Positions 1-64,000 of a stretch of DNA of 64,000 bases are shown here, in pieces; position 1 is the first letter of the stretch; each line of letters begins with the position of its first letter. The notes under the pieces were generated by a model. That model had not been told where the DNA came from, made no database searches, and saw only the letters and a program-made list of their open reading frames with translations. The position numbers and the translations under genes were made by a program. The DNA comes from Mytilus galloprovincialis (lineage: Eukaryota; Mollusca; Bivalvia; Mytilida; Mytilidae), in the NCBI RefSeq assembly GCF_965363235.1, contig NC_134839.1, positions 96,243,743 through 96,307,742 of the forward strand. The letters are read 5' to 3'.

Positions 1-856
1 GGTATGTATATTTATATATTGGGGATTTATTTTTGTTTCCAAACAGAATTCTAAGGTTATGTATAAGTGCCTCCGTTCACTGCACAATTGTAAATTGTCT
101 TCCTAAAGACCAGGAAAAATAAATGGCACAAGTTCACGTAGTCATAAAAGAAGTCGTATAATTTACGATAAATCGAACAAAAAATCAGAAATACGGAATA
201 TTATATGTTAATGGTTAGGAAATCCGTTTCCCCTACATGTTTTAAAAGTCAAAGAAAAATGTTTTCCCTGATACAAGCGTTTTAAGAACCAGCTTTGTGT
301 AACCTATAGACAAATTCGACTGGATATAAGGAAGTTTTAATATGTTTACTCTGATTTGAAATGATTTTTAGTCCGAAAAATAAAGGACTTCATTCCTATC
401 AAACACCTTTTTAATTGTTTACCAGTATATTTCTTTTAGTTTTGGGTAAAATTGTAAAGGAAATAATAGTATCAAGACGTCCTTCCTTAAATCTTTTTTT
501 TTCTGTTCTGACTTTGAAGAAATGACTACTTTTTGCCCAATCGAAATGGTGCATGGACATATTTTGTTTCATATTATTAGAATTATTTTCAATATTATCG
601 GTATTAAACTTGATTATCGAGACATGAAAGTTTGTCAGCATTGTCAATCTTTTTAACGTTAAAGTACCAATAGTACGGTCACTACTCAATTAAGTTTGTC
701 GATAACGTAGCTAATTTTGACGGTAAAGAAACATCAATTCGATCACTTCTCTGTTACGGGCTGTATCAAACAGTCAGCAGTTTTAAACAATAGAAAAAAG
801 ACAAGTTAAAATTTAGAGATTTTTTTTTATCTTAATGCCGATAATTCAATTTAATC
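1..856. other. AT-rich spacer, no gene seen
   Basis: No open frame here looks like protein: the longest, on the minus strand at 411-689, is a low-complexity translation of AT-rich DNA. If the orphan promoter at 911-966 were intact, the coding exon of a third secreted-protein gene would be expected roughly 500-600 bases downstream of it, in this stretch. I searched both strands for the Gln/Tyr/Gly-rich coding sequence and did not find it. Confidence 0.5.
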
Positions 857-892
857 ATGGAAAATATTCTGTTTGATAAGGATGGCGCAATA

Positions 893-1165
893 TTTAGTTA
901 TAAGACTCACCTGAGATATCTAATTGAGAGTGATCTGTACGAAATAATTCTGAAGGTCTTTATATATACAACCAAGGTTTACATTTTGCAAGTTTACATC
1001 ATATACATAGGAAGCACACACATGTATTATATAGATCGACAGTATATGTAAGTCCATGTAATATATAGTTGTTACACAGACACGGAACTGGTTCTTTAAA
1101 CATTTCTATATATTATTAACTGTTATAGATTTAACGTGTTTTTTTATTTTATTCATTTGAAATGT
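893..1165 (-). promoter_or_regulatory. Orphan promoter and 5' exon of a secreted-protein gene copy
   Basis: About 190 bases here match, at high identity, the promoter and first exon of the gene at 8.3-10.2 kb (block 10,165-10,360), with weaker similarity for another 80 bases. On the minus strand there is a TATATAAA box at 959-966. A start near 930-935 would give a short untranslated exon ending in the strong donor CTCAG/GTGAGT (exon end 911). Similarity stops just past the donor, so the intron is unrelated, and no matching coding exon lies within 900 bases. It is either a duplicated promoter with no gene or the start of a third paralogue whose coding exons lie off the left edge. Confidence 0.6.
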
Positions 1166-1499
1166 AAAAATGAATGATCTTGATGAATGTGGCATTTAAT
1201 TTGTTAGTCTAACATAACATTTATACAACATCTTCAGATCTAAGAAGTTCAAAAGTTTGGGTTTTCCTGCACTTAGGACAACATTAACACAAAATTAGTA
1301 TTATTCAAATACAACAAATCGAATCCTTCCAGTACATAAAAAATTTAAAGATATTTGAATAAAGGGAAATTATTATTTGATGAAACTACTACAGGTTGCA
1401 ATTCCCTTCGTATATCCTGACAATCTCAATCTCAGAGTTTTAGCTCATTTAAAAAGTTGTGCATTATAAGTAAATTGTTAAATTTAATGAACAATGTAC

Positions 1500-1680
1500 G
1501 GGGAATGGTTGTGAGCTCGTTAACATGCGTGATCCCGTCAGTCTTTGTATGTCCCTGTCTCAAACCTGTCATTCAGTTGTTGGTATTGCCTGTAATGCTA
1601 TTTTTCGTGAATCGATTCTTGTTCTTGATTTTCCTTGTTTAAATTATTTTACATTTTGAAATGTCAAAGCCTTCTAAGGT
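1500..1680 (+). repeat. R1 interspersed repeat, partial copy
   Basis: This is a diverged piece of the repeat family called R1 here. Full copies read, in order, a CCCGCCAC... stretch, a TGTCCCAAGTCAGGAGCC stretch, TTTTATAGCTG, and a closing GAGAGTTGTCTCATTGGCA. This copy keeps the middle, from 'gatcccgtcagtctttgt' to 'aaatgtcaaagcc'. The 61-residue frame across it is a by-product. Confidence 0.55.
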
Positions 1681-1805
1681 TGGTCATTTGTTCTATTAAC
1701 AGTGCTTTGTATTTTAATTTTAATAAAATGGCATGGTTCTAGTCAAGTTTGTGTACCTAGGTTTTTTAATCGGAAAGATACAGTGAATGACAATGGCATG
1801 GATAA

Positions 1806-1885
1806 TGTATAATTATAAAATATACCCACTTTGTATAAAATTTACCCACTCTATTTAAGAAAGTACACACTCTGTATAAAATGGC
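1806..1885 (+). repeat. Short imperfect tandem repeat
   Basis: About three imperfect copies of a 23-25 base unit containing TGTATAAAAT and TACCCACTCT follow one another. No gene is associated with it. Confidence 0.5.
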
Positions 1886-2284
1886 TTAAAAAATACAAAT
1901 TTTCTTTACAGACTTAAAATGCAACCTGTTTAATGATCAAAATGTGTGGAAAATAATGTCAGTGCTTATACAGTAATGAAACATAATGGGATATAAAACT
2001 AGTTGCTCATCTTAACTCATCTTATTTTTGAAGAACTAGAACGGTATTCGAATTGCATCATTTATTAAAGTGTTTTTTTTTTGTATTTCGTCGGTATCTT
2101 GTTAGTCTTTTTCATTTTTATATCTATCATCAATTGTAATACATTTGTTTATTGTCGAAAAAATTTAAAAAGTCATAAAAGATATAACAAATCAGAATAA
2201 AACAGTCTGATTTATGAAGACCTTCAAAATTTACTTAGCTATATTTAGTGGTAAAATAATTACAGTAATACAATACAATTATTT

Positions 2285-2850
2285 GGAAATGGGGAATGAG
2301 TAAAAGAGACAACATCCCAACAAAAGAGCATAACACAACATAAGGCAACCAATGGATCTTTAATACTGCGATAAAATACCGCACCCGGAGGATGTCTTCA
2401 GTTGGCCCCTAAACCATAATGTGTATTGGTTATGTGAAAATGGACGTCATGCTAAACTCCAAAACATATTTAAATGAACAATAATTTAAAATTATGTATT
2501 GGTTATGTGAAAATGGACGTCATGCTAAACTCCAAAACATATTTAAATGAACAATAATTTAAAATCATATAAGACTAGGAAAGACCAGAAGCTCCTGACA
2601 GGCGCATACATGTAACGGGGGTTAAACATGTTTTGAGAGATATCAAACCTCCCCCTATATCTCAAGTCAATGTAGAGAGAGAAAACCCAAACATACAGCA
2701 ATACGCACAGTAAAACAATACTATACCAAGTCAGAAATATGACAGTTGTTGTCCGTTCGTTTGATGTGTTTGTGCTTTTGATTTTGCCATTTGCTTAGGG
2801 ACTTTGAATTTTCTTCGTAGTTCAGTATTGTTGTGATTTTACCTTATATT
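2285..2850 (-). repeat. R2 interspersed repeat with internal 73-bp duplication
   Basis: This is a copy of the long repeat called R2 here, on the minus strand. Its landmark end is the complement of CACATTCCCCATTTCCATTC. It carries a near-perfect tandem duplication of 73 bases (2423-2495 and 2496-2568), differing only near the joint, so the duplication is recent. From about 2717 it continues into a segment (TGACAGTTGTTGTCC...) that also follows the other R2 copy at 5053, so both parts belong to one element. Confidence 0.65.
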
Positions 2851-2946
2851 TGTTGTAGATGGTCAGCTATTGATTGACTATTCAGTTTCAATCATCAGAC
2901 AATGAGAAAATACTTTTATAGCAATGCTGATTTGAAAAGACCATTA

Positions 2947-3880
2947 AGCCTCGGTCACACCTTACCGGATAGTACGAACGGACGCCTAACGGATAAATGA
3001 AAGTTGACAAAATTGTCATCCGTTGGGAGTCCGTTGATGTACTGACCGAATAAAACGGACGTGTAACGGATGCATAACGGACACACACCGGATATGCAAC
3101 GTACGCACGTACAAGTACCGGACAGAACGGATGTCGAACGTACATCCAACGGACGAGTACCGCATAAAACGGACACCTAACGGAAGCGTACCAGATAAAA
3201 CGGATGAACAAGATATACGGAAAAATCAAAGGCGACAATAATAATATACATGTAAATCGCATAAATATTCAAAATGTTTCTGTGTAACTGGTTTTGGTTT
3301 GTTCTTCAAATTTCCGCCAAAGGGCAGTGTCTGGCCTGAATAAGAACTGCTTGATTGTGAAGACGTGCCTATACACTAAGATCGATTATGAATAATAAGA
3401 ATTCATGAACCTTAATAAATCTGACATACCAATACTTGGCATTTCTGATGCGAAATTTTCAATTGGCAATTTCCGTTTCAGATCCGTTCATCATCCGTTT
3501 TATCCGTTATACGTCCGGTAGAAGTCCGTTTCTCATCCGTTCAACATCCGTTTTATCCGTTAAACGTCCGGTAGAAGTCCGTGGGTGACTTTATCTTCCA
3601 GACATCCAACGGATGTATAACGGACACGTAACGGACACGTAACGGATACAAAACGGAAACGAAACGCACGAGTACCGTACAAAACGGACGCCTAACGGAC
3701 GTTCAACGGACATTTTATCCGTTGGACGTCCGTTCAAAGTTTTGAACATGCTCAAAATTTTCCACCGGACAGAACGGACGTCAACGGATAAGAACGGACG
3801 TCTAACGGACATGAACGGATTGGAAAAAAGTTATCCGTTAGGCGTCCGTTCGAGCTATCTGGTAAGGTGTGACCGAGGCT
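2947..3880. mobile_element. Inverted-repeat element A with iterated AACGGAC words
   Basis: A 934-bp element. Its ends are inverted copies of AGCCTCGGTCACACCTTACC and stay matched for about 50 bases (left 2947-2995, right 3832-3880, few mismatches). The interior is two blocks (about 2980-3210 and 3480-3850) of the word AACGGAC or its complement GTCCGTT, in many variants such as TAACGGACG and ATCCGTTTTATCCGTT, around a unique centre. The left flank is TTA and the right flank reads TTAG, compatible with a short TTA-type target duplication. Frames running through the words (2888-3262, 3591-3812) are low-complexity by-products. No transposase is present, so it is non-autonomous. Confidence 0.85.
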
Positions 3881-4224
3881 TAGGAAATAATTTAATAGTA
3901 CTATCAATAATGTAACTAATTGATTAATTGTGTATCCAACCTAAATGAGAATAGAGGTTACAACATTTGCCATGTATCTCTGTCTGCTATATGTACATTG
4001 TGTATCTTTTATTCTGATAAATCTTTGTCAATACAATGATATACAGAAGTTATACGTAATAGATAGTACAGATATAAATTTATAGAAAGCGTAATAAGTA
4101 CACTTGTTACAAAGCTCTTCAAAGTTGAATTTTGTCCATTTATTTGTTGGTCTTTAATACTACCATAAATACTTGTATTTAAAAACAACCCAATGACATG
4201 GGGTTTCATTCAGTAACGAATATA

Positions 4225-5340
4225 AAATGGAGAATTTAAATAGAAAATGTGTCAAAGAGACAACAACCCGACCAATAGCAGAAAACCGCCGAAGGCCACC
4301 AATGAGTCTTTAACGCAGCGAGAAAATCCCACAACCGGAGGCAGGCTTGAGCTGGCCCCTAAACAAAAATGTTTACTATTTTAGTAAAAATAGACATCAT
4401 ACTAAACTCCAAAACATAAAGATGAACTAAAACTAAAAATCATACAAGACTAAAAAAGGCTAGAAGCCAGACTTGGGACAGGCGAAAACATGCGGCGAGG
4501 CTAAACAAGTTTTGTGAGATCTCAACCCTCTCCTTACACCTCTAATTAGTGTAGAAAAACATACAGTAATACGCACAGTTAAACTCAGTTAAAGAAGTCC
4601 GAGTCCGATGTCAGAATAGGTAACACAAGAAACTAATCAAAATGACAATGATACATAGATTAACACAGGATTACTAGCAGTCATAGATTAACACAGGATT
4701 ACTAGCAGTCATAGATTAACACAGGATTACTAGCAGTCATAGGTTAACACAGGATTACTAGCAGTCATAGATTAACACAGGATTACTAGCATTGAAGAAG
4801 GCAATGAATGAGGTTGTTGAATTTGTTGTATGCCTGTTTGTGCTTCTTTATTAAATATTTGTTTGTTTTATTGTTATTACGATACTTGAGGTACAGCCTT
4901 TCATTATTGTTTATGATATTCTCGTATAATTGTCTTTCATTTTTGCTAATTTGTTTTGTCTATATGCCTTTTAGTGTTACTTCGAAAACTTGTTTGTTTC
5001 TTGTCTTTCATTTTGCTATGTGCTTTGTCTTATCCACCATTTTTAGAAAATGACTGTACCAAGTCAGGAATGTGACAGTTGTTATCCATTCGTTTGATGT
5101 GTTTGAGCTTTTGATTTTGCAATTTGATTAGGGACTTTCCGTTTTGAATTTTCCTCGGAGTTCAGTATTTTTGAGATTTTACTTTTTACTGACAGGCCAG
5201 CTTCAGACCTCAATTTAACTGATTGAAAGATTATGTCTTCATCATATAAAAATCACGTACAATCCCTCCCGTTAGGGGTTTAGTATCATACCATCATAAA
5301 ATATATGAGAAGAACATAACCCGTATCGTGCCAACAACTT
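4225..5340 (-). repeat. R2 interspersed repeat, long copy with 28-bp minisatellite
   Basis: The longest R2 copy in the window, on the minus strand. It begins with the complement of the CATTCCCCATTTCC-type end and finishes with CCCGTTAGGGGTTTAGTATC and the complement of a GGCATGACACGGG-like end, matching the R2 copy at 23,430-24,055. Inside, at about 4653-4792, a 28-base unit (AGATTAACACAGGATTACTA plus eight bases) is repeated five times with almost no change. The 81-residue frame at 4808-5053 lies in the repeat and does not look like a gene. Confidence 0.7.
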
Positions 5341-6106
5341 GTTTCAAAATAGATGTGTTTATTTCCGATGAAAAGATCCTATGAGTGAATCAATATTAAT
5401 ATCAAACTATGCAATCTTTAATGACCTGGGACCGGTTTTACGAAGCTATCTTAGACCTGTCATAGACATTCAAGAAATTAATTAAGACATGTCTTATGAT
5501 CATTTTGTGACTATCTTAGGACATATCTCAGACATCGCCTCGGAGCTGTCTAATGGGAAGAATTATGTTTGCGTGCATTTTGAATTAATTTTTTCATGAT
5601 ACGTTTGCGCTCGAGCTCTTGGTTACATTTACGTGCATTTATTTTATAGGTAAAATCATGTTAAAAAAAGGTAGTTCAAAAAAAGATAATATAAAAAAAT
5701 ACAAATATGACCGTATAATTTGTTAATTTCCCTACTAAATTAAAAAAAAATAAACAATTTCAGCTATCCAGTTTGATTTTGTTTTTTAGTTTATTTTAAA
5801 AACATAATGTCTTGTGAAATTCAGGTCTTTTTCATCTATGATACAATTTACATAAATAAGATCGCTTTTAATCCATTTAAAAAAAAAAAAACAACTATAG
5901 CTTTATTTTCAAATTTTAATAAATTTATTGTTCCATAATAATTTTTTTTTACATCTGTAAATGTTTCAGGTTTTATCGTTAGACCCCCACCAGTTAATTT
6001 CCAACATTTAAGGATAATAAAACAATTTCTAAGTCGGAGTAAACAAAATCGAAAATTGAAGACTTTGGACTCGTCTATTATTACTTTCACACATTACAAT
6101 ATGAAT
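5341..6106. other. Spacer with a diverged repeat fragment
   Basis: No gene is seen. At about 5430-5560 is a fragment containing ACCGGTTTTACGAAGC and repeated CTTAGGACAT / CTTAGACCTG words, which may be a remnant of another interspersed family; a partial echo lies at 21,300-21,350. The rest is AT-rich with homopolymer runs. Confidence 0.4.
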
Positions 6107-6269
6107 CAGAGGCGGATTTAGAGGGGGGGGCCCAGGGGGCCCGGGCCCCCCCTTTTTGGGAAAAAATTTGGTTGCTTATATAGGGAATCACTGAAGCGTG
6201 ACTGGAGCGGGCCCCCTCTTAGGTCAGTCAGTGGGCCCCCACTTATGAAAATTTCTGGATCCGCCACTG
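6107..6269. mobile_element. Small hAT-like MITE with GGCGGATCCAG ends
   Basis: A 163-bp element with inverted ends: CAGAGGCGGATTTAGA at the left and the complement of CAGTGGCGGATCCAGA at the right. The interior is G/C-run rich (GGGCCCGGGCCC). CAG-N-GGCGGATCCAG ends are typical of hAT-type miniature elements; a clean 8-bp target duplication is not obvious. A second, partial copy lies at about 59,998-60,075. Confidence 0.65.
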
Positions 6270-6764
6270 TGAATTTGTAGCAATTGAATTTTTGGGGCGG
6301 ATTTAGCAATTATTTCTACTTGTATTACGCCTTTTCAACTGATTTTTATAGTTTGTGCTTATGTTGTACTGTTACACCCCTGTCCCATGATCTTCTTTCG
6401 TGATTGAACTATTCAGATTATCATTCAGTTCTATTAAACAGACAGGTGAGCGCTGTCCCTTGGTTGATACATAAACTCAGATTGTAAAAAAATTGAGTAA
6501 AACCTAAAATTGATATTCGGTTGCTTTAAAAAATCTCAAATTGATTCAATATTTTCCAATACTCTTTGCAGTCTTGTCAGAAATATAAAATTTTCAAATT
6601 TCCGAGTCGTATCTTGTTAATACCACTGCTCGATCTTGTGTAATTTAATCAATTATAGTTGTCCTCTGATGTAGTCCAATCTTCATTTATTATGTAGACT
6701 TTTCATCATGAATATCTGCTGAATTTATCATGCCTCTGATAGAAAGTACATATATTATGTATAT

Positions 6765-6885
6765 GTCTGCATCCATCCTCCGAGTGCGGAAGTTTCTCGC
6801 TACATTGAAGACCCATTGGTGGTCTTCGGTTAATGTCGCTTTGACACATTCCCCATTTCCATTCTCAATTTTATATGTGGATCTC
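6765..6885 (+). repeat. R2 repeat, 3' fragment
   Basis: About 120 bases of the R2 end are recognisable from CTCCGAGTGCGGAAGTTTCT to ACACATTCCCCATTTCCATT. Open frames on both strands here (6690-6918) come from this repeat. Confidence 0.65.
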
Positions 6886-7082
6886 TGTGACATACTCCTT
6901 GTACTTCAGTTACATTAATTAAAATATTTATGGAAAAGTTTAAGTGTAGTTAGCTTAAAATTGTAGGTTTTTCTTAATTGTAACAGATTTTTTTTTTGTA
7001 ATGTATAATAAGCAATTTACATTCGTTTTCTTTTTTTAATTATTTTAAATTTTGTAATCCTAGGACCTTTTTTATAGGTTAT

Positions 7083-7318
7083 TATACTGCACGGGTTAAG
7101 CTCATTGTTGAAGGCTCTATTGTACGGGTTAAGCTCATTGTTGAAGGCTATATTACACGGGTTAAGGTCATTGTCGAAGGCTATATTGCACGGGTTAAGC
7201 TAATTGTCGAAGGCTATATTGCACGGGTTAAGCACATTGTCGAAGGCTATATTGCACGGGTTAAGCACATTGTCGAAGGCTATATTGCACGGGTTAAGCA
7301 CATTGTCGAAGGCTATAT
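7083..7318 (+). repeat. 33-bp minisatellite, seven copies
   Basis: Seven head-to-tail copies of a 33-base unit (TATATTGCACGGGTTAAGCA then CATTGTCGAAGGC). The last three are identical and the first two most diverged. The unit resembles the R1 segment that reads GCTCATTGTTGAAGGCCGTA, so the array looks like a local tandem expansion of part of an R1 repeat. Confidence 0.85.
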
Positions 7319-7418
7319 TGCACATTTAGCTGTTCACATCTATGTTCCTGTCTCTGATGGATAGTTGTCTTTAAACCGTTAAAATATTTTACAACGTTGT
7401 CCACGGTTAGTCGATTTA

Positions 7419-7586
7419 AGAGATAACTGTATTGTATTTGAAGCTTTAAGGACGTCCATCGGTAGTTTTACTGTCGCAAATTTAGTTTACCTGGCGACGC
7501 GGAGCGGAGACAGGTAAACGGGTATTTGCGACAGTAAAACTACCGATGGACGTCCGCAAAGCTTCAAATACAATACAGTTATCTCT
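7419..7586. repeat. Long near-perfect DNA hairpin H1
   Basis: An inverted repeat with arms of about 60-80 bases and a short GC-rich loop. The left arm starts AGAGATAACTGTATTGTATT and the right arm ends with its exact complement. The centre contains GACGCGGAGCGGAGAC. Arm identity is close to perfect, implying recent formation or gene conversion between arms. A further small inverted pair (ATTCTAATGCAA at 7587 and its complement near 7966) bounds the next 380 bases, which include TGACGTCA at about 7690 and a CCAATCA motif at about 7926. Confidence 0.85.
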
Positions 7587-8254
7587 ATTCTAATGCAAAA
7601 CAAGTTCATAATTAAATTTCAATCATTATTTCAGTGTAAAACCTTCATTAAAGAAAATTCCGCGAAAAGATGTTATCTTCTTTGGTCCCTACACTAGGTG
7701 ACGTCATAGGTATGCTTCCGGCGTCAAACATAAACACCGTGCGTTTTCTGGCTTCTGTGCCGCTTCAGAATGTAATAAAATTTGATAAAAGGAAGATTTT
7801 TAGGCGCAACAAGTGAGTTTTGTGTTTATTATTGTAGAAATAACATGTCAATACATTGCGAAATTCAAAATGTCGGCTTCCTTAGTTACAGACAAGGAGA
7901 TAGAGAATTTTACGCTTGCTGTCATCCAATCAGAACAATTGTTACAACATAATTGCATTAGAATATCCGATAAACCGTCACAGATGCCTTATATATATAT
8001 TACAGTTAATATTTATTTTGCACGGAATTTAAAAGCAAAATGAAATATGTAAAGGAATATTCTAGAATGCCCCACTGTTATGTTGACAAACGGACCAATG
8101 GACCAAGGTGATAATGCAAAGACATGATATCAGTAATATGTATTTTTATTTAAAAGCTAACTTTTACATGATTACAAAACTACTGTACATCCGTTTTGAC
8201 ACATTTAATACTCTTATGTTCTCTTAGTTTGCCTCAAAGTCATCACTAAGGAAC

Positions 8255-8345
8255 GTCAAATGTTCTAGGTCTTTATTTCAAGCTGTCTACAAACGTATTC
8301 TTCGAGTAACATCTAATCAGTAGCTTAACATGTCTGGATCATTAT
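8255..8345 (-). other. 3' untranslated exon of secreted-protein gene copy 1
   Basis: On the minus strand a pyrimidine-rich acceptor ending TTTTATTTTAG precedes 8345, and an AATAAA signal lies at 8272-8277. Together with the strong GTAAGT donor directly after the stop codon of copy 1 (exon end 9060), this suggests a terminal exon of about 90 bases that is wholly untranslated. The cleavage point is inferred. Confidence 0.45.
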
Positions 8346-9064
8346 CTAAAATAAAAACATAAAATACATTTAAACAAACTAGTTATAAATGATGAACGTA
8401 TTATGTAGAAAATTTTAGGTCAAATGTGGAGTCGAAACATAGGACGATTCCTATAATGAGAAGGAAAATCCTAGAGATTGTTTAAAAGCACTCTTTCTCA
8501 TTGTGTTTTTAGATTAATTTAAAACTAAAGAAGTGGTTAAGGCGCAAATGATAAGTGAGTTGACATTCATTTAACCACAGGACTTTAGACAAGTCATGTT
8601 TGACAGGCATCAGAGAATTTAACTACTTGAAACAGTTTCATTAACCACTGGACAAAAATATATGTTTTTCCAAAATATACTTTATTTCTGGTTTTATTAT
8701 TTTTTATGTTAATAGATTTCAGATCTTTTTCTTTTTTTTTTTTAATATAAAACCGACCTCATACTGTAATAATATCCTATGCTCATGTTATCACTTTGTT
8801 TCTTTGACTATTATGTATTTTGTATTTCATCTTGCCCGACAAGGGCCAATAGTTGGTATCATAAAATAACACAAAATTAATGTCTAATATTATATTTTAA
8901 TGATAATTTAACAACACAATTATAATCTTATACATTTTAAATTGTGACAAAAGTAAAAACGTGTTTAACATTAATCTGTTCTATAGAAGGTTATATATCG
9001 TGAAACATGTACGCGTAGCTTGATTTTAAAAAGACTTAACTACAAATAAATATACTTACATAGT

Positions 9065-9608
9065 TTAACCCAAGAAGTTGCTGCTCAATGAGTTTCCTGT
9101 TGCGTTTGTGAAGTCCAAGAGAAGCAAGAATCCGAACACTGAAACAAGCATATTATGTCATATGATTATTGTTTTATATTGTATATTGACATATAAATAT
9201 TTGAAATATTAGCTTTAATCTAATACTTATTTAATTTATAAAATGGTTTGCAGTGTAAAAATAATTTTTGTATACAATGTACTAAATTTAAACTTTGAGT
9301 TCGAAAAGAGATAATAATAAAGAGAATTTGTGGGATTTACAACGGAAGTGAATATATATCAACGGTACACGTTTTTGTTTACTAATAACTAAATTAGATT
9401 TACAGTAGTTTAGAAGTTTGGCTCCTTTGAGTTGAGCTGTGGCAGCGTTTCCATAGTTGTACAGTCTGGTCTGTTGTGTATAAGCGTTAAGTTGATTCCC
9501 GTAGTAAGCTGGGTATCCTGACTGGTATCCGGATTGGTATCCGTACTGCTGGGCCATGACGAAAGCAACAAGGCATGGGACCAGGACAAGGATGATGGAT
9601 TTGTTCAT
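9065..9608 (-). CDS. Small secreted Tyr/Gly/Gln-rich protein, copy 1
   Basis: Two coding exons on the minus strand, join 9404-9608 and 9065-9138, encode 92 residues. Residues 1-19 (MNKSIILVLVPCLVAFVMA) are a clear signal peptide. Then comes a Gln/Tyr/Gly segment with repeated YQSG (QQYGYQSGYQSGYPAYY), a middle with NYGNAATAQLKGAK, and, from exon 2, a hydrophobic Leu/Phe run followed by a possible N-glycosylation site (NAT). The donor is ACT/GTAAAT at 9404 and the acceptor TTTCAG at 9139. The intron splits a codon after its first base, and the stop is TAA at 9065-9067. An acceptor at 9627 shows the 5' untranslated region is also spliced. I recognise no named family; secretion to mantle, shell, byssus or haemolymph is possible but unproven. 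Copy 2 at 25.8-26.9 kb is a close paralogue. Confidence 0.8.
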
Positions 9609-10184
9609 TTTGATGGAATATGGTGACTACAATTGAAGAAATATCGTTAATATCGAATTTTGATACAATTATGTATAATAACGGTTCGTTTTAAACATTT
9701 TGTTTTGTGTTAAATAGTTTAATCGATCCATACAGTTATACACACAATGTTAGAAAGTACAATCCTAAGCAAATAAAAAAAATCAAAACTAAGAAAACAA
9801 AATGTACCTCCCGAATAAGAAAATAAACAAACACAATCTAGATGATATTTTTTTGTTTTATGTCCATCATTACTCAGTTAATCATTTAATTTGGAAGTGA
9901 GTTAGCAGAAAGGACAACATTATGTATTTGTAGTAAACAACGTACATTAAGTTCGGAATTCATCTACTTAAATTAAACTTAAATCTAGGTTTAACAGTTC
10001 AAATTGAGAAAACTTATATATACAGATAGCATAAAGTTGTTATAAATTCTTTGAGAACTTTATTGTAAAAGGCATTTAAAAATTTATAAAATGATTGTTT
10101 ACTATGTCGTTATTTGTTGACGTTTAAACATAAATGAAATCGTTGTTTTGAAATGAATTAGACCTTATTAGTTATAAGACTCAC

Positions 10185-10245
10185 CTGAGATATCTAATTG
10201 AGAGTTATCTGTATGAAATAATTCTAAAGGTCTTTATATACTACC
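10185..10245 (-). promoter_or_regulatory. Promoter and untranslated first exon of copy 1
   Basis: On the minus strand TATATAAA lies at 10,233-10,240. About 30 bases downstream a start near 10,205 would give a short exon ending CTCAG/GTGAGT (exon end 10,185), spliced to the acceptor TGTAG at 9627. The block 10,165-10,435 is duplicated at 893-1165. Copy 2 has the same arrangement with a more diverged promoter. Confidence 0.65.
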
Positions 10246-10435
10246 AAGGTTTACATTTTGCAAGTTTACATCATATACATAGGAAACACTTACATGTATT
10301 ATATAGATCGACAGTATATGTAAGTCCATGTAATACATGTACATGTAGTTGTGGACCAGACCAGGAACTTTTCTGAATGGTTATATGTTGTTATAAAATG
10401 TTAAATATAACGTGTTCTGAGATTATTTATTCGAA

Positions 10436-11279
10436 GAGACATACACATATGAAGGATATAAGTAAATATAAATATAATATGAAGTGGCACTATTGGCAAT
10501 GAGGCAAATATCAACTAAAAGACCAAGGGACAAACATGTAAACATCTACAGGTTACTACATACGTATTTGAAACATATAAGCAAATCCTTTAACACCCAG
10601 TAAGTTATGAAGGGCACGGATATCAACCTATTAATTTACAGATTTATAACGATTATAACAAACTGTTTTTAATCTATATAACCATAATTATACCATATTA
10701 TCAAATAACTCTATCATTGATTGTTTATGCAGTCTCTTTTTTGTCTATTATTACATATTGTAATATTATAAGGTGTGGGTATACACCTAGGCCTAACTAT
10801 TCTTACTTTTTTTAGGGCGTGTTCACCCCAAAAGGGATGACAAATCGACGAGTAGATTAGTATTTTGGTATTTAGAATATGTTGCACCTATTTATTTTCG
10901 AATCGCCTGGTAACTAAATGCAACACAGTAACATTTAATATTGAATAATTGCCATTAATCGATATCATCTATTGTCAAATAGAATGTACCGTCCCTTTTA
11001 TACATTCCACATTAAAACGTGTAATTCCCTTAAAAATGTGATCAATCAATTAAAAAGTGTTCAGTTATCCGCCGTTTCAGAAAGACGAAATTCTCAAACG
11101 TGTCTAGATGGAATGGGATGTGTTATACTTTAGTCTTGGAACGCATAATTTATCTATAAGTTGTAATTGGCTTTGGTTTTTCGCTTTCAGTATCTACGAG
11201 TACGGCTTAAATTGGTACTTTGTGTCTTATTTATATGTTTGTTGGCCGTTTATTTATGTTTCGATTTAGTGGTTTAAGC
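10436..11279. other. Spacer, no gene seen
   Basis: AT-rich DNA. A short stretch near 10,490-10,560 (GGCACTATTGGCAATGAGG) resembles the end of the R1 family. No coding frame or RNA gene was recognised. Confidence 0.4.
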
Positions 11280-11825
11280 TATGTGCAACTTATTTTTATA
11301 GTTTGTTCTTATGTTGTGCTTTAACACCACTGTAAAGGGGATATTGAGAATTTAACAACATATATATGTTTCAACCCGTCGCATACGTTATGTACCTGTC
11401 CTACGTTTGAAGCCTGTAATTCAGTAGCTGTTGTAGGTTCATGTCTGTCATATTTATTTTTTTGTAAATTGTATTGTATAAATTATGCCGTTAGATTTCT
11501 TGTTTGAATTATTTCACATTTTCCATGTCGGTGCCTTTTATAGCTGCCTATACAAAATGAGTTTTTCTCATGGTTGAATGCCATACGATGACATATAACT
11601 GCTTTTACTACTTGAACTCTGATGGCTGTTCTCATTTTGAAATAATACCACATTTCCTTATTTTCTATATTTCACTTAGTACTTTCACGCGGTTTTCCTG
11701 ACTTGAACTCTTACATCCATAAAGCAAACATTTTCACTGAAATCGTACCTAGTTTTGTATTCTGCTCTAAGGTCGGGGTTTTGACTCTTTGATACAATTC
11801 CCCATTTCCATTTTCTTTTTTATGT
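11280..11825 (+). repeat. R1 copy followed by an R2 end
   Basis: A diverged R1 copy (11,280-11,620, with 'caacccgtcgcatacgt', 'cctgtcctacgtttgaag' and 'gccttttatagctgcc') is followed by the R2 end at about 11,765-11,825 (CAATTCCCCATTTCCATTTT). The two families lie directly next to each other, as elsewhere in mosaic copies. Confidence 0.6.
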
Positions 11826-11994
11826 TCAATGATCTAGACACATTGCATACATTGTCTACACACACTGAAAAAGTTAATATATGAGTACTAGTCCTACAAT
11901 ACTTAATTTCAAGATTGTGATGCAGTCAGAGATATTTGCAAACTCTTAACTGATCGAAATGGACATATCATCAGCTTATACTTTTATGCGCAAA

Positions 11995-12270
11995 ACGACA
12001 CGTGCCACATGGAGACATGATCTGCTTACCCTTCCGGATCATCTGAGATTTCCCCCAGTTTTGGTGGAGTTCGTGTTGCTAAGTCTTTAGCTTTCAATGT
12101 TTGGTTTTGCATACTGTTGTTTTTCTTCTGTTTTCTTCTGTTATTGCCAAAACAATGTCAGGTTATTTACGACTGAGGAGTTTGATTGCCAAAACAATGT
12201 CAGGTTATTTACGACTGAGGAGTTTGAATGGTTTTTTTTTGGTATCTCTCTCCTCTCTTTTTTCAATTAT
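11995..12270 (+). repeat. R3 repeat with 42-bp tandem duplication
   Basis: Third repeat family (R3), marked by GTGCCACATG..., CCCTTCCGGATCATCTGAGA and GGTGGAGTTCGTGTTGCT. Within it a 42-base segment containing AACAATGTCAGGTTATTTAC is duplicated exactly in tandem (12,144-12,185 and 12,186-12,227). The two overlapping frames of 68-74 residues here are repeat by-products. Other R3 copies: 49,240-49,470, 54,730-55,060 and 55,880-55,965. Confidence 0.65.
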
Positions 12271-12854
12271 AATGGGTTTTTTTTGTGTGCATACACACAT
12301 AATATAAGCAAACGTAGATAAAATCATTATTTGGTTTATAATGACAACATTATATTTGACGACTGTTTCAATGTTCACTGTAGTCAGTGTGCTTATAAGA
12401 AATGTCATTGGTGCAGTAATTTCCTGTGTTCAATGTAAGTATGTTGCATTAGAAGCGGCGAATCTACGTAACATATGTTGGATGTCATGTCAATACTGAA
12501 TCACTTAACCACTCGGCTGGTGGTACTCTTGGGAACTAGTAGTCAACTATATTTATATAGAATTGTGTTAGTTATTGTGCAACTAACTATGTCAGCCTTT
12601 CTTCCAAATCATACAAATGAACTGGATATTTTTATTTACCTAAAGTCAGATTTGCTATAAATTCTCTGAATGATTTAGTTTCAGAGAAATATGATTAAAC
12701 CTGCATTCAACCGAACGCATATGTTCTAACGGTTATAAGCCATGTTGGTTGGCAAGCGAGGTCACCGAACATATTTTTTAAACTAGATACCATAATTATA
12801 ATTGTAGCCAAGTTTGGTTAAATTATTCCCAGCAGTTATGTTGTACTAATACAC

Positions 12855-13190
12855 TACTATCCCAGGTTAGGGGGCGGTTTGGATCCCGCTTACTTGTTTA
12901 ACCCCGCCACATTTTGTATGTATGTGCATGTCCCAAGTCAGGAGCCTATAATTCAGTGGTTGTCGTTTGTTTATGTGTTACATATTTGTTCTCGTTCATT
13001 TTGTGTACATAAATAAGGCCTAGTTTTTTCGTTTGAATTGATTTACATTGTCATTTCAGAGCCTTTTATAGCTGAATATACGGTATGTGTTTTGCTCATT
13101 GTTGAAGACCGTACGGTGACCTATAGTTGTTAATTTCTGTGTAATTTGGTCTTGTGTGGAGAGTTTTCTCATCGGCAATCATACCACATT
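12855..13190 (+). repeat. R1 repeat, nearly complete copy
   Basis: The best-preserved R1 copy: AACCCCGCCACATTTTGTAT, then TGTCCCAAGTCAGGAGCCTA, GCCTTTTATAGCTGAATATA, TGTTGAAGACCGTACGGTGA, and the end GGCAATCATACCACA followed by a T-run. The T-run tail and constant 3' end suggest a retroposed or miniature element, but I cannot assign a named family. Confidence 0.65.
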
Positions 13191-13369
13191 TTTTTTTTTT
13201 ATATCAGAGGAGAAGATTTTTGTAAAAGCTATTGGACGAAGGACGCCAAGTGATGAGAAAAGCTCACTTGGCCAAATGGCCCAGGTGAGCTTAAAGGGAA
13301 GGAAAGTTTTACGAGTGAAATACTGTTTTTTTCGTAAGCCTCCAAAGATCTAGTCATTCCGTAGGTTTG

Positions 13370-13457
13370 AACCATAGGCACTTGTCTCAGATTTTTTTTT
13401 ATATATATATACCTTTATAATAAAAAGAAATATCTCATGTGACAAGTGCCTGTGGTT
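13370..13457. repeat. Small inverted repeat with GGCACTTGTC arms
   Basis: AACCATAGGCACTTGTC at the left pairs with GACAAGTGCCTGTGGTT at the right across an AT-rich loop of about 50 bases. The same arm core (CAGGCACTTG) bounds the inverted pair at 44,690-44,925, so this is a small fold-back family. Confidence 0.6.
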
Positions 13458-13489
13458 TGAGCGACTCCAACTCTTATAAAGTCTTGTTA

Positions 13490-14472
13490 AGCTGGGGTTA
13501 CACATTCACGATTTTTACTACCGTCCTTGACAGGACCAAAATTTATTAAAAGTCTGATCAAGATCCTGTGAATCGTGGATGGAAATTCTAACTTTAATTA
13601 AAATTTGTACAAAAAATAATTTGATCACGACAACAATCAGATAGTGTTTAGGAAGCGTCGATATTCAACCGTTTCCAAGCGAATATTTCCCGATAATCCC
13701 GTTCTGAATCCGCTTCTAATCCGATTCATATTTTTCGCAAGGTAAAATTCGATCGAGTCTGTCACGATTGCGTCCCGACTTTACCGAATGTAATCCGACA
13801 GAGATTAGACAGTGACCAGACAGTGAACCGACGCTGACGAAAGTTATCCGTTCGAAAACTGTCTGCATATTCGGGATGATCAGATACTATCGGAACGTTA
13901 TCCTTTCACGGTCCGCTCTATCGCATTGCAAACGGCTTTGTCTGGTCTCAGTCGTATTGTATTCTGTAATTGTATGTACTCTGACGTGGGTATCATTGAC
14001 GAATTTCGTATTAATAACGGGACTGTTTCGGAACGGTTTCGGCAAAAACGGTTCGCAATCGACAAAATCTGGATGCAATCTGGACTCAATCGGCAGAAAA
14101 ACAGCTATGAAAAATTACTCCAGATCATTCCCATTCCACAGGACACCGTCCAGAATACACAAAACATTGTTCGGAATTAGATCCGATACAGCAGTATCTG
14201 TCACGACATAGCTACGATTGTAATCCGACTAGACAAAATCGGCTGAGTTGCCCCGAATGTTACGGGACGCTCCTAACTGTCGGGGTGCTTTGCCGAACTA
14301 TTTGGACCCTTCCCGACCCGTAGGAATCTGTTACGAACTAAAACGACTGCGTTCAGACAATGATAGGATATTCCAATTAATTGAGGATACTAATCCGACT
14401 TTTTCATTTTTCGTGTCGTATTGCTGTCTGATCTCAAACAGGAGCAATAATCGGCAATGTGTGAACCCCGCA
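13490..14472. mobile_element. Inverted-repeat element B with iterated AATCCGAC words
   Basis: A 983-bp element. The left end is AGCTGGGGTTACACATTCAC; the complement of the right end is TGCGGGGTTCACACATTGCC. A TTA flanks each side (13,487-13,489 and 14,473-14,475), giving a 3-bp target duplication. The interior is full of variants of one word (AATCCGAC, AATCGGC, GTTTCGGAACGG, TTCCGACCCG) in both orientations. The frames of up to 136 residues across it (13,876-14,211; 14,248-14,658) are translations of this word-iterated DNA and are not called as genes. The layout is the same as element A. Confidence 0.8.
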
Positions 14473-15436
14473 TTACTTATAATATATATCCTTGCATTTT
14501 TAAATATAAATTATCAACACACCGAACCGATAGAACTTTGTATTGAATTGGAAGAGAATAAAGATTTTAAGTATAATAAACCTTTTATTAGAAGAAAACC
14601 CAGTGATTGTCACGATTTTAACAATAATTGTCTGTTCATAACATCAATAAGAAGCTAAGAGAAATTTTTAACTCATATTTCATGATTTATATTATATGTC
14701 GTTCTTTTCAATAAATGTATGTATATGTTTCATAATGTATTTGTTACTATGACAACACGTATATTTGCTACTATTATACATTATAAATAATATTTCATTA
14801 AGGAATACATACTTTTAAAGCTCAATTAGTTTTAGATAAAAACATTTTTACCAATGATACATTATGAGAATATACTAACTGGAAATGAATATATCCGATA
14901 TATTCATAATAGATTTGGCATTGTATGTAGTTTGTACAGAGCGCATTCTGTTCAAAACGAGTACAATTATATGATACAACTGTGAAAGTTACTTTCCTCA
15001 ATATAAGACATTGTTTGCTTTAAGTTTGTCTTTTTAAAGTATGTACTAGTACATAAAAATAAATAAGTGTGACTGGCCAATGAGATTACTATATATACAT
15101 ATACAATAAAGACCGAAGGAGGGGGATCTATAAACTACAGTCTCTCACCAAAACAATGATGTATGTATGTTCTAAATTGCTTAAGTTCAAGAGAATGAAG
15201 TATAAGTTTGCGTGTCACACTGAATGGGGTGTGATATAAATAAGAAAATACGAACAATGCGATAATTGGCTGGCTAGTTGTCTGGTCTATCCTGCAATAC
15301 TTCAATACAAAGTTGGCGAACATATTTAACCAGAACTTTTTTTTACCATAACAGAAATAAGCATTACAACTCAATCGTTTAGAAATCTATAAAAATATCA
15401 TGTCTCATATATGAACAACGAGAATAATATATAAAT
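14473..15436. other. Spacer, no gene seen
   Basis: AT-rich DNA without recognisable coding sequence. The minus-strand frame at 15,135-15,374 has no family features. Confidence 0.4.
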
Positions 15437-16452
15437 TAAAAACCAATTGTTCAGAGAACAATTGAAGGTCTTTCCACCAGAAAACATGTATTCAAATATG
15501 AAAGAAGCATAATTAGGTCTTTCCACCTTTCCGTGGAAAGACCTATTGAATTTGTTCTGATTATTATTATTATTTTTTTTTTTTTTTTCTTCCGCCTAAT
15601 TTTTTTCTTGCGTAGTATTGATGTTTCAAAAGATGTCGCTTAGATATTTGGAATATGATATCGTAAAGTGTATGCGCTTTTAAAACTGACAACTGCGTAA
15701 CCAAATACTTTGCGTTGTAAGAGTTATCTCCCCAAACACTGTTTTTCTTGTGGCCACTACTCCTTCGCAACCGTAAAAGATTACGACAAATTTATTTTAC
15801 CAAATTGCTCGATACATCTTCAGGATTAGGCAATTCATTTGGACCGAAGCTTTCCAGAGACTCCATATGAGAGTTATTTCCCCTTATGTAAATGATATAA
15901 GTAATATGCATTTCTAACCAGTAAACCATAAATGATAGAGACCTAGGATCTTCAGATTTGAGGTCCTTGGTCCAAAAAAATGAAAATGAGGTCAAGGTCA
16001 AAGGTCAAGGTCATGTTCTAAATTTTGATTTTTGCTTATTTTCACTGATTTTCAAATACCGTATGACATATCGACAAATAATTTTTCATAAATTGTTATT
16101 TGCGACATGTCCTTACTTGTATATTTTGGTTGAAAGGGTGCGCAAATAATAAATGGGAGTTTTTGCCCATCTTATATTTAGGTTTACCCGTAAAGTGATA
16201 TTACTCTTTAACCAAACATATTAAAGACCTAGTGTCTTTTGATTTAAGATCCTTGGTTTGTGACCTTGAAATTGAGGTCAAGGTCATAGGTTAATAGGAC
16301 GTTCTAGATTTTGACCTTTGCTTTAAATTGATATTAATACATCATAAAGCCATAGGAACTAACATTTTAAACTGATTTTTCATATTTCCATATCAAAATA
16401 GATCTTTACTAGTGGAAAGACCTTCAATTGTTCTCTGAACAATTGGTTTTTA
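15437..16452. mobile_element. Inverted-end element carrying AGGTCA clusters (left copy)
   Basis: A 1,016-bp element bounded by about 41-base inverted ends that contain CCAATTGTTCAGAGAACAAT and GAAGGTCTTTCCAC. Inside, at about 15,987-16,012, four AGGTCA-type half-sites stand in direct repeat with spacings of 0-1; another pair is at about 16,274-16,288. A second diverged copy lies in opposite orientation at 16,650-17,530, so the two form a large inverted repeat. A 69-residue minus-strand frame (15,792-16,001) is matched by one in the other copy. No transposase is recognised. Confidence 0.75.
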
Positions 16453-16649
16453 ATTATGTTTAAAATGTCATTTCAATTGTCAAATGGTAGCTTATAGTAC
16501 ATTGATTAAAAAAATATATGTTTTCTTTTCATTTTTTTTTTTAAATAAGGGAGATAATTTGTTACTTCCGATACTATTTGAATATTTACTTGACACTGAT
16601 TCCAAAAATATCTGATTCTATGTACATTTATTTTAATAAGGTATGAAAA

Positions 16650-17530
16650 ATAGATACTTCCGGTTTACACAAGGTCACTTCCGGTTGGTTTTTACAAGGT
16701 TAATTGGTTTGAAAGCTATTGCAAAAAGTCTCATGGCTTTATCATGTATACATATAAGATAAAAGCAAAGGTCAAAATCTAGAACGTCAAATCAATAGAT
16801 GACCTTGAGATCAATTTCAAGGTTATAAACCAAGGACCTCAAATCAAAAGACCATAGGTCTTAATTATATTTGGCTTATAAATGAGTTATATCACCATAC
16901 ACGTATTTTTAAATACAACAGAGGAGAAAACTCCCTTTTGCGTTCAATGTACCCTTGCAATCAAAATTTTCATGTTAGGACATTTCGCAACTAACAATTA
17001 AGTAAAAATAATTTGTCGACATCTTATACAATTTTTGGGTATAAGTGAAAATAAGCCAAAATCAAAATTTAAAACATGACCTTGACCTTTGACCTTGACC
17101 TTATTTTCATTTTTTTTAACTAAGGACCTCAAATCAAAAGATCCTAGGTCTCTGTCACTTATGGTTTACAAGATAGAAATGCATATCACTTATATCAAAT
17201 GCATAAGGGGAAATAACTCTCATTTGGAGTGTTCATATCGCTTCGGTAAAAATACAACAAATCATGCTAAAGATATAACTAGCAATTTTATAAAATAACT
17301 TTGTCGTAATCTTTAACGGTTGCGAAGGAGTTGTGGACACAAGGAAAACAGTGTTTAGGGAGATAACTCCTACAAAGAAAAGTATTTGGTTATGCAGGGT
17401 AAATTTCAAAGGCGCATAAATTGTTCAATATCATATACCAAATATCTAAGCGAAATATTGCAAAACAAATATTTATTGCAAGAACAAAATTTAGATGGAA
17501 GGAAAAAAAAAAATAATCAGAAGAAATACT
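16650..17530. mobile_element. Second, inverted copy of the AGGTCA element
   Basis: Reverse-oriented copy of the element at 15,437-16,452, matching it from the GGTCAAAATCTAGAACGT stretch to the TTGCGAAGGAGTTGTGGACA stretch at roughly 80% identity. The AGGTCA cluster is retained as its complement at about 17,072-17,102. The terminal inverted sequence is not preserved here, so the copy is truncated. A 69-residue frame (17,089-17,298) is clearly related to the one in the left copy (shared cores TKDLKS, DPRSLS, IRGNNSH). Confidence 0.7.
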
Positions 17531-17837
17531 GGAAAGATCTAAATATACAAAATTATTTCAATAGTTTACTATGACCTTTCTGTATTGAAGATAGATAAAG
17601 ATTCTACCACTGCATCGAGTGTGATACGATATTTATCCACTCAAGACAGAGCGTTTTAGATATTAAAAAATTAACTGTCGAGAGTGGATAAATAGCGTTT
17701 TACACAAGATTTGGTGATGGAATCTGTTTCTCTAATGATTTTTAAACAACATGCAGACAAATTCAATACTTTTTTCAAATGATCTGCAAAAAGATGCGTT
17801 CTTTCTATGTGACGTCATCAGGCATGGTCTCATTTTT

Positions 17838-20023
17838 TCGTGCCGTCACAATCATTCATGTCCAGTGTACAAAATTGTACCGATATTGTCGACATAGCAA
17901 AGTAGACAATGTCGACCCTATATTATTATATTATACAACGTTGTCGATATTGTTTCAAACTCTTTTCTATATCGTTGACATTGGCGATATCGCGAAGTAG
18001 ATAATGTCGACACGATATTGTACAATGTTGTCTATATCATTTCATACTATTGTCTACTTCGTTGACATTGACGATACCACGAAGTACACAATGTTGACAC
18101 CCTTAATGTATCCAACTCAGAAAGGAAACGCCAAATGACAATTAACATTAAATACAAAAAGGGCTTTAAAAAAAAGATAGTTCACGGTTACTGAAAACTA
18201 CTGAGCTAAGGATACATAAGAAAAGTTCAGTCCTCGAAATTTCAAATTTAGACTTTTCCCGGCATTCCTCTTCCATTAAAATGGGTCTAAAGTTATAGCT
18301 TCATAAACTAAAAATACAAAATACGAAGTGACACAATACCAATTATGAAACATATACTGAGTGCATCGTATAACTAACACAGTAAAATCGGCGTTCTCAA
18401 CAATGTAGACAGCAAGTAGGACGATGTAGACGATGTTGTAACAATTTTGTCTACTTCTCGATGTCGGCATTGTCAACGATGTTGAAAGAGAAGGGGGACG
18501 ATGTAGACGATGTCGTCACGATGTTGGCGATGTCAACGATGTAAGCAGCAAGAAAAACGATGTAAACAATGTCGTCACGGTGTTATCAACATCATGATGT
18601 CGGCAATGTCAACAATGTAGACAGGAAAGGGGGACGATGTAAACGGTCGTCACGATGTTGTCAACATCACGATGTCGGCAATATCAGCGATGTAGACAAC
18701 AGGAAAGGGGGACGATGTAGACGATGTCGTTACGATAAAGTCTAAATTACGATGTCGGCGATGTCAACAATGTAGACTGAAACGGGGGCCGATGTAGACG
18801 ATATTGTCAACATCACAATGTCGGTGATGTCAACGATGTAGACAAGAAAGGGGGACGATGTAGACAATGTCGTCACGATGTTGTCAACATCACGATGTAG
18901 GCAATGTCAACGATGTAGAGAGGAAATGGGGACGATGTAGACGATGTCTCACCATCAGTCAAGACCACAATTAATTTCTTTGTTCGATGTGAATTCCCTT
19001 TGTTCGTGGGATGTGAATTCCCTTTGTTCGTGGTCTAGGAATATAGTTCCTAATTATTATATAGGTTATTTCTTCTTAGGTAATCTGGCTACTGTTATCT
19101 TTGAAATGTTTACTATTTAAGTGGTCCTTTCAGTTGCAAATGTATTGACATAAGTAAAATATGCAGGAAAAAAAATATTGTTGAAAGTGAAAGTAGTGAT
19201 TTGGCCAAATTGAAAGTAGGGTAGAAATTAGCCTTCGTTATTTATCTAAGATTCAAACCCTACCATTGGCGTGTTAATAGGTCCTGGGACAAGCATATTT
19301 AATTAGAAGAATAATGGTCTATAAGCAGTTGAATTTATTTCATGTTTGCAGCGGTGCAAATGTTTTAATTCAACTTGACTAAGAAGAGGAATAATAATTG
19401 TGTTCTGATGTCATCACGATGTCGGCGATGTCAACGATGTAGACAGAAAAGGGGGAAAATGTAGACAAAATCGTCATGATGTTGTCAACATCACGATATC
19501 AGCGATGTCAACGATGTAGAGAGGAAAGAGGGCGATGTAGACGATGTCGGCGATGTCAACGATGTAGACAGAAACAGGGGCCGAAGTAGACGATGTCGTC
19601 CTGATATTGTCAACATCACGATGTCGGTGATGTCAACGATGTAGACAAGAAAGGGGACGATGTAGACGATTTCGTCATGATGTTGTCAACATCACGAAGT
19701 CGGCGATGTCAACGATGTAGAGAGGAATGGGGACGAAGTAGACGATGTTGTCACAATGTTGTCAACATCACGATGTCGGCGATGTCAACGATGTAGACAA
19801 TATCGTCATGATGTTGTCAACATCATGATGTCGGCGATGTCAACGATGTAGAGAGGAAAGGGGGACGATGTAGACGACGTTGTCACGATGTTGTCAACAT
19901 AACTATGTCGGCGATGTCAACGATGTAGACAATATTGTGAGCAGGTATAAAATCATGAACGAAGTTGACAATATCGGCGATATCGTCACTACATCGTGCA
20001 CTGGACATACCTCGTCACAATAG
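17838..20023. mobile_element. Large inverted-repeat element C with iterated GATGTCAACGATGTAGAC words
   Basis: About 2.2 kb. The ends contain inverted ATGTCCAGTGYAC (17,858-17,870 and its complement at 20,000-20,012) followed on both sides by GATATTGTC-type sequence. The interior is two long arrays (about 18,370-18,955 and 19,410-19,990) of words such as ACGATGTAGACGATGTC and GATGTTGTCAACATC, which also form a higher-order unit of roughly 75 bases with GGAAAGGGGGA spacers. Outer words (17,880-18,110) are variants in opposite sense. At about 18,960-19,405 the array is interrupted by unrelated DNA, probably an insertion. No coding sequence was found. Confidence 0.75.
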
Positions 20024-20578
20024 GAAATACAGAGGAAAGCAAGACAATTGAACGTCATAATCAAATTTTGACCAAGGAAGAACTGAGATCAAACGATCCG
20101 CACGTTGATTAAATAAAAGTAATCAACATGTCAGGAAAGGGATAAATCGTGTAAGAATTAGAGAAATAAATGTATAACAAAGGTGTGTGCAACTAATTTT
20201 GATGCACAGGACAATTGTTTCTAGAATAACACCTACCACATTCGCTGGAGACACAATTACAAAAGGTTTGTAAGCATCGAAACAATAACGAGCTTTAGAA
20301 CTCGAAACTAAAAATAAGCATAATTGAAGAGAACCAAGTATCTGATATCAATTGCCCCTTGTAAGATCAAATTTACCTTTTCTGATAAACACTCATTTAG
20401 GACCACTGATCGATAGACGTTTTTTTCTAAGAAATTTTCAATATTTGAACAAAAGAGGAGGAAGATACCGTAATAATTTAATTTTGGATGTAACGCGTCT
20501 TCTGATTGGCATAACGTTATGAGCCCATAGACATGATTTAGTCATGTGACCGTGACGTCAACAACGTTTTTCATGACT

Positions 20579-20704
20579 AATATTTTTTCTGTCTATTCGA
20601 AATAACATAAAAAATGTGGTGCACACTGTTAAATAACCCGCTACGCGCGTTATTCAGTGTGCACCAAATTTTTTATGTTATTTCGAATAGACAGAAAAAA
20701 TATT
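20579..20704. repeat. Long near-perfect DNA hairpin H2
   Basis: Arms of about 58 bases start TAATATTTTTTCTGTCTATT and return as the complement, with a GC-rich centre CCGCTACGCGCG. As with hairpins H1 and H3, the flank carries a GATTGGC (reverse CCAAT) motif and a TGACGTCA (CRE-like) motif, here at about 20,501 and 20,553. Confidence 0.85.
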
Positions 20705-21401
20705 ACAGTCATTCCTTAAATAAAAATAATAGAATCATAAGTTGACAAGAAATAAAATCTCGTTTGTTCTATCGTTTGACTTTGCCAACATGTTTTAGTG
20801 TCTTACTTGTCAAAACTGTAACCCCTCTGGCAACTACACAAAATTTTTTTTGGTTGGTTGTATTCGTTTGTTGCTTGTGTTTCGACAACGATTGTCTGTT
20901 GCATAATCGCTTTAGTTGATTCTTAACAAATAAGATAAAGAGTTCAGCTTCAAATGGGATCAGCTTCAATTTCACTAAAAATGTCCTTACACATTTGGAA
21001 AAAGGAACTGACAGAAGCTGTTGTACCCAAGAACAAATTTTACTTATAACAGTTATTGACAGTTCGAGTTAAAATTATATTCTTTCAGATAGAATGGTGT
21101 ATAACAGTTATATGACATATTCTGACAGTTCTGAGGAAGAATCGTTTGTACTGATCTCATCATAGCTTACATAGGTAAGATAGTAATCAAATCAATGTGT
21201 TGTTCCACTACAAGTCCCGTATGATAACAATGTCCAAAGAGAGTTAGGCGATTATACATAAATGTAGTTATCTGTAACGAGATCAAGGCTCATGTCAACA
21301 ACATTGTCTTAGGACTAGAACATATCTCAGGATAGTCCTAAAACGAAGATTGGTAAAAGTCGAAATTTTATATAATTCAAAGCCAGTATAAATATTTTTT
21401 T

Positions 21402-21427
21402 GCATGAACCCCCTGAGGGGTTCATGC
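21402..21427. repeat. Short perfect palindrome
   Basis: GCATGAACCCC, a CTGA loop, then the exact complement. It stands alone in an AT-rich spacer; there is no gene here for it to terminate. Confidence 0.7.
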
Positions 21428-23429
21428 TTATATATTGGCGAGTTTTGGATGTTTCTATGGGCCACTCGAAATCTCTCGGCCGGAAGTCAGAATAAAATTC
21501 TCGGAAATCAGAATATTTTCAGAGTTGCAATTAAGAAATAAGTATTTTATTTTACAAGATACTCTGCTTTGGTATTTTTAAATATTCATTTGTAAAGAAA
21601 ACATAAAAATTAAATCTAAATAAATTCTTGCATCCTACAAAAAAGAAATGTTTATAAACAATAATCATTATATTTCTACGTTAATTATTTCATACCATTT
21701 TAGTATATAGGTTTAATGAGTAATTATTATTTATTTTTTGTATTGTAATATATCCATAAAACGGAAAGTACGATAAATTTAGTAAATATTTAAATTTTAA
21801 ACGGTCGTGAATCAAAATACTTGTGTGTTTTCAATTCATAAAGCATGATTTTAAATCCTTGCAACTCACAACAACCGTAAAAATAATTTACAATAATCAC
21901 AACAAAATTTAATTACAACCATAATGTTGATTATTTCATACCGTTTTAGTATGGATTTAGAAGTCTTTGCTTATATTTTGTATAGTAATATATTCACATA
22001 GTGGAATGTTAGAATTTAAAAGTAGATTCATTCGATAAATAAACTGTCCATCCGTAAATACTTGACGTTCGTGTTTATTGATATTATATACAATGTATAT
22101 TCAAAAGAATTTGAAAATAAAATAATAACAGGAACGTTAGTTTTTTATAAAATTTTAATTCAATTTTTGTTTGTTTGTTTTAATAGTTTAACCGTATAGC
22201 ATCTACATATTTGTACTATATGGTACGGTTTTGAAAATTGTATTCAATGTGTTGACCAACTATCCTACACCTCTTGATGCATTCACATTATAGATCACAT
22301 TTCAAAAGCACACTATCGGTTTGCGTTCTCAAAAATTTCGGATAAAAAGTCAATGAATCCGGAGTCAAAACATTTAATGTAGGCCGTTTGACATTCGAAT
22401 TCAACTATTAGATTAAGATATGTGATGATGCAAATGCGTATTCTTTTCCTTAGTATCAGTGAGATGCTTTCTATTTACTATTTCGTGTGCTAAGATACTA
22501 CTTGCATGCAATACTATTAAATTCACTCGTGAAAGCTTATTTTCGTTTTTGTTATCTAAATTCAGGCCACGGAAGAAAGAGCTTCACATATGACTTTCAA
22601 GCACGGTCATCATTTCTAACGGTATTCTGACCTCGAGTTGTTTCTCTTTTGTTTCTTTTTTGAGTCACTGTCCTATTATAAACTTTGACCTTTTCGAAAA
22701 GCTAAGGATTGTCTACACAAGGAATAGATTCCTTAACTTTGTAATGTATTTAGCCTTTTAACTTTTTTCAGTCGAGCGTCACTGGCATGGTGCTTTTTTT
22801 GTGTCTACTGAACTCGTGTCTGGCGTATATCATTTTATTTCTGGTATCTTTTTATATCTACATACCCTTTTATATAAATTGGTTATTTTGAAAGTGTGTA
22901 CAGGTATTCATAAACTTCTGAATGAAGAAATTCTTCGGCAAAACTAAGTTTCACTGTAGAATGTTTGAATTGATTTACGTAAAATCAGGAAATCCTTTTA
23001 AAAAATTTGAGATGTTTTATGAGACCAAAATCAGTCTCTTAAGAGGTCCCAATCAATTGTATGCCACAGGTTTCACCGCATACAACATCTACCATGAGTA
23101 AAGACAGCTTCAAATACGAGTTGAGAATATAAAGGCATTCATGTAGGAAACAAAATATAAAGATATGATAGATAAAATAAATGCATTCAAAATTCCACAT
23201 TATATTACAAACTGATATATATTTCACATCCAATTTTTTATGGTAATATTCTTTATAAAGCACAAAGGTGTCAGTATTCACCTCAGAAACTTACAAAACC
23301 TTTGAATAGACTTATTAAGAAGGGATATAATTACGATACTGTTGTCAAGTCATTAAAGATTGCATATTTTGGCGTTAATATTGAGTCAGTGATAAGGTCT
23401 TTGCATCGGAACTAAACACATTTATTCTA
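21428..23429. other. Two-kilobase spacer, no gene seen
   Basis: AT-rich DNA. Two stretches near 21,660-21,720 and 21,920-21,975 share 'ttatttcataccattttagtat', a weak local duplication. No coding exon was recognised on either strand. Confidence 0.4.
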
Positions 23430-24055
23430 AAAACAGTTGTTGGCATGACACGGGTTATGTTCTTCTCATATATGTTATGATGGTATGATACTAAACCCCT
23501 AACGGGAAGGATTGTGCCTGATGTTCATATGATGAAATCATAATCTTTCAGTCAGTTTAATTGAAGTCTGGAGCTGGAATGTCAGTTAACTGCTAGTAGT
23601 CTGTTGTTATTTATGTATTATTGTCATTTTGTTTATTTTCTTTGGTTACATCTTCTGACATCAGACTCGGATTTCTCTTGAACTGAATTTTAATGTGCGT
23701 ATTGTTATGCGTTTACTTTACTACATTGGTTAGAGGTATAGGGGGAGGGTTGAGATCTCACAAACATGTTTAACCCCGCCGCATTTTTGCGCCTGTCCCA
23801 AGTCAGGAGCCTCTGGCCTTTGTTAGTCTTGTATTATTTTAATTTTAGTTTCTTGTGTACAATTTGGAAATTAGTATGGCGTTCATTATCACTGGACTAG
23901 TATATATTTGTTTAGGGGCCAGCTGAAGGACGCCTCCGGGTGCGGGAATTTCTCGCTACATTGAAGACCTGTTGGTGACCCTCTGCTGTTGTTTTTTATT
24001 TGGTCGGGTTGTTGTCTCTTTGACACATTCCCCATTTCCATTCTCAATTTTATGA
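23430..24055 (+). repeat. R2 interspersed repeat
   Basis: R2 copy in plus orientation, from GGCATGACACGGGTTATGTT to the CACATTCCCCATTTCCATTC end. Its middle carries ACCCCGCCGCATTTTTGCGC and TGTCCCAAGTCAGGAGCC, also found in R1, so R1 and R2 share a module. Confidence 0.7.
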
Positions 24056-24794
24056 GTAGGTTTGTGCAATTTGCATAAGTCATCCGGTTAGTAGAAATTA
24101 GGATTTGCCAAAGGGTTATAATCGGAAAAATTATGTACATTCCCAAGTAATAAATAAAATAGTCGAGCTTTAAAATAACTATTCAAATAGAAGCTGTAAA
24201 TATATACTTTCAACTGGCTTCTTCTATTCACAGTCAATTATTTCAATTCAAAAGCAAACACAAATTCAGCAACAATCTTTTGGTGACCTCTTAGGTTCAT
24301 GTATTGCTTTTCTTTTTTTAAAGATAGCAACTTGTTTGCTTATTGAGTTCAGCCAGCAGAATTGATTTTTGTTTTCGAAAATAATTGCACTTGAATAAAT
24401 CATTTTACTCATGCTAATCCAAATTGAAAGAATATATTCGGGTATACGGGCAATGAAAACAAGTGGACCATAGTCTTGATATGACCCAAGAATGACAATA
24501 AAACTAAAAGCAAACTATGTTTGTTTTTTTTCATAGCTTTTATTCAAATTTAACTTTCACCAACATTTTTGAATTTATTTTAAATTAAACACCAGATTGG
24601 TCAAACGCTCAATGTATCAATCTTTTCTATTACTTCTCAATTTGCAATAATTTTCTGTGTGGTAGTTCCAAAGCGGTATGTATAAAGATCAAATTCCATT
24701 TACAGCAAATCTATAAAAAAGAGAATAAAAAGTAAATTATCATGTTTTGTCGTAAATTACACATTCATATCATACAGCGTCACATCACATAAAC

Positions 24795-25350
24795 ATAGAT
24801 ACATATACGACATATACCATAGCCGTACTCTTTATCAGTTATAGATACATATACCATATAGTCGTACTCTTTATCAGTTATAGATACATATACCATAGCC
24901 GTACTCTTTATCAGTTATAGATACATATACCATAGCCGTACTCTTTATCAGTTATAGATACATATACCATAGCCGTACTCTTTATCAGTTATAGATACAT
25001 ATACCATATAGCCGTACTCTTTATCAGTTATAGATACATATACCATAGCCGTACTCTTTATCAGTTATAGATACATATACCATATAGTCGTACTCTTTAT
25101 CAGTTATAGATACATATACCATATAGTCGTACTCTTTATCAGTTATAGATACATATACCATATAGTCGTACTCTTTATCAGTTATAGATACATATACCAT
25201 ATAGCCGTACTCTTTATCAGTTATAGATACATATACCATAGCCGTACTCTTTATCAGTTATAGATACATATACCATAGCCGTACTCTTTATCAGTTATAG
25301 CTGCTTAAACATAGATACATATACCATAGCCGTACTCTTTATCAGTTATA
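24795..25350. repeat. 37/39-bp minisatellite, about 14 copies
   Basis: Tandem units of ATAGATACATATACCATA, an optional TA, then GCCGTACTC or GTCGTACTC and TTTATCAGTT. Units with the extra TA are 39 bases, a multiple of three. A run of them on the minus strand (25,024-25,239) therefore reads as a repeated 13-residue peptide (VYVSITDKEYDYM). The 37-base units break that frame, so this is length heterogeneity, not a gene. Confidence 0.85.
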
Positions 25351-25763
25351 GCTGCTTATACTTTTCATATAAATATTAATGATAAATTTGGATGACATAT
25401 ATGTGTGGATAATACAGTAATTATATTTATATATTTAATCCTACACAGTAGATTACCGCTAATGAATAATTATAATGCTAAGAAATATGATATAATACCT
25501 AGGATATTCATAATGATGGCTATTCCTGGATTGACTTTATTTAAAAGTTTATGACCTTTGCTCAGAATTAATCCTTAAAGTATGATTCTTTTCAATAAAT
25601 CATATTGTGTAGCAGAAAAAAATACAATATACGCAGGAAGTGATACCATCTTTAGACAATTAACTTCAGATCACTGACTCTATATTTACTACTTTTTATA
25701 TATACAATTAACTTCTGACCACTGACTCCATATTTACTATTTTATGATATATACTTACAAAGC

Positions 25764-26856
25764 TTATCCGAGTGTGTTCAGGGAGTTTCCGGTAGCGTTG
25801 GTGACGTCCAAAAGGAGCAAGAAACCAAACAATGTAAGAAGACAAAAAAATATGTATAAAAAATGTTCAATATGTATTGTCTTCGAAAACAAATTTTCAT
25901 CTATGTTTATCGATATCTATAAAATGATTAACGAATGATAGAAGAATTCTAAAGGCGATGGCTTATTGATAAGTGGCTATTCTTCAATTGAAAGATAAAG
26001 GCAATATTTCACAAAATTTACAAAGATCAACCAACAAAAGCCGCAAGATGACCTCTTAATGTGTTGATGATTTAGGATGTCTATTCCAAAGATGAATAGT
26101 CATGTTCTTTACACCTTCAAGAACACGAGCAACAAGTATGTGTATGTGTCAATCGGTTTAGTATTGTAGGCTATATCTTTGGCCTTGTCGAAGAAGTTTT
26201 TCTGTGGAAATCCAAATTATCCACCACTTGTCCCATCCATTCAATGTAATTGCCTTTGAAATGTTTTATTGTGAACTGTTTTTCGTCATACAAATTGTAC
26301 AAAACATTATTATTTTCTTATATGCACAAGAAACACGATATTTTTTTTTCTCAAAATAAATTTACTCTTAAATGAAACAATTTTTGTAAATAAAGAATGT
26401 TCCTATTTTGTGTGTATATAACATTTATTATTGATTTACTTGTTATAATTATTTAAGTTCAACTTTTCGCAAAATATTATATCGCTGCAATCTCGAATAA
26501 CTTAGGTACGTTTAATGGATAAAGTACCAACGAGTATAATACATATATAGGCAGTGATCGACATGCCATCCCAAGATCTTTCCTATCGACACATGTTGGC
26601 ATGCTACGTGAGATTTAAGAGTGTAACTAGTTAATATTTAAATATGCTTACAGTAGTTAAGAAGTTTGGCTCCTTTGAGTTGAGCTGTGGCAGCGTTTCC
26701 ATAGTTGTACAGTCTTCTCTGTTGTGTGTAGGCATTAAGTTGATTCTGGTAGTAAGCTGGGTATCCTGACTGGTATCCGGATTGGTATCCGTATTGCTGG
26801 GCCATGACGAAAGCAACAAGGCATGGGAGCAGGATCAGGATGATAGACTTGTTCAT
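25764..26856 (-). CDS. Small secreted Tyr/Gly/Gln-rich protein, copy 2 (splice acceptor altered)
   Basis: Paralogue of the 9.1-9.6 kb gene with the same two-exon plan: join 26,652-26,856 and 25,764-25,831, 90 residues if spliced at the homologous site. The signal peptide is nearly identical, then QQYGYQSGYQSGYPAYY, and exon 2 gives the hydrophobic Leu run, NATGNSL and stop. The donor ACT/GTAAGC is good. At the position of copy 1's TTTCAG acceptor this copy has TTACAT (AT in place of AG at 25,832-25,833). No other AG lies close upstream, and none lies in the coding part of exon 2. Retaining the intron would give a 72-residue protein without the hydrophobic tail. The exon 2 frame is otherwise intact, so the change is recent, allelic, or bypassed by a non-AG acceptor. 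The GTAAGT donor directly after the stop is conserved with copy 1. Confidence 0.7.
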
Positions 26857-27401
26857 TTTGACGAGTTTGAGTACTTGTTCTGGCTAAATGTGACACAAAA
26901 AGGTTAAATTAGTTATCAAGTATATTCAATTTACACAAATGGGCTAGACCGTGCTGTACTACAACGGAAAATAAAAGAAATTCTAAAAAGATGCATATTC
27001 ATGGGTAATATTAAACATTCCTCAGTATAGCTGTTACTCGTAAAAAGAAATCGGTGCAATTATATGTGGATTAACTACTATATAAAAACTGCTGATATAT
27101 GCTTGATCGAGAAACTTAACTTAATAATAAATTGCAATTTCGAAAACACAATAAGAGATAATATTTTGTATTTCTCCATAGGTTTAACTGATGTATTTGT
27201 GTCTTTTAGATAAAGCTGATGAACATTGTTGACATTCTTGCTCTTTTTAGAATATAACATTGTCCCATACAAGTACAAAATAGACGTCTCTTTCTTTTGT
27301 ATGAAATTTTATAGTACATATTGATAACACATAAATAATGATAAAAAAATCTATTATACCATAATTTTGTAACTTATTTAACAGCTAATCTACGACCTTA
27401 C

Positions 27402-27459
27402 CCGTGAGATTCTTTCTGAGAATGATCTGCTTTGGTATAGCATATAAGTCGCTTATATA
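27402..27459 (-). promoter_or_regulatory. Promoter and untranslated first exon of copy 2
   Basis: On the minus strand a TATATAA box lies at 27,453-27,459. A start about 30 bases downstream gives a short exon ending CACGG/GTAAGG (exon end 27,402). The acceptor for the coding exon is probably ACATTTAG near 26,886. The layout parallels copy 1. Confidence 0.6.
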
Positions 27460-28584
27460 CCATTTGAATGTTAAATTTTTATAATTATGCATAATCTATC
27501 CGGAAAAGATGTTTTTTTGTATGTTGTTATCTGACATTGCAATTGACCGTTTAGGTATATACGGTCATGTTATATAAAATTACACTATTATGTTATAAGA
27601 TGTCAGCTTTGATAACCAAAAATCAGGAAGTACATATTTACACTGGTCACATATATTTGGTTTTGGTTTCTTCGTAAAGAAAGATTACTTTTTTATTTTA
27701 TTTTTAATTTACTTATTTATAATATCAAGACAATTAGAAGCTTTTTTTTTTTTATGAAAGGCCAACATTTAGAGACATGCAAATAATAAAACAAACTGTA
27801 CATTGTAGTTTAAAACGTTAAAATATTAAAATTCCTGATTTGAAAGAAGTAATAAATAGGTAAAAAAATAAACTCTCAAATATCTTCTTTTTTTAACAAA
27901 TGAACACAAAATAAATTCAAAGTTTATTTTTGTGCGAACATTTTAAACGGGTTAAAAAAACTGGTTTGGAGTTATCATATTATTTATATTCTGTAGTACA
28001 TAATGTAGCACGCAAATTGATAAATCGTTTTAATAAAACTTAGGAGGACTTGACTTGAAAGTCTGCAATTAAAACAAAAGTTTCTCAGTCCATTTTTAAA
28101 GTGGTTTTATTCATAGGAGTTTCAAAGTTCATACTTCAAAAAGAACGGAAAATGCAGACTTCCCGAGCCTGGAGTGACTTATTTATTCACTTCAACATAT
28201 AGTTTTTAAAAAGTTAAACGGATGCCTTTCCAAAAATAGATAATAGTTCAACAAAAGTAGGGAAATTGACAATATAGCATGTTCGATGATTTAATGTTGT
28301 TTTTTCGATTAAAAAAATTCAACAATACATAAACAAGTTTATCCCCTAGGCTTCATGTTTATGTATGTTAGAATTATGTTAATTTTATTAAACAAAAAGA
28401 CTTGTCATATTTATCTGATTTCTTTAAAAAGACATAAAAAAAGGTTTACTAAGGTAATGGTTTCCAACATGTGATTGATTGATTTATTAATTTCTGGTTG
28501 TTTATCGTCCTGTGGCAAATATTTCAAACATGTTCATAACGAGAACACATTAATACAATAGATAACTCCCATAATGGAGTGGTT
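27460..28584. other. Spacer, no gene seen
   Basis: AT-rich DNA upstream of the copy 2 promoter. No coding sequence was recognised until the LINE fragment begins near 28,585. Confidence 0.4.
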
Positions 28585-28667
28585 AGTTCAGCAATATAAA
28601 ACAGTCATGTACATTTGTATCAGAATGGTTTAAAGTCAACAGTGGTCTTAAACAAGGATGTCCATAA
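28585..28667 (+). pseudogene. LINE reverse-transcriptase fragment, upstream half
   Basis: The plus strand translates to a reverse-transcriptase segment ending EWFKVNSGLKQGCP, the conserved block that normally runs straight on into LSP-x-LF. The frame stops at 28,667, exactly where the inverted CAGTCCCAC arm begins. The continuation (LSPTLF) is found on the same strand at 45,967, so the two are the halves of one old LINE split by a 17.3-kb insertion. Confidence 0.7.
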
Positions 28668-29558
28668 AGCCCCAGTCCCACAAGACCATGATCGCACCAC
28701 GCTCACCGCGATCTAAAATAAATTCGGATCGTGGTGAGGTCGCGATATGAGCGGCATGAACATTTTCGTTGCTTTCACGATGCTGCTACGTCCTCATTAT
28801 GCTTCTACAACGACCCCGCTACGATTATACCACGTTCTCACCGCGATTCTTCTGCGACCTCACTACGCTTATCAAGATCTTTCTACGCTCTTCACGTTCT
28901 CACTACGACCATACCATGAGTTATCCGATTGCAACACGATCTTACCACGCTTCTACTGCGATTATAGCACGTTCTTCTATTTCTGATTAATACGTAGATT
29001 TCTCGGAAACAATACAGTCATGCCATTAAAATCTATTAGAAGATTTGGGCGTGGTGGTAGGGAATGTTGTAGAGGCAAAGGGAACTAAGTAACGAATCCT
29101 GATCAAGCAGAGATGTCGGACCGACCAATCCAACCTAAATAACAACCTATTGCTGGTCCATAAAGCTCAAATGACGATATTTTAGTGAACGATAGCAGAG
29201 ATGACACAGATGTGTCAATAGATATAGAAAGATGTGGTATGAGTGCCATTGTGATAACTCTCCATCCAAGTAACAATTTATACATGTAAACAATTATAGG
29301 CCAAGGTACGGCCTTCAACACGGAGCCTAGCTCACACCGAACAGCAAGCTATAAAGGGCCCACAAAATTACTAGTGTAAAACCATTTAAACGGGAAAACC
29401 AATGGTCTAATCTATATAAAAAAGAGAAGCATGGTTGAGCCGTTAGAGCAAATGGATAATTACATACAGACAAACAAAATGTAGGGAGCTTTCAATCTCC
29501 GGCGCAGAGATCACATATCCGTTCCGTTCAATACTACGTAACACTACACTCAATATGA
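28668..29558 (+). repeat. Left inverted arm of the helicase element
   Basis: The word-iterated part is 28,668-28,985 (ACTACGACC, CTACGCTCTTCACGTTC and relatives). It is followed by about 500 bases of other DNA, including an R1 copy, and then by 29,493-29,558, a copy of the helicase gene's 5' sequence. There the translation ILRNTTLNM parallels MLRNTTLNM in the gene. A possible donor GAAG/GTATAA follows at about 29,587. Frames of 62-79 residues at 28,731-28,990 are word by-products. Confidence 0.65.
29195..29425 (-). repeat. R1 repeat inside the left arm
   Basis: Minus-strand R1 copy (GATGTGGTATGAGTGCCATT to GGTCTAATCTATATAAA). A closely similar copy lies at 52,620-52,835. Its presence explains much of the length difference between the two arms of the helicase element. 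Confidence 0.65.
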
Positions 29559-29579
29559 AAAGGGATCATAAGAAGATAA

Positions 29580-30224
29580 AATGAAGGTATAAGTATGTTA
29601 TTACAAGTTTGTTATGAAGCAAATTGTAAGATTATTATTATTTTTTGAATCAGAAGTTTTGAGAAACATCAGTTTGTGCTAAGGATTATTAAATTGATTT
29701 CTGCTATGATTTATTGTTCATTGCTATTTTTAAAAAAATTGGCCAAAATGCATGAAATTATTTTTTTGGGTGCAGGTGAACTGTTATGAGAACTTTTTTT
29801 ATGGTAACAAAAGGATTTTAAGATTACAATTACTTAAACTAAAACAATAAAGTAATATTAATGTATTGAAATGAAAACAAAAATCTTATCATTGGAATTT
29901 TATTTCACTCAAACTATACATAAATAGATTGTTTGTAACCTATTAAATCTGTGCACTGAATGGTTAAAGCATAAATATCTCCAAGAAATGAACTTTTATC
30001 TTTATTTATTTGATATTTAAAAAGTTAATAAAATTTTGAATTGATTGTAGTTTTTTATTACATTGTCTCATAATATTATGATTATATGATGTACTTAAAT
30101 GCTTTGTGTATCACTTGAAAATAGAATAAAATTTGTATATGAAAAAAATATTTTTTTAATCCTATTCAAAAATTTTGAAATTAGGATTGGAATGGTGGTT
30201 GAAGTTTGAAGGGTTATTGCCTAT
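29580..30224. other. AT-rich 3' flank of the helicase gene
   Basis: No coding sequence. Several minus-strand AATAAA signals occur (for example 29,899-29,904 and 30,001-30,006), suitable for ending the helicase transcript. Confidence 0.45.
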
Positions 30225-33200
30225 TTACAATTCTATTCTCAACATCTCACATTCAATACAGGAACATTTTGGTTTACAGTTGTAACAGCAGATATGACCT
30301 TTACATCTGTTTTTTTCAAAGCCACACTGCCGTAGTAGGTATTCGCGAATACAACCCTTTTCCCTACAAAAACCAATAATATCAGGCTTGATATCAACTA
30401 CATTAGCAGCAATATCCCTATTGCTGTAATAAAGGACAGCTTTGGATGCAATCCCTGAACGATCAGCACGCCCAATCTCTTGGACATAATCGGACAGTGA
30501 TCTTGGTGGACGTGCATGGATGACTCTCATAATTGATTGAGAATTAAACTCCATACCAACAACTGATGTGCAAAACACAAGTTTTATCCTTGGGTTTACA
30601 CAAGCCAACTCTTTAATTATATAATTTTTTACACTGTCATCCTGACCACTGCAAAGAACACCGTATACAGATGATTCAAGTGTAGGTTTCTTGAATATGT
30701 GTTTGCAGTAGGCAGCTGCATTGTCTATGTACTGTAATGGCATAAATAACAAAGTAACTGGAAAAGTTTCCCTATTTTCAAACAGATTGTCACAAATTGG
30801 CCTATATATATTTTCATAGGCCTCATAGATATCAAGGGATGCCTCTTTAAGTTTAATCTCCAGGTAAATGTTTTCCCTATCAGGACTTTCCCGAATAACT
30901 TTTGGATTTTTCATCCCTATGGAACTGGTTACTGTCCTCCCTTCCTGTTTTGTGACAGTGGCACTAAGTCCCAATCTTGGTACTCCTGGAAAAAATCCTG
31001 GAAGCTCTTTCAGGTGATCAAAAGCTTTCCGGAATGATTTCCCCCTATTCATTAAAAAAAGTAATGATCATGCATTTTGATAATAACTATTTAATAAATA
31101 AAGTTAAATACACCACCACCAAAGAAAAGGGATATAAGCAATATGAAATTATTTTTTCCAATAAAACTCTGATTTTATTAAATATGATGTTGAAATTTGT
31201 GTTCTGTATTTGTTATATTTTTAGTTAGCTACATGAAATAAATTTCAAAGAAAATCACTGAATCTAATAATCCAAAAATGAATAATATCTATTATATTTT
31301 AAAAACAATACTGGTCACAGATAATTGGAAAAAATGCATTCACAGTGGAATGTTAATAGCTGAAATAATATACATTGTTTGTCCGCAGTTGGAATTGAAC
31401 CAACATACAGCAAAGTGTATTACCCTATAGATACAGACTTCTATATAATGTATGTTGTTAGTAAGGGTGAAATGAAATGTTAATAAAAAATTAAGATAAA
31501 AGCATTAATTACTAAATGTTAACAAAAAGCTTAAAAAAAACAATTAAAAGCTTATACTAGCTGCATTATAGAAGTTCACAGTGAATGAAAACAGGAAATT
31601 AAACCAGAAGCTAAAATGCAGATATGCACTGAAAATAAATTAATAAAAAATTGGTCACTTAAGATCAATTTTACTTATTGTTAAGTTCAATAAATGTTTT
31701 GCTTCATGTTGCAGATAAATTCCATTAGGCCAACTGTAAGGAGTTTTGTTAGAAGTAATAAATATACAAAAACATATACATTACTAGTAAATCTTAACAT
31801 TAGAAATGGAAATACATACCTTGCTTTCTCTTTCATACTTACATTATCTGTTTAAAACATTTCAAACAGTATCAGTAAAATCTGATAGAAATTCATGTCA
31901 AAATGTGAACTTCAAATCAATGGTTAAATCAAATCAATGGTTAAATAAAAAACAAAACAACAAAATATTATTGAGGTTATATAAGAAATATTGATTTTTA
32001 AAATTGGAAAAAATTAAAAATGCAAGACCTTGAGATCAAGTTACAAATTTGATAAGAAAGGTGATAAGCCAGACTTTACTTTCAAAGAAATGGCCAATGC
32101 TTGATAAAATATATAAATTATGTTCATTATTAACCAATATACGGGGTAACGCACAACCAGGACAAAATCTTAAAGAATTACAATAAAATTGTTTTATAAA
32201 GTGTAATAGATGTCCATTAAGTTCACTTAAAAAGTATGGATTGTTATCAGTATTTATTCATATATTCAATACATTTTGCTATTGTCCAACAGAAAAAAGT
32301 TGTAAAACTGAATCTGAAATTAAAATACAAAGAAAGCTGTAACGTACCAATCTGCAACTTTATGACATTCGTCAATAAAAATTGCTTTCACTGAAGATTT
32401 GAAACTACAAGATAAGATAAGATAAGATATTTTTATTTCCAATTATGGGCCCCAAAGGGCATAAACATTACAACATCAATAATTTTTTTATAATACAATA
32501 CAAACAATGAGATAAATAAAAAAAAAAAAAGTTAAACGAGAACTATTTAAGTTCTTAAAGAATACGTAGATAAAGAATCTATAGTATGTTGGTTTTTTTT
32601 AATACTAATGCATTTTATTACAAGTGTGGTTGATATAGATAACAAACAAGCAGCCCAAAAAGAAAAAAAAAAAAAAAAAGAAAAATAGATATCCACATAT
32701 GTATAGTACACAAAAAGTTGGATCAATTAAATATATAATAATTAGCCAAAAAGAAAGTAGAAATTAAACATGTCCATGACTCATCCTGTGTCAGCAGCAA
32801 ATAGGAAAGCATTATGGTTTCCTAAAGGCAGCTGACACCAGGGGACGATACCTTATGGGCCATAGGCATGTAAAATGTGTGTAAATGTCTCTTTCCTACC
32901 TGTATCAAAAGCAAACAAGGAAGCATCATAGGTAACTTGAATGCAGTTGATACCAGGGGACGATGCCTCAAGGATATAAGAGAACATTTGAATAAATAAT
33001 ATATCTTAACAATTATTTTTTTTTTTTTTAATCGGCTAGTATGTTTGTGATATTCAGATGAATATAATTTTCTATGTCCAATCAAATGTATATACACACA
33101 TAGATTTCCTTTAACTAATCTTCACTAAGGAAGATGTTTGTATATAAAATTACATATTATTTTAAGTAACTCAACATTTTCTACACTAAATAACCAGATA

Positions 33201-36200
33201 ATTTTGCTTTGACTGTTCATATGATTAAAATAAGAATTATATTGTGCAATACTAGCTAACATACAATTTCTATCATCCTCAAATTTGTTACAATCAAATA
33301 GAAAATGAGCCTCATCTTCGACAGTATTGGAAGAACATTTATTACATATTCTGTTAATTCGGGGAATACCCTGATATCTACCTAATTCTATTTGTAATCT
33401 ATGAGAAGATACACGTAATTTAGTAAAACTTCTTCTAAGTTCAAAATTCTTGATCAATGTTAGATATTTTTCAAAACCAAAATTTGTTTTATATAAAAGG
33501 TAGGTTTTCAGTTTACTGTCTGAAAATTTATCTATTTGTTTTTTCCAACAGCTAATAAACAATATTGATAGCTTGGTTTGTATATATTTCTTAAATTTGT
33601 ATAAGGATTCTCAAAATGGAGCACTTATGGCATTTGTATAGTCAATACCAAGTATTTTAAAAACAACATTTATTGAACCATACCATGATGTTATATTCAT
33701 GTGATGTAGTGTCTTTGATTGTGTATATGCCTCTTTTAATAGAGGAAAATTATTACCTAAATTCTCTAATCTATACCAGTACAATAACATTCCTTTTATA
33801 ATATTAAAATATATTGGAAATCTTCCAAGTTCAGATAACACTGCAGCATTTGTTGTTTTCTTGTGTACCCCAAGTATAAATTTACAAAATTTTATATGAA
33901 GTTTCTCACAGGGTAAACCTGAATATAATTTTTCAAAAGATATATCTTCCTTCTTACATTTAGAGGAAAGAGAATTAAACATCCCCCATATTTCGCTACC
34001 ATATAATAAAATAGGTTTTACAGTGTGGTCAAAAACATGAATACTTGTTTTTACATCAGGATTAAGTGATAAAAGATCTTTCCTTAATTTGAAATGAGCT
34101 TTCAGGGATTTTTTGTATAGTTCATTTTGAGCATAACTGAATGAACCAGATGAGCTTAAATATAAACCTAGGTATTTGTATTTTGAAACACATTCCAGAT
34201 TTATATTCTGAAATGTGAATATCTGTTTTACATGTCTGCCTGCCTTGTTGAAAATCAGCACCTTTGTCTTATTAGTATTCACATTGAGACACCAATCTTT
34301 GCAAAATTTATCAAGCATTCCCAGCTTTTCTCGTAGTCCTTCAGCTGATGTAGATAATAAAACAATATCATCAGCATACATTAAACAATGTAGATCTTTG
34401 TCATTGACATTAACTGGGTCTCTAGTATCTGACAAATATCTGGGCAAATCATTTATGAATATCTTGAATAAATTCGGACTGAGGTTGTCACCTTGTTTGA
34501 CTCCAATATCTAATGGGAAAAAATCACTTACTTGATTTTGAATTTTGACACATGATTTGCTAATTTCATACATACTATTAATAATGTTATAAAAATAAGA
34601 CCCAGCCCCAATATCTAGTAGTTTAATCTTGATCCCTGTATGTATAACAGTATCAAAAGCCTTCTGAAAATCAACAAAACAGGCAAACAGTCTACCTTCT
34701 TTTGAATTACAGTATTTGTTAATAAGACAGTTTAAAATAAACATATGATCTGCAGTTCTAGCTTTCCTTGTGAATCCAATTTGACTATCATGTATAATAT
34801 TATGTTCCTGAAGAAATTTGTCCAGTCTTAGACTTAATATTCTATTAAAAAGCTTTCCAATTGCACTTGTTATTGTTATTCCTCTATAATTGTTAGGGTC
34901 ACTTGTATCGTTGCTTTTAAAAATTGGTGTAATATAACCTTCAGCCCAAGATGTTGGGTATATACCTGAAGACAGACAAGTATTAAACATCTGTTGAAAA
35001 CTTTTTAAAAGGAAAGTCTGTCCATTCTTTATCATATTATTACTAATGTTATCCAAGCCTGATGATTTATTGCATTTTAAGTGTGAAATGGCTTTGGATA
35101 TTTCAGACTCAGTGATAAAGGAGTCCAACTCGTTGAAACATTTTGAGTTTTCTAACTGTTTCAGTTTTTCACATAGCTCTGTATATCTACTTTGAAATTC
35201 ACCTTTCAGTTGTGACAACTTTTGGAAATGTGATATCAAAGTTGATGGTTGTACTCCACATTTTTTTTTAGTTTCATTTTTTTCCTGTAGTTCATTAATT
35301 AAGTTCCAATACAGTTTTGGATTCTCTTCGTGCAAGGAGTCCAGTTGACTAATCAATGATTGTTTGTATTGTTTGTATTTATATTTCCTTAGTTTGGAGT
35401 ATTCACGATTCAGTTTATAAAAGTGATTTTTGATAATTGGATCATATGGAAATCTTGAATAAATTTTTCCATAATTAAGCAAGTTAGTTCGAGCTTGTTG
35501 TAAACTTGCGTCAAACCACTTTTTGTTTTTTTGTTTGTTTGTGTGTTTTTTTAAAGGTCGTTTAAGTGATAGATTTGCTGCTGATAAAAAGATGTTTGAA
35601 AATTTTGATGATGCGTCATCTACTGATGTCTGAGTAAATTGAATTGTGCTGTTGTTGAATTCTAGTATGTAGTTTTGTAGTGTATCTGAAGAAAGTGTTT
35701 CTTGAAATTTTATTGCTGAACAGTCAGTCCAGATATAATTAGGTGTCATATTTTTCAACTGGATTGGAATATCATTTTCTCCAGGAACACAATATTTTGC
35801 AGATAATTCCCACTCAAGTTTACAATGACAATCAGATAATGTGGGAATAAATCTGGATACTTTAAAATACAGTACATTTTCAAGAATTTCTTCCGACACA
35901 GCAACATAATCAACCACACTTGCACCATTGGGGGTATAGCAAGTAAAATTACCAAATGTATCACCAAGAACTCTGCCATTTAAAATTCTTATTTGTTTAC
36001 TAATGCAAAAATCCAAAACTTCTTTGCCTCTTTGATCAATTTTTTGGTCTCGACTTTTTCTTGTCATAATGTTTTTGTCAGTAGGGTATGTATCAAAAAT
36101 TGGAGTAAATTTTGAATCATCGTTTACTATAAAGTCATTTTCAGAGCCTATTCTGGCATTAAAATCTCCACATAACAAAATTTCACCCATTTTTTTATAC

Positions 36201-39200
36201 TGAAAGATATCTTTTTCTATGCATTCAAAAACATCAGAAGAGAGTTCTTGGGTATATTTAGACGTAACAGGGGGGTTGTACAGTACACAAATAAATAGGT
36301 CACTTTTAAATCCAAAAAAGGATTTTTCTAATTTAATCCATTGATAATCTGGATTACTGTTAATCAATATTTTGACATGAGGTTTAACGTGACTTTTCTG
36401 TAGAATTGCTATACCCCCAAAATGACGGTTATTATTTGATAATTTTCTACATATTGGATGATAATGAAATTTGCCAATATTGTGTATTTGGGAATTATAT
36501 CCCACATGAGTTTCGACTAAAAAAACAATGTCGTAATTCTCTATATGTTTCAGAAAAAGGGGATCCTCTGCTTTATTCATGCCCTTTGAAAATAAGCCAC
36601 CTATATTCCAATAACCAAATTTTACAGATGATTGGTTTGATTTTGGCATTTTGGTTGATACAATTAAATCTGGTATAAATAATAGAATAGATTTTCTATC
36701 TATAAAAAAAAAAAAATAATAAAAATTTGTCTCTAAATAAAAGGAAGAGACAACAAGGAAAATATTCAGAAATGTAAATATTTGAAATAAGTAGATTTAT
36801 TTAGAGGATAGTTTTTACAATGGTTTTCTAAATACAATTAGTCTATGATATAATGACAGATAATTTCTTTTCTATGTATCCTCTTTTAACTGAATAACTA
36901 TTAAACTGATTTGGGTTGAATAACCTGATATCCTGGGTTAATTCATGATCAAAAGTATGATTCAAATGTGAAAACTAAAAATAAAAATGAATAAAATAAA
37001 ATAAAAAAGGCGAACTTTTATACCTAGCAGAGGTTACATATTTATGACCATGTAATAGTGTGACTTCTTCACATAATGGCTGTTTCATTTGAAAAATCTA
37101 TTCAAATGAGAATATGAATTTATCAGCCCAAAAAAAAAGAAGAAATATATAAAGTTGTACATGTATATATAAATTATATGTAAATGACTTTAAACATGTT
37201 AAAGGAAGTCAACATAATGATATGGTAATATGTATAATATTAAAAAGCAAGTTATTCATGATGACCTCTGCCACGTCCACGTCCACGTCCTCTTGTGTTG
37301 CGCGATTTGGATCTACCTCTTGAATTTGGCATGGGAATGTTTAAGGCAGTGTGTATTCCACGCTTTAAGTTTGCCGATAGCTGAGACACGCCAGAGTCAG
37401 AGAGATGAAATTTATCTTGACTTAGTAGCTCTGCAATTGGGTTTCCATTTCGCAACATATTGCCATGATCAACAAGTAGAACATCTTTATTGTCATCATA
37501 TATTTGTTTCAACAAGGCATTTATGATTTGTCCATTTGTGTTAAAAATTACACTGTCGAGTCGAGGAGTAGTAAGAGAGATGATGCAACCACTATTTTGC
37601 CATTTTTGAAGTGCAAGCTTGACAATATCTTGTATTTCTTCTACACATTGCTGTGGTGATTTTATTTTCAAATCATTCGTCAGGGAATGAAACACTACTA
37701 GATTTGGAATTATATCCGATATCTCCAAAATAGCTTGTTTAGTTTCTTCTAAATTGAAAGCAGTAACCTTATTGGTTGTAAATGATGGCGATAGCTTCTC
37801 TGCATTGATACGTTTGGTATTGGATGTACCAATTAAAATAATTGTTGGTTTGTTATCAATGTCAAGTTTAGATTTGTCAATATATTTCGTGTCTGCATTA
37901 ACAAGATGAAAATCTTCAAATCGAGAAATCATTTGGGAGCGGAGAGAGATATTTTCTTCTTGTAATTTCTCCAAGTGTTGAGTATGTCGTTTTAGAGTAT
38001 CAGTTAGTTTGTCAATTTCTTCATTTTTGGTTTGTAGGCTTACCGATAGAAAGTCGATCTCAGAGTTTGAAGTAGTTAATACCTTTTTCATTTCTGCTCT
38101 AGTCTCCTCCAGTATTTGATTGTGACATTTCATTTGATCTTCATGTTGAGCTTTAATTAACATAATATTGCTTTGCTCGTGTTTTAATTTAACTTCCAAA
38201 GTCTGTTTTTCTGTTTGTACGGTTTTATATTTTAATTGTAATGTTGATATCTCATTGTCGTCTTTTCTACCTTTTCCCAAGACTAGAACATCATCATTGC
38301 ATTGTTTAACAGCAGTTAATACTTTGCTGAAGTTTTCATTGTGACTGTGTTCTATTTTAGCCAGCGTGTCAACTAAATTTAATTCAAGCCTTTGAAAATC
38401 ATCTTTTTGAGGTTGATCTTCTTGTACTAGTACTGATTTTAACCCAGTCTGGGAGTCAGGTAATACACAAGTGACCTTGTCAACAGGGCATAATTCATTA
38501 ATGTGTGTATTGTTATTGTCATCATGACATTCGTGTGAAATACATGTATTAGTAGGACTGGTTTGTGATATGTTTGTAAGAACTTTATCAAGAATATCTT
38601 TCAGAATTGGAAAATGAATATCCACAAACTCATAATAATGACTGCCTTGTACTCTTATTGTTCCTGTTGTGACAAAAAATGTAATATTAAATTGAAGTTC
38701 CCCCTTTTTTAATACTTCAATCATCACAGAATTTCCACTGTTGCTTCGGTTTTCCCATATTTTGGGTTCGTCATACCATTCAATATCATAATCAGGTTCC
38801 TTTCCAAGATTGTCATAATAGTAAATATCTAGTGTTTTTATCCATGGTTGGATTCTGTCAAGGTTTGTGTAGAATGTGATGATTTTAGCATGTTCATCAT
38901 ACAAGTTTGGGTCAATTTGCTCGAAAAGGCTTAATTTTGCTTTACCAGTCCTCTTGTTTTGCTTTGATGGGAGAGATGAAAGAGGATAGTCATTAATGGT
39001 TTTGTACATCGATAGGTCAATTTTCAATTTGCCTAAATCTACCATGATGACCGGCTTGTAGTCAACACGTGTTTATATAGTTATATGTGCACACACGTAA
39101 ATCAGCGTAAATAAATGTTTGTAAATATAATTGATCGATCGGAAGTTATCTTAGTGTTTCTTCCTCTCTGATATAAATATTTGGTGTATTTTAAATGATG

Positions 39201-42200
39201 GAAACTGTTAAAAAACCCAGGATTCTCAGAATATTTTACCAGTGAATTTTTCCACCAACCGCCATTAATCAGGGGCGATAATCGGGTTGCACTAATGACA
39301 ATATTCTATTGGTGATTGGATATTGTAATTCACTACTGTATGACATTCTATTGGTGAAGGGATATATTGACTTCATACTGAAGGTGTGCCTATATTGGCA
39401 GAAAATATACAGATACAGAATACAGATTGCCCGGATAGTGACAGGACGGTTGACCGGACGAGATATAAATAGTTATAACTATTTTGTTATTCGGTAGATT
39501 TGTTTAATATTTGTAGACCTTAAAGATATTAACATTTTTTTTATGAAAATCAAATAAAAAAAGTGAAAAATAATATTTTTGAGTAAATAAAGTTGACCGG
39601 ACGGTATTCACACTCGCCGTTATACACTATACATATACTAATCAACAAAAGAAACGATACAAGTCTTTTTTTCAAATTTAAGATAAAGATTTCCGTTTAT
39701 AGGACCAATATAGAAGGTAGTAATACTTAATCATTATGGAAATATAAATCCGTTTAAAAAAAATATTTTTTTGCTTTCGTGATGTTTTTTGACGATTTTT
39801 TTTGTTTTTTACAAAATTTACATAAAACGACAATTTGAAAAACAGAAGTTTCAACTAATGATGCCAACCTCTCATTTAAAGGTAAAGACAATGTTTGCCA
39901 TCAATTTGTTTTTAAAAATCATACAGTTTCTTCGTTTATTTGTTTACCAAAGTTCGGCCCCACGAGAAATCGTTAAAATGTATACATTATCAACTGATTT
40001 ACCATAGACAGTATGTGTAAAGTGATATTCAAAAAGCGGTCACAATCTTAAAACTAATCCGAAATGTTCCAAATTTACTGTGTGTTGTTTTCATATCCAA
40101 AGCATTGATTTGAGACAAAAATAAAATTTTTTTTGCATTTTTTGAGATTTCAAAAAAACACTTTTTTTCCCAAAAATTTGAAAAAACAATATTTCAACCC
40201 ATTAGTTACAACATGAACCACAACTTGATTAGCATATTGAATATTTTTAAACAAAGTTGAAATTTTATTTAGTACTTAGAAAATTACGTGTCGATTTTTT
40301 ATTCAACTTTCCGCAAAACTTATTTGCACCCTATAGTCGTTTACAGGGAATTTAGATACTTTCCGACAAGTTTTGATTTTCATTATCACATGTGCATACA
40401 TTGCAAATGAAAGCTTTTTAAAATAGTGTATTTCATTTTGTTTTATATTTAATACTTTTTGATAAATTTTATTTCAAAGTCGTGTATCGTTTCTTTTGTT
40501 GACTAGTATATATTCAACTCCTCGACAACATGTGTTAATATCTCTTTTGTTTTACAATATTTGTCCAAGAAATTCAGGAACCTGTGCGATTTATAAATAA
40601 ATTATACGAAAATATAAATTTATAGTAAAAAAAAATGTTTTTTTCTGCTGAAAAAGTTGACCGGACGGTATTCACGTTCGCCGATATATGCTTTAAATAT
40701 ATTGAAATGATCAATACAAGTGTTAATATCTTTTTTGTTTTACAATATTCGTCCATGAAATTCAGGAATCTATGAGATTAATAAATATAACATACGAAAA
40801 TATAAACTTCATGATAAACAAAAATGTTTTTCTTCAAAATAAAGTTGACCGGACTGAATTCACATTTGTCGATGTATGCCGTTTAACGATCTTTCACAGA
40901 GACATATGATACAAGAGATTCGCAACTCTAATAGAGTCTATAGCTCTCTGGTTTTAAGTATATTAACGGGATCGACACAAGTGTTAAAAACTCTTTTTTT
41001 CATTAAGCCCAGAAATCTTGTCAAGTTTTGCTTTCTTCACGCCGGAAGGTGGACTGTCAGTAAGAAGTATCTGAGGATCTTGACTGCCATTATCAGCATA
41101 CCTCAATCTTAGTAGATTTCGGTGTTGATACAGCCTTCTGTTTTGAAGGTGTTTTTAACTTTGCTGGTGTTTTCAACTTGGTTGATGTCTTTAACTTGAC
41201 TGGTGTTTTGAGTGTTTTTGGAAACTGAGGTTCCAAGGGAAAGGACACTCAAATAATTGTGCCTCCTAAGAGTCCGAGAAACTATTGGGGTGCACGTTTT
41301 TATGTATTTTTTTACAGAGCTTCTGGGGGTCTTGAACGGCAGCCAGACCCCTCACCTTATGGCGAATATATTTTGCCTAACTTTTAAAAGAACCTATAGT
41401 TAAGCCCCTGGATACAGTAGAAACGAATTCTATAGTAATCAAACTTCGAATGCTTTCGAAGAGAAACTGAAAGACTATAAAGTGATTTTTTTATGACTGA
41501 ATTAAAATATAGTGACAGACTAGTTAGTGACATTGCAGTATTACACTAAAGGAACTTTGTGTTCGATGTCCGTGTAAGGTTACTCCATATTATGTTCCTT
41601 TATTTTCTATTATAAAGGACTCTGAACACGACTTAATACAAGTTTACTCCTTCAATGTTAAAGGTCATATTGCAATACATTAATTGTTCTTGATTAGATA
41701 CCAGGAAATTGGTGGTCTCACTTTAATTTAATCCATGTCAGCTATCTAGTTTTATCGGAGAAAGTCAGTTTTGCATGTTTTGTATTCTTTTCAATTCACT
41801 GTAATCTTTGATTGGATTCTAATTGCCAACTGATTAAATAAGTTAATTCAATTACAGGTATTTGATGTCTAAGGTGTGAAAACGTAAATGACATGATTAT
41901 TGGCTTGATTGGTGATAACGACAGGTGGCAAAATTAGATAGTAATCTAATTAAATAATAAATATTTTAAATATCAGGTCCTTTAGTGTGCTGGTGAACTT
42001 ACTCAAGTCAACATGTTGAGCTCAAAGTTTTTATTATAAAGTATATATTTTTGTATAATATATTTAATAATCTCACAGATTCCTTAATTTCATCAAGCAT
42101 GGAGAGATATTTAACATGTGTCGATCAGCTCAATATATTTAAAGCATCAATATCATCAAATGTGAATTCCGTCCGGTCAACTTATTTTGAGGAAAAACAT

Positions 42201-43895
42201 TTTTTTTTTACTATAAAAAATATATATTCGTATAACATATTTATAAATCTCCAAAATTCCTTAATTTCATTGACAAATATGGAAAAATAAAAGAGATATT
42301 AACACTTGTTGTCGATCATTTCAAAATATTTAAAGCATATATATCGGCGAATGTGAATTCCGTCCGGTCAACTTTTTTTGAAGAAAAACATTCTTATTTA
42401 CTATAAAAATTATATTTTCATATCAAGTACTTATTGATCTCGTAGATTTCTTAGTTTCGTGTAAAAATATTGAAAAACAAATAAGATGTTAACACTTTTT
42501 TTTTATAAGTTCAATATAATTAATGCGTACATCGTCGAATGTGAACACCGTCCGGTCAACTTTTTTTGGCAGAAAAACATTTTTGTTTATCATGAAGTTT
42601 GTATTTTCGTATGTTATATTTATTAATCTCATAGATTCCTGAATTTCATGGACGAATATTGTAAAACAAAAAAGATATTAACACTTGTGTTGATCATTTC
42701 AATATATTTAAAGCATATATCGGCGAACGTGAATACCGTCCGGTCAACTTTTTCAGCAGAAAAAAACATTTTTTTTACTATAAATTTATATTGTCGTATC
42801 CAATATTCATTATTCTCACAGATTCCTGAATTTTATGGAGAAATATTGTAAAACAAAAGAGATATTAACACTTGTTGTCGAGGAGTTGAATATATGTATA
42901 GCGTATAACGGCGAGTGTGAATACCGTCCGGTCAACTTTATTTACTCAAAAATATTATTTTTCACTTTTTTAATTTGATTTTCATAAAAAATATTTGAAT
43001 ATCTTTAAGGTCTACAAATATTAAACAAATCTACCGAAGAACAAAAAAGTTATGACTATTTATATCTCGTCCGGTCAACCGTCCTGTCACTATCCGGGCA
43101 ATCGTCCTGTCATTAGTGCTTCCCGCGATAATCATATAAGAAATATAAAGTAAGAAAAACATGGAATTCTACTATTGACTGTTTTGGCCATTTGAATGTA
43201 TTAATGCAAACATAATGTTGTTCTAAATTCATAAGATCAAAATTCTCATTAACAACAAAATTTATCATTATTTGGTAGCAAAATTTAACAAGAATTTTCT
43301 GTAAGTGGTTTTCAGAAAAAAAATATGAAAAACTAAACTCTAAGGGGACTGCTTGATTTTAACCAGACTGCGAAACTAACATTCCATTTTTTTAATTGCA
43401 TTATTGCTTTAAAGAACAATTTACATAGGAAAGAAGTGATGTATATGGCAATAATCATTTTTTTTTAATTTCTGGATTAATTTTTCTATACATAATTAAT
43501 ACATGCATATAAATAGTTTAATACCTAGAGGAATCCAAAAGATCATTTCCTTCTGAAGTGCAGAAGAAGGCTTCTGGATGAGCAAATATTAGGTTACAAT
43601 TGGATATATCTGAAGTATCTATATCACACTTAAGATCTTGGATATTTTCCTCATTCCCTGCAGTCAACAGTCTTCCCTGTGGAATAAAGGAGCAGTTAAA
43701 CTATGTAAAACTACCTGCCAAGAATTATAAGATACTGAAACAGAAGAAATTAAATATAGCCAACAATCAAGTGTCATGATTTATGAATCTAGATTTTATC
43801 AAATTTTATGCCTCATTCAATGAATCAGAAACTACTTCTTGACAAAACCAAATACTTTTGAACATACATGTACATGTACCTGTAAGATTTAGACC

Positions 43896-43957
<62 letters not shown>

Positions 43958-45387
43958 CCTATAGTTGACAACTTGATATATTAAGTACAGTATCTGAGTA
44001 AAAAAAAACTTCAAATTAACAGGTGAGCCATGCATGAGCAGGTAACTGGTACCAGACAGACATGAATATCTTAAAGTCTTCAAATATCAGTTAACTTTTC
44101 TTTGGTATGTTAGTAAAACTGTTTCGTCCCGGCCAAGGATACTCATCAGGTGACTTAAGGCTACCACTACAGTCATCTGTTACATGTAACTAATTATAAT
44201 AAATAAATGGTAAATCACAAATGGGATTAGTCAGTGATCATCTCTTTGCACTCATATTCTTAAATATTTCACTTAGTGATCTTTAAGTCCTGAAAAAAAA
44301 TACTGATTTTGACATGCATGTGTAAAGAGGGGGAATCGGAGGGGTCTTGATCCCAAATTCTAGGCTATAAATTATGAAATCCTCTATCCCAAATCCTGGG
44401 CTTAAAAATATGAAATCCTCAATCCCGAAAGTGTCAATTTCGAAATCTTGAGCTGAAAAAAAACATGATCCCCAAGTCCTGAAAAAGACCAACCCTCTAT
44501 CTGAGATTACTATAACACAGTGTTATAGTAATCTCAGCCTCTATAAACATCTTATAAATAACCTGGTATTTGAATAAAAATGTCATGCTTCAGTAATTCA
44601 TGTAATGTACCCTACCCACAAAAGGCGGACCCAGCCACCCTAACATAAAAAAAAATCCGCATATATGACAAAGCAAAAAAATGGCCTCATGACTACAGGC
44701 ACTTGTTTTTGTGCCTGTTGTTTCTGTCATATAATATCTATAAATTTTATCAACTGTTTAATTCATGTAATATTGTAATATTACAAAAACTATGTAAATT
44801 TATCAAAGTTATAAATGTGAAAGTCAGTCCTCCAAGTTAATTTCATTGTATTGTTCACACACTATTATTGAATTTACTATCCCACATTGACAGAAACAAG
44901 TGCCTGTGCTCATGACCAATTAAGACTACCCCGGCGCATATTTTGTTTTGTTTTGTGGCGCCGTGTACCCAAGCAACTGATCAAAGTATCTAAGAATAAA
45001 AGTAGATTTTTACCCTAGTATTTAATATACAACATTTCAGTGCTGAGTTTTCAATTGTTTAACTTGCTCTTCTTGGATGACACTGAGAGGTGAAAAAACA
45101 ATCACAGTGCCGTCCAAGATTAGCGGGGCCAGTTGGCATATGAGGCTCTTTCCGTAACCAGTTGGCAAAATCGCTACTGTTTCAAGTGTTCCTTTTGTGA
45201 TTTCGTCCAACACTTCTATTTGTTTCAGTTTCAGAATTATATTAGGATGACCAAGTCCAAGGCGTCTGAGCGGTATTTCGTAATCCGCCATTTTTACAAA
45301 TAGCCTTTTCACCTCCTTAAGTCCTTCCGCTTGGCCGCCATGAGGAAATTTCCTCATGGAGTCAGCCAATCGTATGGCAGAGGTCAT
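30225..45387 (-). CDS. RecQ-like SF2 DNA helicase, four exons
   Basis: Minus-strand join of 45,064-45,387, 43,525-43,676, 32,348-32,404 and 30,225-31,044, about 450 residues. Exon 1 has the RecQ Q-like motif (LKLKQIEVLDEI), Walker A (ILPTGYGKS) and motif Ia (VFSPLSV). Exon 2 has IFAHPEAF. Exon 3 has the DECH box (VKAIFIDECHKVADW). Exon 4 has GLSATVTK, VFCTSVVGMEFN, arginine-finger motif YVQEIGRADR and a Cys-rich zinc-binding tail (CCYNC-x3-C-x-C). It should be an ATP-dependent 3'-5' DNA helicase; RecQ relatives unwind forks and recombination intermediates. Phases agree at the exon 2-3 and 3-4 joins. Exon 1 is uncertain at both ends: the start may be 45,411, 45,387 or 45,291; the donor CAA/GTTAAA at 45,064 keeps the frame but leaves the protein 10-12 residues short of relatives, whereas reading on meets TGA at 45,037-45,039. 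The copy may be disabled. It lies wholly inside the 17.3-kb element. Confidence 0.75.
31381..31438 (-). tRNA. tRNA-like 58-base fold (pseudogene or organelle-type fragment)
   Basis: On the minus strand this folds with a 7-bp acceptor stem (GTCTGTA/TGCGGAC, two G-T pairs), a 5-bp anticodon stem (ATACA/TGTAT) with a 6-base loop CTTTGC, and a perfect 5-bp T stem (GTTGG/CCAAC) with loop TTCAATT. The D arm is only 11 bases without a good stem and there is no variable loop. It sits in the helicase intron 31,045-32,347. It may be a tRNA remnant, a mitochondrial tRNA-like insertion or the head of a SINE. No A box is convincing. Confidence 0.3.
33125..36649 (-). CDS. LINE ORF2: endonuclease and reverse transcriptase
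   Basis: A 1,012-residue frame (36,649-33,611), then one in-frame TGA (33,611-33,613) and a further 160 or so open codons in the same frame to 33,125. The apurinic-type endonuclease is at residues 1-280: GYWNIGG, FLVETH, LCGDFNARIG near residue 159, and a final SDCHC where relatives have SDH. The reverse transcriptase at about 490-850 has FKSNDTSDPNNYRGI, GFTRKARTADH, FVDFQKAFDTV, GVKQGDNLSPNLF and YADDIVLL at about residue 757. After the TGA comes a C-x2-C-x9-H-x4-C zinc-knuckle-like motif. One stop separates this copy from a complete ORF2, so it is either just inactivated or read through. Confidence 0.88.
37252..39045 (-). CDS. LINE ORF1: coiled coil plus SGNH esterase
   Basis: An intact 597-residue frame on the minus strand, ending about 600 bases before ORF2. 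Residues 1-150 are unrecognised. About 200-370 form a coiled coil (LQLKYKTVQTEKQTLEVKLK and following heptads). Residues 400-570 are an SGNH-hydrolase (esterase) domain, with block I IILIGTSNTKRI (Ser in GTSN), a TND block and the DKFH block with catalytic Asp and His near residue 545. The C-terminus is a basic run of RG repeats. Such ORF1 proteins bind the element's RNA and are typical of CR1/L2-type LINEs. Confidence 0.85.
   Translation of the reverse strand: MVDLGKLKIDLSMYKTINDYPLSSLPSKQNKRTGKAKLSLFEQIDPNLYDEHAKIITFYTNLDRIQPWIKTLDIYYYDNLGKEPDYDIEWYDEPKIWENRSNSGNSVMIEVLKKGELQFNITFFVTTGTIRVQGSHYYEFVDIHFPILKDILDKVLTNISQTSPTNTCISHECHDDNNNTHINELCPVDKVTCVLPDSQTGLKSVLVQEDQPQKDDFQRLELNLVDTLAKIEHSHNENFSKVLTAVKQCNDDVLVLGKGRKDDNEISTLQLKYKTVQTEKQTLEVKLKHEQSNIMLIKAQHEDQMKCHNQILEETRAEMKKVLTTSNSEIDFLSVSLQTKNEEIDKLTDTLKRHTQHLEKLQEENISLRSQMISRFEDFHLVNADTKYIDKSKLDIDNKPTIILIGTSNTKRINAEKLSPSFTTNKVTAFNLEETKQAILEISDIIPNLVVFHSLTNDLKIKSPQQCVEEIQDIVKLALQKWQNSGCIISLTTPRLDSVIFNTNGQIINALLKQIYDDNKDVLLVDHGNMLRNGNPIAELLSQDKFHLSDSGVSQLSANLKRGIHTALNIPMPNSRGRSKSRNTRGRGRGRGRGHHE
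39284..43124. mobile_element. Mutator-like fold-back element with 190-bp tandem units in its arms
   Basis: 3,841 bp. The ends are inverted GGGTTGCACTAATGACA and GGGAAGCACTAATGACA, and the flanks are a perfect 9-bp duplication GCGATAATC (39,275-39,283 and 43,125-43,133). Each arm is a row of diverged units of about 190 bases, each containing GTTGACCGGACGG, a TTCACATTCGCCGATATATG stretch and an ACACTTGTG..TTAATATCT stretch. The motif occurs four times in the left arm and six times, inverted, in the right arm. The 1.2-kb centre (about 40,870-42,050) has no recognisable transposase. The 9-bp duplication, terminal G run and long inverted arms fit a MULE. It lies in the helicase intron next to the LINE. 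Confidence 0.8.
39637..40507. mobile_element. 871-bp inverted-end insertion nested in the fold-back arm
   Basis: The right arm of the host element reads ACGCTATACATATATTCAAC without a break. The left arm is interrupted after ACATAT by 871 bp whose ends are perfect inverted TCAACAAAAGAAACGATAC, preceded by ACTA(A/G). Flanks are consistent with a TA or ATAT target duplication, as in Tc1/mariner-type miniature elements. The interior is AT-rich with no transposase. The intact copy in the other arm serves as an in-sequence empty site. Confidence 0.8.
43899..43956. repeat. (TA)n microsatellite
   Basis: About 29 uninterrupted TA dinucleotides in the helicase intron between exons 1 and 2. Confidence 0.95.
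44300..44495. repeat. Word repeat D, AATCC(C)GAAATCC type, diverged copy
   Basis: Iterations of ATCCCAAAT / TCCCGAAAG / AAATCCT words, starting near AAGAGGGGGAATCGGAGGGG and ending AAGACCAACCCTCT, so the edges are roughly inverted. The family matches 57,165-57,375. It lies in the helicase gene's first intron. Confidence 0.55.
44501..44537. repeat. Perfect 37-bp palindrome
   Basis: CTGAGATTACTATAACAC, a single A, then the exact complement: 18-bp arms with no mismatch. It abuts the end of word repeat D. Confidence 0.9.
44690..44925. repeat. Inverted pair with CAGGCACTTG arms
   Basis: CATGACTACAGGCACTTG at the left and AAGTGCCTGTGCTCATG at the right, with CTGTCA also mirrored just inside. The left arm itself holds a small hairpin (CAGGCAC/GTGCCTG). 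It shares arms with the inverted repeat at 13,370-13,457. Confidence 0.55.
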
Positions 45388-45965
45388 ATTAAGTGTAGTA
45401 TTGCGGAGCATGTAAGGAACGGATATGATCTCTGCGCCGGAGATTGGGGAACTTTTCTTATATAATTTATGTGAAAATGACAATGAGAATGATGGTCGTA
45501 GTGTGAACGTAGTCAGGTCGTAAGAAGAGCGTGATGAGGACGGCATGGCGTGCTAGAATCGTACTATGGTTGTGAACAGCGTGGTATAGTCGTAGTGGAA
45601 GCGTAGTTTGGTCGCGGTGAGAACGTGATGGTCGTAGTGAGGTCGTAAAAACGTCGCTGTGAGATCGAAGCGCAGTCTCTCCGAATAGAATCACGCTTTC
45701 GCTACGCTCTCGCTACGATGGTGCAGCGACTTTTGCGATTTTGTGCGCTCTCACTACGCTTCTACTGCGACCTGACTTCGCCACGACCGCACCACGATAG
45801 TTTTGAACATGTTCAAAGTTGGCCACGCTCATCACGATCTTGAAGACCTCACCACGACCGTGATACGACCTTACTGCGATATACACGATCCGATCGTACT
45901 ACGATCATTAAAATTAGCATTTTTTTCACAGATCGTAGTGCGATCGTGGCCTAGTGGGACTGCGG
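45384..45965 (-). promoter_or_regulatory. Right inverted arm of the helicase element, holding the helicase 5' region
   Basis: The word-iterated arm runs from the terminal CAGTCCCAC (complement, at 45,950-45,963) to about 45,480, and includes the palindromic core GTTTTGAACATGTTCAAAG at 45,809-45,827. Element A has almost the same core at about 3738-3756. The last 100 bases lead directly into the helicase frame, so transcription of the helicase must start in or next to this arm. No clear TATA box stands out apart from TTATATAA near 45,460. Confidence 0.6.
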
Positions 45966-45966
45966 T

Positions 45967-46165
45967 ATTATCTCCTACGCTATTTAACTCTATATAAATG
46001 ACCTAGCTTCGATGAAATCAGATGCATGTGGTATCGATATAAAAGAAGAAAAAGGTTGCATATACTTTATTTTAAAGATAATTATGGGCATTCTAACAAA
46101 GGACGAAAAAAAAATACAAACTATGTTAAACGCATTAGATACATTGTGTGAAGATGTCAGATGGC
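45967..46165 (+). pseudogene. LINE reverse-transcriptase fragment, downstream half
   Basis: The plus strand resumes the reverse-transcriptase block cut at 28,667: LSPTLFN, then, after small indels, NDLASMKSDACGIDIKEEK, a damaged YADD region and LTKDEKKIQTMLNALDTLCED. It is degraded by several small length changes, so it is much older than the LINE at 32.4-39.3 kb and of a different family. Confidence 0.7.
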
Positions 46166-46510
46166 ACCCTCTGTTTACAAGTCATATGTTTTATTTTAAT
46201 ATGGAAATGATTTCATAGTATACTATAATAGTTATACTTGTTTTAGTTTTAAGTGAATTTTAAGTGTTACTCATAAGGTCTTTTCAAAAGATTAGTGCTT
46301 CCAATTGTTTAATATAAGCGGCTGGTATTTGTGGTTACAATATGTTTTTCTTTCATTAATGCCATACATTATAGAGCTGGCAGATTTTTCTTGTAGATGG
46401 TAAATAAACTCTAAATGCTGAAGGATATCAAGTGGATACATATCTTCAAAACATTGGTCAAACACCAATAACCCCTTAGAGGGACGTCAATGCAAACTTA
46501 AGAACAACGT

Positions 46511-46664
46511 CACTTTCAGAAGCTGTTTTTCTATATAAAATGTATCTGGAAAATGTCATAAAAACTGGGACTGGCACCGCTAACAAAGAAAACAACAAAA
46601 GCATTGGTAAGATGTGCAGCAGTTCTTCACCTTCAACACCAGAGCTAGTTAAAGACGTATGATT
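46511..46664 (+). other. Possible short coding exon, unidentified
   Basis: After CACTTTCAG a 47-codon frame runs to TGA at 46,662-46,664 (parts: FLYKMYLENVIKTGTG and SIGKMCSSSSPSTPELV). Its composition is more protein-like than the surroundings and a splice acceptor is present. No family is recognised. It could be a terminal exon or part of an old mobile element. Confidence 0.2.
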
Positions 46665-48994
46665 ACACACCAAACAGCTTTACCCCAATTAAGTTTATGT
46701 CACATAATACTGTTTACAATACAGTAATAATGTATTAACGTATCTCTCCATCAATAATACGGTATACACATTTCACATTGTAAAAGGAAACTTTAAAAAA
46801 AAAATATAATTGCAATTATAAAAAGAATTATTAGAGACGAATTAAAAAGGAACTAGTACTTACACATTCTCAAGTAGCTATTATAAAACAAAAGTAAATC
46901 ATCAAACATATATATAATTAAAATCTATTATCGGTATAAAAAACGTCTTCTGCGGTGTAAAATGAGTTTGCAGGTTTCGGCGAATTTTTGTATCACATTA
47001 ATACTAGCATTCGCTTAAATAAATGAAAGCTTCACGGAATTCGGCCGTACTTGATAGAAGAAAATAACCGTCAGCTATGGAACCACTTCGATAACGAGAG
47101 GCCAAAAAACAACAAGAGGGACGTCAAGGCAAACTTAAGAAGCACACCCTTCAAAACAGATTATCAACGAATAAAGGACGATTTCTTCAAGGAGGAGTAA
47201 CTGTTTATGAGTATTTTGTCCCTCAATTTTCATGACTTTACAGTGCATTTTGTTCATAAGTGCTTTCAAATGTTGCTCAATCAGTATGACCACTAATGAT
47301 CCATAGTATGATAAAGTAATTTGTTTCTAATATTGACTTATTCTGTCAGATCATTTGAATTACAATATTTGTCGAAATCAATTTATACTGGATTCACTGT
47401 AACTCTAATTATAGATATTTCATTAATCCTTATATTTTATATCTATCTCGTTTCTCTTACAATAAATGTCTACCTGTATACATCAACGTCAATTTTAGCC
47501 TGAGAAACACCTCTCTGGAAAACACGATAACTGTTATTAAAAGACACGTCTCCTTTTGGAAGTAATACAATTTTCAAAAAGTTAATTAGTTTTATTACAA
47601 AAACAAACTATATTTATCAAATTTCATTTCCAAGGTATTAATGCTTGTATTTAAAATTGATAAATAAAAGAGGGGACAGATATATATTTGCCATAACACC
47701 TTAACTATAATTCTTCATCATGATTAAAAGGCTTCTTTAAACGCAGTAATTGTGTCACTTGTCTGCAACTTAATTAAAATATTCTCCCGACTGTTCAAAA
47801 TAAGATGTTAACATCTGCCTAGGATAAAACTATATGCCGCTTAGCATAAGTCAACATTACTATTTCACAACAGTAATGTACAAAACAAATCGATGGGTGT
47901 GCACACATGTATCATGCGGAAGCGTTTTAGCGACGTACATTTTTTTTTATTGTTCTTTTCTATTTTTGCGTTGTACAACCTTTGCGTAAACCTTTGCGTC
48001 ATACCGCAAGCATTTTGATTTTAAGCATACGAGCGGAGTACAAATACGATTTATATTTTGAGACAAAGTCAATGCATGTTTGTTGTCTTCAAATTGCAAC
48101 TCTTATTTTTTTATAAATGGAATATTCAGTTAGGAATCACCAATTTAAATCTGAAGTAGAATACATAACTAATCCGTAAAACCTGAATTATTTCACGACG
48201 TCAAAAATAGGCTACCAACGTCAACAAAAAAGGTTAAAAAAAACATTATGTCAGTGACTATAGAAAGCCCACCTCTATACGGTCAATGCACGGTATCACC
48301 GCTCAAAAATCACTAGCTTGAAAAACAATTATGCAATTACTGAACAGGATGTTAAAGCCTATGAATAGAATTGATGATTTCATTCTGAATACGAGACAAT
48401 TACACTACATTATGATCCAGAGACTTTGATTATTATTGTTTTAGACAAAGAAATGTAATATCAAATCCAGTTATACAGAACTATCTCCATATATACCTGT
48501 ATATCTATGGTGACGATGAACGAATGTTATACAATTAATCGATCCATGTTGCCAAGGTAACACTTTGAGCTTGAAACCAGAATAAGGAGTCAGAAGTGAT
48601 ACGTTTTTCGTGAAGTAAGTATCCTTTTCTCATCCTTATATTTGTGTCTTATTGTTATTATAAATTTGTGCGTTTTAAAGGTAAATACTTACATTTTTAG
48701 TCCAGATCTATTTTTGAAGGATGAATGATGATGTGAAAAATGAAAAACAGAAATCTTTAAAAAGATATTTTTCGGAGAGGAGGATTTTTCGAAAATCTTC
48801 TACAATTTGCCTAATAATCATACTACTTTTTACAAAATAGGTTATGAATAAAAAAAAAAAGGATATATGCGCAACCGACTTAACATTTTAAAAGAACAGC
48901 CGCCCCTTATTTCCTTTGTTGTTACTGAAAAGTCTTGAACAATGAGCAGGGCAAACATAAACCAAGCAAGAGCATGCACCTTAACAGCCAACAC
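46665..48994. other. Spacer with a possible untranslated exon
   Basis: No coding gene is seen. A 28-base block with GAGGGACGTCAA and GCAAACTTAAGAA occurs both at 46,480 and at 47,108. At about 48,614 a strong donor (GTGAA/GTAAGT) follows non-coding sequence and could be a 5' untranslated exon of the receptor gene at 52,980, but nothing links them beyond order and strand. Confidence 0.3.
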
Positions 48995-49050
48995 AGGTAT
49001 AGGCAGACGGAGAGTTGTCTCATTGGCACTCATATCACATCTTCTTATAC
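48995..49050 (+). repeat. R1 repeat, 3' end fragment
   Basis: Only the terminal R1 segment is present (GAGAGTTGTCTCATTGGCAC, then CATATCACATCTTCTTATAC). Frames of 63-84 residues over it are by-products. Confidence 0.55.
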
Positions 49051-49239
49051 CTATAACATTAACGATAAAAGTTTCTGTAATTTATTCATTAGCCAACGAG
49101 GCGTTGGCTCTTTTAGGGTCCTTTAGTGCTTTATATTTAATAAAACACACGGTGTCATCAGATAGTAATGTCTGTGAAAATCTTACGGAAAATTAAAATT
49201 GAATCAAACAATGATAACAACTATGCTACATAAATAATT

Positions 49240-49470
49240 GCACTCAGATAAGGGAGGCGAAAAATACCGAAAGGATGATTAAACTCATAAGTCAAAAACA
49301 AAATGACATTTGCTAATGGAACAAACGAAAAAAGATCAAAAGACGAGCAGTTTACAAAACCTAACGAAGAAAAATAAAGTCTGAGCAAAACGGACCCCAC
49401 CAAAAACTGGTGCTCCGGAAGGGAAAACATATCCTGTTCTAGATGTGACATTCGTTGTGTTGCTCATGTT
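49240..49470 (-). repeat. R3 repeat, minus copy
   Basis: R3 in reverse orientation: 'aactcataagtcaaaaacaa', CCCCACCAAAAACTGGTGCT and CCGGAAGGGAAAACATATCC. The 76-residue minus frame at 49,221-49,451 comes from the repeat. Confidence 0.6.
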
Positions 49471-50189
49471 TAAAGTACAAATCCGTGATAAACTGATTGA
49501 TTTTTACTGAGTGTTCAGTGGCAAATATTTCCTGTATATTCAAGTGGAAGCGCATTTATTAAGCCTTATATCAATAATGAGGCTCTTCAAAATGGAAATG
49601 AATAGATAGCTAGATATTTTTACTGACTGTCCTTGAAAAAAGGCACTATGTTAGGTAAGGCATATTATAATATGTCATTAACGGTCCATAACAGCTAATA
49701 TAAGACAAAAGACATGGCACTCTATAAACATGTGGCGCCTCTCAGCATGAATCTGACTACTAGACAGGCAATTCAAAGAAACATATTGCTCCATGTTACA
49801 TATAAAAAAATACTAGTAATAAGTTTTTTCCTGCAAAAAAAATAACAACACAAAGAGAGGATAATACTATGAATCCCAAATTCCATTGTCTGCATAAAGG
49901 AATATTTCATTTATTTGGGAGCTCATGTACTTGAATGAATGTCGTAGGTTCGCTATATTTGATATCAATTCTCAGCTGTAATTGATACATGCTTTGCAAA
50001 TTAAATGTACCGCTGTTTTGTATGATATACTGACCAAATAAGACTCGCATCAATGAATGTTTACATGTAACCATTCATACAGTTTGTAAATAAAAATTAA
50101 GAGTGGTGCGATTGCTGATGAGACAATCATCATACAGAACTCAAAAGTTCTCGTTTGTTGATGTGGTTCATAATGGTTTCTCGTTTCTT
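49471..50189. other. Spacer, no gene seen
   Basis: AT-rich sequence without a recognisable gene. An R1-like fragment (GTGGTGCGATTGCTGATGAG) lies at about 50,103. Confidence 0.35.
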
Positions 50190-50395
50190 GTTTTTTTTTT
50201 ATATATAGATAAGAACGTTGTTATTTTTCTTCTTTTGAATGGTTTTACACTAGTCCTTTTTGATGGCCCTTTATAGCTTGCTGTTGTGACCCCTTATTGA
50301 AGACCGTACTTTGACATATAATTGTTTACTTTTACAAATTGTGACTTGGATAGAGAGTTTTCTCTTTGATTATCATTCCACATCTTATATTATCT
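50190..50395 (+). repeat. R1 repeat, 3' half
   Basis: R1 copy from the TTTTTATATATAGATAAG stretch through GGCCCTTTATAGCTTGCTGT and GAAGACCGTACTTTGACATA to CATTCCACATCTTATATTAT. Confidence 0.6.
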
Positions 50396-51442
50396 AATTA
50401 TATTAAGACTAAGATATAAACAACTAAACGTTGTCAATGAGCAAATAATCATAGTATAATAAGCTATAAAAGGCATGACATCATGCGAATCAATAAAAAA
50501 CTCAATTGTAATCCCCTGTAATAACACAGTCAGGGTGTTACTGATTACATGTATATATAATTTTCATTTTTTTTTATTACTTTGAGCAAATAATGCTCAT
50601 CAGTACAAATATGATATATATGCAAATACAAGTATATCATAAAAATTACATAAAACATACATAACTGAAAAATGAATACATCCGAGAAGAATAATGATCT
50701 ATATTAAGTATTGGTAACTTATAACATGTCTGTTCTACGTTTAAATGCATGGAAAAGTAACTACAAAGGTTACATATGTCTTTTGGCTATACATCCGTAA
50801 TTAGCCTAAACATCCAATTTTAACGCTTTACCCATATCAGCTCTCTGTCCTTCGGTCTTCTGTCTTACATGGAGGTAATATATTTAAAAACGTATGTTAA
50901 CTTGAATTTTTATTGACAAAACCAATACGTGTGTCAGCTTTCAACTCCAGTTCACGTTTAATATCGTGTATTATCGTATAGTTATTGAAATATAGTTAAT
51001 TGCATCCATCTAAATATTAACAAAATACCTTGAATTGATAAATGTGTAAATACTTTATTGTTGTACATTTTTTTTTTAATACTTGCAAAATCCTCGATTA
51101 GAATTAAGGAAGTAAAGTTATATATATATATGATACTTGTCATAGGTGATGCAACATCAAACGGACCTAAAAAAAAAAGATTGCTTCTATGTTCAAACTA
51201 GTGAACGTTTGATTTCCGTTACATATTTTATAATAATAATTACATTAGATGTATGTTTCATTATAATATTTTATTCTGATTGGCTAACTGCACATCACGT
51301 GTTATTCCGTAAGCAGTTGCATTGCTCAATACAACTTTTCACTCATGATAACACGTGCTCCAACAATAAAGTGCACAGGTGAATTAAATAATAAAATATA
51401 TAAAATTCGTGTTTTCATGATCATAGCTAAAAAATGTAATTA

Positions 51443-51600
51443 TAAGTATTGAATGCTTCTTTTTGTAATTTTATAGGGTTGCAAAAGCGTTGACCGTGCG
51501 TACATTTTTAGAATGAAGCGCTTTCGCGCTTCATACAAAATGTACTTCGGTCAACGCTTTTACACCCCAATAAATTTACAAAAAGAAGCATTCAATTCTT
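51443..51600. repeat. Long DNA hairpin H3
   Basis: Arms of about 65 bases: TATTGAATGCTTCTTTTTGT at the left is mirrored by ACAAAAAGAAGCATTCAAT at the right, with AAAGCGTTGACCG and GTACATTTT also mirrored. The centre is the perfect palindrome GAAGCGCTTTCGCGCTTC. The upstream flank has CTGATTGGCTAACTGCA and CACGTGTTAT, paralleling H1 and H2. Confidence 0.85.
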
Positions 51601-51734
51601 AAATAAAGGTAATTCATAAAATGTTGTTTTTGTAACCTAATTCATTAAATCGTTTTTTTTTTTTATTGAGTTAAGCCATTTCAATTGATATTTTACAGTG
51701 TGTCGTTCTATGCTGTGATGTTTCACTATTGTTT

Positions 51735-52040
51735 CAGATAAGGGTGAAGGTTTGGTACCATTAAAATGTTTAAACCCGCTGCAACTGTTTGCACCTGTCC
51801 TAAGTCAGGAATCTGATGTTCAGTAGTTCATTTGGTTCTCGTTTTTTGTATAGATAAGACCGTTGGTTTTCCCGTTTGAATGTATTTTTTGGGGCCCTTT
51901 ATAGCTTGCTTTTCGGTGTGAGCAAAGGTTCCGTGTTGAAGACCGTACTTTGACCTATAATTGTTAACTATTATAAATTATGACTTGGATGGAGAGTTGT
52001 CTTATTGGCACCCATACCACATCTTCTTATATCTATATAA
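51735..52040 (+). repeat. R1 repeat
   Basis: Long R1 copy: AACCCGCTGCAACTGTTTGC, CTGTCCTAAGTCAGGAATCT, GGCCCTTTATAGCTTGC, GAAGACCGTACTTTGACCTA, and the end GAGAGTTGTCTTATTGGCAC. Confidence 0.65.
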
Positions 52041-52614
52041 TTACCCTGGCAATAATCATCTGAAAAAATATTAAGTATAAAAGAAGTTAAACAGCTACAT
52101 GCGGGATGTCATTTCGCTATCTAATGGTAAAATGGAAAAATGAACAAACCTCAGAAAATATAATACTTTCTAGAATAAAAAGAAAACACAGATAGCTACG
52201 AAAAAAATAATCTTAAATTGTAATTTCCTCAGGCAAAACTTACCTAATATGAATGTTGCTTTTCCTTTTAGGTCAATTTAATTATATTTATACAATCCTG
52301 GTTTTCAAATGTTCAGGTTTAGGCGTTCATTATAGGTTTTCTGCGGCAGCGTTTCTCCTTCCTTTCAGTGTTTTTTTTTCAACATCTGGTATTGATTCTT
52401 AACACAAATTGCCCTTTTCAATTCCTGAAACGGTAGCATCTGAGTCTGAGAGAGAACACTCACAACAGTATCTGTAAGGCTATAATTTCAACGTTTTCTC
52501 GTACAACCAACACGATCTAGATCTACGTTTACAATCTGGACAATCGAGAACCCACAGTTGTTTACTTACGAATTGACAGGTGCGTGTTCGACAATAGCAT
52601 ACTTAATATCTACA

Positions 52615-52835
52615 TGATCATATAGATAAAGATAGATGTGGTATGAGTACCAATGATACAACTCTCCATCCAAGTCACATTTTATCAAAGTAAACCATTA
52701 TAGGTGAAGGTACGGTCTCCGGCACGGAGCATAGGCTCAAACCGAACAGAAAGCTATACAGAGCCCTAAAATACAAGTGTAAAACCATTCAAAAGGGAAA
52801 ACCAATTGTCTAATCTGTATAAAAAACCGAGATTA
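52615..52835 (-). repeat. R1 repeat, minus copy
   Basis: Reverse R1 copy (GATGTGGTATGAGTACCAAT to CCAATTGTCTAATCTGTATA), nearly the same stretch as the copy at 29,195-29,425. It lies 130 bases upstream of the receptor exon. Confidence 0.65.
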
Positions 52836-52979
52836 TTATGTATGTTAATATTCACTTCTCTTAAATTATTGGATATCTAAATATAACATATATGCACTGT
52901 ATTCCTACATGTGATATTTCATCAATCTATATGAAAAACGTTTTAACTTGTTTATTTTTTTTTTATGTTTCAGATAACC

Positions 52980-53903
52980 ATGTTTAGCAGTTATTTTTCC
53001 GTGATTCTGGTATTTATATTGCCATCTTCAGTACTTAATTTTTCTTTTTTGTACATCATACTAACAAGACAACATCTCCAGACGGTTCCAAATCTGTACC
53101 TTATATCTATTTTGATAGCAAACATTATTTCGGCAATATCCGTATCTGTGCAAATGTCAGTTTATATATTTTCTCCCGAAACAGAAAATGTTTACTTTTT
53201 TTGTTCAATTATGGAATTCATTGACAAATGTCTGCATGTTGCTACTTCAGGATGTTTAATTTGCATGGCCAATGAACGATTCAAATACTTTGTAAAGACA
53301 GCTACATATATTCCCAGTCACAGCGACACGAAGAAATCACTCGTGTTAATATGGTTTATATCAGTTTTGTACTGTATTTTATCGTTTCTACTTATTTACA
53401 TGGTTGGACGAACGTCTTTGTCCGTAGACACTAGTTCGTCATGTGACCATCGGCTCAATGTAGGCGATATTATTATTTTTTCATTAGACTTAATTGGTAT
53501 TCAAATAACAACTGTGATATTTTTTGTTATACAGTATGCAAGAATAATCCAAAAGCTATGGTGCAATCCATACTCAAATATCATTCTTCACTACAAAAGA
53601 AAAAAGTCCGTGTACATGCTTCTCGGTATATCTATAGCAACATGGTGTCTGATGGCAATCGTTGACATTGCGAAGAAAGTAAACATGTTTTCCATTGTCA
53701 CCAAAGTTGAATTTGTCATCCTACTCATACAAACGCTTAGTTTATTTGTTCTTCCGGTTGTATATATTATTTTCTCTGAACAAACAAAACGTGAGTATAG
53801 GAGTATGCTAAAGCTCTGTACGTCTAATAGAGTTGCGAATGCTCCGATATGTGACCCAAATACATTCTTTGACCCCAATGAACAGTATTTTTCCGAAATG
53901 TAA
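52980..53903 (+). CDS. Rhodopsin-like G-protein-coupled receptor, orphan
   Basis: 307 residues in one coding exon. The exon begins at 52,974 after a long pyrimidine tract and CAG; the ATG at 52,980 is therefore preferred over the one at 52,965, which lies in the intron's tract. Seven hydrophobic segments fit a class A receptor: TM1 from residue 5, TM2 with NLYLISILIANI, an extracellular Cys before TM3 (FFCSIMEF), TM3 ending NERFKYF where most relatives have DRY, a loop Cys (SSCDHRL) for the usual disulphide, TM5-6 around a basic KRKK stretch, and TM7 VLPVVYIIF where NPxxY is expected. It should be a plasma-membrane receptor for an unknown ligand. The lost DRY and NPxxY motifs point to a divergent, lineage-expanded invertebrate group. 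Polyadenylation signals at 53,926-53,931 and 53,959-53,964 follow. Confidence 0.72.
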   Translation: MFSSYFSVILVFILPSSVLNFSFLYIILTRQHLQTVPNLYLISILIANIISAISVSVQMSVYIFSPETENVYFFCSIMEFIDKCLHVATSGCLICMANERFKYFVKTATYIPSHSDTKKSLVLIWFISVLYCILSFLLIYMVGRTSLSVDTSSSCDHRLNVGDIIIFSLDLIGIQITTVIFFVIQYARIIQKLWCNPYSNIILHYKRKKSVYMLLGISIATWCLMAIVDIAKKVNMFSIVTKVEFVILLIQTLSLFVLPVVYIIFSEQTKREYRSMLKLCTSNRVANAPICDPNTFFDPNEQYFSEM

Positions 53904-53966
53904 TTTGAATTGGTCATCTCAAGAGAATAAATGTAATTTGGATTGGTCATTTGAAGAGAATAAATG
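53901..53966 (+). repeat. Tandem duplication of receptor stop codon and polyA signal
   Basis: A 33-base unit starting at the TAA stop (GTAATTTGAATTGGTCAT, then 15 bases ending AATAAAT) is repeated once with three changes. Each copy carries an AATAAA, so the transcript has two closely spaced 3' end signals. Confidence 0.75.
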
Positions 53967-54729
53967 TAAATTTCTTCTTTATAAGACATGAACTAGTGGT
54001 GCATTTAATGATAAGTTTGAATCGACAGAATAAAAAAGTATAGTCTGTTCTAGTTTATAGGGATATATTCGTGTATATCCTAGACAACAGACGGAATGGG
54101 CTCTTGTTATATCCCCTATACAACAACATAAGATTGCTAGAAAAACTGTTCCTTCTATGTTTAACCTGTCTGGATTCTTCTTATTTTTATATATGTATGT
54201 TTGTATTTTTTTTGTGGTATCCATAAAAAACATAACATATTGCACGTTTATTCCCTGTTTGTTCATAACTGTTGTAGAAAGTGTCAACAACAGTCATGAA
54301 CATAATTTATTATGATAACAGCTTCAATCTTAATGAATTACTGTTTTAGTGTGGTATTTTCCTACTCTTTTAGCGAAAATGGTCTATCGAAAATATATAG
54401 GTGAACGGATTATCTGTATCAAGTGAATTGATTAGTTTACTAAATAAAGGGTATGTAAATAAACTTGATAAAAATGCATTTTTTTTTAATTTTTTGTTGT
54501 GTATTTATTTTAAAAGCTGGATTCTTTTGATGTTGGATGATCGACCGAGATATACAAATATTATCCAGGCAGCATGTAATAGTTTTGCGGGGGAGTCCTC
54601 AATTTGACATGATGTGTAAATACGTAGTTTTTTACTAACCCCATCATGCTTTGGTTTGCAGTTATGGTATATCTGTTTAATAGGTGAATATCTGTTTTAT
54701 AGAGGACGATAAAGTGTTGTATACTAAAA

Positions 54730-55060
54730 TTCGGCCTTTTTCCTACAATGTGACCTCGACAAAGGGACTTATCACTCGGGATTTGTACTTAACTGAGCCA
54801 CATGACGGGTGCCACATGTGAAGCAGTATCCTCTTACTCTTCTAGCACACCTGAGATCACACTTTTTTGTAGAGTCTTTACTCTTATATGCGAAATTTTG
54901 TAGACTTGGTTGTCTTTTCGTTGTTTTTCGTTTTTTGCCATGGTGTCGTCAGTGTGTCCTCGACCAATGAGTTTAAACTCTATTTGTTATCTTTCGATTC
55001 TTTTTTGAAGTGGAAGTGATCGTTATCATATGCACTATATGCAAAGCGCAACATGAGTAC
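54730..55060 (+). repeat. R3 repeat, diverged copy
   Basis: R3 landmarks: CCACATGACGGGTGCCACAT, GCACACCTGAGATCACAC, TTTTTTGCCATGGTGTCGTC and GAGTTTAAACTC. No gene. Confidence 0.55.
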
Positions 55061-55879
55061 TAGTAATAAAAGTAAAAGGAAAGGAAAACAGCATGTATAT
55101 GGGTTCATCCAATCAGGAAAATAGATATGTACTAACAATTAAAACATTTCCTACAATGCAAACTGCAACGAACATTAGGACGTAAATACAACTTTACTTT
55201 CAGACACTCACTCTAAAATACAACTGTAAAAAGTATTACAATAAACTGATGAAAGTACAATATTCACTTTAAACAGTTGACTCCGATATTGTCAACTCTA
55301 TACCCTTTATTCCATAATCAACAAATTATGTAAATTGAATATTTGTTCCAGTGGAGAAAAAATATCACAGGATATTTCTTCCGTTATGTTATTAAGGCTA
55401 AGTGTACGTAAATAAACTACACAATGGATTTTTTAAAAATTTTACATGTAGATTCTGCTTGTAAAAATAAATCGGAAAATAAAATAAAAAAAGGGGGTAA
55501 CCGTTTTCGTTTTTGAGATACGAGCGTGTTCGACAATAGCATACTTAATATCTAGTTGAAGTTAACAGCATCATACACCAAAATTACAAAGGATATATAG
55601 GGAAAATCGTGAAATTCGGCAGGAATTGTTACATTTCCAAGATTTTCTATTATATTAGACAATCGATTTTTTTTTAAATTTATGAGACGATTCTAAAATG
55701 TCTGAGGAATCGATTGGTGCAAAGAAAGTCCTTAGCAACCGTGCTACTTTTCAAGCTATACCCTGTTAAAGTTGAATCTTGAGTGTAAAAAAAACAAAAA
55801 AACAGCGACAACGTTATTGACGTCGCCGCAACAGTTACGACGCTTCATATAAATATATACTTGTATGAAATATATACCG

Positions 55880-56147
55880 CTTTGTTGGAGTTCGTGTTGC
55901 TCGGTCTTTAGTTCTTTATGTTACGTTTTGTGTACTATTGTATTGTATTTGTCTATTATATTTGGGTGCGTGCGGAGATCGCCAAGCTAGAAAACGGTTG
56001 ACATTTTCTTCATTATGAACTAGAACTATTTTCGACCTTGGTGCCTTATTTTTGTTAAAATCTAAACACTGCGACGTGTTTTCAAAATCTTTGTTCCCAT
56101 AAAACTTCATTTCATCAAGGTCTCTTCTCAGAATATCAGCCATCTGT
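55880..56147 (-). other. Exon-like fragment fused to an R3 end, unidentified
   Basis: On the minus strand a good acceptor (TGTGCCAG, exon start 56,147) opens a frame with protein-like composition, QMADILRRDLDEMKFYGNKD and on to VNRFLAWRSPHAP near 55,970, where it runs into an R3 repeat end (GGAGTTCGTGTTGCT, complement). No stop occurs before the repeat. I do not recognise the family. It could be an orphan exon of a host gene or a piece of an old mobile element; no neighbouring exon was found. Confidence 0.3.
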
Positions 56148-56790
56148 CTGGCACAGGATAACAAATCAATATTTAAGTAAATTTAAGTTGTGTGGTAATT
56201 CTAAGTACATTTGGGTAAATTAATCTTATCTTTGTGCCGCATAAGCATCTCTATAATTCAACACATTCCTGACCCACGACATTATATATTTTATTCATTG
56301 CATGCGCTTCTTTTTATCACAATCCAGACCGGTTAGTAACCGTTGTACTTTACACGTCTGAAGACGAATATTTGCGCGAAACATTTTTGTATGATTTTTA
56401 TTTCTGGAAATCAATCTGAAATCTACAACAGTCCTTTCCCGAAAGTCGGACTGGACCTTTACTTTTATGTGCATTCGGGATTTACACCAATTGTAACCCG
56501 AATAATTCAGTCGTATTATTCAGCTAATGTACGAATGCTACATTTCTCGTGTGGGAGAATATCGGACATGGAAAGGGCTTGAATTATTCGAGTTACTCAA
56601 ATTGAAACTCGGGAATATATTTCTAGCTGTTCGGAATTCGCGGAAACAAATGATTGTTTTTCGGCATTACGGTATTGAATCAATATGAGAGATACCAATT
56701 TTTTCTTTTAACAAATTCGAATACCAGTCAGTTTAAAGGACTTTAGTTTGAAATAGGGGCGGTAATCCATTCATTTTATCCAATAAATTT

Positions 56791-56810
56791 GGGGGGGGGG
56801 GGGGGGGGGG
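56791..56810 (+). repeat. (G)20 homopolymer
   Basis: Twenty consecutive G after AATAAATTT. Long G-runs are unstable and can form quadruplexes; the exact length in the assembly may be unreliable. Confidence 0.9.
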
Positions 56811-57164
56811 CAACATGGTCAACATTGATAGTCAAAAAGCCTTGAAATATTCGATAAAAAACGTTGAATGTAAATTATATGAACTCCAAAGTCTCATATT
56901 ATAAGACTAATCTAGTAAACCACAGGCTTCTCAATTCTTGTATGATCATGAACTAGGTGAAAACCTAGAGATGACCGATTGCGAAATCCTCATGGATAAT
57001 CATCGAGGTCGATAAACACCCCTTGCAGTAAACTTGGGTTAAATTTAAAAAAAAATCGAAATGTAATAGTCTGAACACATTTCACCTCTCATTCCATTAA
57101 ATATTAAATTACAGTTACAAGTATTACAAAACTTCCCTGACCTCTTTTCTTTAACCATAATAGA

Positions 57165-57375
57165 GGGAGGAGGGACGGAGGGATCCAGATCCCGAAATCC
57201 CGGTGCTTAAAAACACGACATCCCGAGGTCCTGAATTTAAAAAAATTTAAATCCCGACTACCCGAAATTCGGAAATAGAATTCCCGGATCCCGAAAGGGT
57301 CAATCCCGAAATCCCGAGCTTAAAAACACCCGATCCCGGAGTTCCGGTAAAGGTCCTACCCCCCCCCCCTCCCCC
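57165..57375. repeat. Word repeat D, ATCCCGAAATCCCG type
   Basis: Iterated words (ATCCCGAAATCCCGG, ATCCCGACTACCCGAAATTC) between edges that are roughly inverted: GGGAGGAGGGACGGAGGGAT at the left and CCCCTCCCCCCTCCGT at the right. Same layout as elements A to C but shorter. A related copy is at 44,300-44,495. Confidence 0.6.
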
Positions 57376-58850
57376 CTCCGTAATTCTATATTCTATTCAT
57401 TCATAATCTTGAATTGAGACTTCTCTAATTTTGAATGATGCACACAGGCACAATAAAAGAAAACAGATTTCGCTATATATCTCTTCGAAATTGGAATTTG
57501 TGAAAGAAGAAATGACATGTTATATTTTATCTTACATGTGTACTTTCAATTTCAATATGGTTCTAAATTTAGATTTAGTTTTCCCATAAATTGCGGACGG
57601 AATAGAAGACACCTGTGTTTCTGCACATGTAGAAAAAGTTGAAACTGGGAGTTGAATGATATAATTTTTACTTACTTTTAAGATAAGTGTTAGAGTGAGA
57701 CAACTTTTAAGTTACTGAATAATTTTTGGGGCCTAATTTGTTTATTTTTCGTTTGTTTTCCGTCTTTGTTCTTCCGACCTGTAAGTGTTGCACTAGTGGT
57801 CAAATTATTCTCTTGGTATCGTCTGATTTCTAATATGAATATAAATCATGTCCTTAAATTTTCAATTGCGCAAAATACGAACATTTCAACGTCTTTTTAA
57901 TTAAACAATTACATTCACACGTCTTTCATTAATTATTTGTAACCTATTATAAAACTTTACGTTGAGTAAAAGTACTGTGTTTTCCGTTCAAGACTACGGC
58001 TTTTTAAAACGATATTGTTGGGTCAATTCAGGTTTCATTTTAATTAATTTGATATCAATAGAAGAAAAATTGTTACATGTTTATTTGTTTATAATTTTGT
58101 TGTGAGGCGTTTTTTCTTTCTGTTGATATCATAAACACGAAATGCCTTCTCCTACGCGTCTATAAAAAAAACCCCAAAAAACAGTGTTTTTAAGTCAGGC
58201 TGCACACAGAACAACGTTCAGAATGCTGTGTTTCTAATTGGAGTTATTTAGATAATTTCTATGAGGTTTAAGACAGCATAGGAGTGCTTGTTGGATTTAT
58301 TCTAGACCGCAGAAAGTAGTTTCTCTTTCGTGTGTCCTTTCTTGGAGTAAGGGAGATAACTTGCGTAACTAACGACGAACGTTTTTAATCCCGTTTTCCG
58401 CTAGAGGCGTGCAATTACGTACACTTCGCCTTAAGTAACTTCTAATTCATAACAATATCTTATATGCGCAATCTTTCATAGACAGAAATTTACGTCACAG
58501 CAATATCTTAACTGTGAATTATAATGTAGATGCATGTTTATATAGTTCAGTAAATTAAACACGTATACGTCTTATCAATATAAATCTGTTAGATGTCACG
58601 ATTTTAGTCCAAGTTCCATCAGGAGGGATTACCATGATAGTTGTTTCCTACTGCATAAACTATTAAGATTGACAATAAATTCAAGCGCGTCGACTAAAAT
58701 CTATATTACAGTATAGTACACCACATAAAATAAAAATATGCTTATATCGAGATTGAATTGATAACGTTTCACCCTTCTTGACCCCAAGGACATATTGATA
58801 ACTAGCAGTACGCAAAAGGTTATACACTACATTATACACTTCTATACAAG
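57376..58850. other. Upstream region of the protease gene
   Basis: AT-rich, no coding sequence found. The protease promoter should lie in the last few hundred bases. 'ggttatacactacattatacac' at 58,818-58,840 holds weak TATA-like sequence, but no start site can be fixed. Confidence 0.35.
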
Positions 58851-61800
58851 ATGTGGCACTGGCTCTATATTGTGTTAGCAATCAGTTTGTCTGAGGGTAA
58901 GTTAATTATGGAAGGCCGAAACCTCAATTTTCAAAGAATTTATTAAAGTCTACTTTTATCTTATTCTCTTTGAAAAATGAGAGTGAGTACTTATTTTCAA
59001 AGTATCATACGCCACTTTATCAAATTCCGTCGTACCATTTAGTTACAAATCAATATCGAAATTGACATCCTTTTATACGGCCTACATGTACAGAGCATAG
59101 AACATTTACCTACATGTTCATAAGATGATAATGTTCATCAATCATTCAAACATTGTCAAATGGTTCTGGTGGTACCGTTTTATTAGTTACATAGTGTGCT
59201 AGTGACATAATAGGTCACTCGCACACTGTGTAACGAAATTATCTTACCGACTATCTTCACGGGGTAAAATGCAGACTAGTGACCTATCAAAATGAGCAAG
59301 TCTTCAATACCGTTAGCATTAAGAAACTACTTCCGTTGAGCATGGCCTACAAAAACAGATTTAAATGTGTTTTATGTATTTATTTCTATATTAATCATCA
59401 ATTTCTTCGTCTGTTGAAACCTTTACGATTTTTTCTCAGTTCCGTTTTGTTTTTTATAAAGGAGCTACTAGTAACTACTAACCGTGTATGAAATAAGCCC
59501 CGCCTCCCTTCTAACCTAATATGACATATACACGGTCTGCATGCAGATGCTTTTAACCAATCACATTCCTAGATATGTGTAGTAGATAGGATAAGGTCAT
59601 TTATACATGCAGTAATGTACTATACCTACAAAGTATAGACAGATATCAGAAATAGGGGATGCGGTATGTACATGGTGTCAAATCATTTGCGCAAAAATCG
59701 ACAAATCTATCTAGCTAAAAAGCTTGACAATCAACACATACTGACAAAAATCCAAACAGAGGATCCAGAAAAAGGTGTTCGAAAGAGAAATTAGTACTCT
59801 TGTAAGCGTGTCAGGTCAATATTGCAATTAAATAGGATCAATTACACATAATGACAAACAATTTGCAAATTAAAGAAAACTTTCGAGTATAAAGTCTTTT
59901 AAAATAGCGACCACAAGTGGTTGTTATGTTTTAGTATGGATTCGATGAGAACTACAAAAAAAATAAATGTCGAATCAAAATTGCGATATATAAGTTACAT
60001 GAAAAAATTGGTTGATTATATAGGGGATCACTGAAGCATGAATGGAACGGGTTCCCCCTTTATGAAAAGTTCTATATACACAGATCATATACAATTTGAG
60101 ATCTGAATCCTCATTATCGAAAACAATCATAGCGGCTATTGCACAATCATAGCAAAAAGCAAGAGCGACATTTAGAATTCACATTTTTTTTTATCAATAA
60201 CACAGCATATATCAATGTAATTTTTCTCATTATTTATTGTGGGCGATATAGTATATTGATTAAGCCACCCTCTATATACCCTTAATTGCTTGCATCCTTT
60301 GTTGTTTTGCTTGGTTCTATGATGCTCACACACAAGATAATGTTAACTGATATTTATACATTACTGCATCATATATGAATGTGAGTTCCTAACTGCAGTC
60401 CTAACTATTTCGAATCATTTTACTGAATTTTTAATTCCTCGAAAAAAGCCGTTTCTGTGAAACTGCAGACCTATGAATGACTTGCATTCAAGGTTCAACA
60501 AACTTTCGATACCTATACTTTGGCACTGCACAAGGTATTGTTTTTCTCTGACTGTTAATGACGTCTTTACACTAAATCCATTGGAAGTTTTATTTGAACT
60601 GATTAATATATTTGTTTTAGATACATGGGTATTTAGTTGTTATTGGCTGCTATTACACCCATATCTGTACTTTTGTGTTTGTTTTAGGGGTTTTATGTGC
60701 TTAGTATCAATCTAATGAGTTTACCTCATTTCAACAGTTTTTCATAGTGTGTTATTATATCGTAATGCTACACAACTGTCCAAAGTACAACTATGAATTT
60801 TAGGTGGAGGATTTGGCGCCAGTAAACATGTTCAACCCCGCCACATTCTATATGTGCTGCCACAAAGTTTGGAACCTGTTATTCATATTTGTTTTCGTTC
60901 CTTGTTTTTACATAAATCAAGTTTTCTCATTTCAATAGTTTCACATTTGTTATTTCGGGCATTTTATAGATTACTATGCTGTTTATGTTTTCATTGCTGA
61001 TGATCTTACCGTTAACTATAGTTGTTAACCTCTATGTCATTTAGTCCCTGGTGAAGAGTTGTTTTATTGGCAAACATCTTCATATTTTTACACTTTTATT
61101 ACATTTCACTGGTTACAGGTATATTAGCACAAAATGGTACCTGTGGAGTACAAGTCATAAAACCACACCAACATAGTAGCACGTCACGTGTATCGCGCAT
61201 TGTTGGAGGTAGAGAGTCTATACCACATAGCTGGCCTTGGATGGTATGTTTATTATTCCCATTTCCAGGAAACATAAGTAATTCAATCTATCCGATCGGT
61301 ACTGATTGTCGAATCGTCCAAGATACTGCTGAATATTTTGCACATATATGTCATTAACAACACAAACCTTGCCAAACACCCGGATGCTTACTAAAATGTA
61401 CTGACGAATAAACAGTTCCTGATCCATTCATTAAAGTCTTTCAAGATTTCGTACTTTATTTGGCCTTTTTAACTTTGTTTTGATTCGAGCGCCACGCGCA
61501 AGTACAAATATTAATTCTAATATCTATGATGAATTTATTTAATTAAAATATAGCGAGAACTGTAGCATTAAACAAAGGCGAGTGTGTACTATTATGCATT
61601 ATTTACAACATGGCATTTTAGATTAGAACATCAACTACAGTTCTTATGACACGTGTCTCTGGGTCAATCTCCACCAACCTTTTAACTCTATGCTAAGTTT
61701 TAGAAGCTATATAATTCTGTTGCGAGCATCAACACAAACATGACTAAATGGTGGTACATCGTGGAATAAAGTTGACCCTTGGTGGATTTTTCTGGTATAA

Positions 61801-63838
61801 TTAAGTTTTTATTTGTACAGCAGGAGAATCGTAATAAAGTCATCTTTATTCGAAGATGTACCACCAAACTGTCTCAATTATACCTATGACATTTCCGAAG
61901 CATATGATTTTAGGTTAAGCTTTGTTTGGATACTAACTATAGGTTTAAATAAGTCTGAAATCAATTTTAGAAAACACAAACTGCGTTTCTTGAATCAAAT
62001 TTAAGTACTAGTACACTCGTAAAAAATATTTTTTGGAAACAAACAAAAAATTTAAAGAGTAAAAACTTAAAAGTACCAACAAACAAAAGCCTTTGCAATA
62101 AGAAGATTGCATTTGAAACGCTTGCAGTTGACGAACTGTTAAAGCATTTTCAAAATTCTGCCATGAAACGAATAAAAGTGAACAGGAAAAGATGCCATTG
62201 GGAAGCATATTCGCTCGAGCTTGGGATTAGTTCTAGCTCAAACACTCCAAACGAACAGAAATCAATCAAATTACATACAAATAGGTATATTGCAAAAAAA
62301 AAAAAAAGGCAGAATATTCTAAGGGATATTTAAAACTCAAAAATTCAAAGAAAAACTATCAGCGCAATGGCAACATAACCAAAAAAAAGATAATGAATGC
62401 AAAATGACTTTTATTGCAGGTACTGCTTAGATTTAGAACAGCTACAATAACCTGCGGAGGATCGCTCGTTAGAGGTGCAGATGGAAATATTGTAATCGTT
62501 ACAGCAGCACATTGTGTCGATGGGTATCTATATTTTAACATTATCAGAATACACAACTTAAAAGGGATATAACATAACTAGCATGTCATAAAAGGTACAG
62601 AACGATCTATAGGCCTATCGTTCTGTAAATACGGAAGAATTATTTCAGTGAACGTGCAAAAATCGTGCACAAATCGTTTTATACATATGAAATTATTCGT
62701 GTCATGAACAATAAAAATGGTTTAACTCAAATTAATGTTGATTGTTTTTTTTATTTTTGAAAAGAAATTTTCAATTAATAAATGAAATATGAAAATACTT
62801 TAACATTACCCCTCTAAGTTTCTTGAGGTTCTTGTTGCTCAAGTTCAAAATAATTCATTATGTTTTGAAATGAAAACACTCAATATATAATTTAAAGGCT
62901 AGTATCGTCGTATTATAAAAGCGATTCTGATTTTAATAAATTATAAGAGTATGATTTTTTATATCATACCATACATGCCTTTATACACCCAAATAAAACA
63001 ACTTGTAGTGTACCTGAATCAAGTCGGACTATACATGTATCTATATCATATGTTATTCGTTCTTGTTTGTCTTTGTTTGCATGTTGTTTATTTCCGGATG
63101 AGTTGGATGTTTGAGAGTGATGGTGTGTGTTGAAAAGTGTGATATTCGTGTACAAATATTATTATTAGTCTATTATCCCTTTAAGGCAATTTTAACCGCG
63201 CGAAGAGCAAACTAGTCGACAAATCACCATATGCAAAAGTACGTACTTGTAAATGCTTCTTGTTGTAAAAAATGTGGGTATGGCAGTTTTTTCATCAGCT
63301 AGTTTTTATTTCCAAATCAATATCATATATATGCATAATTTCCAACAGACAATACAACTAGATCTAAATTTATAGGTCACTTCATGAATCCTGCTTACCA
63401 TCTGAGCCCACAAATATCTTCTTTGTATATAGATTTTCGAATTACAAACATCCTCACATTCTGACGAATTCTTATATTAGTTCAGTAAGATGTCATTGCT
63501 AAGGTAGATTAAAGATGTAATAATTGCTCATTACCGTTCTGTAATTATCAATGAAATATTTTTTCCCAGGGCAACAGATCCTGCAGACTGGAAAGCGGAT
63601 GTTGGGGTTCACTCACGCGCTTCCATGGAGCCAAATCAAAAAGAATATGGTATTCAAGAAATAATTCCAAATCCTGGATTTAATTTTCAATTTCTGGACG
63701 ATGACATTGCAATTTTGAAAACGGCCTGGCCTATTGAATTGAACGACTATGTACAACCAATCTGCTTGACGACTGAAAATTCTGAACTTAAGGTCGGACA
63801 AGAATGTGCTGTTATGGGATGGGGAGCTGATGTTCAAG
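58851..63838 (+). CDS. Secreted trypsin-like serine protease, 5' four exons (partial)
   Basis: Plus-strand join 58,851-58,896, 61,119-61,243, 62,420-62,523 and 63,570-63,838, with all phases consistent; the gene runs off the right edge. Exon 1 is a signal peptide (MWHWLYIVLAISLSE). Exon 2 has a short propeptide with one Cys (NGTCGVQ), the activation site R/IVGG and SWPWM. Exon 3 has CGGSLVRG and TAAHC with the catalytic His. Exon 4 has DDDIAILK with the catalytic Asp, VQPICLTT (the Cys expected to pair with the propeptide Cys) and CAVMGWG. The catalytic Ser and the S1-pocket residue lie in later exons outside the window, so specificity cannot be read. It is an S1A (chymotrypsin-fold) secreted zymogen, probably digestive or haemolymph. 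An R1 repeat ends about 40 bases before exon 2. Confidence 0.88.
59998..60075. repeat. Fragment of the GGCGGATCCAG MITE
   Basis: TGGTTGATTATATAGGGGAT, CACTGAAGCATGAATGGA and TTTATGAAAAGTTC match the interior of the element at 6107-6269, without its ends. It lies in protease intron 1. Confidence 0.55.
60810..61080 (+). repeat. R1 repeat next to protease exon 2
   Basis: R1 copy: AACCCCGCCACATTCTATAT, GCATTTTATAGATTACTATG and the end GAGTTGTTTTATTGGCAAAC. It ends about 40 bases upstream of the exon 2 acceptor, so the branch point and pyrimidine tract lie between repeat and exon or within the repeat's T-rich tail. Confidence 0.6.
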
Positions 63839-64000
63839 GTAAACTTGTAACGATAAATGTATGTAGGTAATAATGAAGTGAATAACGGTAATAGATTTTC
63901 TTAATATTGCAAAGGTTCATCAGAAGGAATTGAAAACTATGGTCATGTCTTTGAAACTGCTGCAAACCTATTAACTTCTTACATTCTTATAAAATCCCTT
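63839..64000 (+). other. Start of protease intron 4
   Basis: Begins with the donor CAAG/GTAAAC. No exon is seen before the window ends. Confidence 0.6.

Follow-up and report, generated by a model that had tools for sequence, protein, structure and literature searches.

The 64-kb stretch of DNA analysed here (the window), probably from a mussel, contains a LINE reverse-transcriptase fragment that is interrupted by a large insertion, hereafter the helicase element, whose two arms begin at 28,668 and 45,967 with a common inverted tip. The left half of the LINE fragment (28,587-28,664, + strand) is translated as SEWFKVNSGLKQGCP and ends in GLKQGCP, while the right half (45,968-46,176, +) runs from LSPTLFN to YINDL, with a frameshift between LSPTLFN and LYINDLAS. 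When both flanks are joined, with the fragment typed past the frameshift in the right half, they match the Pfam family RVT_1 across the junction (residues 13-86, E 1.9e-6), with a score of 28.2 bits that falls just below the cut-off of 29.6 bits. Neither half matches RVT_1 alone, the left half having just 26 residues; on their own, the right half returns one weak and unrelated Pfam family and the left half none. The fact that RVT_1 is matched only when the halves are joined supports a single insertion into one LINE copy, as the original prediction had proposed from the split reading frame.

The left flank ends in TAA (28,665-28,667) and the right flank begins with TTA (45,968-45,970), the leucine codon of GCP-LSP. 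This points to a TTA duplication in which one base has changed, a reading that restores the LINE frame. The right boundary, formerly placed at 45,965, has been moved to 45,967, which fits this duplication, imperfect and just 3 bp long as it is. Other duplications were also considered. With the boundaries shifted by up to 8 bases each way, TCC is the sole exact duplication of 3-10 bp and is taken as a chance match; no 9-10-bp duplication appears over the same shifts, and a TTAA duplication was searched for and is absent from the TAA/TTA flanks. By eye, a TA duplication suits the two short elements described below as well; TTA is preferred because TA would put the LINE out of frame at the helicase element.

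The arms and later insertions of the helicase element

The outer part of the left arm (28,668-28,995, +) carries the tip AGCCCCAGTCCCAC followed by an array of degenerate 11-bp units, YACYACGAYYT, and the outer part of the right arm (45,447-45,967, -) carries the tip TACCGCAGTCCCAC and 11-bp arrays in both orientations. The tip sequence CAGTCCCACnAGnCCAnGATCGCAC occurs at exactly two sites in the 64 kb, at 28,673 (+) and 45,962 (-), a count that remains unchanged when three mismatches are allowed and that compares with a mean of 0.00 in 100 shuffled sequences. Likewise, CAGTCCCAC has one site per strand in the whole window. The earlier observation of the same inverted sequence at both breaks is thus confirmed, with paired tips that are unique in the window. 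The similarity between the arms is not limited to their outermost bases. Their alignment scores 171, as compared with 79 +/- 9.6 (maximum 105) when one arm is shuffled 100 times by mononucleotides, and the inner ends of the left arm (29,493-29,558, +) and the right arm (45,384-45,446, -) match each other in inverted orientation with 85% identity, both by blastn and by alignment. This inner match indicates that the arms are long inverted repeats, more than tips alone. The helicase element therefore has the paired inverted termini around one insertion that define TIR DNA transposons.

Among lags of 5 to 35, lag 11 gives the strongest signal in each arm and lag 22 the next, with z-scores for these two lags of 4.9 and 4.2 in the left arm and 8.2 and 5.9 in the right arm (100 dinucleotide shuffles). 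The rank of lag 11 among the 31 lags was 10th, 5th, 12th, 19th and 28th in five stretches used for comparison. The repeat unit approximates YACYACGAYYT and is present in both orientations, its enrichment in the arms being partly circular since the consensus was derived from them. The iterated words originally noticed in the arms are accordingly arrays of a degenerate 11-bp unit.

Of the 17.3 kb between the tips, about 11 kb correspond to later insertions. The initial size estimate was thus inflated, and the element proper measures about 6 kb, a figure that depends on insertion limits set by eye. Two later insertions had been discounted before; the insertions found are a LINE, a second inverted-repeat element and a repeat-bearing one in the left arm. 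The last (28,996-29,490, outer limits approximate and by eye) has an interspersed-repeat core at about 29,218-29,431 that is found at five further places in the window by blastn and alignment. The six sites of this repeat of about 200 bp, which we take to be common in Mytilus, are 29,218-29,431, 52,622-52,826, 51,833-52,036, 50,189-50,386, 13,023-13,193 and 49,006-49,054, the last being a short piece. The inserted LINE (32,413-39,268, -, limits by eye) is nearly intact. Its ORF2 (33,125-36,796, -) encodes an endonuclease and a reverse transcriptase with one stop, its ORF1 (37,252-39,072, -) has a GDSL-lipase match below the Pfam cut-off, and an (AAGAT)n tail is present; a search for its target-site duplication returned nothing above 10 bases and nothing convincing. 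The inverted-repeat element of about 3.9 kb (39,270-43,130, outward extension by eye) has arms at 39,425-39,637 and 42,891-43,103 that are 96% identical, and it contains no ORF over 97 aa and no Pfam match.

The RecQ-type helicase gene

The gene of the helicase element lies on the minus strand and extends between the two inner arm ends. Exon 1 (45,040-45,291) encodes the ATP-binding motif TGYGKS, exon 2 (43,525-43,676) has GT-AG borders and joins exon 3 in frame, exon 3 (32,348-32,404) carries the DECH box, and exon 4 (30,225-31,044), with its splice sites, encodes the SAT motif, QEIGRADRSG, a cysteine cluster and the stop. At the domain level, exon 4 matches Pfam Helicase_C (2.9e-6) and WRN in the PDB (1.1e-13), and the exon 1 ORF matches Pfam DEAD at 4.3e-5, below the cut-off, a match that reaches 5.5e-14 with the spliced protein. 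The latter also matches the RecQ family model TIGR00614 with an E of 1.1e-46 and 159.6 bits, below the curated cut-off of 219.8 bits, and its PDB matches are WRN, RecQ, RECQ5 and BLM, with WRN chains at E 4e-30. These matches place the protein among the helicases with a RecQ-type SF2 core. With no other recognisable gene in the element, they bear out the earlier view of a RecQ-type helicase as its only recognisable gene. The C-terminal cysteine cluster, CIREYLLRQCGF..CCYNC, may resemble the RecQ zinc-binding domain; the last 70 residues have no match among PDB chains up to an E of 10.

Exons 2-4 are joined by GT-AG borders in frame and without a stop, but exon 1 runs directly after VKQLKTQH into an in-frame TGA (45,039-45,037). 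The only GT ahead of this TGA in the listed stretch lies at 45,063; its use would keep the frame and lose VKQLKTQ, which includes residues that align with WRN. The TGA, together with a splice site that costs these residues, suggests that the helicase copy may be damaged, and exon 1 may be broken in this copy.

A Pfam search in six frames over 28,660-32,410, 43,100-45,975 and 39,100-43,200 returned no transposase, with neither an Academ-type DDD/E nor a Harbinger transposase among the matches in this copy. The longest stretch free of stops, once the exons and both large insertions are set aside, has 87 codons. It is mainly the lack of longer ones that speaks for the absence of a transposase, as Pfam may lack models for some superfamilies. 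Scans of the window for tRNAs and for Rfam families (gathering threshold) gave 0 and 0 matches.

Further copies were sought in sequence collections that include no known mussel genome, and no second copy of the helicase element was found there; the termini and the helicase have thus been seen together once. The tip pattern gave 0 matches in viral_contigs, and in these searches the inner-arm 20-mer and the tips of the two short elements gave 0, 0 and 0. For exon 4, 5 pattern matches in viral_contigs and 61 in genome_contigs were obtained, 0 of which were confirmed by tblastn. A shortened tip had 3 matches in bacterial records of genome_contigs, judged to be chance on a rough estimate of about 2 (19 fixed bases, 257 Gb, both strands).

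The CpG content of the region is uneven. An observed/expected ratio below 0.5 is found in 18 of the 127 one-kb windows, and each of the 18 falls within the element, where they cover the helicase body and the inserted LINE. The strongly CpG-depleted spans are 29,501-37,000, 38,001-39,000 and 43,001-45,000. The ratio is 1.16 in the left arm, insertion included, and 1.57 in the right arm. Over the second insertion, eight one-kb windows start at 39,001-42,501, and in six of them the ratio exceeds 0.9. We read the depletion as a probable sign that a transcribed unit was methylated in the germ line over a long time, and composition could explain it as well.

Two further short elements with 11-bp arrays

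A scan of the window at the 11-bp period led to two short elements. The first (2,947-3,879) has the tip AAGCCTCGGTCACAC, the motif TTTTGAACATGCTCAAAA, 11-bp arrays, TTA on both sides and an outer inverted repeat of 52 bp at 94%. The second (13,490-14,472) has the tips AGCTGGGGTTACAC and TGCGGGGTTCACAC, 11-bp arrays and, again, TTA on both sides. Each has its strongest lag at 11, with z-scores (9.3 and 7.7, respectively) that are descriptive and not independent, given that the elements were picked by this period. Their unit sequences differ from those of the helicase element, the 11-bp phase being what they have in common. An exact TTA on both sides is thus present in two of the three elements, with one mismatch at the helicase element, and the short elements admit further 3-base duplications when their boundaries are left free (3 and 4 solutions).

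The link to the first short element appears at two places. The left tip of the helicase element agrees with the 15-base tip of this element in 12 of the 15 bases. Sites with up to 3 mismatches from that tip are expected 0.1 times (20 shuffles) and found twice outside the first short element; of these two, the one at 29,323 is not a tip. Even when up to 4 mismatches are allowed, the matches do not include the right helicase tip. Furthermore, the first short element and the right arm have a 28-base match with 24 identical bases (E 1.9e-4) around TTTTGAACATG. Its distance from the tip is 124-139 bp in the first short element; in the helicase element it is 148-163 bp, counted from the nominal tip, and the right arm motif TTTTGAACATGTTCAAA is found at about the same 148-163 bp. 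The left tip of the second short element differs at 4 positions, with 4.65 such sites expected by chance, so its link to the helicase element consists of architecture and TTA only. The two short elements are taken as putative non-autonomous relatives of the helicase element, by kind and not by family.

Comparison with known transposons and interpretation

Helicase genes have been reported in several groups of eukaryotic DNA transposons. The RecQ-bearing Academ elements and AcademH resemble the present case as DNA transposons of animals with a RecQ or helicase gene, according to PMC3627910 and PMC10045372. The latter source describes duplications of 9-10 bp for AcademH and of 3-4 bp for AcademX. 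In the Kolobok superfamily, KolobokH and Kolobok-1_CCri are alike in having a RecQ helicase as an accessory; RecQ is carried by fungal KolobokH, stated as found in fungi only, and by the Kolobok of a red alga (PMC9587614). The same source gives Kolobok its own transposase, classically TTAA duplications and 5'-RR..YY-3' ends, unlike the helicase element, whose left tip, AG, fits RR and whose right tip, read inwards, is TA. The bivalve-rich KolobokP group makes 3-5-bp duplications and has long direct repeats (PMC9587614), which are not seen here; in view of these duplications, TAA/TTA excludes only the classical form of Kolobok. With regard to fungi, the AcademH, KolobokH and Helitron helicases are named in PMC10799480 as a source of host genes. 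Since RecQ is reported in both Academ and Kolobok, a RecQ-bearing transposon is not new in kind. What distinguishes the present element from the RecQ transposons in print is the combination of no transposase in this copy, a TTA-type flank and 11-bp arms, and among the titles and abstract openings listed, neither a transposase-less RecQ transposon nor 11-bp arrays in bivalves appeared, which is a weak negative.

The flanks also invite comparison with other groups. A 3-bp TWA duplication is characteristic of PIF/Harbinger elements, and the TTA-type duplication of these and of Tourist-like MITEs may correspond to the exact TTA of the two short elements and the TAA/TTA of the helicase element. The helicase element differs in its lack of a Harbinger transposase; we know of no helicase in PIF/Harbinger, nor of 11-bp arrays as a typical feature of the group. 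Helitrons likewise carry a helicase, but of another class, and no Rep domain is found here, where the ends are paired and inverted and the duplication is short.

We regard the helicase element, somewhat more confidently than not, as an old copy, about 6 kb long, of a DNA transposon of the cut-and-paste type that entered a LINE, with a RecQ helicase as an accessory gene and a transposase supplied from elsewhere. The original claim of a DNA transposon with its own helicase is strengthened by the paired tips, the single insertion into the LINE and the two like elements with TTA, and it is qualified by the pairing of helicase and tips in one copy. The nearest competing account, that of an Academ-type transposon (of the AcademH lineage or a sister) left as a relic after the loss of its transposase, is tentative and rather doubtful. 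A RecQ helicase is listed for Academ in PMC3627910, and the title of a paper presents AcademH as a lineage that encodes a helicase and occurs in animals and fungi; against this, the 9- or 10-bp duplications described in PMC10045372 have no counterpart at the helicase element with the boundaries shifted by up to 8 bases each way, where the flanks are TAA/TTA (3 bp with one mismatch), and none of the Academ DDD/E transposase remains in the copy.

The helicase could also be mere cargo, that is, a host RecQ gene captured with its introns between inverted-repeat ends. Hosts use RecQ enzymes in repair, introns interrupt the gene, and its strongly CpG-depleted body between CpG-rich arms might be the trace of a methylated, transcribed unit that has been resident for a long time. 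Such a capture seems unlikely, however, with a protein so divergent that it falls below the RecQ model cut-off and a gene that fills the element from arm to arm; the inserted LINE is CpG-poor as well, so that the footprint is not special to the helicase gene, and two transposon superfamilies are reported, in the sources cited above, to have RecQ as an accessory gene. Least probable by far is that the arms are two separate short elements in opposite orientation which bracket a gene by chance. Array-bearing short elements are common here, with two others in the 64 kb, but the tip is missing from the inner end of either arm, as CAGTCCCAC occurs once per strand in the window, which argues against two small elements; moreover, the inner ends match in inverted orientation and the reverse-transcriptase frame is broken once.

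If the helicase element is a transposon with an accessory helicase, it would have inserted at a TTA within the LINE. Its ends would have been cut by a transposase encoded elsewhere, and the degenerate 11-bp units, each of about one helical turn, may serve as phased sites bound by transposition proteins. The single gene, a divergent RecQ-type helicase read inwards from the right arm, might have an accessory role, opening or processing the transposon ends or aiding replication restart at the gap. The helicase would then seem to belong to the transposon family, and not to this copy alone. Accessory helicases are found repeatedly in DNA transposons that are unrelated to each other, and their role in transposon movement is, to our knowledge, not settled. 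A more far-reaching and improbable version is a transposase-less family with a RecQ helicase only, whose 11-bp phased iteron arms are common to many short elements, in a two-part system where the helicase acts at the arrays and the cutting enzyme comes from another element. If true, a helicase-only element with gene-less, array-bearing sisters would put directly the question of whether the helicase acts on the ends.

Other features of the window include a further inverted-repeat element at 17,853-20,012 with arrays of 9-bp period (lag 9, z 11.0, over 17,401-20,000). Its exact 9-bp flanking duplication, CGTCACAAT, has a length reported for AcademH in PMC10045372. Very similar small secreted-looking proteins (QQYGYQSGYQSGYPAYY...) are encoded at 9,288-9,626 (-), with no Pfam match for this copy, and at about 26,660-26,860 (-), the second read by eye; they look like a local duplication. 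A rhodopsin-type 7TM receptor is encoded by an ORF at 52,947-53,903 (+; Pfam 7tm_1, E 1.7e-10) and a partial trypsin domain by an ORF at 63,508-63,870 (+; Pfam E 5e-16). A large inverted repeat with 447-nt arms at 83% and a spacing of 811 nt occupies 15,693-17,397.
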